From: an uncultured Bacteroidales bacterium
Lineage (GTDB): Bacteria; Bacteroidota; Bacteroidia; Bacteroidales; UBA932
Reading direction: 5' to 3'
Assembly: GCA_944325495.1 (NCBI GenBank)
Contig: CALVAD010000013.1
Coordinates: 1 to 39,236, forward strand
Length of the DNA: 39,236 bases
Shown: in pieces, positions 1 to 39,236 of the stretch
Layout of the letters: each line of letters starts with the position of its first letter
How positions within the stretch are numbered: position 1 is the first letter of the stretch
Made by a program: the position numbers and the translations under genes
The notes under the pieces: generated by a model
What the model was told of the DNA's origin: nothing
What the model saw: the letters and a program-made list of their open reading frames with translations, nothing else
Databases searched by the model: none

Positions 1-497
1 GCAAATATCCCGTGAGCACCCGTCTGAGCCTCAGCGGAACCATCATCGTGGCCCGCGACATCGCGCACGCGAAGCTCAACGAGAGGCTCGACAACGGCGA
101 GGACCTGCCCCAGTATTTCAAGGATCACCCCGTATACTACGCCGGACCCGCCAAGACTCCTGCCGGCTATGCCTGCGGCTCCATGGGCCCGACCACCGCG
201 AACAGGATGGATCCCTATGTGGACCGTTTCCAGGATCACGGCGGCTCGATGGTCATGATAGCCAAGGGCAACCGCACCCAGGTGGTGACCGACGCCTGCA
301 AGAAGCACGGAGGCTTCTATCTCGGCTCCATCGGAGGCCCTGCCGCCGTGCTCGCCCAGAACAACATCAAGTCCATCGAGTGCGTGGAATATCCCGAACT
401 CGGAATGGAGGCCATCTGGAAGATAAGGGTCGAGGATTTCCCCGCCTTCATCCTCGTGGACGACAAGGGCAATGATTTCTTCAAGACCATCGCCTGA
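1..497 (+). CDS. fumA: Fumarate hydratase, class I (C-terminal part, 5' end outside window)
   Basis: This is the C-terminal roughly 165 residues of a class I, iron-sulfur fumarase, which hydrates fumarate to L-malate in the cytoplasm. The reading frame is open from base 3, so the gene starts upstream of the window; the GTG at 12 is an internal valine. Family signatures of the beta-like domain are visible: [27 protein letters not shown], and the [20 protein letters not shown] segment that forms the conserved core of this domain. The end [10 protein letters not shown] then TGA is normal for the family. A strong terminator follows 40 bases downstream, so the gene ends its transcription unit. In Bacteroidales this enzyme works in the reductive succinate-forming branch; that role is family knowledge, not seen here. 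Confidence 0.93.
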
Positions 498-536
498 CAA
501 GCAGGGCGCATACGCTTGATGCGTCTCAATAATTTT

Positions 537-572
537 AACCGGCGGAATTCAGGACATTCCGCCGGTTTTTCT
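537..572 (+). terminator. Rho-independent terminator after the fumarase gene
   Basis: A perfect 12-bp stem (AACCGGCGGAAT at 537-548 paired with 556-567) encloses a 7-base loop and runs into a T tract. The left arm begins with AA, so it may also act on transcripts from the convergent AraC gene. Confidence 0.88.
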
Positions 573-620
573 ATTCTTGCGCTTCGAAAAAACAGTAGCG
601 TATGAACAGGCCGTCCGCCG

Positions 621-1472
621 TCATTTCTTCCTTACGCTCTTGCGGTACTCCTCGGGCGCCGTGCCGGTGTACCTCCTGAAGTATCTGGCGAAGTACGACT
701 GGTCCGGGAAGTGCAGCATATAGGCGAGTTCCTGTATGCTCTTGTCGGTCGTGGAGAGCAGCATCTTGATTTCCTGCACGCAGTGGACGTTTATTATGTC
801 CTTGGGGTGGAATCCCGTCATGTTCCGGACTATCGACGAGAGATAGCGGGTGGTGATGCAGAGCTTGTCCGCATAGGAGGAGACGTCCCTGCACTCGGTG
901 CAGTTGCGTGAGACGAGGTGTATGAAATCTTCGAACAGCTGCTCCTGTCTCGTGGTGTTGGCGGCGTTGCGCCCTATCAGACGGGACTTGATTCTTTCGT
1001 AGAAGTCGAAGAGTATGTTCTGCGTGATGTTCCGGAATGTCTGGAGCCGGAAGCTGTGCCTTTTGTTCAGGCATATTCTTTCCGCGCTCCGTATCACGCT
1101 GTGCAGCTCCTTCCGGTATTCCCCGGTGATGAGCCTGCTGTCGGAGTAGGGGTATCTCCTCAGGAAGGAAAAGAAGGAATGGCCGAACGGCGCCGATGTG
1201 TCAAGCCATACTTCAGGCGTCATGACCAGGCAGCTGACCGTGAAGTCGGAACTTGCTTCCAGGCACTGGAAGAACCACTTGTCGCCGAGTATGAGCAGGC
1301 CTCCTTCCTTCAGATTGTGCGTGCGGAAGTCTATTTCGCAGACCGCCCTCCCTTTTTCTATGAGGAAAATGCCGAAATTCTTCGTCTTTATCAGGCTGTC
1401 CGGCATCATGTCGACGATTCTGTCCGTCGCCGCGAAGAATTCTTCCCTTCCCAAAGGTTCCGGATGCTTCAT
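621..1472 (-). CDS. AraC-family transcriptional regulator, divergent from RND efflux operon
   Basis: A 283-residue AraC/XylS-type regulator. The N-terminal two thirds (about residues 15-175) look like a cupin-type sensing domain (segment FLIEKGRAVCEIDF). The last 90 residues hold two helix-turn-helix motifs; the second, ELAYMLHFPDQSYFARYFRR followed by YTGTAPEEYRKS, is the classic AraC signature. The gene is transcribed away from the adaptor/pump/outer-membrane-factor operon across about 125 bp, the usual arrangement for a local regulator of an efflux system, so it probably controls that operon; the inducer cannot be read from sequence. The ATG at 1472 is the natural start and lies about 20 bases downstream of a TATTTTTG promoter element. 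Confidence 0.9.
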   Translation of the reverse strand: MKHPEPLGREEFFAATDRIVDMMPDSLIKTKNFGIFLIEKGRAVCEIDFRTHNLKEGGLLILGDKWFFQCLEASSDFTVSCLVMTPEVWLDTSAPFGHSFFSFLRRYPYSDSRLITGEYRKELHSVIRSAERICLNKRHSFRLQTFRNITQNILFDFYERIKSRLIGRNAANTTRQEQLFEDFIHLVSRNCTECRDVSSYADKLCITTRYLSSIVRNMTGFHPKDIINVHCVQEIKMLLSTTDKSIQELAYMLHFPDQSYFARYFRRYTGTAPEEYRKSVRKK

Positions 1473-1492
1473 ACGCTTTTTGAAATTTTTTG

Positions 1493-1500
1493 CAAAAATA
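1493..1500 (-). promoter_or_regulatory. Bacteroidetes -7 element for the AraC regulator
   Basis: On the minus strand this reads TATTTTTG, an exact match to TAnnTTTG, 20 bases before the AraC start codon. I see no good TTTG at the expected -33 distance, so promoter strength is uncertain. Confidence 0.42.
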
Positions 1501-1567
1501 AATATTTTGTTCCGATTTTGAACGATATTGACTACAAAAGGAAAAGAGGAACGGCTTGTTTTGTGTG

Positions 1568-1575
1568 CAACTTTG
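1568..1575 (+). promoter_or_regulatory. Possible -7 element for the RND efflux operon
   Basis: CAACTTTG is one base off the TAnnTTTG consensus and is followed by CACCC, a common Bacteroidetes start context. It lies 23 bases before the adaptor ATG at 1599. There is no recognisable -33 element, which would fit a promoter needing the AraC activator; that is inference. Confidence 0.3.
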
Positions 1576-1598
1576 CACCCGGAAAAATGTTAGTAGAT

Positions 1599-2699
1599 AT
1601 GAAAGGAAACAGAAGATTGACGATGTTGGTTGGAATTCTGTTCTGTTCGCTGTGCGCATTCTCCTGCGGGCGGCAGACCGAAGATGCGGTGCAGACCGGA
1701 TATTCGACCATGAAGGTCTCCACGGCCGACAAGGAACTGACGACTTCCTATTCCGCGTCGATTCGCGGCCGTCAGGACATAAACATCTATCCTCAGGTCT
1801 CGGGGACCATTCAGGAGCTGTGCGTTTCGGAGGGCGAGACGGTGCGTGCCGGGCAGACGCTCTTCGTGATTGACCAGGTTCCCTATAAGGCTGCGCTCAA
1901 CACGGCGGAGGCCAATGTCAAGGCTGCCGAGGCCGCCCTTGCGTCGGCCGAGCTCAAATACGAAAGCAACAGGCAGCTGTACGAGCGCAAGGTCGTGTCG
2001 GACTACACCCTGAAGACTGCGGAGAACGAATATCTGACCGCCCAGGCCCAGCTCGCGCAGATGCAGGCCCAGCAGGTCAATGCGGCCAACAATCTTTCAT
2101 ATACGGTTGTCAAGAGCCCGTGCGACGGAGTAGTGGGCACCCTGCCTTACAGGGTGGGCGCTCTGGTAAGTTCCGCCATGGCGACGCCGCTTACGACCGT
2201 CTCCGACAATTCGAGCATGTATGTCTATTTCTCGATGACCGAGAACCAGCTGCTGTCGCTGATACGCCAGTACGGCTCGGTGGACGAGGCTCTGGCCGAA
2301 ATGCCCGAGATCAGTCTCCGGCTCAACGACGGCTCCACCTACGGGGAGAAGGGACGCATCGAGTCCATAAGCGGAGTCATCGACACTCAGACGGGAACGG
2401 TGAGCGTGCGTGCGGTGTTCCCCAACAAGTCGCGGCTGCTTTTCAGCGGCTCGTCCGGGAATGTGCTGATTCCCAGCGTCTACGAGGGCTGCATCGTGAT
2501 ACCCCAGGAGGCCACCGTAAGGTATCAGGACAAGGTTCTGGTGTATAAGGTGGTCGACGGCAAGGCCGTGTCGGCTCTGGTGACGGTGGCTGATGTGGAT
2601 GACGGAAGGGAATATATCGTCGAGGACGGACTTTCCGTAGGTGACGAGATTGTCGCCAAGGGCGCAGGTCTGCTGCGTGACGGAATGCAGGTGAAATAG
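1599..2699 (+). CDS. RND efflux periplasmic adaptor (membrane fusion protein, HlyD/AcrA family)
   Basis: A 366-residue AcrA-type adaptor, which links the inner-membrane pump to the outer-membrane channel. The N-terminus has a hydrophobic signal ending in a lipobox-like CAFSC (Cys near residue 19), so it is probably a lipoprotein. Next come the biotinyl-lipoyl half-motif IYPQVSGTIQELCVSEGETV, an alpha-helical hairpin rich in Ala/Glu/Gln (about residues 105-165), the second half-motif VVKSPCDGVVG, and the beta-barrel. The frame is open far upstream, antisense to the AraC gene, but the signal peptide fixes the start at ATG 1599 (ATG 1587 is an alternative). The gene ends 21 bases before the pump gene, so the two are co-transcribed. 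Confidence 0.92.
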   Translation: MKGNRRLTMLVGILFCSLCAFSCGRQTEDAVQTGYSTMKVSTADKELTTSYSASIRGRQDINIYPQVSGTIQELCVSEGETVRAGQTLFVIDQVPYKAALNTAEANVKAAEAALASAELKYESNRQLYERKVVSDYTLKTAENEYLTAQAQLAQMQAQQVNAANNLSYTVVKSPCDGVVGTLPYRVGALVSSAMATPLTTVSDNSSMYVYFSMTENQLLSLIRQYGSVDEALAEMPEISLRLNDGSTYGEKGRIESISGVIDTQTGTVSVRAVFPNKSRLLFSGSSGNVLIPSVYEGCIVIPQEATVRYQDKVLVYKVVDGKAVSALVTVADVDDGREYIVEDGLSVGDEIVAKGAGLLRDGMQVK

Positions 2700-2720
2700 C
2701 TCTGGAGGAGGAAGCACAGT

Positions 2721-5700
2721 ATGAAAGGAAATCCTTTTATCAGACGCCCGATGGCGGCGTTCGCCATCTCCATTCTGATCGTGATTGTCGGCGTCATCTC
2801 CCTGCTCAGCCTTCCGATAGAGCAGTATCCCGACATCGCCCCGCCTACCGTCATGGTCTCCACGAGCTACCCTGGAGCCGATGCGGACGCGGTAATGAAC
2901 AGCGTGATCGTGCCGCTGGAGGAAAGCATCAACGGTGTGGAGAACATGATGTACATGAGCTCCACGGCGACCAACTCCGGCTCCGGTTCGATTACTATTT
3001 ATTTCAATCAGGGCACTGACCCGGACATGGCGGCAATCAATGTTCAGAACCGCGTGTCCATGGCTCAGGGCCTTCTGCCCGCCGAGGTGGTGCAGATCGG
3101 AGTCACCACTTTCAAGAGGCAGACGAGCATGCTCCAGTCCGTGGCTCTATGGTGCCCGGACGGCCGCTACGACGAGTCGTTCATTGCCAATTATCTGGAT
3201 ATCAACGTGATTCCGGAAATCAAGCGAGTGAACGGCGTCGGCGACGTGATGGAGATGGGCGATACCTACAGTATGCGTATCTGGCTGAATCCGGAGCGCA
3301 TGGCACAGTACGGTCTCGTGCCTTCCGACATTTCGGCCGTGCTCAACGAACAGAATCTCGAGGCCCCTACAGGCTCGCTCGGAGAGAACTCCGGCAATGT
3401 GTTCCAGTACACGATGAAGTACCGCGGCCGTCTGGAGAGCCTTCCCGAGTTCGAGAACATAGTCGTGCGTGCGAACGAAGACGGCTCGGTGTTGAGACTC
3501 AAGGATATAGCTGATGTTGAACTTGGTCGTGAGGCATACAGTTTCCACGGAGAGATAGACGGAAAGCCCGGAGTCACGATGATGGTGTTCCAGGTGGCCG
3601 GGAGCAATGCGACCGAGGTGAACGCCGCGGTGACCGCCAGAATAGAGGAACTCTCGGAGGAACTTCCGGCAGGACTTGAATTCGTCCAGCTGCAGAGCAC
3701 CAACGATTTCCTGTTCGCCTCGATCCACAATGTTGTGGAGACGCTGATCATCGCGATCATACTCGTGATTCTCGTGGTGTATTTCTTCCTGCATGACTTC
3801 AGGAGCACCATTATACCTTCGCTGTCGATAATCGTCTCGCTGGTGGGCACCTTCGCCTGTCTGGTGGTCGCGGGCTTCAGCATAAACATACTGACGCTGT
3901 TCGCGCTGGTGCTGGCGATTGGAATTGTGGTCGATGATGCGATCATCGTGGTGGAGGCCGTGCAGGCCAGGTTCGACAGCGGCTACAAGTCGACCTATCT
4001 TGCCGTGCGTGACGGTATGCACGATGTGTCGACGGCCATCATCACCTGCTCCATAGTCTTCATGGCCGTGTTCATCCCCGTGACCTTCATGGGCGGAACC
4101 TCCGGAATATTCTACACCCAGTTCGGCATTACGATGGCGACGGCGGTCGGCATTTCTCTGATATCCGCGATGACGCTCTGTCCGGCGCTCTGCGTGCTGC
4201 TGATGCGTCCGTCGTCGGGTGAAGGCGGCCGCAGGTCGCTCAACTCGATGGTCAAGGCGGCCTACGAAGCTTCGTTCGGAGCCATCCTTGGGAAATACAA
4301 GAAAGGCATCATGTACTGCATCCATCACCGCTGGCTGGTCTGGGGCTCCCTTGGCGCCGCGGCCGTGCTTCTTGTGGTGCTGATGGGCAACACCAAGACC
4401 GGACTCGTGCCTCAGGAGGACCTCGGGACCATAATGGTGAATGTCGGAACTTCTCCAGGAAACTCCCTCGTGGAGACCAACAAGGTCATGGAGCAGGTCA
4501 AGGAAATCCTTGCCGAGCAGCCGGAGATAGAGCATTACAGCACGGTAGCGGGATATGGAATGATAGCGGGCAGCGGAACTTCCTACGGTACCGCCATCAT
4601 CAAGCTTCGGAACTGGGATGACAGAAAGGGCCGCGAGCACAGTTCGGATGCCGTGATGGCGCGCCTGAACAGCCGTTTCAGCGAGATCAAGGAGGCGAAC
4701 ATATTCTGCTTCCAGCCGGGAATGATTCCCGGATACGGTCTCGGCAACTCGCTGGATCTTAATGTGCAGGACATGACGGGCGGAGATATCAACACTCTGT
4801 ACGACAATGTGATGCGTTTCATTTCCGCTCTCAACGAGCGTCCGGAGATAGCCCAGGCGTATACGACCTTCTCGCTTGACTTCCCTCAGATTGCGCTCGA
4901 CATAGACGCGGCGAAGTGCAAGAGGGCGGGACTGGCTGTCACCGATGTGCTGAATGTAATAGGCGCATATTGCGGAGGTTCGTATGTGTCCAACTACAAT
5001 CAGTTCGGAAAGGTGTACCGCGTGATGCTCCAGGCGGCTCCCGAATATCGTCTTGACAAGCATGCTCTCGACAACATATTCGTGCGCAACGGAAGCGAGA
5101 TGGCTCCGGTCAGCCAGTTCGTGACCATTGAGAATGTGATGGGCCCCCAGGTGTCCAACAGGTTCAACCTCTATAATTCGATAGGAGTCAATGTGAACCC
5201 CGCCGACGGCTACTCCACCGGTCAGGTCCAGCAGGCGGTCAGCGAAGTCGCCGCGCAGGTGCTTCCCGTGGGCTGCAGCTTCGAGTACGGAGGAATAGCC
5301 CGCGAGGAGGCTTCCAGCTCCGGTTCGCAGACGGCATTCGTCTATGCGATCTGCGTGATTCTGATATACCTCATCATGGTATGTCTCTACGAGAGCTTCC
5401 TGCTGCCGCTCGCGGTCATCTTCTCGGTTCCTTTCGGACTGGTCGGCTCTTTCCTGTTCGCCAACATGTTCGGACTTGAGAACAACATCTATCTGCAGAC
5501 CGGTATGATCATGCTCATAGGCCTGCTCACCAAGACTGCGATCCTGATCACCGAGTATGCGGTCGAGCGCAGGCGCAGGGGAATGGGCATCATGGTTTCG
5601 GCGTTTTCCGCCGCGAAGGCCCGACTGCGTCCTATTTTGATGACGGTGCTCTGCATGATATTCGGAATGCTTCCGCTGATGTTCTCCAGCGGTGCGGGCG

Positions 5701-5864
5701 CGAACGGAAACGGCTCGCTCGCTACCGGCGTGATCGGCGGAATGCTCGTAGGTACGGTCGCGCTGCTGTTCTTCACTCCGGTGTTCTATACCGTCTTCGA
5801 GTATCTTCAGGAGAAGCTGCGCAGAAAGGATGTCTATGCTGAAGACGAGCAGGCTGAAAGTTAA
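2721..5864 (+). CDS. RND multidrug efflux pump, inner-membrane subunit (AcrB/HAE1 family)
   Basis: A 1047-residue hydrophobe/amphiphile efflux-1 pump that exports lipophilic compounds using the proton gradient. Length and layout match AcrB: TM1 at residues 9-29, two large periplasmic loops, and twelve predicted membrane segments. The proton-relay residues are present: Asp405-Asp406 in IGIVVDDAIIVVEA and Lys938 in IGLLTKTAILITEYA, matching AcrB D407/D408/K940. The start FIRRPMAAFAISILI and YPDIAPPTVMVSTSYPGA is typical. The start codon has an unusually good Shine-Dalgarno (GGAGGAGG at 2704-2711), rare in this phylum, which may raise pump translation relative to the adaptor. Substrate range cannot be predicted. 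Confidence 0.96.
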   Translation: MKGNPFIRRPMAAFAISILIVIVGVISLLSLPIEQYPDIAPPTVMVSTSYPGADADAVMNSVIVPLEESINGVENMMYMSSTATNSGSGSITIYFNQGTDPDMAAINVQNRVSMAQGLLPAEVVQIGVTTFKRQTSMLQSVALWCPDGRYDESFIANYLDINVIPEIKRVNGVGDVMEMGDTYSMRIWLNPERMAQYGLVPSDISAVLNEQNLEAPTGSLGENSGNVFQYTMKYRGRLESLPEFENIVVRANEDGSVLRLKDIADVELGREAYSFHGEIDGKPGVTMMVFQVAGSNATEVNAAVTARIEELSEELPAGLEFVQLQSTNDFLFASIHNVVETLIIAIILVILVVYFFLHDFRSTIIPSLSIIVSLVGTFACLVVAGFSINILTLFALVLAIGIVVDDAIIVVEAVQARFDSGYKSTYLAVRDGMHDVSTAIITCSIVFMAVFIPVTFMGGTSGIFYTQFGITMATAVGISLISAMTLCPALCVLLMRPSSGEGGRRSLNSMVKAAYEASFGAILGKYKKGIMYCIHHRWLVWGSLGAAAVLLVVLMGNTKTGLVPQEDLGTIMVNVGTSPGNSLVETNKVMEQVKEILAEQPEIEHYSTVAGYGMIAGSGTSYGTAIIKLRNWDDRKGREHSSDAVMARLNSRFSEIKEANIFCFQPGMIPGYGLGNSLDLNVQDMTGGDINTLYDNVMRFISALNERPEIAQAYTTFSLDFPQIALDIDAAKCKRAGLAVTDVLNVIGAYCGGSYVSNYNQFGKVYRVMLQAAPEYRLDKHALDNIFVRNGSEMAPVSQFVTIENVMGPQVSNRFNLYNSIGVNVNPADGYSTGQVQQAVSEVAAQVLPVGCSFEYGGIAREEASSSGSQTAFVYAICVILIYLIMVCLYESFLLPLAVIFSVPFGLVGSFLFANMFGLENNIYLQTGMIMLIGLLTKTAILITEYAVERRRRGMGIMVSAFSAAKARLRPILMTVLCMIFGMLPLMFSSGAGANGNGSLATGVIGGMLVGTVALLFFTPVFYTVFEYLQEKLRRKDVYAEDEQAES

Positions 5865-5875
5865 ACTTGGATGAT

Positions 5876-7249
5876 ATGATGAGGAATATATACAGGATAT
5901 TGATGTTAGCGGCGCTCGCGCTGCTGTCCGGTGCCTGCGGTATCTACGGAAGCTACAAGCCGGCGGAGTCGGTGCCGGAGAATCTCTACGGAGAGGCCCT
6001 GGAGGTGGAGGACACCACGAATTTCGGTAATCTCGAATGGAAGGAGGTCTTCACGGATACCTGCCTGCAGGCGCTGATCGAGCGCGGTCTTGCCAACAAT
6101 ACCGACTATGTGGCCGCACAGTATCGCGTGCTGGAGGCTGAGGCTACGCTCAAGGCCGCGAGACTGTCGTTCCTGCCTTCGTTCGCGCTGTCTCCGCAGG
6201 GGAGCGTGAGCGGAGGGGAGAGCCAGGCGCAGGCCAGCTGGACCTGGCAGGCTCCGGTGACGGCCAGCTGGGAGCTCGACATCTTCGGCCGCATGCGCAA
6301 TTCGAAGGAGCAGGCCAAGGCCCTGTACGCCCAGAGCCAGGACTACCGGCAGGCGGTGAGGTCGCAGCTGATAGCAGGAATTGCGAATACCTATTATACG
6401 CTGCTGATGCTGGACGCCCAGCTCGAAATCTCGCGTCAGACGGCCGAGGCTTGGAGCGAGACCGTGAATTCGGCCGAGGCTTTGATGAATGCGGGCCTGT
6501 ATGATCAGGCGGCCGTGGCGCAGATGCAGGCTACCTACTACAGCGTGCAGACTTCCGTGCTCGACCTTGAGTCGCAGATAAACCAGACTGAGAACAGCCT
6601 GGCGCTGATGCTGGCCGAGACTCCGCGCCATTATGAGCGCGGGAAGCTGTCCGAGCAGCAGATGCCGGAACAGCTGTCGGTCGGAGTGCCTATACAGATG
6701 CTGTCCAACCGTCCCGACGTGCGTTCCGCCGAGCGTGCTCTTGAAGCCGCGTTTTATGCTACGAACCAGGCGCGTTCGGCTTTCTATCCTTCGATAGTTC
6801 TCAGCGGAAGCGCGGGATGGACCAACCAGCTCGGCGCCGCGATAGTGAATCCCGCTCAGTTCATTGCCTCCGCTCTTGGCTCGCTGACCATGCCTCTGTT
6901 TGCAAGAGGGCAGAACCGCGCGCAGCTCGAGATTGCGAAGGCGCAGCAGGAGGAGGCCGGGCTGAGCTTCCAGCAGGCGCTGCTGACCGCCGGTTCGGAA
7001 GTGAATGACGCCGTCGTCGCGTATCAGACCGCACGCAACAAGACCGAGCTGTACGAAAAGCAGATAGAGTCGCTGCGCACGGCTCTGCAGAGCACATCGC
7101 TGCTGATGGAGTACGGTACGACGACCTATCTTGAGGTGCTGACGGCCCGCCAGTCGCTGCTGAGCGCTGAACTCAACCAGATTGCGAACCGCTTCAGCGA
7201 GATCCAGAGCGTCGTGAATCTGTATCAGGCGCTTGGCGGTGGACGCTGA
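5876..7249 (+). CDS. Outer-membrane efflux lipoprotein (TolC/NodT family)
   Basis: A roughly 457-residue outer-membrane factor that forms the exit duct of the tripartite pump. The signal peptide ends in a lipobox (LLSGAC), followed by YKPAESVPENLYG. Two outer-membrane-efflux repeats follow, with the hallmark SWELDIFGRMRNS, LNAGLYDQAAVAQ-like and LSNRPDVRSAERAL segments (near residues 140, 205 and 280) and the closing TYLEVLTARQSLLSAE. I chose the ATG at 5876 (ATG 5879 follows at once); the frame also has a TTG at 5867, only two bases after the pump stop. It is the third gene of the operon; no gene follows for 700 bases. Confidence 0.93.
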   Translation: MMRNIYRILMLAALALLSGACGIYGSYKPAESVPENLYGEALEVEDTTNFGNLEWKEVFTDTCLQALIERGLANNTDYVAAQYRVLEAEATLKAARLSFLPSFALSPQGSVSGGESQAQASWTWQAPVTASWELDIFGRMRNSKEQAKALYAQSQDYRQAVRSQLIAGIANTYYTLLMLDAQLEISRQTAEAWSETVNSAEALMNAGLYDQAAVAQMQATYYSVQTSVLDLESQINQTENSLALMLAETPRHYERGKLSEQQMPEQLSVGVPIQMLSNRPDVRSAERALEAAFYATNQARSAFYPSIVLSGSAGWTNQLGAAIVNPAQFIASALGSLTMPLFARGQNRAQLEIAKAQQEEAGLSFQQALLTAGSEVNDAVVAYQTARNKTELYEKQIESLRTALQSTSLLMEYGTTTYLEVLTARQSLLSAELNQIANRFSEIQSVVNLYQALGGGR

Positions 7250-7270
7250 GGGACGGGGCTCTGTTCAATA

Positions 7271-7339
7271 AGGACAAGAGATGCGCACCAGGGAGGCGAT
7301 AATTGGGGAAAAGCCTCCCTGGTGCGCATCTCTTGTCCT
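7271..7339. repeat. Large perfect palindrome (27-bp stem, 15-base loop), copy 1 of a local family
   Basis: The arms 7271-7297 and 7313-7339 are perfect 27-bp complements. The loop 7298-7312 reads GATAATTGGGGAAAA. The second copy at 7792-7858 has the same stem apex (GGGAGGC/GCCTCCC) and the same loop pattern GATAAnnGGGGAnAA, while much of the outer stem differs. It starts 21 bases after the outer-membrane-factor stop and might end that transcript, but lacks a U tract. Confidence 0.85.
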
Positions 7340-7342
7340 GCC

Positions 7343-7365
7343 GAACCGGCGCGGGATTCCGGTTC
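7343..7365. repeat. Small hairpin in the palindrome-rich zone
   Basis: GAACCGG (7343-7349) pairs with CCGGTTC (7359-7365) around a 9-base loop, only three bases after the large palindrome ends. A 12-base perfect palindrome, CATAGCGCTATG, follows at 7381-7392. Confidence 0.6.
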
Positions 7366-7444
7366 CAGCTGCGAGACGGCCATAGCGCTATGACGGATTG
7401 TAACCGACAGAAGGGACTTACTGCCGATTTTAGTGTGTCGCCAG

Positions 7445-7594
7445 TCCTGCAAAACACCGGTCGCATCCGTCGTTTCTTTGCATGGTTCCAGAGCATGTTT
7501 GTGCGACAGGTCACCCGAATTCCGGGAGACTTGTCGCAGTTGCCTTTCTTCTGCAGCATATATCCAATGCCTCTGCGACCGGTGTTTTGCAGGA
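7445..7594. repeat. 150-bp element with perfect 21-bp inverted ends and an inner hairpin
   Basis: Arms 7445-7465 and 7574-7594 (outer bases TCCTGC and GCAGGA) are perfect 21-bp complements 108 bases apart. Between them lies a second hairpin at 7502-7538, stem TGCGACAGGTC against GACTTGTCGCA with one G-T pair, continuing as CCCG/CGGG around AATTC. The nested fold looks like a structured RNA or a small non-coding mobile element. I see no clear target-site duplication. Confidence 0.6.
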
Positions 7595-7791
7595 TGTGTC
7601 ATGATTTGGCATGGGTTCCCTGTATATTTGCGGCAAAAGATTACATTAATGGAAAACGAAAGTCCGAATCTTGATGAGATCAGGGAAGAGAAGTTATTGC
7701 CTTGACATGTTGTTTCGGAAAGACCCTCGCGGAATAGAGAAATTCACGAAAATCAACACTCTGTTGAAGGACTTGTCAGACATCGGTGACA
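7595..7791. other. Gene-free stretch with an isolated -7 element and an 18-codon frame
   Basis: TATATTTG at 7623-7630 matches the -7 consensus exactly, but the nearest TTTG (7605-7608) is only 14 bases away, too close for a standard promoter. An 18-codon frame (ATG 7649 to TGA 7703-7705, acidic, starting MENESPNLDE) begins about 12 bases past the expected transcript start. It could be a tiny gene, a gene relic or chance. I see no other coding signal between 7250 and 7957. Confidence 0.3.
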
Positions 7792-7858
7792 GGGCGAGAT
7801 GCGCGCTCCCGGGAGGCGATAAGCGGGGAGAAGCCTCCCGGGAGCGCACATCTCGCCC
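7792..7858. repeat. Large palindrome (26-bp stem, 15-base loop), copy 2 of the local family
   Basis: Arms 7792-7817 and 7833-7858 pair over 26 bp with a single G-T wobble; the loop 7818-7832 reads GATAAGCGGGGAGAA. Compared with copy 1, the stem tip, the loop and a GAGATGCGC block are kept, whereas the stem middle differs with matching changes on both arms. Confidence 0.85.
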
Positions 7859-7927
7859 CGTCCAGGACGGCAGAAAGTCCGCAAGAAAAATCAATTACTG
7901 GAAGGGCCTTATTATCCGACTGTAGGA

Positions 7928-7967
7928 TTTATGCAAAATTGGAATTGAATTCCTGAATTACATAAAT
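7928..7967. repeat. 40-bp direct repeat, copy 1 (downstream side of ATPase gene)
   Basis: It matches 9116-9155 at 37 of 40 positions. It begins TTTATGCAAAATTGG and ends AATTACATAAAT, and contains the near-palindrome GGAATTGAATTCC. It overlaps the last codons and stop of the ATPase gene. The promoter element present in the other copy is lost here (CTGAATTA in place of CAAAATTA). Confidence 0.85.
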
Positions 7968-9115
7968 TGTAGATGCCGATAATTTATTACTTCAATATCT
8001 CCTGCTGTATTTTCAAAATCACCATTATATACGATGCTTTTTCTGCTCACCGGGGTAGAAAGCCAGCCGGAAAGTTTTTTCAATGTATTTCCGAATTCAG
8101 GAATATATGTCATGGAGGACTTTATTTCAAATGCCGTTATTGTTCCTTCTTCTTTCAGGAGAAGATCCACTTCATTGCCATTACTGTCTCTGTAGAAATA
8201 CACTCCGCCTTCCCTGCCTTTATTCATTCTGTGCTTGACAGCCTCCATGACTACATAGTTTTCAAAAATATTTCCTCTCATCTTGTCTCTTGACAGTTGC
8301 TCGGGGCTTTCGATGTCAAGCATGTAGCAGGCAAGTCCTGGATCGGTAAAATACAGTTTCGGACGTTTCACGAGACGTTTTGACATATTTTCGTGATACG
8401 GGGGAAGAAGATATACGATATAAGAAGCAGTCAGTACTGACAACCAGGCAGAAATGGTCTTGCTGTCGACGCCAACCTCTCCGGACAATTCATTCGCATT
8501 GAAGATAGAGCCGATACGTGCGGCGCATAGCTTTAAGAACTTAAGAAACAGCATGCTGTCTTTTATGTGCAGGAGATCTCGGATGTCTTTTTCTATATAT
8601 GTCTTGACATATGCCGGATAGAAAAGTCGTGATATATTCTTTCCTGCACAGATTGCGGGAAACAGTCCGTCATACAGGAATGTGTTCAGGTCTTTCCCGT
8701 TTTGATATGATGATATTTCCTCATATGACATCGGCATAAGTTCATATATCCCGGCTCTTCCTGCCAGGGATTCCGACAATGATTTCATGAGCTCGAAATT
8801 TGAACTGCCTGAAAGTAAAAACTTTCTGTCGGGATGATTGTCCACGATACCCTGGATGTATTCAAACAGCATCGGCACCTTCTGCACCTCGTCGATAAAA
8901 ATAGCTTTGTCGGTCTGGTTCAGGAAGGCTACCGGGTCGCTTTCGGCGAAGCTTCTGACATTCACATCTTTCATGGAAAACTTCACCGCTTCAGGGAAAA
9001 GATGGCCGAGCAATGTACTTTTTCCTGATTGCCGTGGACCGGTGACGGCAATTACCGGAAAATATTGTGCCGCCTCATGTAAGGTCCGCTCTAATTTTCT
9101 GTTTATATAATCCAT
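7958..9115 (-). CDS. AAA-family ATPase with DUF4143 domain
   Basis: A 385-residue P-loop ATPase of the AAA_14/DUF4143 type. Walker A is GPRQSGKST (residues 26-34) and Walker B is AIFIDEVQ (71-78, Asp75-Glu76); sensor-like LLSGSSNFELM follows. The C-terminal third carries DUF4143, with YFTDPGLACYML and the nuclease-like end YRDSNGNEVDLLL with FEIKSS. Such ATPases are abundant, multi-copy accessory genes in Bacteroidetes; their molecular role is not established. The ATG at 9115 is chosen over an upstream TTG (9124). The gene stands alone, has its own promoter, is more AT-rich than nearby core genes, and is enclosed by a 40-bp direct repeat. Confidence 0.88.
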   Translation of the reverse strand: MDYINRKLERTLHEAAQYFPVIAVTGPRQSGKSTLLGHLFPEAVKFSMKDVNVRSFAESDPVAFLNQTDKAIFIDEVQKVPMLFEYIQGIVDNHPDRKFLLSGSSNFELMKSLSESLAGRAGIYELMPMSYEEISSYQNGKDLNTFLYDGLFPAICAGKNISRLFYPAYVKTYIEKDIRDLLHIKDSMLFLKFLKLCAARIGSIFNANELSGEVGVDSKTISAWLSVLTASYIVYLLPPYHENMSKRLVKRPKLYFTDPGLACYMLDIESPEQLSRDKMRGNIFENYVVMEAVKHRMNKGREGGVYFYRDSNGNEVDLLLKEEGTITAFEIKSSMTYIPEFGNTLKKLSGWLSTPVSRKSIVYNGDFENTAGDIEVINYRHLQFM

Positions 9116-9155
9116 TTTATGCAAAATTGGAATTGAATTTCAAAATTACATAAAT
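9116..9155. repeat. 40-bp direct repeat, copy 2 (upstream side of ATPase gene)
   Basis: This is the partner of 7928-7967 (37/40 identity). It abuts the ATPase start codon and carries the gene's -7 promoter element in its CAAAATTA segment. Confidence 0.85.
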
Positions 9156-9170
9156 CTTGGTGGATTCAAA
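9141..9170 (-). promoter_or_regulatory. Promoter of the DUF4143 ATPase gene
   Basis: On the minus strand TTTG (9170-9167), an 18-bp spacer and TAATTTTG (9148-9141) match the Bacteroidetes promoter. It predicts a leader of about 20 bases before the ATG at 9115. Confidence 0.62.
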
Positions 9171-9594
9171 AAATTCAGGCAAAAATCGGATTATCCAAGG
9201 AACATCAGCAAAGACCCCCTCCATAAGCGGAACACTCCTGTCCGGTCGCCGGGACGGCTCTAAAAAGTAAGGAACAGGACTGATGGTGGAATTTGCAATA
9301 CAGTCGGTTCCAGGAGGGTTTTCAGCAAAAACTCTGTGCCTGAACCGTATTTCGGAATATGACGCAGGCACATGAATATCTGCGGAGAATGCACTCTACG
9401 GCTATACGATGCAGTTTCTCCTGCTTCGTTTGTACCTCACTTTTTCGCATAGACGGATTCCGAAGGCCTCCGTTTCATGGCAGGGATGGAGAATCAGACC
9501 TCAAAATTCCCGATGTAATGATATGCAGGGGATATCCTTGCGGATATTCAATGATTTTTCCCAAAATCCATGTGAAATGCTGAGTGAGTTTTCC
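9171..9594. other. 424-bp stretch with no convincing gene
   Basis: Several short frames exist on both strands, but none has a promoter, family motif or plausible start. It may hold decayed sequence between the ATPase gene and the tRNA; I recognise nothing in it. Confidence 0.4.
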
Positions 9595-9602
9595 TATATT
9601 TG
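9595..9602 (+). promoter_or_regulatory. -7 promoter element of tRNA-Leu
   Basis: TATATTTG is an exact TAnnTTTG match, 12 bases upstream of the mature tRNA 5' end. The -33 element is weak. Confidence 0.55.
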
Positions 9603-9614
9603 CCATCTGAATCT

Positions 9615-9695
9615 GCGGGTGTGTTGTAATTGGTAGCCAAGCCAGACTTAGGATCTGGTGCCTCGTGCGTATGGGTTCGAGTCCCTTCACCCGCA
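9615..9695 (+). tRNA. tRNA-Leu (anticodon UAG)
   Basis: The acceptor stem GCGGGTG (9615-9621) pairs with CACCCGC (9688-9694), followed by discriminator A. The anticodon stem CCAGA/TCTGG holds the loop CTTAGGA with TAG at 9649-9651. A long variable arm (type II, as in leucine tRNAs) and the T loop GGTTCGAGTCC are present. The CCA end is not encoded. It reads CUN codons, mainly CUA and possibly others. The tRNA marks the border of an accessory stretch, but I found no copy of its 3' end nearby that would act as an attachment site. Confidence 0.93.
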
Positions 9696-9726
9696 CAAGA
9701 ATTTAATGTATAGCAACTTGACGACT

Positions 9727-9792
9727 ATGAAGAAAACTTTGGAGACAAGTTCCGGAGTGCGTATAGAATACGATGAAGAGATCTTCAAATGA
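9727..9792 (+). CDS. Possible 21-residue peptide between tRNA-Leu and methyltransferase gene
   Basis: The frame starts MKKTLETSSGVRIEYDEEIF and ends at TGA 9790-9792, directly abutting the methyltransferase stop on the other strand. Composition is protein-like (Glu/Lys-rich), but it is too short to classify. It could be a small gene, the truncated start of a lost gene, or chance. Confidence 0.22.
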   Translation: MKKTLETSSGVRIEYDEEIFK

Positions 9793-10812
9793 TCATGACT
9801 GTTGATGGAAACAGTTCGTGTAGTCAGCATGAATATTGATTTCGTCCGAGCGGCTGATGTCAATGCTGCCGAGCTCCTGTAACTGCATGCCGGTTTCCTG
9901 AGAGGTCATGACCTTGCATCCCAGGAAAGTGTTCTCATATTTCAGGAGCTTGCCTTCCTCCATATGCCGCCTGACGAATTCCAGATGCCTGTCCAGTCTT
10001 TCCTTTAGGATTCGGTTCGACTTTTCAACCGTATAGGATTCGATGTTGTCAAGAATGCAGGATTCCAATGCCCGGTCAATCTCGATGCCGATGCTGTTCC
10101 GTCCGTTTATGATTGCCGCTATGTTGGTCGTGCACAATCCGGCGAAGGGATCAAGAACCATGTCCCCATGCTGTGAATACATGTTTATCAGCCTGAAAGG
10201 AATGTCAAGCGGGAAGGAGCCGTTCCTTTCCCGTGTCCCGGAGCCGACGATATTCTGTTTCGTGCCTTTGATATCCCATACGTCGGAAAACCAGCAGTTG
10301 CGTTCTTCCCAGAAATAGCCGCTTTGACGTCTCGTGCTTTTTTCCTCGTCGGTGCGGTACATTCTTTTGCCGCCCTTCCTGAAAATCAGTATCCATTCGT
10401 GTTCGAGAGTCACATATGCGCCGCATGGGAGCATTCCGCTTCCCATGAATTTGTTCGGCGCGTTCGTCTGCTTTCTCCATAGGATGTTGGGAAGGTTGAC
10501 CAGCCCGAGCCCGGTGCAGTGCGATACTATGCGGGAACTGTTGTTGTAAAGGCGGAATTCATTGCCTACGGTCCTGGTGGCCTCGCCTATGTTGATACAC
10601 AGAAATCCTCCGCTTTTAAGTACGCGGAAACATTCGTTCCACACCTTGTCGAGTTCGGCGTGCATCAGTTCGAACGCCCTCATCGGCGCGTCCGGCAGGC
10701 ATTTGGCGATTTCCTGATTCATCGCGGCGAATGTAGCGTCCCACATCTCGATCATCGGATAGGGAGGAGAGGTGACAATCAGGTCTACGGAACTGGAGGC
10801 GAGCATCTCCAT
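9793..10812 (-). CDS. Orphan DNA methyltransferase (beta-class, TSPPY type)
   Basis: A 339-residue amino-methyltransferase with motifs in beta-class order: catalytic motif IV TSPPYP near the N-terminus (residues 14-19 from ATG 10812) and S-adenosylmethionine-binding motif I DPFAGLCTT in the C-terminal half. TSPPY is most common in N4-cytosine enzymes, though N6-adenine members exist. No restriction endonuclease is adjacent, so it is an orphan. Codons upstream of the ATG still look coding (DTVGNAQR) but run into TGA. A 7-bp tandem duplication at 10831-10844 has shifted the frame relative to a better start at 10846. The protein made now is probably about 11 residues shorter than the ancestor, with the catalytic motif intact. 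Confidence 0.87.
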   Translation of the reverse strand: MEMLASSSVDLIVTSPPYPMIEMWDATFAAMNQEIAKCLPDAPMRAFELMHAELDKVWNECFRVLKSGGFLCINIGEATRTVGNEFRLYNNSSRIVSHCTGLGLVNLPNILWRKQTNAPNKFMGSGMLPCGAYVTLEHEWILIFRKGGKRMYRTDEEKSTRRQSGYFWEERNCWFSDVWDIKGTKQNIVGSGTRERNGSFPLDIPFRLINMYSQHGDMVLDPFAGLCTTNIAAIINGRNSIGIEIDRALESCILDNIESYTVEKSNRILKERLDRHLEFVRRHMEEGKLLKYENTFLGCKVMTSQETGMQLQELGSIDISRSDEINIHADYTNCFHQQS

Positions 10813-10830
10813 CCGCTGTGCGTTGCCGAC

Positions 10831-10844
10831 TGTGTCCGGTGTCC
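10831..10844. repeat. 7-bp tandem duplication disrupting the methyltransferase 5' end
   Basis: Units TGTGTCC (10831-10837) and GGTGTCC (10838-10844) differ at one base. On the coding strand they lie right after the ATG at 10846. Removing either unit puts that ATG in frame and gives MDTVGNAQRMEMLA. Confidence 0.7.
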
Positions 10845-10886
10845 ATCAATTGCCGAAGTGCAGCCGTATAAATGGCGCGTCAGCGG

Positions 10887-10894
10887 CAAATATA
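10887..10894 (-). promoter_or_regulatory. -7 promoter element of the methyltransferase gene
   Basis: Minus strand TATATTTG, about 40 bases before the ATG at 10846. No good -33 element. It is back-to-back with the lysO promoter. Confidence 0.45.
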
Positions 10895-10907
10895 CGCAAA
10901 ATCATAG

Positions 10908-10939
10908 TTTGTCGGGAAATTGTATTGTTCCTATCTTTG
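10908..10939 (+). promoter_or_regulatory. Promoter of the split lysO genes
   Basis: TTTG (10908-10911), a 20-bp spacer and TATCTTTG (10932-10939) match the Bacteroidetes consensus. The predicted leader before ATG 10963 is about 17 bases. Confidence 0.7.
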
Positions 10940-10962
10940 CGGCCCGAAATTCAAGTGTGCTT

Positions 10963-11238
10963 ATGTTCTACGTTCTGCTGACCATGTTTGCGGGAGTCCT
11001 TGTCGGATGGTTGCTGAAAGGCTGGAAGCCGGTCGGGCTTTCAGGGAAGGCGGTGAGCGCCGTGATATGGGTGATGCTGTTCCTGCTCGGGGCGGAAATC
11101 GGCATGAACCGCGAGCTTCTGCGTTCGCTGTCGTCCATCGGCCTTCAGGCGTTGCTCTTCGCGGCGGCGGGAATCTGCGGAAGCGTCATCGCGTCCGTGC
11201 TGCTTTACAGACTGTTGTTCAGGAAAAAGGCGGAATGA
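10963..11238 (+). CDS. lysO: LysO-type lysine exporter, N-terminal subunit (DUF340)
   Basis: A 91-residue membrane protein with three predicted helices (about residues 2-18, 30-48 and 56-80). It corresponds to the N-terminal third of LysO/YbjE, which exports lysine across the inner membrane. Glu45 in the LGAEIGMN segment falls where LysO has its essential membrane acidic residue. The start ATG 10963 lies just behind a consensus promoter; earlier in-frame codons are antisense to the methyltransferase. It overlaps the next gene by four bases (ATGA), so translation is coupled. The family is split into two genes in many Bacteroidetes, so this is not a fresh break. Confidence 0.8.
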   Translation: MFYVLLTMFAGVLVGWLLKGWKPVGLSGKAVSAVIWVMLFLLGAEIGMNRELLRSLSSIGLQALLFAAAGICGSVIASVLLYRLLFRKKAE

Positions 11239-11864
11239 AAGGGACTCTCACGGTGCTTGCGATGTTCGCCCTCGGCTGCATTTCCGGAGCCTTGGGCATT
11301 CTGCCTCAGAGTCTCGCGGACGGAGGCCTGGCGAAGATCGTGCTCTATCTGCTGATGTTCCTGGTCGGAGTGAACATCGGCGGAAATCCCGAGCTTAAGA
11401 AGATATTCGGCAGTGTCGATCCGAAACTCCTTCTTCTGCCGCTGGCGTCGGTCTTCGGTACTCTTGCCGTCACGGCTCTCGTGAGCCTTGTCCTGCCGGG
11501 ATGGGGCATAGCAGATTGCCTTGCAGTAGGAAGCGGCATGGGCTATTATTCCCTTTCGTCGATTCTGATATCGGAATACAGGCAGATGGCTCTCGGGGCG
11601 CAACTTGCGGCGGAGCTCAGCACGATAGCCCTGCTCTCGAACGTGTTCCGCGAACTGTTCACGCTTGTCGCTTCGCCGTTTCTGGCCAGGAAGTTCGGCC
11701 CGTTCGCCCCGATAGCTTCGGCGGGGGCTACCGCGATGGACGTGTCCCTTCCGGTGATATTGCGCAGCTCGGGAGACAGTTTTCTCGCCGCCGCGGTGAT
11801 AAGCGGTGTCATCTGCGACTTCAGCGTGCCTCTGCTGGTTTCGTTCTTCTGCTCGCTGCCCTGA
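11235..11864 (+). CDS. lysO: LysO-type lysine exporter, C-terminal subunit (DUF340)
   Basis: A 209-residue membrane protein corresponding to the larger C-terminal part of LysO. Several membrane segments are visible, and conserved family stretches include FLVGVNIGGNPEL, GSGMGYYSLSSILISE, LLSNVFRELFT and ATAMDVSLPVILRSSG. It is expected to assemble with the preceding 91-residue subunit into one lysine exporter in the inner membrane. The ATG overlaps the previous stop (ATGA). It converges on the pectinesterase-like gene with only 27 bases between the stops. Confidence 0.85.
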   Translation: MKGTLTVLAMFALGCISGALGILPQSLADGGLAKIVLYLLMFLVGVNIGGNPELKKIFGSVDPKLLLLPLASVFGTLAVTALVSLVLPGWGIADCLAVGSGMGYYSLSSILISEYRQMALGAQLAAELSTIALLSNVFRELFTLVASPFLARKFGPFAPIASAGATAMDVSLPVILRSSGDSFLAAAVISGVICDFSVPLLVSFFCSLP

Positions 11865-11865
11865 A

Positions 11866-11912
11866 CGGCTTGTATTCTCCCGGCGGGCGCTCTATTTCCG
11901 GGCCGCAAGCCG
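11866..11912. terminator. Possible shared terminator between convergent lysO and pectinesterase-like genes
   Basis: CGGCTTG (11866-11872) pairs with CAAGCCG (11906-11912), with an inner CCCGG/CCGGG. It overlaps the end of the minus-strand gene and has no U tract, so the call is weak. Confidence 0.33.
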
Positions 11913-13409
11913 CCTTTCGGGAGTCCATCCGTCCAGCACGAACGCGGGATCGCGGTAGGCGTTTATCAGAGCCGCATCTTTCTCCGGGTCGAGCTGGCGG
12001 GACCATGGATGCCTGCCTGATATGTCGGCGGGCTCCCCGGTGTCGGCGTCACGGGTGTCGTATTCCAGCATCTTCGCGCTCTCGCAGCCTATCTCGCTCC
12101 ATCCCAGCGGGTTGAAATGACGGACGGTGCAGTCGATGACCACGAATTCCGCATCGGGATAGTCGCTTCCGTGGTTGTGCTTGGTGCGTCCGAAATCAGC
12201 AGGCGCGTCCGGCAGTCCTTCGAAATGGCATTCCACGAAGATGTCGCCATGCGCGGGGCTGACGTTGCGCACCCAGGAGAACGGGCCTCCGCTGTTGTAG
12301 AAGCGGCTTCTCCATGCGAACAGACTTCCGCGGCCAAGTATCGTGTCGCCGTCGCCGATGACCTCGCAGTCCTCCATGTAGACGGTGCCGTTGGCCTGAA
12401 GGGCGTCGCCTGACCCCGTGATCCTGACATTGTAGAGCGCAATGCGTTCGCCGTTGAGCAGCAGACCTTCGGCCTGCCCCTTGAGGTCGGTGGCGATCGA
12501 GATGTCCTGCAGCACTATGTCGCTGCAGTTGTCAAGTGCGAAGGCCGCCCTGCGGGAGGGGAAGGTGCCCGGCCGCTCGTTGGTCTTGACATTGACCGGA
12601 TGCGGGTTGAACACCTCGTTGTTGGCGTAGTGGACATGAGTTCTGTCCGGTCCGGCGCCGCAGATGACCACATTGGTCTTGTTGCGCGCGTACACTATCT
12701 CCTCATAGTCGCCCGGGGCCACGGAAATCCAGGTGGTGTCGGCGCAGAAGTCCGGCACGGCGTCGAGAGCTCCCTGCACGGTGTTGAAGTCGCCGCTGCC
12801 GTCGCAGTTCACCGTCAGGCGTCTGGGGTCGGCAGGCCCGTCCGCCCTGGTGCTGAAGCTCCATTCCCCGGCTTCAAGGCCGTCGAAGTCCCCGCACACG
12901 ATGGCCCCGTCGTCAATCGTCACATAATAGCTGCGTCCGTATTCCAGCAGGTTGTTGTGGGGGTAGATGACCGCGGAATTGCCGCGCACGAGCACGGGGT
13001 GGAAATGGAAGCCGTCGGTGAAGCCTCCGATTATCGTGAGCTGCATGTCGCGCGGGGTGGGCTCGGCCGTGCCGGAAGGCGTGCCCGGCAGGGTGTTGCG
13101 GTTCGTGGCCATGAAGCTGCGCGAGTAGTCGTAAGGGATTTTCGTGTAGTCGCATTCGGGACCGTAGGTCCGGCTTTCGACGGGTCCGGCGGGCAGGCTC
13201 AGGTCCAGGCTGTCCACGGCCTCGCCGGTCTCGGCGTCGAAGATGCGGATGAACCCTGAATCCCCGACGGTCGGCGCGGAGTCGAAGGTCAGCACCAGAT
13301 GAGTGTCGGGGTTGACCCCGGAAGCTTTGTGTGCCGGGAAGAATTCGGGGGAGCCGCAGCCTGTCAGTGCGAAGGCCGAGGCCAGAAGGAAGCAGTAGGT
13401 GGTTTTCAT
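11892..13409 (-). CDS. Pectinesterase-like lipoprotein with N-terminal Ig-like domain
   Basis: A 505-residue secreted lipoprotein. The signal peptide ends in the lipobox LTGC (Cys18). Residues about 35-215 look like an Ig-like (BIg_5) domain, containing DTHLVLTFDSAPTVG and GRSYYVTIDDG. Residues about 230-480 form a right-handed beta-helix of the carbohydrate-esterase family 8 (pectin methylesterase) type, with SGDFNTVQGALDAVP and GDGDTILGRG. The two aspartate regions are present (GDALQ, GDTILG), but the glutamine usual before the first aspartate is Gly, so activity or substrate may differ. The frame continues upstream through nadD, but the lipoprotein signal fixes ATG 13409, 20 bases after the nadD stop. 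It probably acts on plant pectin at the cell surface. Confidence 0.85.
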   Translation of the reverse strand: MKTTYCFLLASAFALTGCGSPEFFPAHKASGVNPDTHLVLTFDSAPTVGDSGFIRIFDAETGEAVDSLDLSLPAGPVESRTYGPECDYTKIPYDYSRSFMATNRNTLPGTPSGTAEPTPRDMQLTIIGGFTDGFHFHPVLVRGNSAVIYPHNNLLEYGRSYYVTIDDGAIVCGDFDGLEAGEWSFSTRADGPADPRRLTVNCDGSGDFNTVQGALDAVPDFCADTTWISVAPGDYEEIVYARNKTNVVICGAGPDRTHVHYANNEVFNPHPVNVKTNERPGTFPSRRAAFALDNCSDIVLQDISIATDLKGQAEGLLLNGERIALYNVRITGSGDALQANGTVYMEDCEVIGDGDTILGRGSLFAWRSRFYNSGGPFSWVRNVSPAHGDIFVECHFEGLPDAPADFGRTKHNHGSDYPDAEFVVIDCTVRHFNPLGWSEIGCESAKMLEYDTRDADTGEPADISGRHPWSRQLDPEKDAALINAYRDPAFVLDGWTPERRLAARK

Positions 13410-13429
13410 GGTTATCGTGCTCAATGAGT

Positions 13430-13990
13430 TTACATCAGGTAGGCGGACATGTCGTCGCCTTCCGCGGAGCGGCGGCGTATTTCGGTTGAGGAGATATCCA
13501 CCATGGGGGCGTCGGCGAGTTCGATTCTGGCGCCTTCGGGCCCTTCCCGCAGGATTTTCTCGCGCAGCGCCGCCGAGTCGAAGCCCGGGCGCGGATAGAC
13601 GACGATTCCGTATTCGCGGAGTATGCGCGGGGCGTCTTTCCACCGGAGTATGTCCCTGAGGTTGTCGGCGCCCATTACAAGGCGGAATTCGTTCCCGGGC
13701 TCCCTGGCCTTCAGGGCGTCCAGCGTGCGTATCGTGTACTGCGGTGCAGGCATCTTCAGCTCTATGTCGTCGACTTTGACCCTGAGCTCCGGATGCCTGC
13801 GCACGGCTTCCACCGCGGCGCTGAAGCGCTCCGCCGCATTGGCGGCCTTCTCCGGATTCTTGAAAGGGTTCTGCGGCGACACTATCAGGTAGACCATGTC
13901 GAACTCGGCGTCTTCGGTCAGATATTTCATGATCGCGAGATGCCCGATGTGCAGCGGGTCGAAGGAACCGGTGTAGACGGCTATGCGCAT
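13430..13990 (-). CDS. nadD: Nicotinate-nucleotide adenylyltransferase
   Basis: A 186-residue NadD that joins nicotinate mononucleotide and ATP to deamido-NAD in NAD biosynthesis. The nucleotidyltransferase motif GSFDPLHIGH spans residues 8-17, and the second signature ISSTEIRRR lies near residue 166. Length is normal. Its ATG overlaps the guanylate kinase stop by about 10 bases, the tight gmk-nadD pairing common in Bacteroidetes. Confidence 0.95.
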   Translation of the reverse strand: MRIAVYTGSFDPLHIGHLAIMKYLTEDAEFDMVYLIVSPQNPFKNPEKAANAAERFSAAVEAVRRHPELRVKVDDIELKMPAPQYTIRTLDALKAREPGNEFRLVMGADNLRDILRWKDAPRILREYGIVVYPRPGFDSAALREKILREGPEGARIELADAPMVDISSTEIRRRSAEGDDMSAYLM

Positions 13991-14550
13991 AGGAATTCAT
14001 CCACTATGCGCTCGGCTTCCGCAAAGGTCTCGTCGAGCCTGTCGTTGACCAGCTCGCGGTCGAAGCGGCCCCTGGCGAAGGCGATTTCGGACGCGGCCTT
14101 GCCAATGCGCTCCCGTATGGCTTCCTCGCTGTCGGTGCCTCTCTTCCTTAGGCGCTGTTCGAGCACTTCGATGCTCGGGGGCAGAATCAGTATCGACAGG
14201 GCGGCATCCCCGAAATATTTCTTGAGGTTCACCCCGCCCTTGACATCCACGTCGAAGATGATCACGTGCCCTTTCTCCCAGATTCGGGCGACTTCGGACT
14301 TCAGCGTGCCGTAGAAGCGGTCGCGGTAGACTTCCTCGTGCTCCACGAAGGCGTCTTCGGCTATGAGCTCCCGGAATCTGTCCGCGGAGATGAAGTAGTA
14401 TTCTACTCCGTCCCGTTCCTTCCCGCGCGGAGGCCTTGAGGTCGCCGAGATCGAAAATTCGAATTCGGGGTGCAGTTTCAGCAGGTGCCCCACCACCGTG
14501 CTCTTCCCCGCTCCGGAAGGCGCTGAAAATATGATGACTTTCCCTGTCAT
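13981..14550 (-). CDS. gmk: Guanylate kinase
   Basis: A 189-residue Gmk that phosphorylates GMP to GDP. The P-loop APSGAGKST is at residues 10-18; the GMP-binding segment SATSRPPRGKERDGVEYYF follows, then the lid region and DVDVKGGVNLKKYF. Length is typical. It heads a short minus-strand operon (gmk, nadD, pectinesterase-like), divergent from fba. Confidence 0.96.
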   Translation of the reverse strand: MTGKVIIFSAPSGAGKSTVVGHLLKLHPEFEFSISATSRPPRGKERDGVEYYFISADRFRELIAEDAFVEHEEVYRDRFYGTLKSEVARIWEKGHVIIFDVDVKGGVNLKKYFGDAALSILILPPSIEVLEQRLRKRGTDSEEAIRERIGKAASEIAFARGRFDRELVNDRLDETFAEAERIVDEFLCA

Positions 14551-14567
14551 TAGGCTTCTGTTTTTTA

Positions 14568-14575
14568 CAAAAATA
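14568..14575 (-). promoter_or_regulatory. -7 promoter element of gmk
   Basis: Minus strand TATTTTTG, about 18 bases before the gmk ATG. No clear -33 element. Confidence 0.42.
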
Positions 14576-14577
14576 GT

Positions 14578-14585
14578 TAAATTTG
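14578..14585 (+). promoter_or_regulatory. -7 promoter element of fba
   Basis: TAAATTTG matches TAnnTTTG, 44 bases before the fba ATG and nearly back-to-back with the gmk element. The -33 element is weak. Confidence 0.45.
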
Positions 14586-14629
14586 CATGATTTGCTTTTA
14601 AGCGGAAAGTTTATTTATCATTTAACGAT

Positions 14630-15634
14630 ATGAAAGTCTCATTCAAAGATCTCGGCCTTGTGAACACCCGTGCGATGTTCGCCAAGGCAGTCAAGGGCGG
14701 CTATGCCATCCCTGCGTTCAATTTCAACAACATGGAGCAGCTCCAGGCCATAATCCAGGCCGCCGTGGAGACCAAGTCACCCGTGATTCTCCAGGTTTCC
14801 AAGGGAGCGCGCAACTATGCCAACCAGACCCTCCTGCGCTACATGGCCCAGGGTGCCGTGGAGTACGCCAAGGAGCTCGGATGGAAGAAGCCCCAGATCG
14901 TTCTGCATCTCGACCACGGCGACAGCTACGAGCTCTGCAAGAGCTGCGTCGACTTCGGCTTCTCTTCAGTCATGATCGACGGTTCCTCCCTCCCTTACGA
15001 GGAGAACATCGCCCTGACCAAGAAGGTAGTGAAGTACGCCCACAAATATGATGTGACCGTCGAGGCCGAGCTCGGAGTTCTCGCAGGCGTCGAGGACGAG
15101 GTCGCTTCAGAGGAGTCCCACTACACCAAGCCCGAGGAGGTCATCGACTTCGTGAAGAAGACCGGCTGCGACTCGCTCGCCATCTCCATCGGAACTTCCC
15201 ACGGCGCATACAAGTTCAAGCCCGAGCAGTGCACCCGCGATCCCCAGACCGGACGCCTCGTGCCCCCTCCGCTCGCGTTCGACGTGCTCAAGGCCATCGA
15301 GAAGAAGCTCCCCGGCTTCCCCATCGTGCTCCACGGATCGTCTTCAGTTCCCCAGGAGTATGTGGACATCATCAATGCCAACGGAGGAAACCTTCCTGAC
15401 GCTGTCGGCATTCCCGAGGAGCAGCTCCGCAAGGCCGCGAAGAGCGCAGTCTGCAAGATCAACATCGACTCCGACTCTCGTCTTGCGATGACCGCCGCGA
15501 TCCGCAAGTACTTCAACGAGCATCCCGAGCACTTCGATCCCCGTCAGTACCTGAAGCCCGCCCGCGAGGAGATGAAGAAGATGTACATCCACAAGATCGT
15601 GAATGTGCTCGGATCTAACGGAAAGGCGAGATAA
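14630..15634 (+). CDS. fba: Fructose-bisphosphate aldolase, class II
   Basis: A 334-residue zinc-dependent aldolase of glycolysis and gluconeogenesis, converting fructose 1,6-bisphosphate to two triose phosphates. Conserved segments include YAIPAFNFNNMEQ, the HLDHG motif at residues 93-97 (catalytic Asp95, zinc ligand His96), VEAELGVLAG, the phosphate loop SIGTSHGAYKF and VLHGSSSVP. Strong codon bias (GAG, AAG, CTC) fits a highly expressed gene. Its TAA stop is followed immediately, in the same frame, by the recR start. Confidence 0.96.
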   Translation: MKVSFKDLGLVNTRAMFAKAVKGGYAIPAFNFNNMEQLQAIIQAAVETKSPVILQVSKGARNYANQTLLRYMAQGAVEYAKELGWKKPQIVLHLDHGDSYELCKSCVDFGFSSVMIDGSSLPYEENIALTKKVVKYAHKYDVTVEAELGVLAGVEDEVASEESHYTKPEEVIDFVKKTGCDSLAISIGTSHGAYKFKPEQCTRDPQTGRLVPPPLAFDVLKAIEKKLPGFPIVLHGSSSVPQEYVDIINANGGNLPDAVGIPEEQLRKAAKSAVCKINIDSDSRLAMTAAIRKYFNEHPEHFDPRQYLKPAREEMKKMYIHKIVNVLGSNGKAR

Positions 15635-16249
15635 TTGACCGGAAAGTATCCATCAAAATCTTTCAAGGACGCCGTGGAGGCCATAAGCTCCCTGCCGGGA
15701 GTCGGCTCCCGCGGCGCCTTGCGATTGGTGCTGCACCTTCTGAGGCAGCCTTCGGAGAACGTGCACCATCTGGCCGACGCCATAAGCGGCCTGGCGGACG
15801 ACGTGCACTACTGCAAGACCTGCATGATGGTCTCCGACGGCGACAGCTGCTCGATATGCTCCGACCCGAAGCGCGACCATTCGACCATCTGCGTGGTCGA
15901 GAATGTGCGTGACGTGATGCGCATAGAGGAGACGGGGCAGTATCACGGGGTGTATCATGTGCTGGGCGGGATAATCTCGCCTATCAACGGCGTCGGCCCG
16001 TCCGACATCACCGTGAGGGAGCTGGTGGAGAGGCTGCGCGCGGCCGAAGGGCCGAAGGAGGTGATCTTCGCCCTGAGCGGCAGCGTGGAAGGGGAGACCA
16101 CGGCGTTCTATATCTACAGGCAGATAGAAGGGCTCGGCGTCAGGGTGTCCACGCTCGCGCGCGGGCTCAGCTTCGGGGCCGACCTTGAATACGCCGATTC
16201 GCTGACTCTCGGGCGCTCGATAATCGACAGGCAGGTATTCAAGCCCTGA
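15635..16249 (+). CDS. recR: Recombination mediator RecR
   Basis: A 204-residue RecR, acting with RecO to load RecA onto single-stranded DNA during recombinational repair. The N-terminal helix-hairpin-helix shows LPGVGSRGALRLVLHLL (about 20-36); the four-cysteine zinc finger is Cys60, 63, 72 and 75; the Toprim domain carries VVENVRDVMRIEETGQYHGVYHVLGG. The start is TTG 15635, directly after the fba stop and in the same frame: homologues begin at this residue (KYPS), and no ATG exists before the zinc finger. The zero-base gap implies coupled translation with fba or limited readthrough. Confidence 0.93.
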   Translation: MTGKYPSKSFKDAVEAISSLPGVGSRGALRLVLHLLRQPSENVHHLADAISGLADDVHYCKTCMMVSDGDSCSICSDPKRDHSTICVVENVRDVMRIEETGQYHGVYHVLGGIISPINGVGPSDITVRELVERLRAAEGPKEVIFALSGSVEGETTAFYIYRQIEGLGVRVSTLARGLSFGADLEYADSLTLGRSIIDRQVFKP

Positions 16250-16270
16250 TTCCCCGGATACATCGTTGAA

Positions 16271-16353
16271 TCCGTGCCGGCGGTCGCCGTTCCTGACAGG
16301 CAATGCCCGACCACCCGCCCGAGCCTGTCCTGAACGGCAAACCCGGCACCGGA
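16271..16353. other. Long imperfect stem-loop between recR and mntP
   Basis: The arms 16271-16301 and 16323-16353 pair over roughly 25 positions (GCCGTTC..ACAGGC against GCCTGT..GAACGGC, then TGCCGG against CCGGCA) with small internal loops and a 21-base loop. No U tract follows, so it may be a processing or leader structure. It does not resemble the yybP-ykoY manganese riboswitch, which often precedes mntP. Confidence 0.55.
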
Positions 16354-16384
16354 ACTGTTTTGAAATGAATCCCGATAGTCTATA

Positions 16385-16945
16385 ATGTCGATAATTGAGA
16401 CCCTGCTGCTTGCGGCATCCCTGTGCGCCGACTGCTTCGCGGTGTCGCTGTGCTCCAGCGTCACTCTGAAGAAGGCCGGATGGCGCAGCGTGCTGCTGAC
16501 GGCGCTGGCGTTCGCGGTGATCCAGAGCGCCCTGCTGCTCGCGGGCTGTGTGCTCGGCGACCTGTTCTACGGTATCGTCGAGAAGGTGTCGAACGTCATC
16601 GGCTTCGTCCTGCTCGCATATGTCGGCGGCTCGATGCTCGCGGAGGGCATACGCGGCTGCGGCGAGGGGAAGAACCTCAACGGCTGGAAGAACATATTGC
16701 TTGGCGGAGTCGCCACGAGCATAGACGCGGCGGCCGTCGGGGTCTCGCAGTCCATGAGCGGCGCCGGCGTGTCGGATTCCGTGCTGCTCCTGGCTTCGGT
16801 GTTCCTGTGCACAGCCGTATCCGTCGCCGCAGGCATTTGCGCCGGCAAGGCCATAGGCAACATCAGGGGCCGCAACGTGGGCCGCATCGCCGAAGCGGCC
16901 GGAGGAGCCGTGCTCGTGGGTCTGGGCGTCGCCGTGCTTCTGTAG
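16385..16945 (+). CDS. mntP: Manganese efflux pump MntP
   Basis: A 186-residue inner-membrane protein with six predicted helices that exports Mn2+. The two half-repeats carry the conserved aspartates: Asp19 in LCADCFAVSLCSS and the second in ATSIDAAAVGVS. The linker NGWKNILLGG is family-typical. The ATG at 16385 sits behind the long stem-loop; no clear promoter was found, so it may be read from fba/recR. Confidence 0.93.
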   Translation: MSIIETLLLAASLCADCFAVSLCSSVTLKKAGWRSVLLTALAFAVIQSALLLAGCVLGDLFYGIVEKVSNVIGFVLLAYVGGSMLAEGIRGCGEGKNLNGWKNILLGGVATSIDAAAVGVSQSMSGAGVSDSVLLLASVFLCTAVSVAAGICAGKAIGNIRGRNVGRIAEAAGGAVLVGLGVAVLL

Positions 16946-16955
16946 GCCGTCTCTT

Positions 16956-16985
16956 TTTGATTTCTCGAAAAAATTTTTATCTTTG
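16956..16985 (+). promoter_or_regulatory. Promoter of corA
   Basis: TTTG (16956-16959), an 18-bp spacer and TATCTTTG (16978-16985) match the consensus well. Confidence 0.72.
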
Positions 16986-16991
16986 CGGGCC

Positions 16992-17016
16992 GGACCTGCG
17001 CTGTTCCGGCAGGTCC
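16992..17016 (+). promoter_or_regulatory. Hairpin at the start of the corA leader
   Basis: GGACCTGC (16992-16999) pairs with GCAGGTCC (17009-17016) around a 9-base loop, at the expected 5' end of the transcript and 52 bases before the corA ATG. It may stabilise the mRNA or mediate regulation; it resembles no known magnesium riboswitch. Confidence 0.5.
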
Positions 17017-17068
17017 ACGTTGTTTAACTCCTTCCGACAAGAGTGCCGGGAACTATCCAGAAAGGCGA

Positions 17069-18025
17069 ATGTTAAAGATTTTCTACAGGAGCGGGGCTGA
17101 AATACTTCTCAGCCAGTCGGAAACGGATCTCGCTGCCGTCGGCAGGGAGAATGTGATCTGGATAGACATGCTTCAGCCCACCGGAGACCAGAAGCGTCTT
17201 GTCGAGCAGTTTCTCGGGACAGAGATTCAGAGCCGCGCTGAAGCCGAGGAGATCGAGAGTTCGTCCCGCTTCTCGGAGGAGAACGGCGCCATCTTCGCGA
17301 ACACCAACTTCCTCTCCCCGGCGGATGACGAGATGCTGATGGACGCCGTGTCCTTCATCCTGGTCCGCGGAACGCTCACCACCATCAGGGAGATACCCCT
17401 GCGTTCGCTCAACACCCTGCAGCTCAAGATGCAGGCGCTGCCCGACGAATATCCCGACGGCAACACGGTGTTCGTGGACATCATGGACAGGCGAGTGGAC
17501 CTGGACGCCGACATCGTGGAGCTCATATCGAAGGACGTCACGCGCTACAGCCGCCGCATCAACCAGAACGAGGACATCAGCGAGGACTTCCTTCTCGACA
17601 TCAACCAGCTGCAGCAGAACGCGATGAACGTGCGGGCCAACATGATCGACAAGCAGCGTCTCATCTCCAATCTGCTCAAGAGCAAGATTTTCCCCAAGGA
17701 CGCCGAACTCCGGGAGAGACTGGGCATAATCCTGCAGGACATAGCGTCCCTTGTCAACCATATCAGCTTCACCTTCGAAAGGCTGGAGTACATGCAGGAG
17801 ACCGTCATCGGTATCATCAACCTCGACCAGAACCGCATCATGAAGGTCTTCACCTTCGTGTCCATCCTTCTGATGCCCGCCACGCTCGTGGCGAGCTTCT
17901 ACGGCATGAACGTGAAGCTTCCGATGGCCGGGGCCGGCTGGGCCTGGATCGCGATACTCGCGCTCATGGTGCTGCTCATGGCGGCGATGATATGGTACTT
18001 CTTCAAACGCAAGAAAATGCTTTGA
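17069..18025 (+). CDS. corA: Magnesium/cobalt transporter CorA
   Basis: A 318-residue CorA-family channel for Mg2+ (and Co2+/Ni2+). A cytoplasmic alpha/beta domain and long helices (about residues 150-250, rich in EDISEDFLLDINQLQQN-type sequence) lead to two C-terminal membrane helices. The selectivity motif GMN lies at residues 279-281 (ASFYGMNVKLP), and the chain ends in the basic tail KRKKML. Length is standard. It has its own consensus promoter and an 80-base leader with a hairpin. Confidence 0.94.
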   Translation: MLKIFYRSGAEILLSQSETDLAAVGRENVIWIDMLQPTGDQKRLVEQFLGTEIQSRAEAEEIESSSRFSEENGAIFANTNFLSPADDEMLMDAVSFILVRGTLTTIREIPLRSLNTLQLKMQALPDEYPDGNTVFVDIMDRRVDLDADIVELISKDVTRYSRRINQNEDISEDFLLDINQLQQNAMNVRANMIDKQRLISNLLKSKIFPKDAELRERLGIILQDIASLVNHISFTFERLEYMQETVIGIINLDQNRIMKVFTFVSILLMPATLVASFYGMNVKLPMAGAGWAWIAILALMVLLMAAMIWYFFKRKKML

Positions 18026-18050
18026 TTATCAGAATTATTGTGTATCTTTG
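18021..18050 (+). promoter_or_regulatory. Promoter of the rpsA operon
   Basis: TTTG (18021-18024, inside the corA stop region), an 18-bp spacer and TATCTTTG (18043-18050). The leader of about 70 bases begins with a GC-rich inverted repeat (GCCCG..CGGGC), a possible site for S1 autoregulation. Confidence 0.75.
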
Positions 18051-18126
18051 CGCGCCCGGAAACCCGGCTCGCGCCGGCGGGCTCGTTACATAAAGTCAAA
18101 CAACTAACTTGTTTTATTTTACAACA

Positions 18127-20001
18127 ATGTCAGAAACAGAAATCAAGAAAGTCGAAGAGCAGGCCGCAGAGGTCGCCGCGACGGAGGCAGCCCCCGCAGC
18201 AGCGGAGGAGAAGGCTCCTGCAGCCAGGAAGTCGTCCATCATCAACGCTTCGGTGAAGCCCGAGGATTTTGACTGGGACGCTTTCGAGGGAGGCGAGGGC
18301 AACAGCGCCGACGACAGGAAGGCCATGGACGAGGCGTATGACAAGACGCTCTCCAAGGTCGTCGAGAATGAAGTCGTCGAAGGCGTAGTGACCGCGGTCA
18401 CCAAGCGCGAGGTAGTGATCAACATCGGCGGAAAGAGCGAGGGAGTCATCCCCGTGTCCGAGTTCCGCTACAATCCCGAGCTCAAGGCCGGCGACAAGGT
18501 CGAGGTCTATGTGGAGTCCGTCGAGGACAGGAAGGGACAGCTCGTGCTCTCCCACCGCAAGGCCCGCACTCTCAAGTCATGGGACAGGGTGAACGAGGCT
18601 TACGAGAACGACGAGATTGTAAAGGGCTTCGTGAAGACCCGCACGAAGGGCGGCATGATCGTGGACGTGTTCGGAATCGAGGCGTTCCTCCCCGGTTCGC
18701 AGATCGACATCAAGCCCATCCGCGACTACGACCAGTTCGTCAACCAGACCATCGACTGCAAGATTGTCAAGATAAACCAGGAGTTCCGCAATGTCGTCGT
18801 CTCACACAAGGCTCTTCTCGAGGCCGAGCAGGAGCAGAGGCGCGCCGAGCTCATCAGCAAGCTTGAGAAGGGACAGGTGCTCGAGGGTGTAGTCAAGAAC
18901 ATCACCCACTACGGAGTATTCGTCGATCTCGGCGGCGTGGACGGACTCATCCATATCACGGACCTCTCATGGGGCCGCATCAACAACCCCGAGGATGTCG
19001 TATCCCTTGACGAGAAGATCAAGGTCGTCGTTCTCGACTTCAACGAGCAGCAGAAGCGTATCGCCCTCGGTCTGAAGCAGCTTACTCCCCATCCTTGGGA
19101 CAACCTCAATCCTGACCTCAAGGTCGGCGACAAGGTCAAGGGCAAGGTCATCCTCATCGCCGACTACGGCGCGTTCGTGGAGATCGAGCCCGGCGTCGAG
19201 GGACTCGTGCATGTTTCCGAGATGTCATGGTCTCCCAGGCTTCATTCGGCCCAGGAGTTCCTCAAGGTCGGCGACGAGGTGGAGGCTCAGGTTCTCTCCA
19301 TCGATCGCGAGGCCCGCAAGATTTCCCTCGGCCTGAAGCAGCTCATGCCCAATCCCTGGGAGAACATCCGCGAGAAATATCCTGTCGGCAGCAAGCATAA
19401 GGCAGTGGTGCGCAACATCACCAACTTCGGCGTGTTCGCCGAGCTTGAGGACGGCGTCGAGGGTCTCGTTCACATCAGCGACCTCAGCTGGAACAAGATC
19501 AAGCATCCTTCGGAGGTCGTGAACAGCGGCGACACCATCGACGTGCAGATTCTCGACTTCGACGAGGCGAACCACAAGCTCAGCCTGGGAATCAAGCAGC
19601 TCACCGCCAATCCCTGGGACGAGGTCGAGGCCAAGTATCCCGTAGGCTCCACCGTTGAGGGGACCGTGGCCTCCCTTACCGACAAGGGTGCCAACATCAC
19701 TCTCGACGGCAATGTGGAAGGCTTCGCGTTCACCCGTGACCTCCTCAAGGAGGACGGCAAGCAGGCCGTGGCCGGAGAGACTCTTCCCTTCAAGGTCATC
19801 GAACTCCGCCGCTCTACGCGCCGTATCCTTCTTTCCCACCTCCGCACCTATTCGGAAGCCAGGGAGAGGGCCGCGGCAGCCGAGGCTGAGAGCACCAAGA
19901 AGTCCGTCAAGAAGGTCAACGCCAGCATAGAGAGGACCACTCTCGGCGACATCGACGCTCTTGCGGCTCTCAAGGAGAAGCTCGAAAAGGAAGGAGAATA
20001 A
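18127..20001 (+). CDS. rpsA: 30S ribosomal protein S1
   Basis: A 624-residue S1, which helps the ribosome bind mRNA; this matters in Bacteroidetes, where Shine-Dalgarno pairing is little used. After an Ala/Glu-rich N-terminal tail (to about residue 35), six S1 RNA-binding repeats follow, starting near VEGVVTAVTKREVV, VKGFVKTRTKGGMI, LEGVVKNITHYGVF, VKGKVILIADYGAF, HKAVVRNITNFGVF and VEGTVASLTDKGAN. ATG 18127 is chosen over a TTG six codons upstream. The stop overlaps the rnz start (TAATG). Confidence 0.96.
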   Translation: MSETEIKKVEEQAAEVAATEAAPAAAEEKAPAARKSSIINASVKPEDFDWDAFEGGEGNSADDRKAMDEAYDKTLSKVVENEVVEGVVTAVTKREVVINIGGKSEGVIPVSEFRYNPELKAGDKVEVYVESVEDRKGQLVLSHRKARTLKSWDRVNEAYENDEIVKGFVKTRTKGGMIVDVFGIEAFLPGSQIDIKPIRDYDQFVNQTIDCKIVKINQEFRNVVVSHKALLEAEQEQRRAELISKLEKGQVLEGVVKNITHYGVFVDLGGVDGLIHITDLSWGRINNPEDVVSLDEKIKVVVLDFNEQQKRIALGLKQLTPHPWDNLNPDLKVGDKVKGKVILIADYGAFVEIEPGVEGLVHVSEMSWSPRLHSAQEFLKVGDEVEAQVLSIDREARKISLGLKQLMPNPWENIREKYPVGSKHKAVVRNITNFGVFAELEDGVEGLVHISDLSWNKIKHPSEVVNSGDTIDVQILDFDEANHKLSLGIKQLTANPWDEVEAKYPVGSTVEGTVASLTDKGANITLDGNVEGFAFTRDLLKEDGKQAVAGETLPFKVIELRRSTRRILLSHLRTYSEARERAAAAEAESTKKSVKKVNASIERTTLGDIDALAALKEKLEKEGE

Positions 20002-20813
20002 TGAATTTTACTCTGAAGATAATGGGCACGGCTTCGGCCATGCCCATTTCTGACAGGAATCCAAGCGCCCAGGTGCTATCAGTGCACGGGCGCTTGTTTC
20101 TTATCGACTGCGGCGAAGGCACGCAGCAGCAGCTGAGGCGCGCCCGGATGTCGTTCCTGAAGATAGACGCCATCTTCATCTCACATATCCACGGCGACCA
20201 TCTTTTCGGGATATTCGGCCTGCTGAGTTCCATGGCCATGTACGGCCGCACGGCGGACCTGCATGTCTACGGCCCGCAGGCTCTCGGCTCCGTATTGAAT
20301 TTCTACCGTTCGTTCTTCTCCGATGAATCGGATTTCAGGATTGTCTTCCATGCCGTGAAATGCGGCGCTCCGGAGACCGTCATGGAGTCCCGGCATGTCA
20401 AGGTCAGCGCCTTTCCGCTGAACCACAAGATAGAATGCTACGGATGGCGCTTCGACGAGCTGCCTGCGCAGGGAAGGCCCTGCGATGAGGACGGCCGCCC
20501 GGCATATCCCCTGAAATCCTTCGCGTACTGCTCCGACACCGCTCCTTTCCCGGAGCTTGCGGACTGGGTCAGGGGCGTGGATCTGCTCTATCACGAGGCG
20601 ACATATACGCGCGCAATGTCCGACAAGGCCGTGCTGCACCATCATTCGACTACGGAGCAGGCCGCCAGATGCGCTGCCGAAGCCGGTGCGGGCAGGCTCG
20701 TCGTGGGGCATTATTCTTCGCGGATCACCGATTTCGACGCCTATCTTAGCGAGTGCCGGGAGATTTTTCCCGCCACGACGGCGGCGCAGGACGGTGATGT
20801 CTTCGAATTTTAG
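20001..20813 (+). CDS. rnz: Ribonuclease Z
   Basis: A 270-residue metallo-beta-lactamase-fold tRNase Z that removes 3' trailers from tRNA precursors. The zinc motif HIHGDH is at residues 62-67, preceded by IDCGEGTQQQLRR. Other ligands lie in SDTAPFPE (Asp) and GHYSSRI (His). It matters here because tRNA-Leu in this window lacks an encoded CCA. It is somewhat shorter than the usual 300 or so residues, without loss of a motif. The start overlaps the rpsA stop by one base. Confidence 0.93.
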   Translation: MNFTLKIMGTASAMPISDRNPSAQVLSVHGRLFLIDCGEGTQQQLRRARMSFLKIDAIFISHIHGDHLFGIFGLLSSMAMYGRTADLHVYGPQALGSVLNFYRSFFSDESDFRIVFHAVKCGAPETVMESRHVKVSAFPLNHKIECYGWRFDELPAQGRPCDEDGRPAYPLKSFAYCSDTAPFPELADWVRGVDLLYHEATYTRAMSDKAVLHHHSTTEQAARCAAEAGAGRLVVGHYSSRITDFDAYLSECREIFPATTAAQDGDVFEF

Positions 20814-20827
20814 TATATTGGCCGGCA

Positions 20828-21775
20828 ATGAAAAGGACAGCCATCATTCTTCTGTCGCTGCTGGTTGCGCTCGGAGCTTCCAAGGAGCCGACTCTTGAGT
20901 ATATTGCGAAGTATTCCGATCTCGCGGTCAGCGAGATGAAGCGTACCGGAGTTCCCGCGAGCATCACTTTGGCCCAGGGTATCCTGGAGTCGAATTCCGG
21001 GCAGTCCCGGCTTGCGGTCAGGGGCAACAATCATTTCGGCATCAAGTGCCACAATGACTGGAACGGAAGGACCATGAGACTCGACGACGACGCGAGGCGC
21101 GAATGCTTCCGCGTCTATCCCAGCGTGAAAGACTCGTATCGCGACCATTCGGACTTCCTGCGCTACAGGGACAGGTACAAGCCGCTCTTCGACCTGAAGC
21201 CTGATGACTACAAGGGATGGGCGAGAGGCCTGAAGAAGGCCGGCTACGCCACAGACCCCTCATACGCGAACAAGCTCATCGCCCTGATCGAGGAGTACGA
21301 GCTCTACCGTTTCGACGGGAAGGTGAAGGTGGAGCGGGAGCCACCTCTGAAGGCGGAGGCCCCGCGCGAACTGCCGCCCGACAATGTCGAGCGGAATTAC
21401 AGCGAGACAGTCAACATAAGTCTGCAACGTAGTGTATACGAGACCAACGGCGTTCCGTTCATCTATTCGATGGAAGGCGAAAGCTGGCGCTCCATCGCCT
21501 CGGCCAACGGGCTGTTCCTGCGGGAGCTGCTCAGGTTCAACGACATGTCCGCGGAATCTCCGCTGGAGCCCGGTACGACGGTATATCTTGCGCGCAAGAA
21601 GGCCAGGGGAACGAAGGAAGTGCCCAAGTATGTGGTCGGAAGGGACGGCGAGACCTTATGGGAGATCTCCCAGCGTTTCGGCATAAGATTGTCGTCTCTC
21701 GCCAGGCTGAACCCGCAACTGGCGGACACGCCGCTTCAGGAAGGTGACACCGTTCAGCTGAGGAAGGAGAAATGA
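20828..21775 (+). CDS. Secreted glucosaminidase-type peptidoglycan hydrolase with LysM domains
   Basis: A 315-residue exported cell-wall hydrolase. The signal peptide covers residues 1-18. Residues about 25-165 form a GH73 (FlgJ/Auto-like) N-acetylglucosaminidase domain with likely catalytic Glu54 in AQGILESNSGQS and the conserved NNHFGIKCH. Two LysM-like modules follow (about 205-255 and 265-312; GETLWEISQRFGIRLSSLARLNP is clear) and target the enzyme to peptidoglycan. It overlaps mltG by four bases, so two glycan-strand-cutting enzymes are translationally coupled. Confidence 0.9.
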   Translation: MKRTAIILLSLLVALGASKEPTLEYIAKYSDLAVSEMKRTGVPASITLAQGILESNSGQSRLAVRGNNHFGIKCHNDWNGRTMRLDDDARRECFRVYPSVKDSYRDHSDFLRYRDRYKPLFDLKPDDYKGWARGLKKAGYATDPSYANKLIALIEEYELYRFDGKVKVEREPPLKAEAPRELPPDNVERNYSETVNISLQRSVYETNGVPFIYSMEGESWRSIASANGLFLRELLRFNDMSAESPLEPGTTVYLARKKARGTKEVPKYVVGRDGETLWEISQRFGIRLSSLARLNPQLADTPLQEGDTVQLRKEK

Positions 21776-22812
21776 GAGCCGGAACAAAATCCTTCATGGT
21801 GCTGGCTGCGGCCGTGCTCGCCGTCTGTTGTGCGGTGGCGGCCGGGCGGTGGCTGCGGGACAACAAGCTGCCGAATTTCAGCCGCACGGCGGAAATATTC
21901 ATATACCCCGGGACGACGGCCGATTCCGCGATGGCCATGATATCCGCTCAGGCCGGAGTGCGCAGCGGCCGCAGTCTTGCGCGGACTTTCAGGAAGAAGC
22001 AGGTGGAAGCCTACATCACTCCGGGGCATTATACCGTGTCTCCGGGAAATTCAAGCGTGTATGTGGCCAGGATGCTCAACAACGGCTGGCAGACGCCGGT
22101 CCGCGTGACGCTTTCGGGAAACCTGAGGCTGAAGGGGAACATCGCCGCCAAGATCAGCAGCCAGCTTCTTGCGGATTCGGTTTCGGTCCGTCATGCGCTG
22201 GACGATGACGCGCTGCTGTCGCGCTACGGTTTCAGCTCCTCCACGGTGTTCGCCCTGCTCATGCCTGCGACATACGAGATGTACTGGACTGCGACTCCCG
22301 AAGACTTCCTTGACAGGCAGAAGGAGGCCTACGACGCCTTCTGGACAGCTTCCAACGATTCAAAGGCGGCGGAGCTGGGCCTTACGCGCATGCAGGTCTC
22401 GACTCTTGCCTCGATAGTGGACGCCGAGACCAACCACGAGGAGGAGATGCCGCTGATCGCGGGCGTCTATCTCAACCGTCTCAGGCTGGGCATGCCGCTC
22501 CAGGCGGACCCTACGGTCGCATTCTGCTTCGACTACGGCATCACCCGCGTGCTGAACAAGCACCTTCAGGTGGATTCTCCATATAACACCTACCGTCACG
22601 CCGGACTGCCTCCGGGGCCCATCTGCGTGCCCTGCCGGGCCGCGCTCGAGGCCGTGCTCAATCCGGACTACGGCGGCGAACCGGGCCGCGGGAATCTCTT
22701 CTTCTGCGCGGACGCCGATTTCTCGGGTACGCATGTGTTCGCCCGCACCCTCAGGGAGCATAACCGCAACGCCGCGGCCTATCGTCGTGCGCTGAACGCC
22801 CGCTCCCGCTGA
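21772..22812 (+). CDS. mltG: Endolytic peptidoglycan transglycosylase MltG
   Basis: A 346-residue YceG/MltG protein that cleaves nascent glycan strands and helps set strand length. One N-terminal membrane anchor (residues about 7-23) is followed by a periplasmic LysM-like region and the catalytic domain. The predicted catalytic Glu219 lies in SIVDAETNHEEEMPLIAGVY, matching E. coli Glu218. The signatures LGMPLQADPTV and PYNTYRHAGLPPGPI are intact. ATG 21772 overlaps the previous stop. Confidence 0.95.
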   Translation: MRAGTKSFMVLAAAVLAVCCAVAAGRWLRDNKLPNFSRTAEIFIYPGTTADSAMAMISAQAGVRSGRSLARTFRKKQVEAYITPGHYTVSPGNSSVYVARMLNNGWQTPVRVTLSGNLRLKGNIAAKISSQLLADSVSVRHALDDDALLSRYGFSSSTVFALLMPATYEMYWTATPEDFLDRQKEAYDAFWTASNDSKAAELGLTRMQVSTLASIVDAETNHEEEMPLIAGVYLNRLRLGMPLQADPTVAFCFDYGITRVLNKHLQVDSPYNTYRHAGLPPGPICVPCRAALEAVLNPDYGGEPGRGNLFFCADADFSGTHVFARTLREHNRNAAAYRRALNARSR

Positions 22813-23743
22813 ATGTTGCCGTTACGGCGGACCTGTTACTGTAATGGCATATCAGCCGTCGCCCTGCTGCAGCTGCCTGATCAGTTGCATCGGATTTGCC
22901 TTCAGTTGCGGTGGATTTGCAATCCGGGTCCTATCTGCCGCCTGCGGCCATAAGCATCCCTCGCAGGCGAGAAGAGCCTGCTCGTGGATGATATGGCCGT
23001 CCGGCCTCGCCGTTCAGACAGATTTGGAATTCGCTGCCCTGATCCAGCCGCAGACGGAGCTCGCCCTCAGGCAGTAAGAACCACCGCACAGCCCTATACT
23101 GCCTGAGGCCGACTTCGCCGCGGCAGTGGTCCCTGACAGATGAAGAAGGCACATGACATAGGAGCGGCATATTTTGAAAAAACGGCCCTGCAGGCACCTG
23201 TAAAACGGTTTTCGTCGAACCTATTGCTCCTATATCGGCCAAATTTCGAAGACATGTGAGCATTGTATCTTTGTAAGAGATTTATAATCAAATATTTTGG
23301 TAAATCCGGCGCTCCTGCCTCAGTTGAGCCGGATTTGCAATCTACCATAATCATGACAGCAGATTGCAAAACTGCTGAACTTGCATAATCGCAATGCCTC
23401 TCGTTGAAAGGGATATACAATCACCGACGTAGACGGCGGTAGAGCTTTCTCTGAACATGAGCAGCCGCCGACGACACATAGTGATGTTTGGCGGGAAAGG
23501 CGTGGTCGAGGAATCATAGGGGCTGAAATTTTGGTTGTGCAGGAGCAATTCGCAATCGGTTAGCAATCAGTGAGTTCTAATTCGTGACCGCCCGGCCTTG
23601 CACTTTTGGAAGCCGAAGGCTGTGCATAGGATTTGCCGAAAATGGCCTCTCAAGGTTTGGTAAGGCCGTTTTCGGAATGGTGGCTGCACAAGCATAATTT
23701 TACTGCCGGCGAGGCATACTCTGCCGTAGGGCTCCGAATTGGA
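22813..23743. other. 930-bp gene-poor zone
   Basis: No frame here has a recognisable family, signal or promoter-start arrangement. It contains the motif GGATTTGCAAT twice (near 22915 and 23331), a lone -7 element at 23266 and three hairpins between 23302 and 23470. It probably contains decayed sequence and possibly a non-coding RNA. Confidence 0.45.
23266..23470 (+). ncRNA. Weak candidate non-coding RNA with three hairpins
   Basis: A TATCTTTG element (23266-23273) is followed by three inverted repeats. These are AAATCCGGC/GCCGGATTT (23302-23336), TTTGCAATCT/AGATTGCAAA (23334-23370, overlapping the first and so possibly a switch) and CGGCGG/CCGCCG (23434-23470). The -33 element is weak and no terminator is clear. 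Confidence 0.25.
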
Positions 23744-23862
23744 TTATTCTGTCTGACCGAATTTGTCTTCGTATGCTTGCCTACGTTCTTCGGCAGTGAG
23801 ATGAGTCATCAGGACCATGGCCAGGTCCCGGCATTCTATGAAAAGCTCGTTGTTGCAACGTA
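23744..23862 (-). pseudogene. Relic 1: 3' end of the HTH-like membrane-protein gene
   Basis: Minus strand bases encode NNELFIECRDLAMVLMTHL then TAEERRQAYEDKFGQTE and a stop, the C-terminal tail of the intact gene at 24659-25486. DNA identity is 95 of 103 bases with no gap (23753-23855 against 24668-24770). Nothing upstream of this tail is conserved, so only the last 35 or so codons remain. Confidence 0.85.
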
Positions 23863-23931
23863 AAAACTGAATGATTGTCGACCTGCAGCAAGTTATATTT
23901 ATTGGATTTCGAATTTTTTAGTGTGAAAAAT

Positions 23932-23961
23932 TTTGAATTTCGGAATAATTCGGTACTTTTG
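23932..23961 (+). promoter_or_regulatory. Promoter of the higBA module
   Basis: TTTG (23932-23935), an 18-bp spacer and TACTTTTG (23954-23961). The leader is about 8-10 bases, so the toxin mRNA is nearly leaderless. The TTTTGAATTTCGGAATAATT stretch between the elements is a plausible HigA operator. Confidence 0.65.
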
Positions 23962-23975
23962 TAAAAAAGTGAGTG

Positions 23976-24275
23976 ATGAGGATAGTGTCGCACAGAAGGC
24001 TCAGGGAGTTTTATGAAAGCAACGGAAGGGAAGATGCGAAGGTGGCCTTGGATCGATGGTATCAGATAGCGGAAGAAGCGCAATGGGCGACCTTGTCGGA
24101 CATCAGGCTTGATTTTCCGTCAGTGGATTATGTGGGAAATCAGCATTATGTGTTCAACATCAAGGGTAACCGGTACAGGCTGGTCGTTGTGATCAAATTC
24201 CGGATGGGATATGTCTTCATCAGATTTGTGGGGACTCACGGCGAGTATGATATGATAGATTGTGCTACAATATAG
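23976..24275 (+). CDS. higB: HigB-type toxin (mRNA interferase)
   Basis: A 99-residue basic protein of the HigB/RelE-like type II toxin family, expected to cleave mRNA on the ribosome. Family features are the N-terminal helix pair MRIVSHRRLREFYES, the DIRLDFPSVDYV segment, and the beta-strand core NIKGNRYRLVVVIKFRMGYVFIRFVGTHGEYD. The ATG at 23976 is preferred over an adjoining GTG. The antitoxin gene follows after 11 bases, toxin first, as is usual for higBA. It is flanked by the relic and intact copies of one gene tail. Confidence 0.9.
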   Translation: MRIVSHRRLREFYESNGREDAKVALDRWYQIAEEAQWATLSDIRLDFPSVDYVGNQHYVFNIKGNRYRLVVVIKFRMGYVFIRFVGTHGEYDMIDCATI

Positions 24276-24286
24276 AATATTGAAAG

Positions 24287-24646
24287 ATGAATATAACTAA
24301 ATCACAATACGAGTTCGCTTTGTCAAAGATCGAGGAGCTGCTGCCTCTGGTGCCGGAAGATGCTTCCGCAGAAGACAAGGACGCCGTGGAACTTTCCATT
24401 CTGTCCGATGTGGTCATCGAATATGAAAAGGAGCATTTCCCGATAGGCAAGCCGACGGTAGCCCAGCTCGTGGAACTGGCTCTGGAGGAAAAGAACATGA
24501 CCCAGAAGCAGCTTGCGGAGGAAATCGGAGTCAGCCCCTCCCGTATCAGCGACTATGTCAACGGAAGAGCCGAACCGACCTTGAAAATAGCCAGTTCCCT
24601 TTGCAAGGTGCTTGATATCCAGCCGTCGGCGATGCTGGGGTTGTGA
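24287..24646 (+). CDS. higA: HigA-type antitoxin (XRE-family HTH)
   Basis: A 119-residue antitoxin. The N-terminal half (residues 1-65, acidic) is probably the toxin-contact region. Residues about 70-117 form an XRE helix-turn-helix with MTQKQLAEEIGVSPSRISDY and LKIASSLCKVLDI. It should neutralise HigB and repress the module's promoter. It ends 12 bases before the convergent stop of the HTH-like membrane gene. Confidence 0.92.
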   Translation: MNITKSQYEFALSKIEELLPLVPEDASAEDKDAVELSILSDVVIEYEKEHFPIGKPTVAQLVELALEEKNMTQKQLAEEIGVSPSRISDYVNGRAEPTLKIASSLCKVLDIQPSAMLGL

Positions 24647-24658
24647 TCACTTTTGTTT

Positions 24659-25486
24659 TCAGTTTTCCTGACCGAATTTGTCTTCGTAAGCTTGCCTGCG
24701 TTCCTCGGAGGTGAGATGGGTCATCAGGATCATGGCCAGGTCCCGGCATTCTATGAAAAGCGCGTTGTTGTGTATGGTGCGTAGGGTGTCGTTGTCTGGA
24801 AAGGTTTCGGATATTCTTCTGCTGATATAGGGCTTCATATAGTCGAAGGCTATACGGAAATATGCAGAATCGCATTTCTCGACATACTGGTACAGCGGCA
24901 GTTCATTGCGCATGGCCATCACCGAATCCGTCATGTGCTTTACTTTCATGATGCAGTCGGACCGTATTTCTTGATACTTTGCTTCGTCAATTTCCGCCTG
25001 TGTTCTCACCGGAGAAGACTTGATGATTGAGATGGTATCACGGATGAGAGTGCGGGTGCCGTTTGGGACATCTCCTCTGTATGCAGACATCATGTTGTCA
25101 ATGCGGGCCGACAGAAGGATGCAGACGACGGTAAGCACAATGCTGACAGCTGTGAGGAACAGGATCAGCTTTTTTTGCTTATGTATCTTGGAATGTGATG
25201 TGCCTCCGTCGGACTCTGAAGGTCGGAAGTTCCTGCAGAAGTCGCTCCATCCTGCGTATCCTACATAACGGGAGAGGATGGACAGGGTGGTGGCACTCGG
25301 TTCGGCATCGTATTTCACATATCCGAAAACGCGTTTCAAGGTTGAGGGACTTACCGTTTCGGATATGCCCTGCTGTATGGCCATGGAAAGCGTATCGAAA
25401 TCGGCTGCGGCCTCGACGGTCCGGCCGAATTTCCTGACGACTTCCTTCTTCAGGTTTTCGATATGTCTTTTTTTGTCTTGTGTCAT
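24659..25486 (-). CDS. HTH-like single-pass membrane protein, unknown function
   Basis: A 275-residue protein I cannot assign to a named family. Residues 1-80 look like a DNA-binding or death-fold-like helical domain: basic and helical, with SPSTLKRVFGYVKYDAEPS and TLSILSRYVGYAGWSDFC reminiscent of helix-turn-helix regulators. A linker leads to one membrane helix (about 107-127, LILFLTAVSIVLTVVCILL), followed by a helical C-terminal domain ending YEDKFGQEN. Topology suggests a cytoplasmic N-terminus and a periplasmic C-terminus, a possible membrane-bound regulator. Degraded copies of its tail lie at 23744 and 30320. The start ATG 25486 follows a near-consensus TAGATTTA. Confidence 0.75.
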   Translation of the reverse strand: MTQDKKRHIENLKKEVVRKFGRTVEAAADFDTLSMAIQQGISETVSPSTLKRVFGYVKYDAEPSATTLSILSRYVGYAGWSDFCRNFRPSESDGGTSHSKIHKQKKLILFLTAVSIVLTVVCILLSARIDNMMSAYRGDVPNGTRTLIRDTISIIKSSPVRTQAEIDEAKYQEIRSDCIMKVKHMTDSVMAMRNELPLYQYVEKCDSAYFRIAFDYMKPYISRRISETFPDNDTLRTIHNNALFIECRDLAMILMTHLTSEERRQAYEDKFGQEN

Positions 25487-25605
25487 TTTCTGCTTTGTCC
25501 TGATCCGACCGGCGGAAAAACGGATGTAAATCTACGTTTTTTCTCCCAATAATCATGTGCTGGAAGCGTGGCAGGCGGTTTGAACTGAATTGAGCCGATA
25601 TGAAA

Positions 25606-25636
25606 TTTGATATTAAACCACCACTATGTACTTTTG
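25606..25636 (+). promoter_or_regulatory. Promoter 1 upstream of the candidate structured RNA
   Basis: TTTG (25606-25609), a 19-bp spacer and TACTTTTG (25629-25636), a full consensus match. Confidence 0.6.
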
Positions 25637-25686
25637 CGAAGAATGAAAAGTACAAGCAGTCCGTATTGCGAAGCCAATAAAAACAT

Positions 25687-25694
25687 TATCTTTG
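25687..25694 (+). promoter_or_regulatory. Promoter 2 (-7 element) of the candidate structured RNA
   Basis: TATCTTTG, with TTG at 25665-25667 about 19 bases upstream as a partial -33 element. It predicts a transcript starting near 25701. Confidence 0.5.
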
Positions 25695-25700
25695 TAGAAC

Positions 25701-25880
25701 CGGTGAAGGCCGGCGGCCGGACAAGGAGGTCCGGAGAAAAGATAATACTGATTAGTGAATCTTAGGATTCCCTGGACAACAAAACCGCCAATTTTGTCCC
25801 GGCTCCATGAGCCGGAAAACCCAAGGGAAAACAAGAGCCACGGTCTGCATAGTCGTATGTGCGGACTGCTTGTTTTTCAT
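25701..25880 (+). ncRNA. Candidate structured RNA of about 180 bases, no known family recognised
   Basis: Between tandem promoters and the nuclease gene lies a segment dense in hairpins and without a credible reading frame. CCGG/CCGG is near the 5' end. CCGGAC/GTCCGG encloses AAGGAG. CCGGCTC/GAGCCGG has a 3-base loop (25799-25815). A 3' hairpin pairs AAAACAAG (25828-25835) with CTTGTTTT (25869-25876), has an inner GTC..GAC stem and ends in T residues. It could be an independent small RNA, or a riboswitch or attenuator leader of the downstream operon. It does not match tmRNA, RNase P, SRP or cobalamin riboswitch signatures as far as I can judge. Confidence 0.45.
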
Positions 25881-25898
25881 TATGGGTTATGGCGCTTG

Positions 25899-25946
25899 GC
25901 GGTGCCTGTTGTTCTGATGGAAGACGGCAGGTTCCGCACTTTTTTA
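25899..25946 (+). terminator. Terminator-like hairpin before the nuclease gene
   Basis: GCGGTGCCTG (25899-25908) pairs with CAGGTTCCGC (25928-25937) with one central mismatch, followed by ACTTTTTT. It lies 13 bases before the ATG at 25959, so it could end the upstream RNA or act as an attenuator of the operon. Confidence 0.5.
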
Positions 25947-25958
25947 TGACCATACATA

Positions 25959-27035
25959 ATGAATGACGATATGAACAGCAGACCGAATTTATTCCAAATC
26001 GCGACATCTGAACTTTCGCAGGACGCGTTTTTCTCGTGGCTCATGCAGTGGGCAGATCCGTCCAACATTCAGGAAGATCCGACACTTTGCGCAATCGGAC
26101 AGGATTTTGTCCGTTTACTTCTCGGTAAAAGCCGAGACTGTGATGATATCATGGAAATAGATAAAGTCGTTGTCCGAAGGCAGGTTGCCATTATGCAGGA
26201 CGGGCCGCGAAAACGGAAGGGCTTCATGGATATCTGGGTGGAAGTCAATGACCGCTTTCTGTTAGTTATCGAGGATAAGACAGGTACGGCCGAGCATTCC
26301 GGGCAGCTGGATTTCTATAAGGAAACAGCGGAGAAACACTGCACTGGGAAGAATATGCTTCCGTCTTTGATTTACATCAAAACACAGGATGAGACAAAAT
26401 CCAGGATAAATGTCGTTGAGGAGAAGGGCTTTCGGTTCGTGAGCAGAAAAGATTTGCTGCTTTTTTTCAAAGAACATCCTGTTGACAATGACATTTACGG
26501 AGATTTCGTTTCAAATCTTGACCGTATAGAGGCATCGTCCGCATCATTCCGGACTCGCCCGATAGGGGAATGGTCATGGGGAAGCTGGTGCGGTTTCCTG
26601 TCCTATCTGGATGAAGTAAGGGATAAGAACGACTGGGGAGAATGGAAATATGTCGCCAATCCGTCGGGAGGTTTTCTCGGAGCATGTTGGCATTTCCTTA
26701 AATGGAGAGATTACATGGTTTATCTTCAGATCGAACAGAATATCCATGAGAACAAATTCGGGACTTGCAGGTTATGTTTCAAGATTCAGCATGTCAAGGA
26801 AGAGAATTTGAAAACAAGGAATGAATGGGCGAAAATCATATTAGCACATGCGGCGGAATGCGGTTTCAAGGAAATCCGGCCGGCAAAATGCCGTAAGGGC
26901 GAAAACATGACGGTGGCTGTCATTGATCGCACGGACTGGCTCGGCCCGGACGACGGCGTCGTCGATCTGGAGCAGGTGGTCGCAAGGCTTCATAGATACG
27001 AGAAGTTTCTTGATGAGTGTGCGGAAGCCATATGA
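25959..27035 (+). CDS. PD-(D/E)XK nuclease superfamily protein
   Basis: A 358-residue protein whose N-terminal half carries a PD-(D/E)XK core of the PDDEXK_4 type: Asp91 in GFMDIWVEV and Glu105-Asp-Lys107 in LLVIEDKTGT, with preceding helix FFSWLMQWADPSN. The C-terminal half (about 190-355) has no motif I know. Homologues are hypothetical nuclease-like proteins common in accessory regions, and a defence or DNA-processing role is plausible but unproven. It is the first gene of an AT-rich same-strand run and is preceded by a candidate structured RNA and a terminator-like hairpin. The lipoprotein gene follows after 27 bases. Confidence 0.78.
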   Translation: MNDDMNSRPNLFQIATSELSQDAFFSWLMQWADPSNIQEDPTLCAIGQDFVRLLLGKSRDCDDIMEIDKVVVRRQVAIMQDGPRKRKGFMDIWVEVNDRFLLVIEDKTGTAEHSGQLDFYKETAEKHCTGKNMLPSLIYIKTQDETKSRINVVEEKGFRFVSRKDLLLFFKEHPVDNDIYGDFVSNLDRIEASSASFRTRPIGEWSWGSWCGFLSYLDEVRDKNDWGEWKYVANPSGGFLGACWHFLKWRDYMVYLQIEQNIHENKFGTCRLCFKIQHVKEENLKTRNEWAKIILAHAAECGFKEIRPAKCRKGENMTVAVIDRTDWLGPDDGVVDLEQVVARLHRYEKFLDECAEAI

Positions 27036-27062
27036 TAGAAAAGTCAATTTAATTTTCAGATT

Positions 27063-27707
27063 ATGAAAAATTCTATTTCGATTTCCACAAGGAAAAGCGC
27101 ATTTGCAGTTTGTAGTCTGCTTATGGTGCTGACTGTAAGTTCATGTAAACCATCTGTTGACACGGATATATGGGAGAACGGGATCCGTCCAGAAATGGAG
27201 AGTCATAAAGTATATCTGATGATTCAAGAACAGCTTGATGAATATTGCTTTACTGAAATGGATGTCAACCTGATCGATCCATCTCCGGAATCACACATAG
27301 TAGATGCAATAGATTATGTTGAATCTTATATTGCAGATTCGCTGGATTCGTATTCTGACATACGATATCTTTACGATGCACTGTCGCAAAAAGATGAAGC
27401 AGGAGAGCTCAATATTGAATATAGCGCTGAAGAGCAAGTAGCGAAGGCCTGGTTCAGTGCAATGGGGATTAGTCTGGGTGATTGGACAAAAGAATACGCA
27501 TTGCAAATCGCTCGATATATTCAAGATGAATTTGAAGACATTTCTATTGAGCTGGATACTCCTGAGTATGTAAGAAAGACGACGGACCGAATTACTTATT
27601 CAGTCTATTGTCCAACATATAATGAGACTTATACGCTGACATGTGATCGCAATTCTGGAGATTTTTCGTGGGATCTGACACCAATAGAATTATCAACCTC
27701 AAAATAA
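27063..27707 (+). CDS. Lipoprotein of unknown function (1 of 3 in the run)
   Basis: A 214-residue protein with a lipoprotein signal (lipobox VSSC, Cys28). The mature part is acidic (many Asp/Glu/Ser/Tyr) and mostly helical early (residues 40-125), ending in a short beta-rich part with RITYSVYCPTYNETYTLTC. No family recognised. Base composition is clearly more AT-rich than the core genes, and it ends 6 bases before the next lipoprotein gene, indicating co-transcription. Confidence 0.75.
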   Translation: MKNSISISTRKSAFAVCSLLMVLTVSSCKPSVDTDIWENGIRPEMESHKVYLMIQEQLDEYCFTEMDVNLIDPSPESHIVDAIDYVESYIADSLDSYSDIRYLYDALSQKDEAGELNIEYSAEEQVAKAWFSAMGISLGDWTKEYALQIARYIQDEFEDISIELDTPEYVRKTTDRITYSVYCPTYNETYTLTCDRNSGDFSWDLTPIELSTSK

Positions 27708-27713
27708 ATAAAA

Positions 27714-28487
27714 ATGAAAAAATTTTTAATTGGCGCGATTTGCATAGTGGTGCTGTGCAGTTGTAGTTCGAAGAAGAAAGAGGCCGAATACTGGAAAGGC
27801 TGGGTGGCAATGAATGCATATGGCTACTCTCTTCAAAAAGATTATAAGGAGCATTATAACTATCACATGGAATTTTCCCCATTGTTTTCCGAGAATGAAA
27901 CTACTGTTGTTCTTGATGGTTATTGGGGAATCTCATGGCTTGAAAAGGATTTGACTAATTTGGCTTCCAAAATGTATGAAGATATGATAGATGAAGTCAT
28001 ATCAAGCTATTCTTCTTATGTTGAGGACAGAATGAAATCAGTATCTACAAAAGGAATAATTGCAGAAGCCATCGATAATTGTCTCACCGATCATACGAAG
28101 AGTAGCAGTGGCGGGGAAAAATATTACAATGTATATCAGGACCTGCCGGACGAGGCGGGCGAAAAGTATAAAGGACGCATGGGAATTGTATCCTACAGTA
28201 TTGATTGGCTTGTCAATGATGAGAACAATCTCAATAAATTGAATACAAATCTTATCGGATTTTGTGGAAATTATAAGGATTTCTATGAGTTTGTAATGAA
28301 ATCAGTGTCTGTCATTGACATTGAAAAAGCCGGGAAACGGTCGGGTGCGAAGATGTATGATGTCACATACAAGATATCATACGGCAATTCATCAGGTTAC
28401 GCCCTATGCAGGATTCTGATAAACAAGAAAGATTCGGAAATAGAGCTTGTCGACAAAAGCGAAAATCTTCTGGATTTGACTTATTAA
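27714..28487 (+). CDS. Lipoprotein of unknown function (2 of 3)
   Basis: A 257-residue protein with a short lipoprotein signal (VLCSC, Cys near residue 17) followed by a lysine patch (SSKKKE). The mature part includes the aromatic-rich GYWGISWLEKDL and a final beta-rich domain DVTYKISYGNSSGYALCRILI. No known family. It starts 6 bases after the first lipoprotein gene and ends 10 bases before the third. AT-rich. Confidence 0.74.
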   Translation: MKKFLIGAICIVVLCSCSSKKKEAEYWKGWVAMNAYGYSLQKDYKEHYNYHMEFSPLFSENETTVVLDGYWGISWLEKDLTNLASKMYEDMIDEVISSYSSYVEDRMKSVSTKGIIAEAIDNCLTDHTKSSSGGEKYYNVYQDLPDEAGEKYKGRMGIVSYSIDWLVNDENNLNKLNTNLIGFCGNYKDFYEFVMKSVSVIDIEKAGKRSGAKMYDVTYKISYGNSSGYALCRILINKKDSEIELVDKSENLLDLTY

Positions 28488-28497
28488 TCTTTTTATT

Positions 28498-29574
28498 ATG
28501 AAAACCAAATTGTTGCAATGTGGCGTCATCGCATTGTCAGCGGTACTTCTGGCCGGATGTTCTTCAGAACAGAAAGCTGAGGCGCCTGTAACGGACAGTG
28601 TTTTATTGTATTATGGAAGTCTTATGTCCGATGCGGCAGGAACCGGATATGAAGCTGAGAGTTTCGCCGCATTATATGGATTGCCGAAAGAAATTTTCCC
28701 CGTAAAGCCGTTTGACGGGATGTCCGGAAAGGTCAAAGGAGTCATCGTCCGGACTGAAGACCAATACGGAGAGACTGATCCGGACATAATAGTCTATAAT
28801 GAAAACGGATTCAAGACAAAGGCTGAATATACCGATAAGTATGACCGTTATGAATACGAATTCTCCATGAATTGGACAAGTGACGATAAACTTGTAGAAG
28901 AAAGCAGACTGTTGCATGAAGATGCTGAGGGCGGATATGATGCGGTATATTCTATTGACGGTATTCTTGACCGTTCAGCTGAAGTGAGCTTTGACGGAAA
29001 CAAAAGACCTGTCAACAGATGCATATATTGGCATACGGAGTATGAAGAGGACGAATCAGGCGATGAATACCTCGTGCCTGCCAAGAAGCCGCAACTGTAT
29101 TCTGAGGAGAATTGGAAATATGATGCTTATGGAAATATCGTAGAATACGCAATATCGTTGTGGGGAAGAACCCCCGACAAATGGTCAATGACATACTCGG
29201 AAGATGGCAAATCCATGCTCGCTGCCGTTCATGTCCATTCTGACGGAACGGAAGAAAAAATAAGATACAGATATTATGACGGTATGCCCGAGAAACCAGC
29301 TGAAATAACTTTTTACGATGAAAATGGTAAAAGGCAAAAACGGCACTGGTTATCTTATGATGACGCAGGTAATCTTGTAGAAGCCGTGATTGAAAACACT
29401 GGTGAATTTTCACAGGAGATATTCGGAGCAGGAGGATTGAGATTAAAATATTCTACTCCGACTCATAATAGTACGGTATCTTATGAATTTGATGCCATTG
29501 GAAATTGGACAAAACGGACTGAAAATTCAGATTATGGGACTTCTGTAGAAGAAAGACAAATAACTTATTATTAA
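28498..29574 (+). CDS. Lipoprotein with YD/RHS-like repeats (3 of 3)
   Basis: A 358-residue protein with a clear lipobox (LLAGC, Cys21). The C-terminal two thirds contain degenerate repeats of the form Y/F-D-x-x-G-N: YDAYGNIVEYA, YDDAGNLVEAV and FDAIGNWTKRT, each followed by a strand ending in Tyr. This is the pattern of YD/RHS-like beta-sheet repeats found in Bacteroidales surface lipoproteins. It lacks an RHS core motif and a toxin tip, so I do not call it an RHS toxin. It probably faces the periplasm or cell surface. Confidence 0.76.
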   Translation: MKTKLLQCGVIALSAVLLAGCSSEQKAEAPVTDSVLLYYGSLMSDAAGTGYEAESFAALYGLPKEIFPVKPFDGMSGKVKGVIVRTEDQYGETDPDIIVYNENGFKTKAEYTDKYDRYEYEFSMNWTSDDKLVEESRLLHEDAEGGYDAVYSIDGILDRSAEVSFDGNKRPVNRCIYWHTEYEEDESGDEYLVPAKKPQLYSEENWKYDAYGNIVEYAISLWGRTPDKWSMTYSEDGKSMLAAVHVHSDGTEEKIRYRYYDGMPEKPAEITFYDENGKRQKRHWLSYDDAGNLVEAVIENTGEFSQEIFGAGGLRLKYSTPTHNSTVSYEFDAIGNWTKRTENSDYGTSVEERQITYY

Positions 29575-29588
29575 TCAATTGAATTATC

Positions 29589-29717
29589 ATGGAAGAAAAC
29601 AGGCTAAGGAACAATTGGAAAACTTATTTGATTCCAATTACTTTTATCATGTTGCTGATTGATTTGGGATTAGCAATAGCAGTTATTGCTAAAATTGGGA
29701 ACTTCATCGTCTTTTGA
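29589..29717 (+). CDS. Small membrane protein, 42 residues
   Basis: ATG 29589 to TGA 29715-29717. The sequence begins MEENRLRNNWKTYLIPITF and continues with one strongly hydrophobic helix (about residues 15-37) and a very short tail. It lies 14 bases after the third lipoprotein gene and 23 bases before the next small membrane gene, all on one strand. No family recognised. Confidence 0.55.
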   Translation: MEENRLRNNWKTYLIPITFIMLLIDLGLAIAVIAKIGNFIVF

Positions 29718-29740
29718 CAGCATTAAATTGTTTTGAAAAA

Positions 29741-29929
29741 ATGGAAGATTTAAAAAAGATAATTAGAAATTTTGATTGGACCAATCTTGTTCCAGTGTTA
29801 TTTGTCATATCATTAGTGTTGCTCATCCTTTTAAGTATAACCGTCGGGCAGATGAATGCCGCTCTGTCTTCACTTGAGGATTTTGTCTTAAATGGTTTGG
29901 ATGAAGCAATTGATGCGATCGACTGGTAA
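29741..29929 (+). CDS. Small membrane protein, 62 residues
   Basis: ATG 29741 starts MEDLKKIIRNFDWTNLVPVL. One membrane helix (about residues 17-37) is followed by an amphipathic acidic tail (LEDFVLNGLDEAIDAIDW). An in-frame TTG at 29714 overlaps the previous stop, but ATG is preferred. The next gene follows after 7 bases. The function is unknown; small size and charge are reminiscent of holin-like or regulatory membrane peptides, but that is speculation. Confidence 0.6.
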   Translation: MEDLKKIIRNFDWTNLVPVLFVISLVLLILLSITVGQMNAALSSLEDFVLNGLDEAIDAIDW

Positions 29930-29936
29930 TTAAAAA

Positions 29937-30293
29937 ATGAACAAAATGAATAAGGTAGTTAAAATATTAAGCATAGTTGGAACCGTTCTATTTATAGTAT
30001 TGGTTATTTTGACATTTTCAATAGAAATCGACACCGATACGCTTGAATCTTTGGGCTTGGTATCACAACTTGGTGGGGGCTATAATGTCGAAGATACTTT
30101 CTATGGTGTATATGGAATTGCAGTAATTGCAAGTATATTTGGATTGGTGCTGTCTGTCTGTGGAATCTTTATTCCATACAATACCAAAAAAGACAAGACT
30201 AAGGAATTGCTTGAACTTGGCCAACTGAAAGAGAAAGGGATTTTGAATGACGAAGAATTTGAGGCTAAGAAACGTAAATTATTAGCAAAGTGA
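29937..30293 (+). CDS. Membrane protein with C-terminal SHOCT domain
   Basis: A 118-residue protein with two membrane helices (about 9-29 and 58-78) and a C-terminal SHOCT module (about 88-117: LLELGQLKEKGILNDEEFEA, then KKRKLLAK). SHOCT is a short oligomerisation domain common at the ends of bacterial membrane proteins. It is the last gene of the AT-rich run; relic 3 of the HTH-like gene tail starts about 25 bases downstream. Confidence 0.78.
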   Translation: MNKMNKVVKILSIVGTVLFIVLVILTFSIEIDTDTLESLGLVSQLGGGYNVEDTFYGVYGIAVIASIFGLVLSVCGIFIPYNTKKDKTKELLELGQLKEKGILNDEEFEAKKRKLLAK

Positions 30294-30319
30294 TTTGTTG
30301 CAAAACTGAAATAGTCTGT

Positions 30320-30394
30320 CTGACCGAACTTGTCCTCGTATGTCCGTTTGTGTCCCTATGCAGTGATATGGATCATCATGACTATAGTCACTGC
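30320..30394 (-). pseudogene. Relic 3: decayed 3' end of the HTH-like membrane-protein gene
   Basis: The minus strand gives MMIHITA, an in-frame stop, then GHKRTYEDKFGQTD, matching the LMTHLTAEERRQAYEDKFGQ tail. It is more diverged than relic 1 and shares with it the extra GTCTGACCG context (QT rather than QE), so it is closer to relic 1 than to the intact gene. Confidence 0.72.
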
Positions 30395-30468
30395 TGAATC
30401 CGTTATCTCCGCCGGACAGAAAAGGCAACCGGATTACAAATCATAAGTGGTTGAAATCTGACTGTGTG

Positions 30469-30600
30469 TTCAGAGATTAGAATCAGTCGAACTTCAATAT
30501 TTTATTGAAGCGCCCAGCGCAAGCTGAACACCCTGATCGCCTTTGACAGCGTGAGGTGATTTGATAAGATGCTGCGACTCAATCGACTCCAATCTCTGAA
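30469..30600. repeat. 132-bp element with inverted ends, MITE-like
   Basis: TTCAGAGATT..AGTCGA at the left end pairs with TCGACT..AATCTCTGAA at the right end (a 4-base length difference inside), enclosing an AT hairpin at 30492-30510. No target-site duplication is visible and there is no second copy in the window. Confidence 0.35.
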
Positions 30601-30697
30601 TCCGCAATCAGATTTGAATGACGCACCTCTGATACATATCGCCGTGTGCTGGAAGCCCGCCCCCGCTGAAGTTTCGTCTGATCTTGTCGGGAGATGT

Positions 30698-31255
30698 CTA
30701 TTTCCTGATCTGAATCGGAACCGCCTTGTATCCGAGGCGCTGGAGCTCGATGCCGGCGCCTATTCTGTATAGTACCGAATAGGAGCGCGTGAGCACGAAG
30801 AAACCGCGCTCGGTCTGGGTCTCGATGCCCTCGTGGCGCAGCAGTCCGAGGGTGGCCGTCGCGCAGCTGAGCAGGGTGTCCGAGATTCTTTTCGCCTCCT
30901 TGCCGTCGAGCCTGAGGCCCAGCAGGTCGCGCAGCACATGCTCGTCCATGTCGTCCCAGCCGCGTGAACCGTAGAACGAGGAGTAGGAGTCGTTCTTGTG
31001 CGCCTGCCAGTCCACGTCCCACCAGTGAGCCACGCCGATTCCGAGGAAAGCGGCCCAGGAGATTGCGGCTTCCGGATACTGGTTGAAGTTCTCCACCGCG
31101 TCGGCTACATAGTCCTTTATGTAGTCGTCCCATTTGCCGTCGATGTCGTCGGACTGCAGCAGCGTGTCGCCGACGAGCCCGGCTCCGCGGCATATCTTCA
31201 GGAGGCCGTTTTCGAGAATGGTCTCGAATGAATCATAGAATGCACTGTCTGTCAT
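30698..31255 (-). CDS. Conserved hypothetical protein downstream of relA
   Basis: A 185-residue, tryptophan- and aspartate-rich protein (GIGVAHWWDVDWQAHKND, GSRGWDDMDEHVL) with no signal peptide or membrane segment. I do not recognise a characterised family. It starts 13 bases after the RelA/SpoT stop, so the two are probably co-transcribed and it may act in stress physiology; that is inference from context only. The start ATG 31255 is the first plausible one. Confidence 0.75.
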   Translation of the reverse strand: MTDSAFYDSFETILENGLLKICRGAGLVGDTLLQSDDIDGKWDDYIKDYVADAVENFNQYPEAAISWAAFLGIGVAHWWDVDWQAHKNDSYSSFYGSRGWDDMDEHVLRDLLGLRLDGKEAKRISDTLLSCATATLGLLRHEGIETQTERGFFVLTRSYSVLYRIGAGIELQRLGYKAVPIQIRK

Positions 31256-31268
31256 TTTCTTTTCAGTT

Positions 31269-33374
31269 CTATACGCGTTTCACCCTCATCACGCTCTTGA
31301 TGTTGGAAATCTGGGAGATGACCTTGTCAAGTTCGGTGTTTGACGGCACGAGCAGCCTTATCTGTATTTCGTAGGTTCCGGTTCTGGGGTTCTCCTTCAC
31401 GTTGCAGGAACGCATGGAGACCTTGAACTGGCCTATTATGTCCATTATCGATGTCAGCACCGGGTGGTCGATGTCCGCCGTGACCGACAGGGTGCACTGG
31501 AAGTCTCCCGAGGACGCGCTGTCCTGCCAGATGACCCTCTGGATGCGGTAGGGATATTTCTCCATGAGTCTGGCGGCGTTGGGGCAGGACATGCGGTGTA
31601 TCTTGATGCCCTCGGTGCGGGTCACGAAGCCGAACACGTCGTCGCCGAACACCGGGTTGCAGCATTTGGAGAGCTTGTAGTCGAGACCCTTGACGTTCCT
31701 GGCGTTGATCACGAGTATGTCGTCGGAGGCCCTGTCGGAACCTCCGTAGGCTTTCCGGCTGTCGGCCGCCTGCGCGGAATCCTGCCTCTGCGTCGCATGC
31801 TCCTCCTTCTGGGCCTGTTTCTGCAGCAGGAATTCCTTGATGTCGTTGACATCCAGCTCCTCGGCCGCGATGGCCGCCATCATGGCCATCTCCGAATTGA
31901 ATTTGGCGGACTTCATGAACTCGGTGAGGAGTTCGTCCGGGAATTCGAGCTTCCAGTTGCGTAGCCTGCGCTCAAGTATTTCGCGTCCTTCCGCCGCCGC
32001 CTTGCGCTCCTCGGCGTCGAGCTCCTGCTTGATCTTGGTTCGTGCCTTGGAGGTCACGACCCAGGCCAGCCAGTCGCGGCTCGGGCGCTGGTTCTTCCCA
32101 GTCATGATCTCCACGACGTCTCCCGTCTTGAGCTTTTCCCTGATCTGCACGGGCTTGCCGTTGACCTTGCCTCCGGTGCAGCGGCTTCCGAGGTTCGTGT
32201 GTATGCTGAAAGCGAAGTCGAGCACTGACGAGCCTGCCGCGAGTATGCGAAGTTCGCCCGTGGGCGTGAATACGAAAATGTCCTTGTCGGGAGGAGCCGG
32301 CAGATGCTCCGGACTGGCTTCGAGCGGATGTTCGAGCGAGTCGCGCACCGACTGCAGCCAGCGGTCTATCGAGGCCTCGTGGCGTATGCCCTTGTATGCC
32401 CAGTGGGCCGCGTTTCCGCTCTCGGCCTCTATGTCCATGCGCTTGGTGCGTATCTGGACCTCCAGGGCCTGGCCGAGCTTGTTCTTGACCGTGATGTGCA
32501 GCGACTCGTAGCCGTTCGGCCGGGGAGTGGTGAGCCAGTCGCGCAGGCGCGAGATGTCCGGTTCGTATTCTTCGGTCACATATGAATATACCTTCCAGCA
32601 GAGGTCCTTCTCGAGTTTGGGGGCGTCCTCGCAGTCGATGATGAAGCGTATCGCGAACACGTCATGCACGCCCTCGAAGGGGACTTTCTGCACCTGCATC
32701 TTGCGGTAGATGGAGAACGCGCTCTTGGTGCGCGCCTTGAGCTTGTAGCGGATGCCCGCTTCGGAGAGCTTGCGTTCGAGGGGGCGTATGAACTCGGCGG
32801 TCAGCTGCTCGCGGTCCTTCTCGGTGGCCTTGAGCTTGTTGGTGATGGCGCGGTACTGCTCGGGGTCGGAGTAGCGGAAGTAGATGTTCCCCAGTTCGGT
32901 GTTGAGGTTGTAGAGGCCGAGCTGGTGGGCCAGAGGCATGTAGAGCATCGTGGTCTCCAGCAGCTTCTGGTCGCGCGAGCTCTTCGGGAACATCTTCAGG
33001 TTGCGCATGACTTCGAGCCTGTCGGCTATCTTCAGAACTATCACGCGGGGGTCACGGGAGTACTGGACTATCAGCTTTTTATAGTTCTCGGCTTCGAGCC
33101 GCGTGTCCTTGGGCTTGATAGTGGAGATTTTGTTGAGTCCGTCGACTATGGTGCGCACGTCCGCGGGGAAGGCGCTGATGTCCACGTCCTTATGGATGCG
33201 CGTGGCTTCATGCAGATAGACGGCCGCCACGCATTCGTCGGGCAGGCCGATTTCGTCCTCCACTATGCGGGCGACATTGTCGGGGTGTCCGATGAAGGGG
33301 GTCCCGTCGTAACGGGTCTCGTCCCTGAGCGCCGTAGCGGCTACGGCGCGTGCCTTTTCTATGAGATTGTCCAT
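31269..33374 (-). CDS. relA: RelA/SpoT-family (p)ppGpp synthetase with degenerate hydrolase motif
   Basis: A 701-residue long RSH enzyme for the alarmone (p)ppGpp. Domains in order: HD-hydrolase-like (about 20-150), synthetase (about 190-330; VHDVFAIRFI, RPNGYESLHITV, LEVQIRT, AAHWAYKG), TGS (about 345-410; DIFVFTPTGELRIL), a zinc-finger-like region (CCNPVFGDDVFGFVT) and C-terminal ACT (about 625-701). The synthetase residues look intact. The HD motif is not: where active hydrolases have HDVVED, this has HEATRI (His55-Glu56). It is therefore probably synthetase-dominant with weak or no hydrolase, as in RelA. The start ATG 33374 lies behind a TATATTTG element. Confidence 0.92.
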   Translation of the reverse strand: MDNLIEKARAVAATALRDETRYDGTPFIGHPDNVARIVEDEIGLPDECVAAVYLHEATRIHKDVDISAFPADVRTIVDGLNKISTIKPKDTRLEAENYKKLIVQYSRDPRVIVLKIADRLEVMRNLKMFPKSSRDQKLLETTMLYMPLAHQLGLYNLNTELGNIYFRYSDPEQYRAITNKLKATEKDREQLTAEFIRPLERKLSEAGIRYKLKARTKSAFSIYRKMQVQKVPFEGVHDVFAIRFIIDCEDAPKLEKDLCWKVYSYVTEEYEPDISRLRDWLTTPRPNGYESLHITVKNKLGQALEVQIRTKRMDIEAESGNAAHWAYKGIRHEASIDRWLQSVRDSLEHPLEASPEHLPAPPDKDIFVFTPTGELRILAAGSSVLDFAFSIHTNLGSRCTGGKVNGKPVQIREKLKTGDVVEIMTGKNQRPSRDWLAWVVTSKARTKIKQELDAEERKAAAEGREILERRLRNWKLEFPDELLTEFMKSAKFNSEMAMMAAIAAEELDVNDIKEFLLQKQAQKEEHATQRQDSAQAADSRKAYGGSDRASDDILVINARNVKGLDYKLSKCCNPVFGDDVFGFVTRTEGIKIHRMSCPNAARLMEKYPYRIQRVIWQDSASSGDFQCTLSVTADIDHPVLTSIMDIIGQFKVSMRSCNVKENPRTGTYEIQIRLLVPSNTELDKVISQISNIKSVMRVKRV

Positions 33375-33379
33375 CGTGG

Positions 33380-33387
33380 CAAATATA
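33380..33387 (-). promoter_or_regulatory. -7 promoter element of relA
   Basis: Minus strand TATATTTG, about 6 bases before the start codon. If this is the true promoter, the mRNA is nearly leaderless. The -33 element is weak. Confidence 0.4.
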
Positions 33388-33473
33388 CTATTTTTCTTGT
33401 CCGGTGATTGCGGCGGACGGATGAATTGCTGTCAGTTCTGCGGACGGTATTCTCAATATATGTGCCGCTTTTC

Positions 33474-33504
33474 TTTGGAATTTCGATGTGTTTTGATATA
33501 TTTG
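33474..33504 (+). promoter_or_regulatory. Promoter of the SPFH-Arc operon
   Basis: TTTG (33474-33477), a 19-bp spacer and TATATTTG (33497-33504). It predicts a start near 33511, which favours ATG 33527 over ATG 33515. Confidence 0.7.
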
Positions 33505-33526
33505 CAATATCAAAATGATATCACTT

Positions 33527-34486
33527 ATGAAAGAATTTCAATTCAAAGGTTTCGTTATGAACGGCTTCGTGATGCTGTTCCTCCATCTCATCGTGCTTAC
33601 GGCCGCGATAGTGGCGTGCTTCCTGAGCCAGATGCTCGGGCTTGCGGTTCTCGGGCTGTTTCTAGCTCTCGTGTGGTTCGTCTTCTGCGCAGGGTATGTC
33701 AAGCTGGAGCCCAACGAGGCGCGCGTGATGGTGTTCTTCGGCAAATACAGGGGCACTTTCACCGAAACCGGCTATTTCTGGGTCAATCCTCTGCTGACCA
33801 AGAAGAAGCTTTCGCTCAGGGCCAGGAACCTGGATGTGGAGCCCATCAAGGTCAATGACAAGGTCGGCAATCCGATAATGGTGGGTCTGGTGCTGGTGTG
33901 GAAACTCAAGGATACATATAAGGCCATGTTCGAGATCGATTCACAGACCATGGCGGGAAGCGTCGCCGCCGTCGGCTCCAATGCTTCAGCGGCCGCGATT
34001 GCCGCCAGCCGCATGGCCTCGGTGATGAACGCGCTCGAACATTTCGTGAAGATCCAGAGTGACGCGGCCCTGCGCCAGGTTGCCGCCGGCTACAACTACG
34101 ACAACAACGAGGGCGGCCAGGACGAGATCACCCTGCGCTCCGGCGGGGAGGAGGTCAACGACATACTCGAGAAGACCCTCAATGAGAGGCTCGACATGGC
34201 CGGAATCGAGGTCGTGGAGGCGCGTATAAACTATCTGGCCTATGCTCCCGAAATCGCCGCGGTGATGCTGCGCCGCCAGCAGGCCGCCGCGGTGATCTCC
34301 GCCCGCGAGAAGATTGTCGAGGGTGCCGTGTCGATGGTCAAGATGGCCCTCGACAAGCTCAAGGACGACAATGTGGTGGAACTGGACGAGGAGCGCAAGG
34401 CCGCGATGGTCAGCAATCTGCTCGTGGTGCTCTGCGGCGACGAGTCCGCCCAGCCAGTGGTGAACACCGGAACGATATATCAGTAG
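33527..34486 (+). CDS. SPFH/Band 7 (stomatin-prohibitin-like) membrane protein
   Basis: A 319-residue membrane scaffold protein. Two N-terminal hydrophobic segments (about residues 10-32 and 38-57) anchor it. The SPFH core begins at [21 protein letters not shown] and includes [19 protein letters not shown] and [20 protein letters not shown]; the C-terminal helix ([20 protein letters not shown]) is the usual oligomerising coiled coil. Such proteins organise membrane domains. Spacing from the promoter favours ATG 33527; ATG 33515 is four codons upstream. The Arc-type gene starts 6 bases after its stop, a pairing seen in other Bacteroidetes. Confidence 0.92.
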
Positions 34487-34492
34487 TCTGCG

Positions 34493-34657
34493 ATGCCCAG
34501 GAAGCCTGCTTCAGATACGGAGAGTTTCGTACTTCGCGTGGATGCGGAAACCATGGCGGCCCTCAAGAAATGGGCTGCCGACGAGTTCCGCAGCGTCAAC
34601 GGGCAGCTCCAGTGGATCATCGCAGAGGCGCTGCGCAAGAGCGGCCGGAAGAAATAG
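34493..34657 (+). CDS. Arc-family ribbon-helix-helix protein, 54 residues
   Basis: A short gene easily missed: ATG 34493 to TAG 34655-34657. The sequence (ESFVLRVDAETMAALKKWAA, then DEFRSVNGQLQWIIAEAL) is an Arc/MetJ-type ribbon-helix-helix: a beta strand, then two helices, with the conserved RSVNGQLQW typical of Arc-like proteins. It probably binds DNA as a dimer and may regulate its own SPFH operon. The start is 6 bases after the SPFH stop. Confidence 0.85.
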   Translation: MPRKPASDTESFVLRVDAETMAALKKWAADEFRSVNGQLQWIIAEALRKSGRKK

Positions 34658-34685
34658 CTCCGCCGACCCGGAATGCCGCCATCTG

Positions 34686-35570
34686 TCATTGCGGCTCCGT
34701 CCCTTCGACGGTCAGGCCTGTGCCGACCGGGATTGGTTCGAAGTCCTGCATGGCCTTGCCGCGTTTGTAGCAGGATTTGAGATAAAGCGGGAAATCGATG
34801 GATGTCAGGGAGTTCTCGAAGCGCTCGTCCTTGCTCCACGAAGGCTTGTCCTTCCATTTTTCCTGAAGTTTTCTGTCACAGTCGACCAGCGCGAGCGCTA
34901 TGAAGTATGAGCCGGGGGAAAGAATGACGGTCTCTTCCGGCTCGATTTCGCATTTCGTCTTGTCGTCGCTGACAGGGATATTGCAGTATATCGGTTTCGT
35001 GAGCACATTGTCGAATGTTGCGGGGGAGCTTTCCATCCTATAGATATTGACGCCCAACACGCATTCCGGCAAGGCGTTGCGCAGCACTTCGAAGGAGATC
35101 TTCCTGACCTCGAATTCTTTCCTGACTTCGATCACCGAACCGATTTCCATGCCGGTGCTGGAAGGTTCCATGGTCGCGACGCCTCCGGGCACCCGCGCGC
35201 CTCTGCCGACCAGTCTCCTGTCTTTTTTCTTCCCGGGAGTCACGACCGCGGCGGCCAGCCGGTTTTCTTCGAGAATCACCGTCACCGGTCCGGCCGCGGC
35301 GATAAGTTCCGCCGCCGGAATGCTCTTTTCCTTGTATGAAACATGAAAGAACATCAGGTCGGCAGTCGTGGTGTCGGGCAATTCCAGGGTGAAGCGGCCT
35401 TCGGAGTCGGAGACCGTGCCTATGTTCCTGCCGGGTATGCCTGCCGCTACATATTCTATGCTATGCCCGTCGCGGTCTGTGATGCGTCCGACAATCGTTT
35501 TCAAGCTGTCCTGCGCAGCCGCACACGTGCATGATGTCAGGAGAAGGAATAAAGGAAGATATTTTCGCAT
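34686..35570 (-). CDS. Exported protein with CarboxypepD_reg-like domain
   Basis: A 294-residue exported protein. The signal peptide (residues 1-20, ending SCTCAAAQ) is followed by a carboxypeptidase-regulatory-like beta-sandwich (about 25-105: IVGRITDRDGHSIEYVAAGI, GTVSDSEGRFTLELPD, LMFFHVSYKEKSI), the same module that opens many TonB-dependent receptors. The rest (about 130-290) is a beta-rich domain of unknown role. Similar stand-alone proteins are common in Bacteroidales and of unknown function. I chose ATG 35570 because it gives a clean signal peptide. It converges on the SPFH-Arc operon. Confidence 0.82.
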   Translation of the reverse strand: MRKYLPLFLLLTSCTCAAAQDSLKTIVGRITDRDGHSIEYVAAGIPGRNIGTVSDSEGRFTLELPDTTTADLMFFHVSYKEKSIPAAELIAAAGPVTVILEENRLAAAVVTPGKKKDRRLVGRGARVPGGVATMEPSSTGMEIGSVIEVRKEFEVRKISFEVLRNALPECVLGVNIYRMESSPATFDNVLTKPIYCNIPVSDDKTKCEIEPEETVILSPGSYFIALALVDCDRKLQEKWKDKPSWSKDERFENSLTSIDFPLYLKSCYKRGKAMQDFEPIPVGTGLTVEGTEPQ

Positions 35571-35670
35571 GGCGCGAGACGAAAACAAAAGGCATGCCGC
35601 AATTCACTGGCGTAAAAGTAAGCGGCAGGAATATGCGGTGCTTCCCAGATGGATATGATTATCGTGGGAT

Positions 35671-36243
35671 TTACCGTTCTTTCATCACATCACTTACCCA
35701 GTCCCGAATGGCATTCCGGCTTGCTCCGTTCAGCAGCCTGCCGTTCTGCCACTCCAGATCGGGATATGCTTTCTTCAATTCATTGACGCTGTTGCTTATG
35801 CCGCTGCCGCCTGATGTGGCGAACGGTACGAGTGTCATGTCCTTCAGGTCGTGGCTCTCGATGAATGTGTTGATGATTCGCGGAGCCTGATTCCACCAGA
35901 TTGGATAGCCGATGAAAATCACATCGTAGGCAGCGGCATCCAGCTTCGTGTCTTTCAATGCCGGACGTGCCCGCGGATTGTTCATTTCCGCCGAACTGCG
36001 CGACTGGCTGTCGTTCCAGTCAAGGTCGGCGGCGGTATAGGCTTGCTGCGGTACAATCTCATATAAGGTGCCGCCTGTGATCTCCGCAATCGTCCGGGCC
36101 GCCTTGGCAGTCGTGCCGGTGGCGGAGAAATACACTACCAGCGGTTTGTTTCCGCTTTGCATGTTTTTTTCTCCTTCGTCCTGGGCGCAGGCGGCAAGGC
36201 TCATGGTCATCACCGCAGCCAATGTCAAAATAATCTTGTTCAT
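35671..36243 (-). CDS. Exported flavodoxin-like lipoprotein
   Basis: A 190-residue flavodoxin (flavodoxin_4-like). A lipoprotein-type signal ends in SLAAC (Cys19). The FMN phosphate loop is YFSATGTTAKAA (about 38-49); later family segments are FIGYPIWWNQAP (near 110) and PFATSGGSGISNS (near 140). It should carry electrons from reduced FMN, unusually outside the cytoplasm. It follows the carboxymuconolactone-decarboxylase gene by 16 bases in one minus-strand operon. The frame continues upstream, but the signal peptide fixes ATG 36243. Confidence 0.88.
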   Translation of the reverse strand: MNKIILTLAAVMTMSLAACAQDEGEKNMQSGNKPLVVYFSATGTTAKAARTIAEITGGTLYEIVPQQAYTAADLDWNDSQSRSSAEMNNPRARPALKDTKLDAAAYDVIFIGYPIWWNQAPRIINTFIESHDLKDMTLVPFATSGGSGISNSVNELKKAYPDLEWQNGRLLNGASRNAIRDWVSDVMKER

Positions 36244-36259
36244 AATTCGGTTGTTAATG

Positions 36260-37087
36260 TCACCTGGCATATTCTTCCTTGATGATGCGGAGCGCTTTGA
36301 TGGCGGCGGGGAAGCCGATGTATGGCAGGCACTGGATGACGGCGGCGGTAAGCGTTTCGGGTGAGTTGCCCGCGTTGATGTTGCCGTGATAGTGCGAGTG
36401 AAGCTGGCTCTCGGCTTCCAAGGTCGTAAGTACGCAGTAGCCGAGCAGCTCGCGTGTCTGCAGGTCGAGCGCGCCGCGGCTGTAGATATCGCCGAAGAAA
36501 TAGTCAGTGAGGAACTGCTCCACATCCCCTCCCATATCGCCGGGTACACCTTCCATCACCGAGGCGATGCCGCCCGGATAGAGTTTGTCCTGAATGGCTT
36601 TGCCCGCCTCATGGCGTGTCTCCTCCGTCACCGTGCCCTGCTTTGCCAGAGGCAGGCTGACGCCACGCTCCTTTAACACTTCATTCACCGTAGAGACGGC
36701 GTTCAGCATCTTGGGGAAACCGATGAACGGTGCGGTGAGATACATCACCTCGCGCAGCTCTTCGGGCGTAACGCCCACATTGAGCGCCGCTCCTGCGTGG
36801 GCTTTCAGCTGAGGGAGCGTCTGCATCGTGGCGAGGGTGATGCAGGTGATCATTTCGCGCTGTTTCAATGTCAGTTCTCCCGTCTGGAATACCTCGCCGA
36901 AGATGAACTTCTGGAGGATGTCCATCATTTCCGGGTCCGTACCCTGCCCGGTAAGGGCCTCACCGCCGAACAGGGTGCGGTAATTCTGCTTGCATACTTC
37001 GATTCTGTCCATATTGTCTGTCGTTTGTGCCGTCGCGGACAGGCTTCCTGCCAGCGCAAGGGCGATGATTGTGATTATTCTTTTCAT
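36260..37087 (-). CDS. Exported carboxymuconolactone decarboxylase (AhpD-like) protein
   Basis: A 275-residue protein with a cleavable signal peptide (to about residue 21, SATAQ) and two CMD domains. The first carries LTLKQREMITCITLATMQTL and LNVGVTPEELREVMYLTAPF; the second carries LDLQTRELLGYCVLTTLEAE and INAGNSPETLTAAVIQCLPY. Each has one cysteine rather than the AhpD CxxC pair, so it is not a typical peroxidase reductant. CMD and flavodoxin genes often sit together near AraC regulators in Bacteroides. The start overlaps the upstream 72-residue gene by one base. Confidence 0.88.
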   Translation of the reverse strand: MKRIITIIALALAGSLSATAQTTDNMDRIEVCKQNYRTLFGGEALTGQGTDPEMMDILQKFIFGEVFQTGELTLKQREMITCITLATMQTLPQLKAHAGAALNVGVTPEELREVMYLTAPFIGFPKMLNAVSTVNEVLKERGVSLPLAKQGTVTEETRHEAGKAIQDKLYPGGIASVMEGVPGDMGGDVEQFLTDYFFGDIYSRGALDLQTRELLGYCVLTTLEAESQLHSHYHGNINAGNSPETLTAAVIQCLPYIGFPAAIKALRIIKEEYAR

Positions 37088-37305
37088 TATTTCTCCTTGA
37101 TTGCTTCTGACAATCCTTTCAGTATTTCTATTTCGTTCGGCTCCAGCGGTATGGCCGCCCTGACCGGTGCCGCTGCATTGGCGGGAACCTCCCCGTAAAG
37201 GAAATGACGCAAGAGTTGCTGCGGTGTGACGTGGTGGCGGTCTGCAATGAAGCATACCGCCTCGTCGGCGCACAATTCTTCGGACAATTCTGTTTTCGGC
37301 TTCAT
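37087..37305 (-). CDS. Small protein upstream of the CMD gene, unknown function
   Basis: A 72-residue acidic protein (MKPKTELSEELCADEAVCFI and onward), helical at both ends with no membrane segment. The stop overlaps the CMD start (TAATG), so it leads the three-gene operon. It may be a small regulatory or DUF3791-like protein; I cannot confirm a family. ATG 37305 is chosen over a longer frame because it lies about 20 bases behind a TAATTTTG element. Confidence 0.6.
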   Translation of the reverse strand: MKPKTELSEELCADEAVCFIADRHHVTPQQLLRHFLYGEVPANAAAPVRAAIPLEPNEIEILKGLSEAIKEK

Positions 37306-37326
37306 TCTCTTGTTTTCTGTCTGATG

Positions 37327-37334
37327 CAAAATTA
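37327..37334 (-). promoter_or_regulatory. -7 promoter element of the CMD-flavodoxin operon
   Basis: Minus strand TAATTTTG, an exact consensus match. The -33 element is unclear. Confidence 0.42.
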
Positions 37335-37432
37335 CATCGGAATGCGGGTGAATGCCGTAACCGTAAATTGGCAAACCGTACCATTTTTACTGAAAATCAT
37401 TTATCATTGTCCGAAGGACTTGACTCGGCCGG

Positions 37433-37492
37433 ATGTTCAAGAAGCTGGAGGGCGTCACGCCGTCGGAGTACTGCCGGAAGCTGCGGAACTGA
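37433..37492 (+). pseudogene. AraC-family C-terminal relic A
   Basis: This short stretch encodes MFKKLEGVTPSEYCRKLRN and a stop, the unmistakable C-terminal end of an AraC regulator. An in-frame TGA lies four codons upstream, and no other AraC sequence remains. Confidence 0.72.
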
Positions 37493-37603
37493 CAAATCCC
37501 CGACGCTTCTTTACCGGCTTCCAGTCGCTCTTCGGTGAATGCTTTTTGAATGCATGAAAGGACGTTTTTAGCCACAAAAGAGTTATCTTAGCAACTATGA
37601 ACT

Positions 37604-38710
37604 ATGAAGCGTCCGTCTATGAACAAATCCGTCAGCATATTAGACAAAGAATATAAAGAATGGGTGAAAGACCTCACCATGCGGTATAGGAACAGCCAGA
37701 TAAAGGCTGCGGTGAAGGTGAACACTGAAATGCTAAGATTCTATTGGGAATTGGGCAAGGATATTGTGGAATTGCACGCCGAGAAACGTTGGGGCGACAA
37801 GGTGATGAACCGTCTTTCCATCGATTTGCGCGAAGCCATGCCCGGCGTATCAGGACTGACACAACGCAATATCTACTATTGTAAACAATTTTATCTGCTA
37901 TATTCTCCGGCACTTGAAACTTTGCCCCAAGCTGGGGCAAAATCTTCCGAAGAAAAATTGCCCCAACCTGTGGCACGATTCCAATCGGATATTTTCAGTG
38001 TGCCATGGGGACACCATAAGATACTGATAGATAAATGCAAAGACAATCTTGACAAGGCTGCTTTTTATGTCCGCCAGACCATCGAAAACGGTTGGAGCCG
38101 AGCCATGTTGCTCAACTTTATCGGTACGGACATGTACGAGCGGCAAGGAAAGGCTTTGACCAACTTCAGGCACACATTGCCCGATGTCGACAGCGAGCTG
38201 GCTCAGGAAATAACGAAAGACCCCTATAACTTCGCATTCACAGGTATTACCAAACCTTATAATGAGCGTATCCTCAAAGATGCGCTGCTCAACAACATCA
38301 CCCGATTCCTCACCGAATTGGGTACGGGTTTCGCATACGTCGGCAAGGAATATCGCCTGCAAGTGGGCGAAACGGAAAACTTCATCGACCTGCTTTTCTA
38401 CAACCTCAACCTGTCGTGCTATGTCGTGATAGAGGTAAAGATAGGGAAATTCACCTTCAACGATGTAGGGCAGTTGGGTGGTTATGTCGTGGCTTGCAAC
38501 CATATCTTGCGCAAGGAGGGGAGAGATAATCCGACCATCGGACTGCTTATCTGCAAGGAGAAAGACCGCATACAAGCGCAGTATGCTTTGGAGTCGAGCA
38601 GCCAGCCCATCGGCATTTCAGAGTACGACCTTGAACGGTTCTATCCCGAAAAGATAGAGGGTACGATGCCGACCATCGAAGAACTGGAATCGTCCTTGGG
38701 CGATGAATGA
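37604..38710 (+). CDS. DUF1016 (YhcG-type) PD-(D/E)XK nuclease family protein
   Basis: A 368-residue protein of the YhcG/DUF1016 family. The N-terminal domain (about 10-180) shows INAAVKVN-like IKAAVKVNTEMLRFYWELG and LTQRNIYYCKQFYLLY. The C-terminal nuclease domain (about 215-350) holds Asp262 in ENFIDLLFYN and Glu277-Val-Lys279 in VVIEVKIGKF, the PD-(D/E)XK core. The family is widespread near restriction and other defence genes and has been linked to DNA repair or defence; activity is not shown here. A -7-like TATCTTAG lies at 37584. It is lone cargo between two AraC-tail relics. ATG 37619 is an alternative start. Confidence 0.9.
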   Translation: MKRPSMNKSVSILDKEYKEWVKDLTMRYRNSQIKAAVKVNTEMLRFYWELGKDIVELHAEKRWGDKVMNRLSIDLREAMPGVSGLTQRNIYYCKQFYLLYSPALETLPQAGAKSSEEKLPQPVARFQSDIFSVPWGHHKILIDKCKDNLDKAAFYVRQTIENGWSRAMLLNFIGTDMYERQGKALTNFRHTLPDVDSELAQEITKDPYNFAFTGITKPYNERILKDALLNNITRFLTELGTGFAYVGKEYRLQVGETENFIDLLFYNLNLSCYVVIEVKIGKFTFNDVGQLGGYVVACNHILRKEGRDNPTIGLLICKEKDRIQAQYALESSSQPIGISEYDLERFYPEKIEGTMPTIEELESSLGDE

Positions 38711-38724
38711 CGTTGAACACAAGA

Positions 38725-38781
38725 ATGTTGAAACAGGAGGGGGTTACGCCTTCTGAATACTGCCAGCGGTTGCGGACATGA
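38725..38781 (+). pseudogene. AraC-family C-terminal relic B
   Basis: It encodes MLKQEGVTPSEYCQRLRT and a stop, a second AraC C-terminus in the same orientation as relic A but clearly diverged in DNA and one codon shorter. It starts 15 bases after the DUF1016 stop. Confidence 0.68.
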
Positions 38782-38789
38782 CAGATTAA

Positions 38790-39236
38790 TTATAAGTTAA
38801 CGGCCATAATGTAATCCATATCATTTTCTTGAACGATTGCAAATCCTGCCCGAAGATACATCCGCACAGCAGGGTTTTGTTTGCTGACAGATAGCGACAC
38901 ACGCCGATATCCCGCATGGCTAAGTTCCTCAAAAATGCCATGCATTAACTTTGTACCTATACCTTGATTCCGATATTGAGGATAAAGGGAGATGGATAAT
39001 TCCGGGGTTTTATCATCTACAAATCCATAAGAATGGATAAGCCGAGACCATGCTGCGCCAACGATAACGTTGTCAATCTCGGCCACAACGCATAAATCCC
39101 CTTCATGTGTCCCAAATGCCTCTACGTATTTCCAAAGAGAAGGATGTTGAAGAATTGTCCTTGGAGCAAGGTGTGAAGCAGCTGGCTGGTGAACGGCTTC
39201 ATAGAGAAAATCCAACAAGAGGATGGTTTCATTGGG
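38790..39236 (-). CDS. GNAT-family N-acetyltransferase (5' end outside window)
   Basis: About 148 residues of a GNAT acetyltransferase. The acetyl-CoA-binding motif A is clear (LSISLYPQYRNQGIGTKLMH), followed by VSKQNPAVRMYLRAGFAIV, the usual motif B end. The frame stays open to the window edge (PNETILLLDFLYEAV), so the gene begins beyond base 39236; the TTG at 39218 is not a convincing start. The substrate is unknown. It converges with the DUF1016 gene. Confidence 0.87.
   Translation of the reverse strand, partial: PNETILLLDFLYEAVHQPAASHLAPRTILQHPSLWKYVEAFGTHEGDLCVVAEIDNVIVGAAWSRLIHSYGFVDDKTPELSISLYPQYRNQGIGTKLMHGIFEELSHAGYRRVSLSVSKQNPAVRMYLRAGFAIVQENDMDYIMAVNL

Follow-up and report, generated by a model that had tools for sequence, protein, structure and literature searches.

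Integron gene cassettes are a well-known case of cargo with direct repeats around it. The HipAB island of Shewanella is described as a toxin–antitoxin stabilised genomic island (PMC8978831), and chromosomal hotspots without integrases were reported in 2017 (PMC5635113). We analysed a stretch of 39,236 nucleotides (hereafter the window) from a Candidatus Cryptobacteroides draft genome (2.0 Mb, 61 contigs, 89% complete), in which a preliminary description had noticed accessory cargo between repeats of one gene's 3' tail and had proposed a cassette-like arrangement. Our comparisons suggest that the tails are probably left-end scars of collapsed accessory island units rather than cassette sites. 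Every genome compared is a draft assembly, and the genus was sampled with one genome per species.

Gene tails and cargo of the window

The gene whose tail is repeated is intact at 24659..25486 (minus strand) and stands at the left end of its unit. Its product (275 aa; hereafter the HTH-membrane protein) has an N-terminal helical, HTH-like domain conserved among seven sequences, a single helix of membrane type and a helical C-terminal domain; the structural model (mean pLDDT 78, pTM 0.43) places one helix at residues 101-137 and further helices within 163-271. No match was obtained with Pfam, PADLOC or NCBIfam profiles or among plasmid and phage records, and a fold search returned nothing at E ≤ 0.001. 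The closest named protein record found is from Candidatus Cryptobacteroides merdipullorum (86% in the top segment).

Relic 1 (23753..23855, minus strand) comprises the last ~35 codons of this gene and repeats the intact tail (24668-24770) at 95/103 positions, ungapped and in the shared orientation, exactly as first described. The eight differences are spread over eight codons, five of them are silent, and the reading frame is preserved (NNELFIECRDLAMVLMTHLTAEERRQAYEDKFGQTE*). The decayed third tail also exists in the same orientation; its optimal ungapped span is 30304-30390 (minus strand; previously given as 30320-30394) and takes in ~16 bp of left flank. This relic 3 matches relic 1 at 63/87 positions and the intact tail at 50/71, while the runner-up positions on both strands of the window reach only 40/87 and 36/71, so the match is not due to chance. 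DNA and protein searches detected no more tail copies elsewhere in the same genome; they also missed relic 3, and copies of equal decay could therefore exist. Short tail DNA matches in three of 61 searched genomes (G028, G017 and G015; that in G028 was compared) were not accepted as tails.

Relics 1 and 3 have in common the 3' end GGTCAGACAGA.TA and some neighbouring bases, which are absent from the intact copy. The final two codons of the intact gene and its flank are unlike both relics and stop 12 bp from HigA, as would be expected of a deletion junction. Among other genomes, the tail of G225, a sister species, is nearly that of relic 1 (100/103 identical); at the eight differing sites it agrees with relic 1 at five and with the intact tail at three, and the tail of G182 is equidistant (78/103 to each). 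These comparisons give no consistent sequence polarity for the two tails of the window.

The genes between the tails are those first reported. Relic 1 and the intact gene enclose HigBA, which consists of a HigB toxin gene (23976..24275, plus strand; Pfam HigB_toxin, E 3.5e-31; PADLOC PD-Lambda-2_A, E 5e-34) followed by an HTH antitoxin gene, higA (24287..24646, plus strand; Pfam HTH_3, E 9.1e-17), the gene order of a type II HigBA toxin–antitoxin system. Between the intact gene and relic 3, open reading frames and Pfam matches show a run of cargo genes on the plus strand behind a structured RNA (25640..25950, plus strand). It encodes a PD-(D/E)XK nuclease-like protein (25959..27035; PDDEXK_4, E 4.2e-5; weak PADLOC match to PDC-S26, E 2.2e-5), a lipoprotein-like protein without a Pfam match (27063..27707), two further lipoprotein-like proteins (cluster C4, 27714..28487, with homologues after the RNA in G316, G182 and G076; cluster C25, 28498..29574, with a homologue in G316), a small membrane-like protein (cluster C26, 29741..29929, with a homologue in G316) and a SHOCT-domain protein (29937..30293; SHOCT, E 1.3e-6). 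'Lipoprotein-like' is a name we presume from sequence recognition, as are Rel/SpoT-like, UvrA, Hsp20, cysS, pyrG, cysK, mdh, P-type ATPase, IS30 relic and the ATPase-like gene of G134 mentioned below.

The chromosomal neighbours of the locus are a MltG/YceG gene on the left (21772..22812, plus strand; Pfam YceG, E 1.1e-67) and a conserved 185-aa gene on the right (30698..31255, minus strand), which is present in 54 of 101 genus genomes. These two neighbours are separated by ~106 kb in G089 and by ~85 kb in G121; the window thus marks a rearrangement as well, and the genomes compared offered no simple empty site for the locus. In line with the preliminary description, no tyrosine integrase lies near the tails: the tyrosine recombinase profile PF00589 matched at five places in the genome and at none on the window contig.

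Island units and deletion scars in related genomes

Matches to the C-terminal part of the HTH-membrane protein occur in eight of 400 genus genomes (its own, G225, G182, G316, G076, G206, G229 and G005). Outside its own genome, clear homologues are those of G225, G182, G316 and G076; those of G206, G229 and G005 are weak (E ~0.007), and G206 alone was accepted, because of its position beside HigBA. The four genomes with clear homologues carry the intact gene with one tail each, at differing chromosomal sites, and the extra tails of G206 and G134 are one-off scars whose end points differ. The intact units of G316 and G076 share one order: the HTH-membrane gene (minus strand), the structured RNA (plus strand), the cargo operon and, last, HigBA. 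In the window, HigBA is instead on the outer side of the HTH-membrane gene. The cargo of G316 is nonetheless close to that of the window, with 83% identity over 2.6 kb to its lipoprotein-to-SHOCT block (27695-30295). We take an open reading frame ~5 kb left of the HTH-membrane gene of G316 to be integrase-like, as recognised by eye.

Formation of a tail scar is directly seen when G206 and G316 are compared. Their neighbourhoods are shared, with adjoining blocks 89 to 94% identical and identity falling to 73% further out; positions 5621-6507 of G206 correspond to 7093-7968 of G316 (94%), and 6524-11105 to 17257-21843 (90%). The intervening 9,288 bp of G316, from inside the gene tail to inside HigB, have no counterpart in G206, which retains ~66 bp of the gene tail, 16 bp of other sequence and HigB minus its first ~12 codons. 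Because fragments of both end genes are left in G206, we interpret the difference as a loss from G206 rather than a gain in G316: deletion of the gene body, the RNA and the cargo made the scar. Its layout is that of relic 1 and HigBA in the window.

A further tail relic lies in G134 (66-base alignment; none of 500 shuffles scored as high), at a site that differs from that of G206 and G316 and presumably adjoins a cysS-like gene. It is followed by what appears by eye to be the C-terminus of a G316-type cargo gene, by an ATPase-like gene and by HigBA; G372 has HigBA only at the same site. Together, these loci look like a decay series in which HigBA is often lost last. Shared neighbours with different content between them recur in the genus: according to gene clusters in G316/G206/G124, G316/G074, G076/G138 and G350/G372, also in G134/G372, and by eye in G182/G325.

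These scars bear on two other explanations of the tails. In the first, nothing but the HTH-membrane gene was duplicated in tandem, and its surplus copies then decayed. This would draw on an existing gene family, with N-terminal homologues in 16 of 61 genomes (its own included) and a second C-terminal homologue in both G316 and G076. The extra tails outside the window, however, adjoin HigBA and not gene tandems, and in G206 a whole unit interior was deleted; we consider this explanation improbable. Still less credible is a cassette system of the integron kind, with site-specific recombination at the tail. It would account for different cargo bounded by direct repeats of one sequence in the window, but the end points of the tails vary (counted from the conserved GQ codons, relic 1 has 103 bp, relic 3 ~71, G206 ~40 and G134 ~66), each of the four other genomes has one tail at its intact unit, and the contig lacks the recombinase profile. 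The cassette-like arrangement is thus largely refuted. The tails had also been read as marks of rearrangement by insertion at, or recombination through, one gene tail; this holds in so far as they are junctions of accessory DNA, whereas single tails and one-off scars speak against the tail itself as the site of insertion or recombination.

The units occupy several chromosomal sites, with the tail of the HTH-membrane gene outermost at their left end. We propose instead that an internal deletion starting inside this gene would leave its 3' tail. HigBA at the other end of the unit, perhaps protected by its own addiction, would often survive longest. Relic 1 and HigBA would then be what remains of a collapsed unit; the intact gene with its RNA and the nuclease/lipoprotein operon would form a second, live unit, now without a HigBA of its own; and relic 3 would be the scar of an older copy. 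Tandem duplication or repeated acquisition may have brought the copies side by side. Directly observed are the three tails, the order of the units in relatives and the G206 deletion scar, whereas we infer the deletion origin of the window junctions, the coming together of the copies and the persistence of HigBA by addiction.

HigBA and the origin of relic 1

The main rival to collapsed units concerns relic 1 alone. One homologous crossover in the gene tail could have brought in a circle with a tail copy and HigBA, giving the left flank, a tail fragment, HigBA and the complete gene, which is exactly the order of the window. G225 resembles the state before such an insertion: on one of its contigs the left flank runs straight into a single tail with its gene, followed by the RNA and the beginning of the nuclease gene, with no HigBA in between. 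The corresponding left flank of the window (23595..23752) is identical to that of G225 at 130/158 positions, and 23595-23855 as a whole matches G225 contig C108 at 88% identity (blastn). HigBA of G316 is likewise bracketed by a direct repeat (64 bp, 95%), which is unrelated to the tail.

Direct repeats around HigBA are nevertheless infrequent. HigBA matches occur in 61 of 400 genus genomes; flanks were taken for 25 loci in 24 genomes, and four of these loci were dropped for want of a flank. Repeats across HigBA were found at three of the remaining 21 loci at E ≤ 1e-3 (G000, G316 and G026), compared with 13 of 300 random positions, and at one more locus (G200) at E 0.024 only; those of G000 and G316 are mutually unrelated. 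This excess is weak, so that insertion of HigBA with target duplication is at best occasional, and a general role of HigBA as a mobile module of this kind was rejected. Circle insertion would also leave relic 3 and the scars of G206 and G134 unexplained. We therefore regard it as possible for relic 1, though unlikely.

Other features of G225 are compatible with duplication and loss. To the left of the flank, G225 retains relics of the HigA 3' end (~20 bp), of the 185-aa gene and of its neighbour, and on a second G225 contig HigA directly abuts the 3' end of an intact 185-aa gene. This arrangement, seen on contigs that stop within the compared region, is what tandem duplication of the whole block and partial loss would leave, and the junction with the relics would be of the duplication type. 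Against the collapsed-unit reading, nothing left of an RNA or of cargo was detected from relic 1 to HigB in the window; a deletion there is thus inferred. HigBA follows MltG in G199 too, without any tail or unit, and such loci, which likewise count against that reading, indicate that HigBA need not have come with a unit.

The structured RNA and comparison with known systems

The RNA that precedes the cargo has what we take to be a TAnnTTTG-type promoter motif and ends in a U-run. Its stretch 25693-25950 folds far better than shuffled sequences (z -5.7), and it matched no family among the Rfam 15 covariance models. Of 400 genus genomes, 13 carry the RNA, with 16 copies in all; a pattern match in G067 lacked the remainder of the RNA and was dropped, which reduced the count from 14/400. 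In 393 genomes of the order, the RNA core with at most one mismatch, a pattern that would miss more diverged relatives, was retained after filtering in its own genome only; four matches in other genera were rejected, as neither of the checked neighbouring motifs was present. The exact core was absent from viral contigs.

The copies show paired base changes. In an alignment (A4) of 15 of the 16 copies, from which G325 was excluded because its RNA looked identical to that of G344, 16 of 68 pairs are changed on both sides (matched by 16 of 500 shuffles), two-sided changes fill 50 cells (reached by none of 500), and the covariation score exceeds all 500 shuffles; further pair types are not above shuffles (146/500 reach the count). 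The cells that pair amount to 88.7%, compared with 41-43% for slid partners, with some bias in favour of the structure, which was derived from one aligned sequence. As read from complementary stretches in the alignment, a strand in the 3' half of the RNA could form part of an internal hairpin or pair instead with the sequence immediately ahead of the U-run, an attenuator-like choice.

The copies occupy several conserved chromosomal sites, where the left gene is the HTH-membrane gene or another and the operons on the right differ. Some neighbours match the PADLOC models JukA, PDC-M40B and PDC-M09A, a number of further cargo genes matched no PADLOC model, and one operon contains an ATP-grasp peptide maturase-like gene below NCBIfam cut-offs. 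The PADLOC matches make a defence role of the cargo plausible at the level of sequence. It is conceivable, if rather doubtful, that the ~250-nt RNA and not the tail is the constant part of the islands, as a shared transcription attenuator or a trans-acting partner before interchangeable cargo. The conserved RNA block may also provide the homology for shuffling left genes and cargo.

In brief, the repeats are genuine and biologically informative, most likely as scars that collapsed copies of the island left behind. It is easy to take repeats of a gene tail for recombination sites, and the G206/G316 pair shows how such scars form. A toxin–antitoxin remnant can outlast its cargo, so that island decay can be put to the test here. 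More novel among these results is the RNA-centred island family: the recurrent RNA is a DNA handle for locating more such islands, and raises the question of whether several unrelated defence-like operons are under the control of a single RNA in a little-studied gut genus.

A published description of these islands or of the RNA was not recognised among the best matches listed for general search terms. Integron cassette arrays resemble the window in the direct repeats around cargo and differ from it in that the window contig has no integrase and the tails have no constant crossover point. An island inserted at the 3' end of a gene and flanked by an att duplication does not fit either: between the tails there are only HigBA, or the RNA with the nuclease and lipoprotein genes, and PF00589 is absent. 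The similarity to the PD-Lambda-2 anti-phage toxin–antitoxin system (PADLOC) is confined to the toxin, HigB matching PD-Lambda-2_A. The HipAB island is similar in having a toxin–antitoxin pair placed at its end, which may counteract loss (PMC8978831); stabilisation of the present units is presumed, with neither excision nor an integrase seen. The integrase-free hotspots (PMC5635113) are alike in two respects: the same core-gene interval holds different accessory genes across genomes, and no recognisable integrase stands beside the cargo, here judged for the window contig with the tyrosine integrase profile. The units described here differ from those hotspots in having one constant structured RNA in common and in the scars of a gene tail that they leave.

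Structured RNA and its promoter-like sequence

Our comparison places a structured, undescribed RNA, with promoter-like sequence of its own, at 25640-25950 (+) in the window and at L103:10692-11326 in a stretch of a compared genome; in the related genome G316, two copies stand in tandem at a single site. A stretch upstream of the RNA promoter (25656-25665; GCAGTCCGTA in the window, GCAGTCCGCA in its G350 counterpart) is the reverse complement of an RNA-internal segment (25860-25869), with one base off in the window. This promoter-upstream stretch may be an operator or an element-end remnant.

Chromosomal site and repeats around HigBA

The MltG gene and the conserved 185-aa gene, which flank the interval 22813-30697 in the window, lie far apart in two related genomes (∼106 kb in G089 and ∼85 kb in G121). 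The window interval therefore marks a junction of chromosomal rearrangement as well. In G316, a 64-bp direct repeat (95%; L102:16624-16687 and G316:C18:17903-17966) encloses the HigBA toxin-antitoxin pair and an IS30-like relic. The repeated sequence is that found 5' of a UvrA-like gene; we take the names of this gene and the relic from sequence recognition.

Cargo and neighbours of the RNA in relatives

One cargo protein of 793 aa (L103:15525-17906) has a domain like the C-terminal one of ribosomal protein L7/L12, and a gene resembling ATP-grasp peptide maturases lies close to it. In G092 (L126:7066-7812 and 8394-11646), a JukA-like gene stands to the left of the RNA and PDC-M40B/PDC-M09A-like genes to its right, all named after PADLOC anti-phage models; the same gene clusters occur in G344 and G325.
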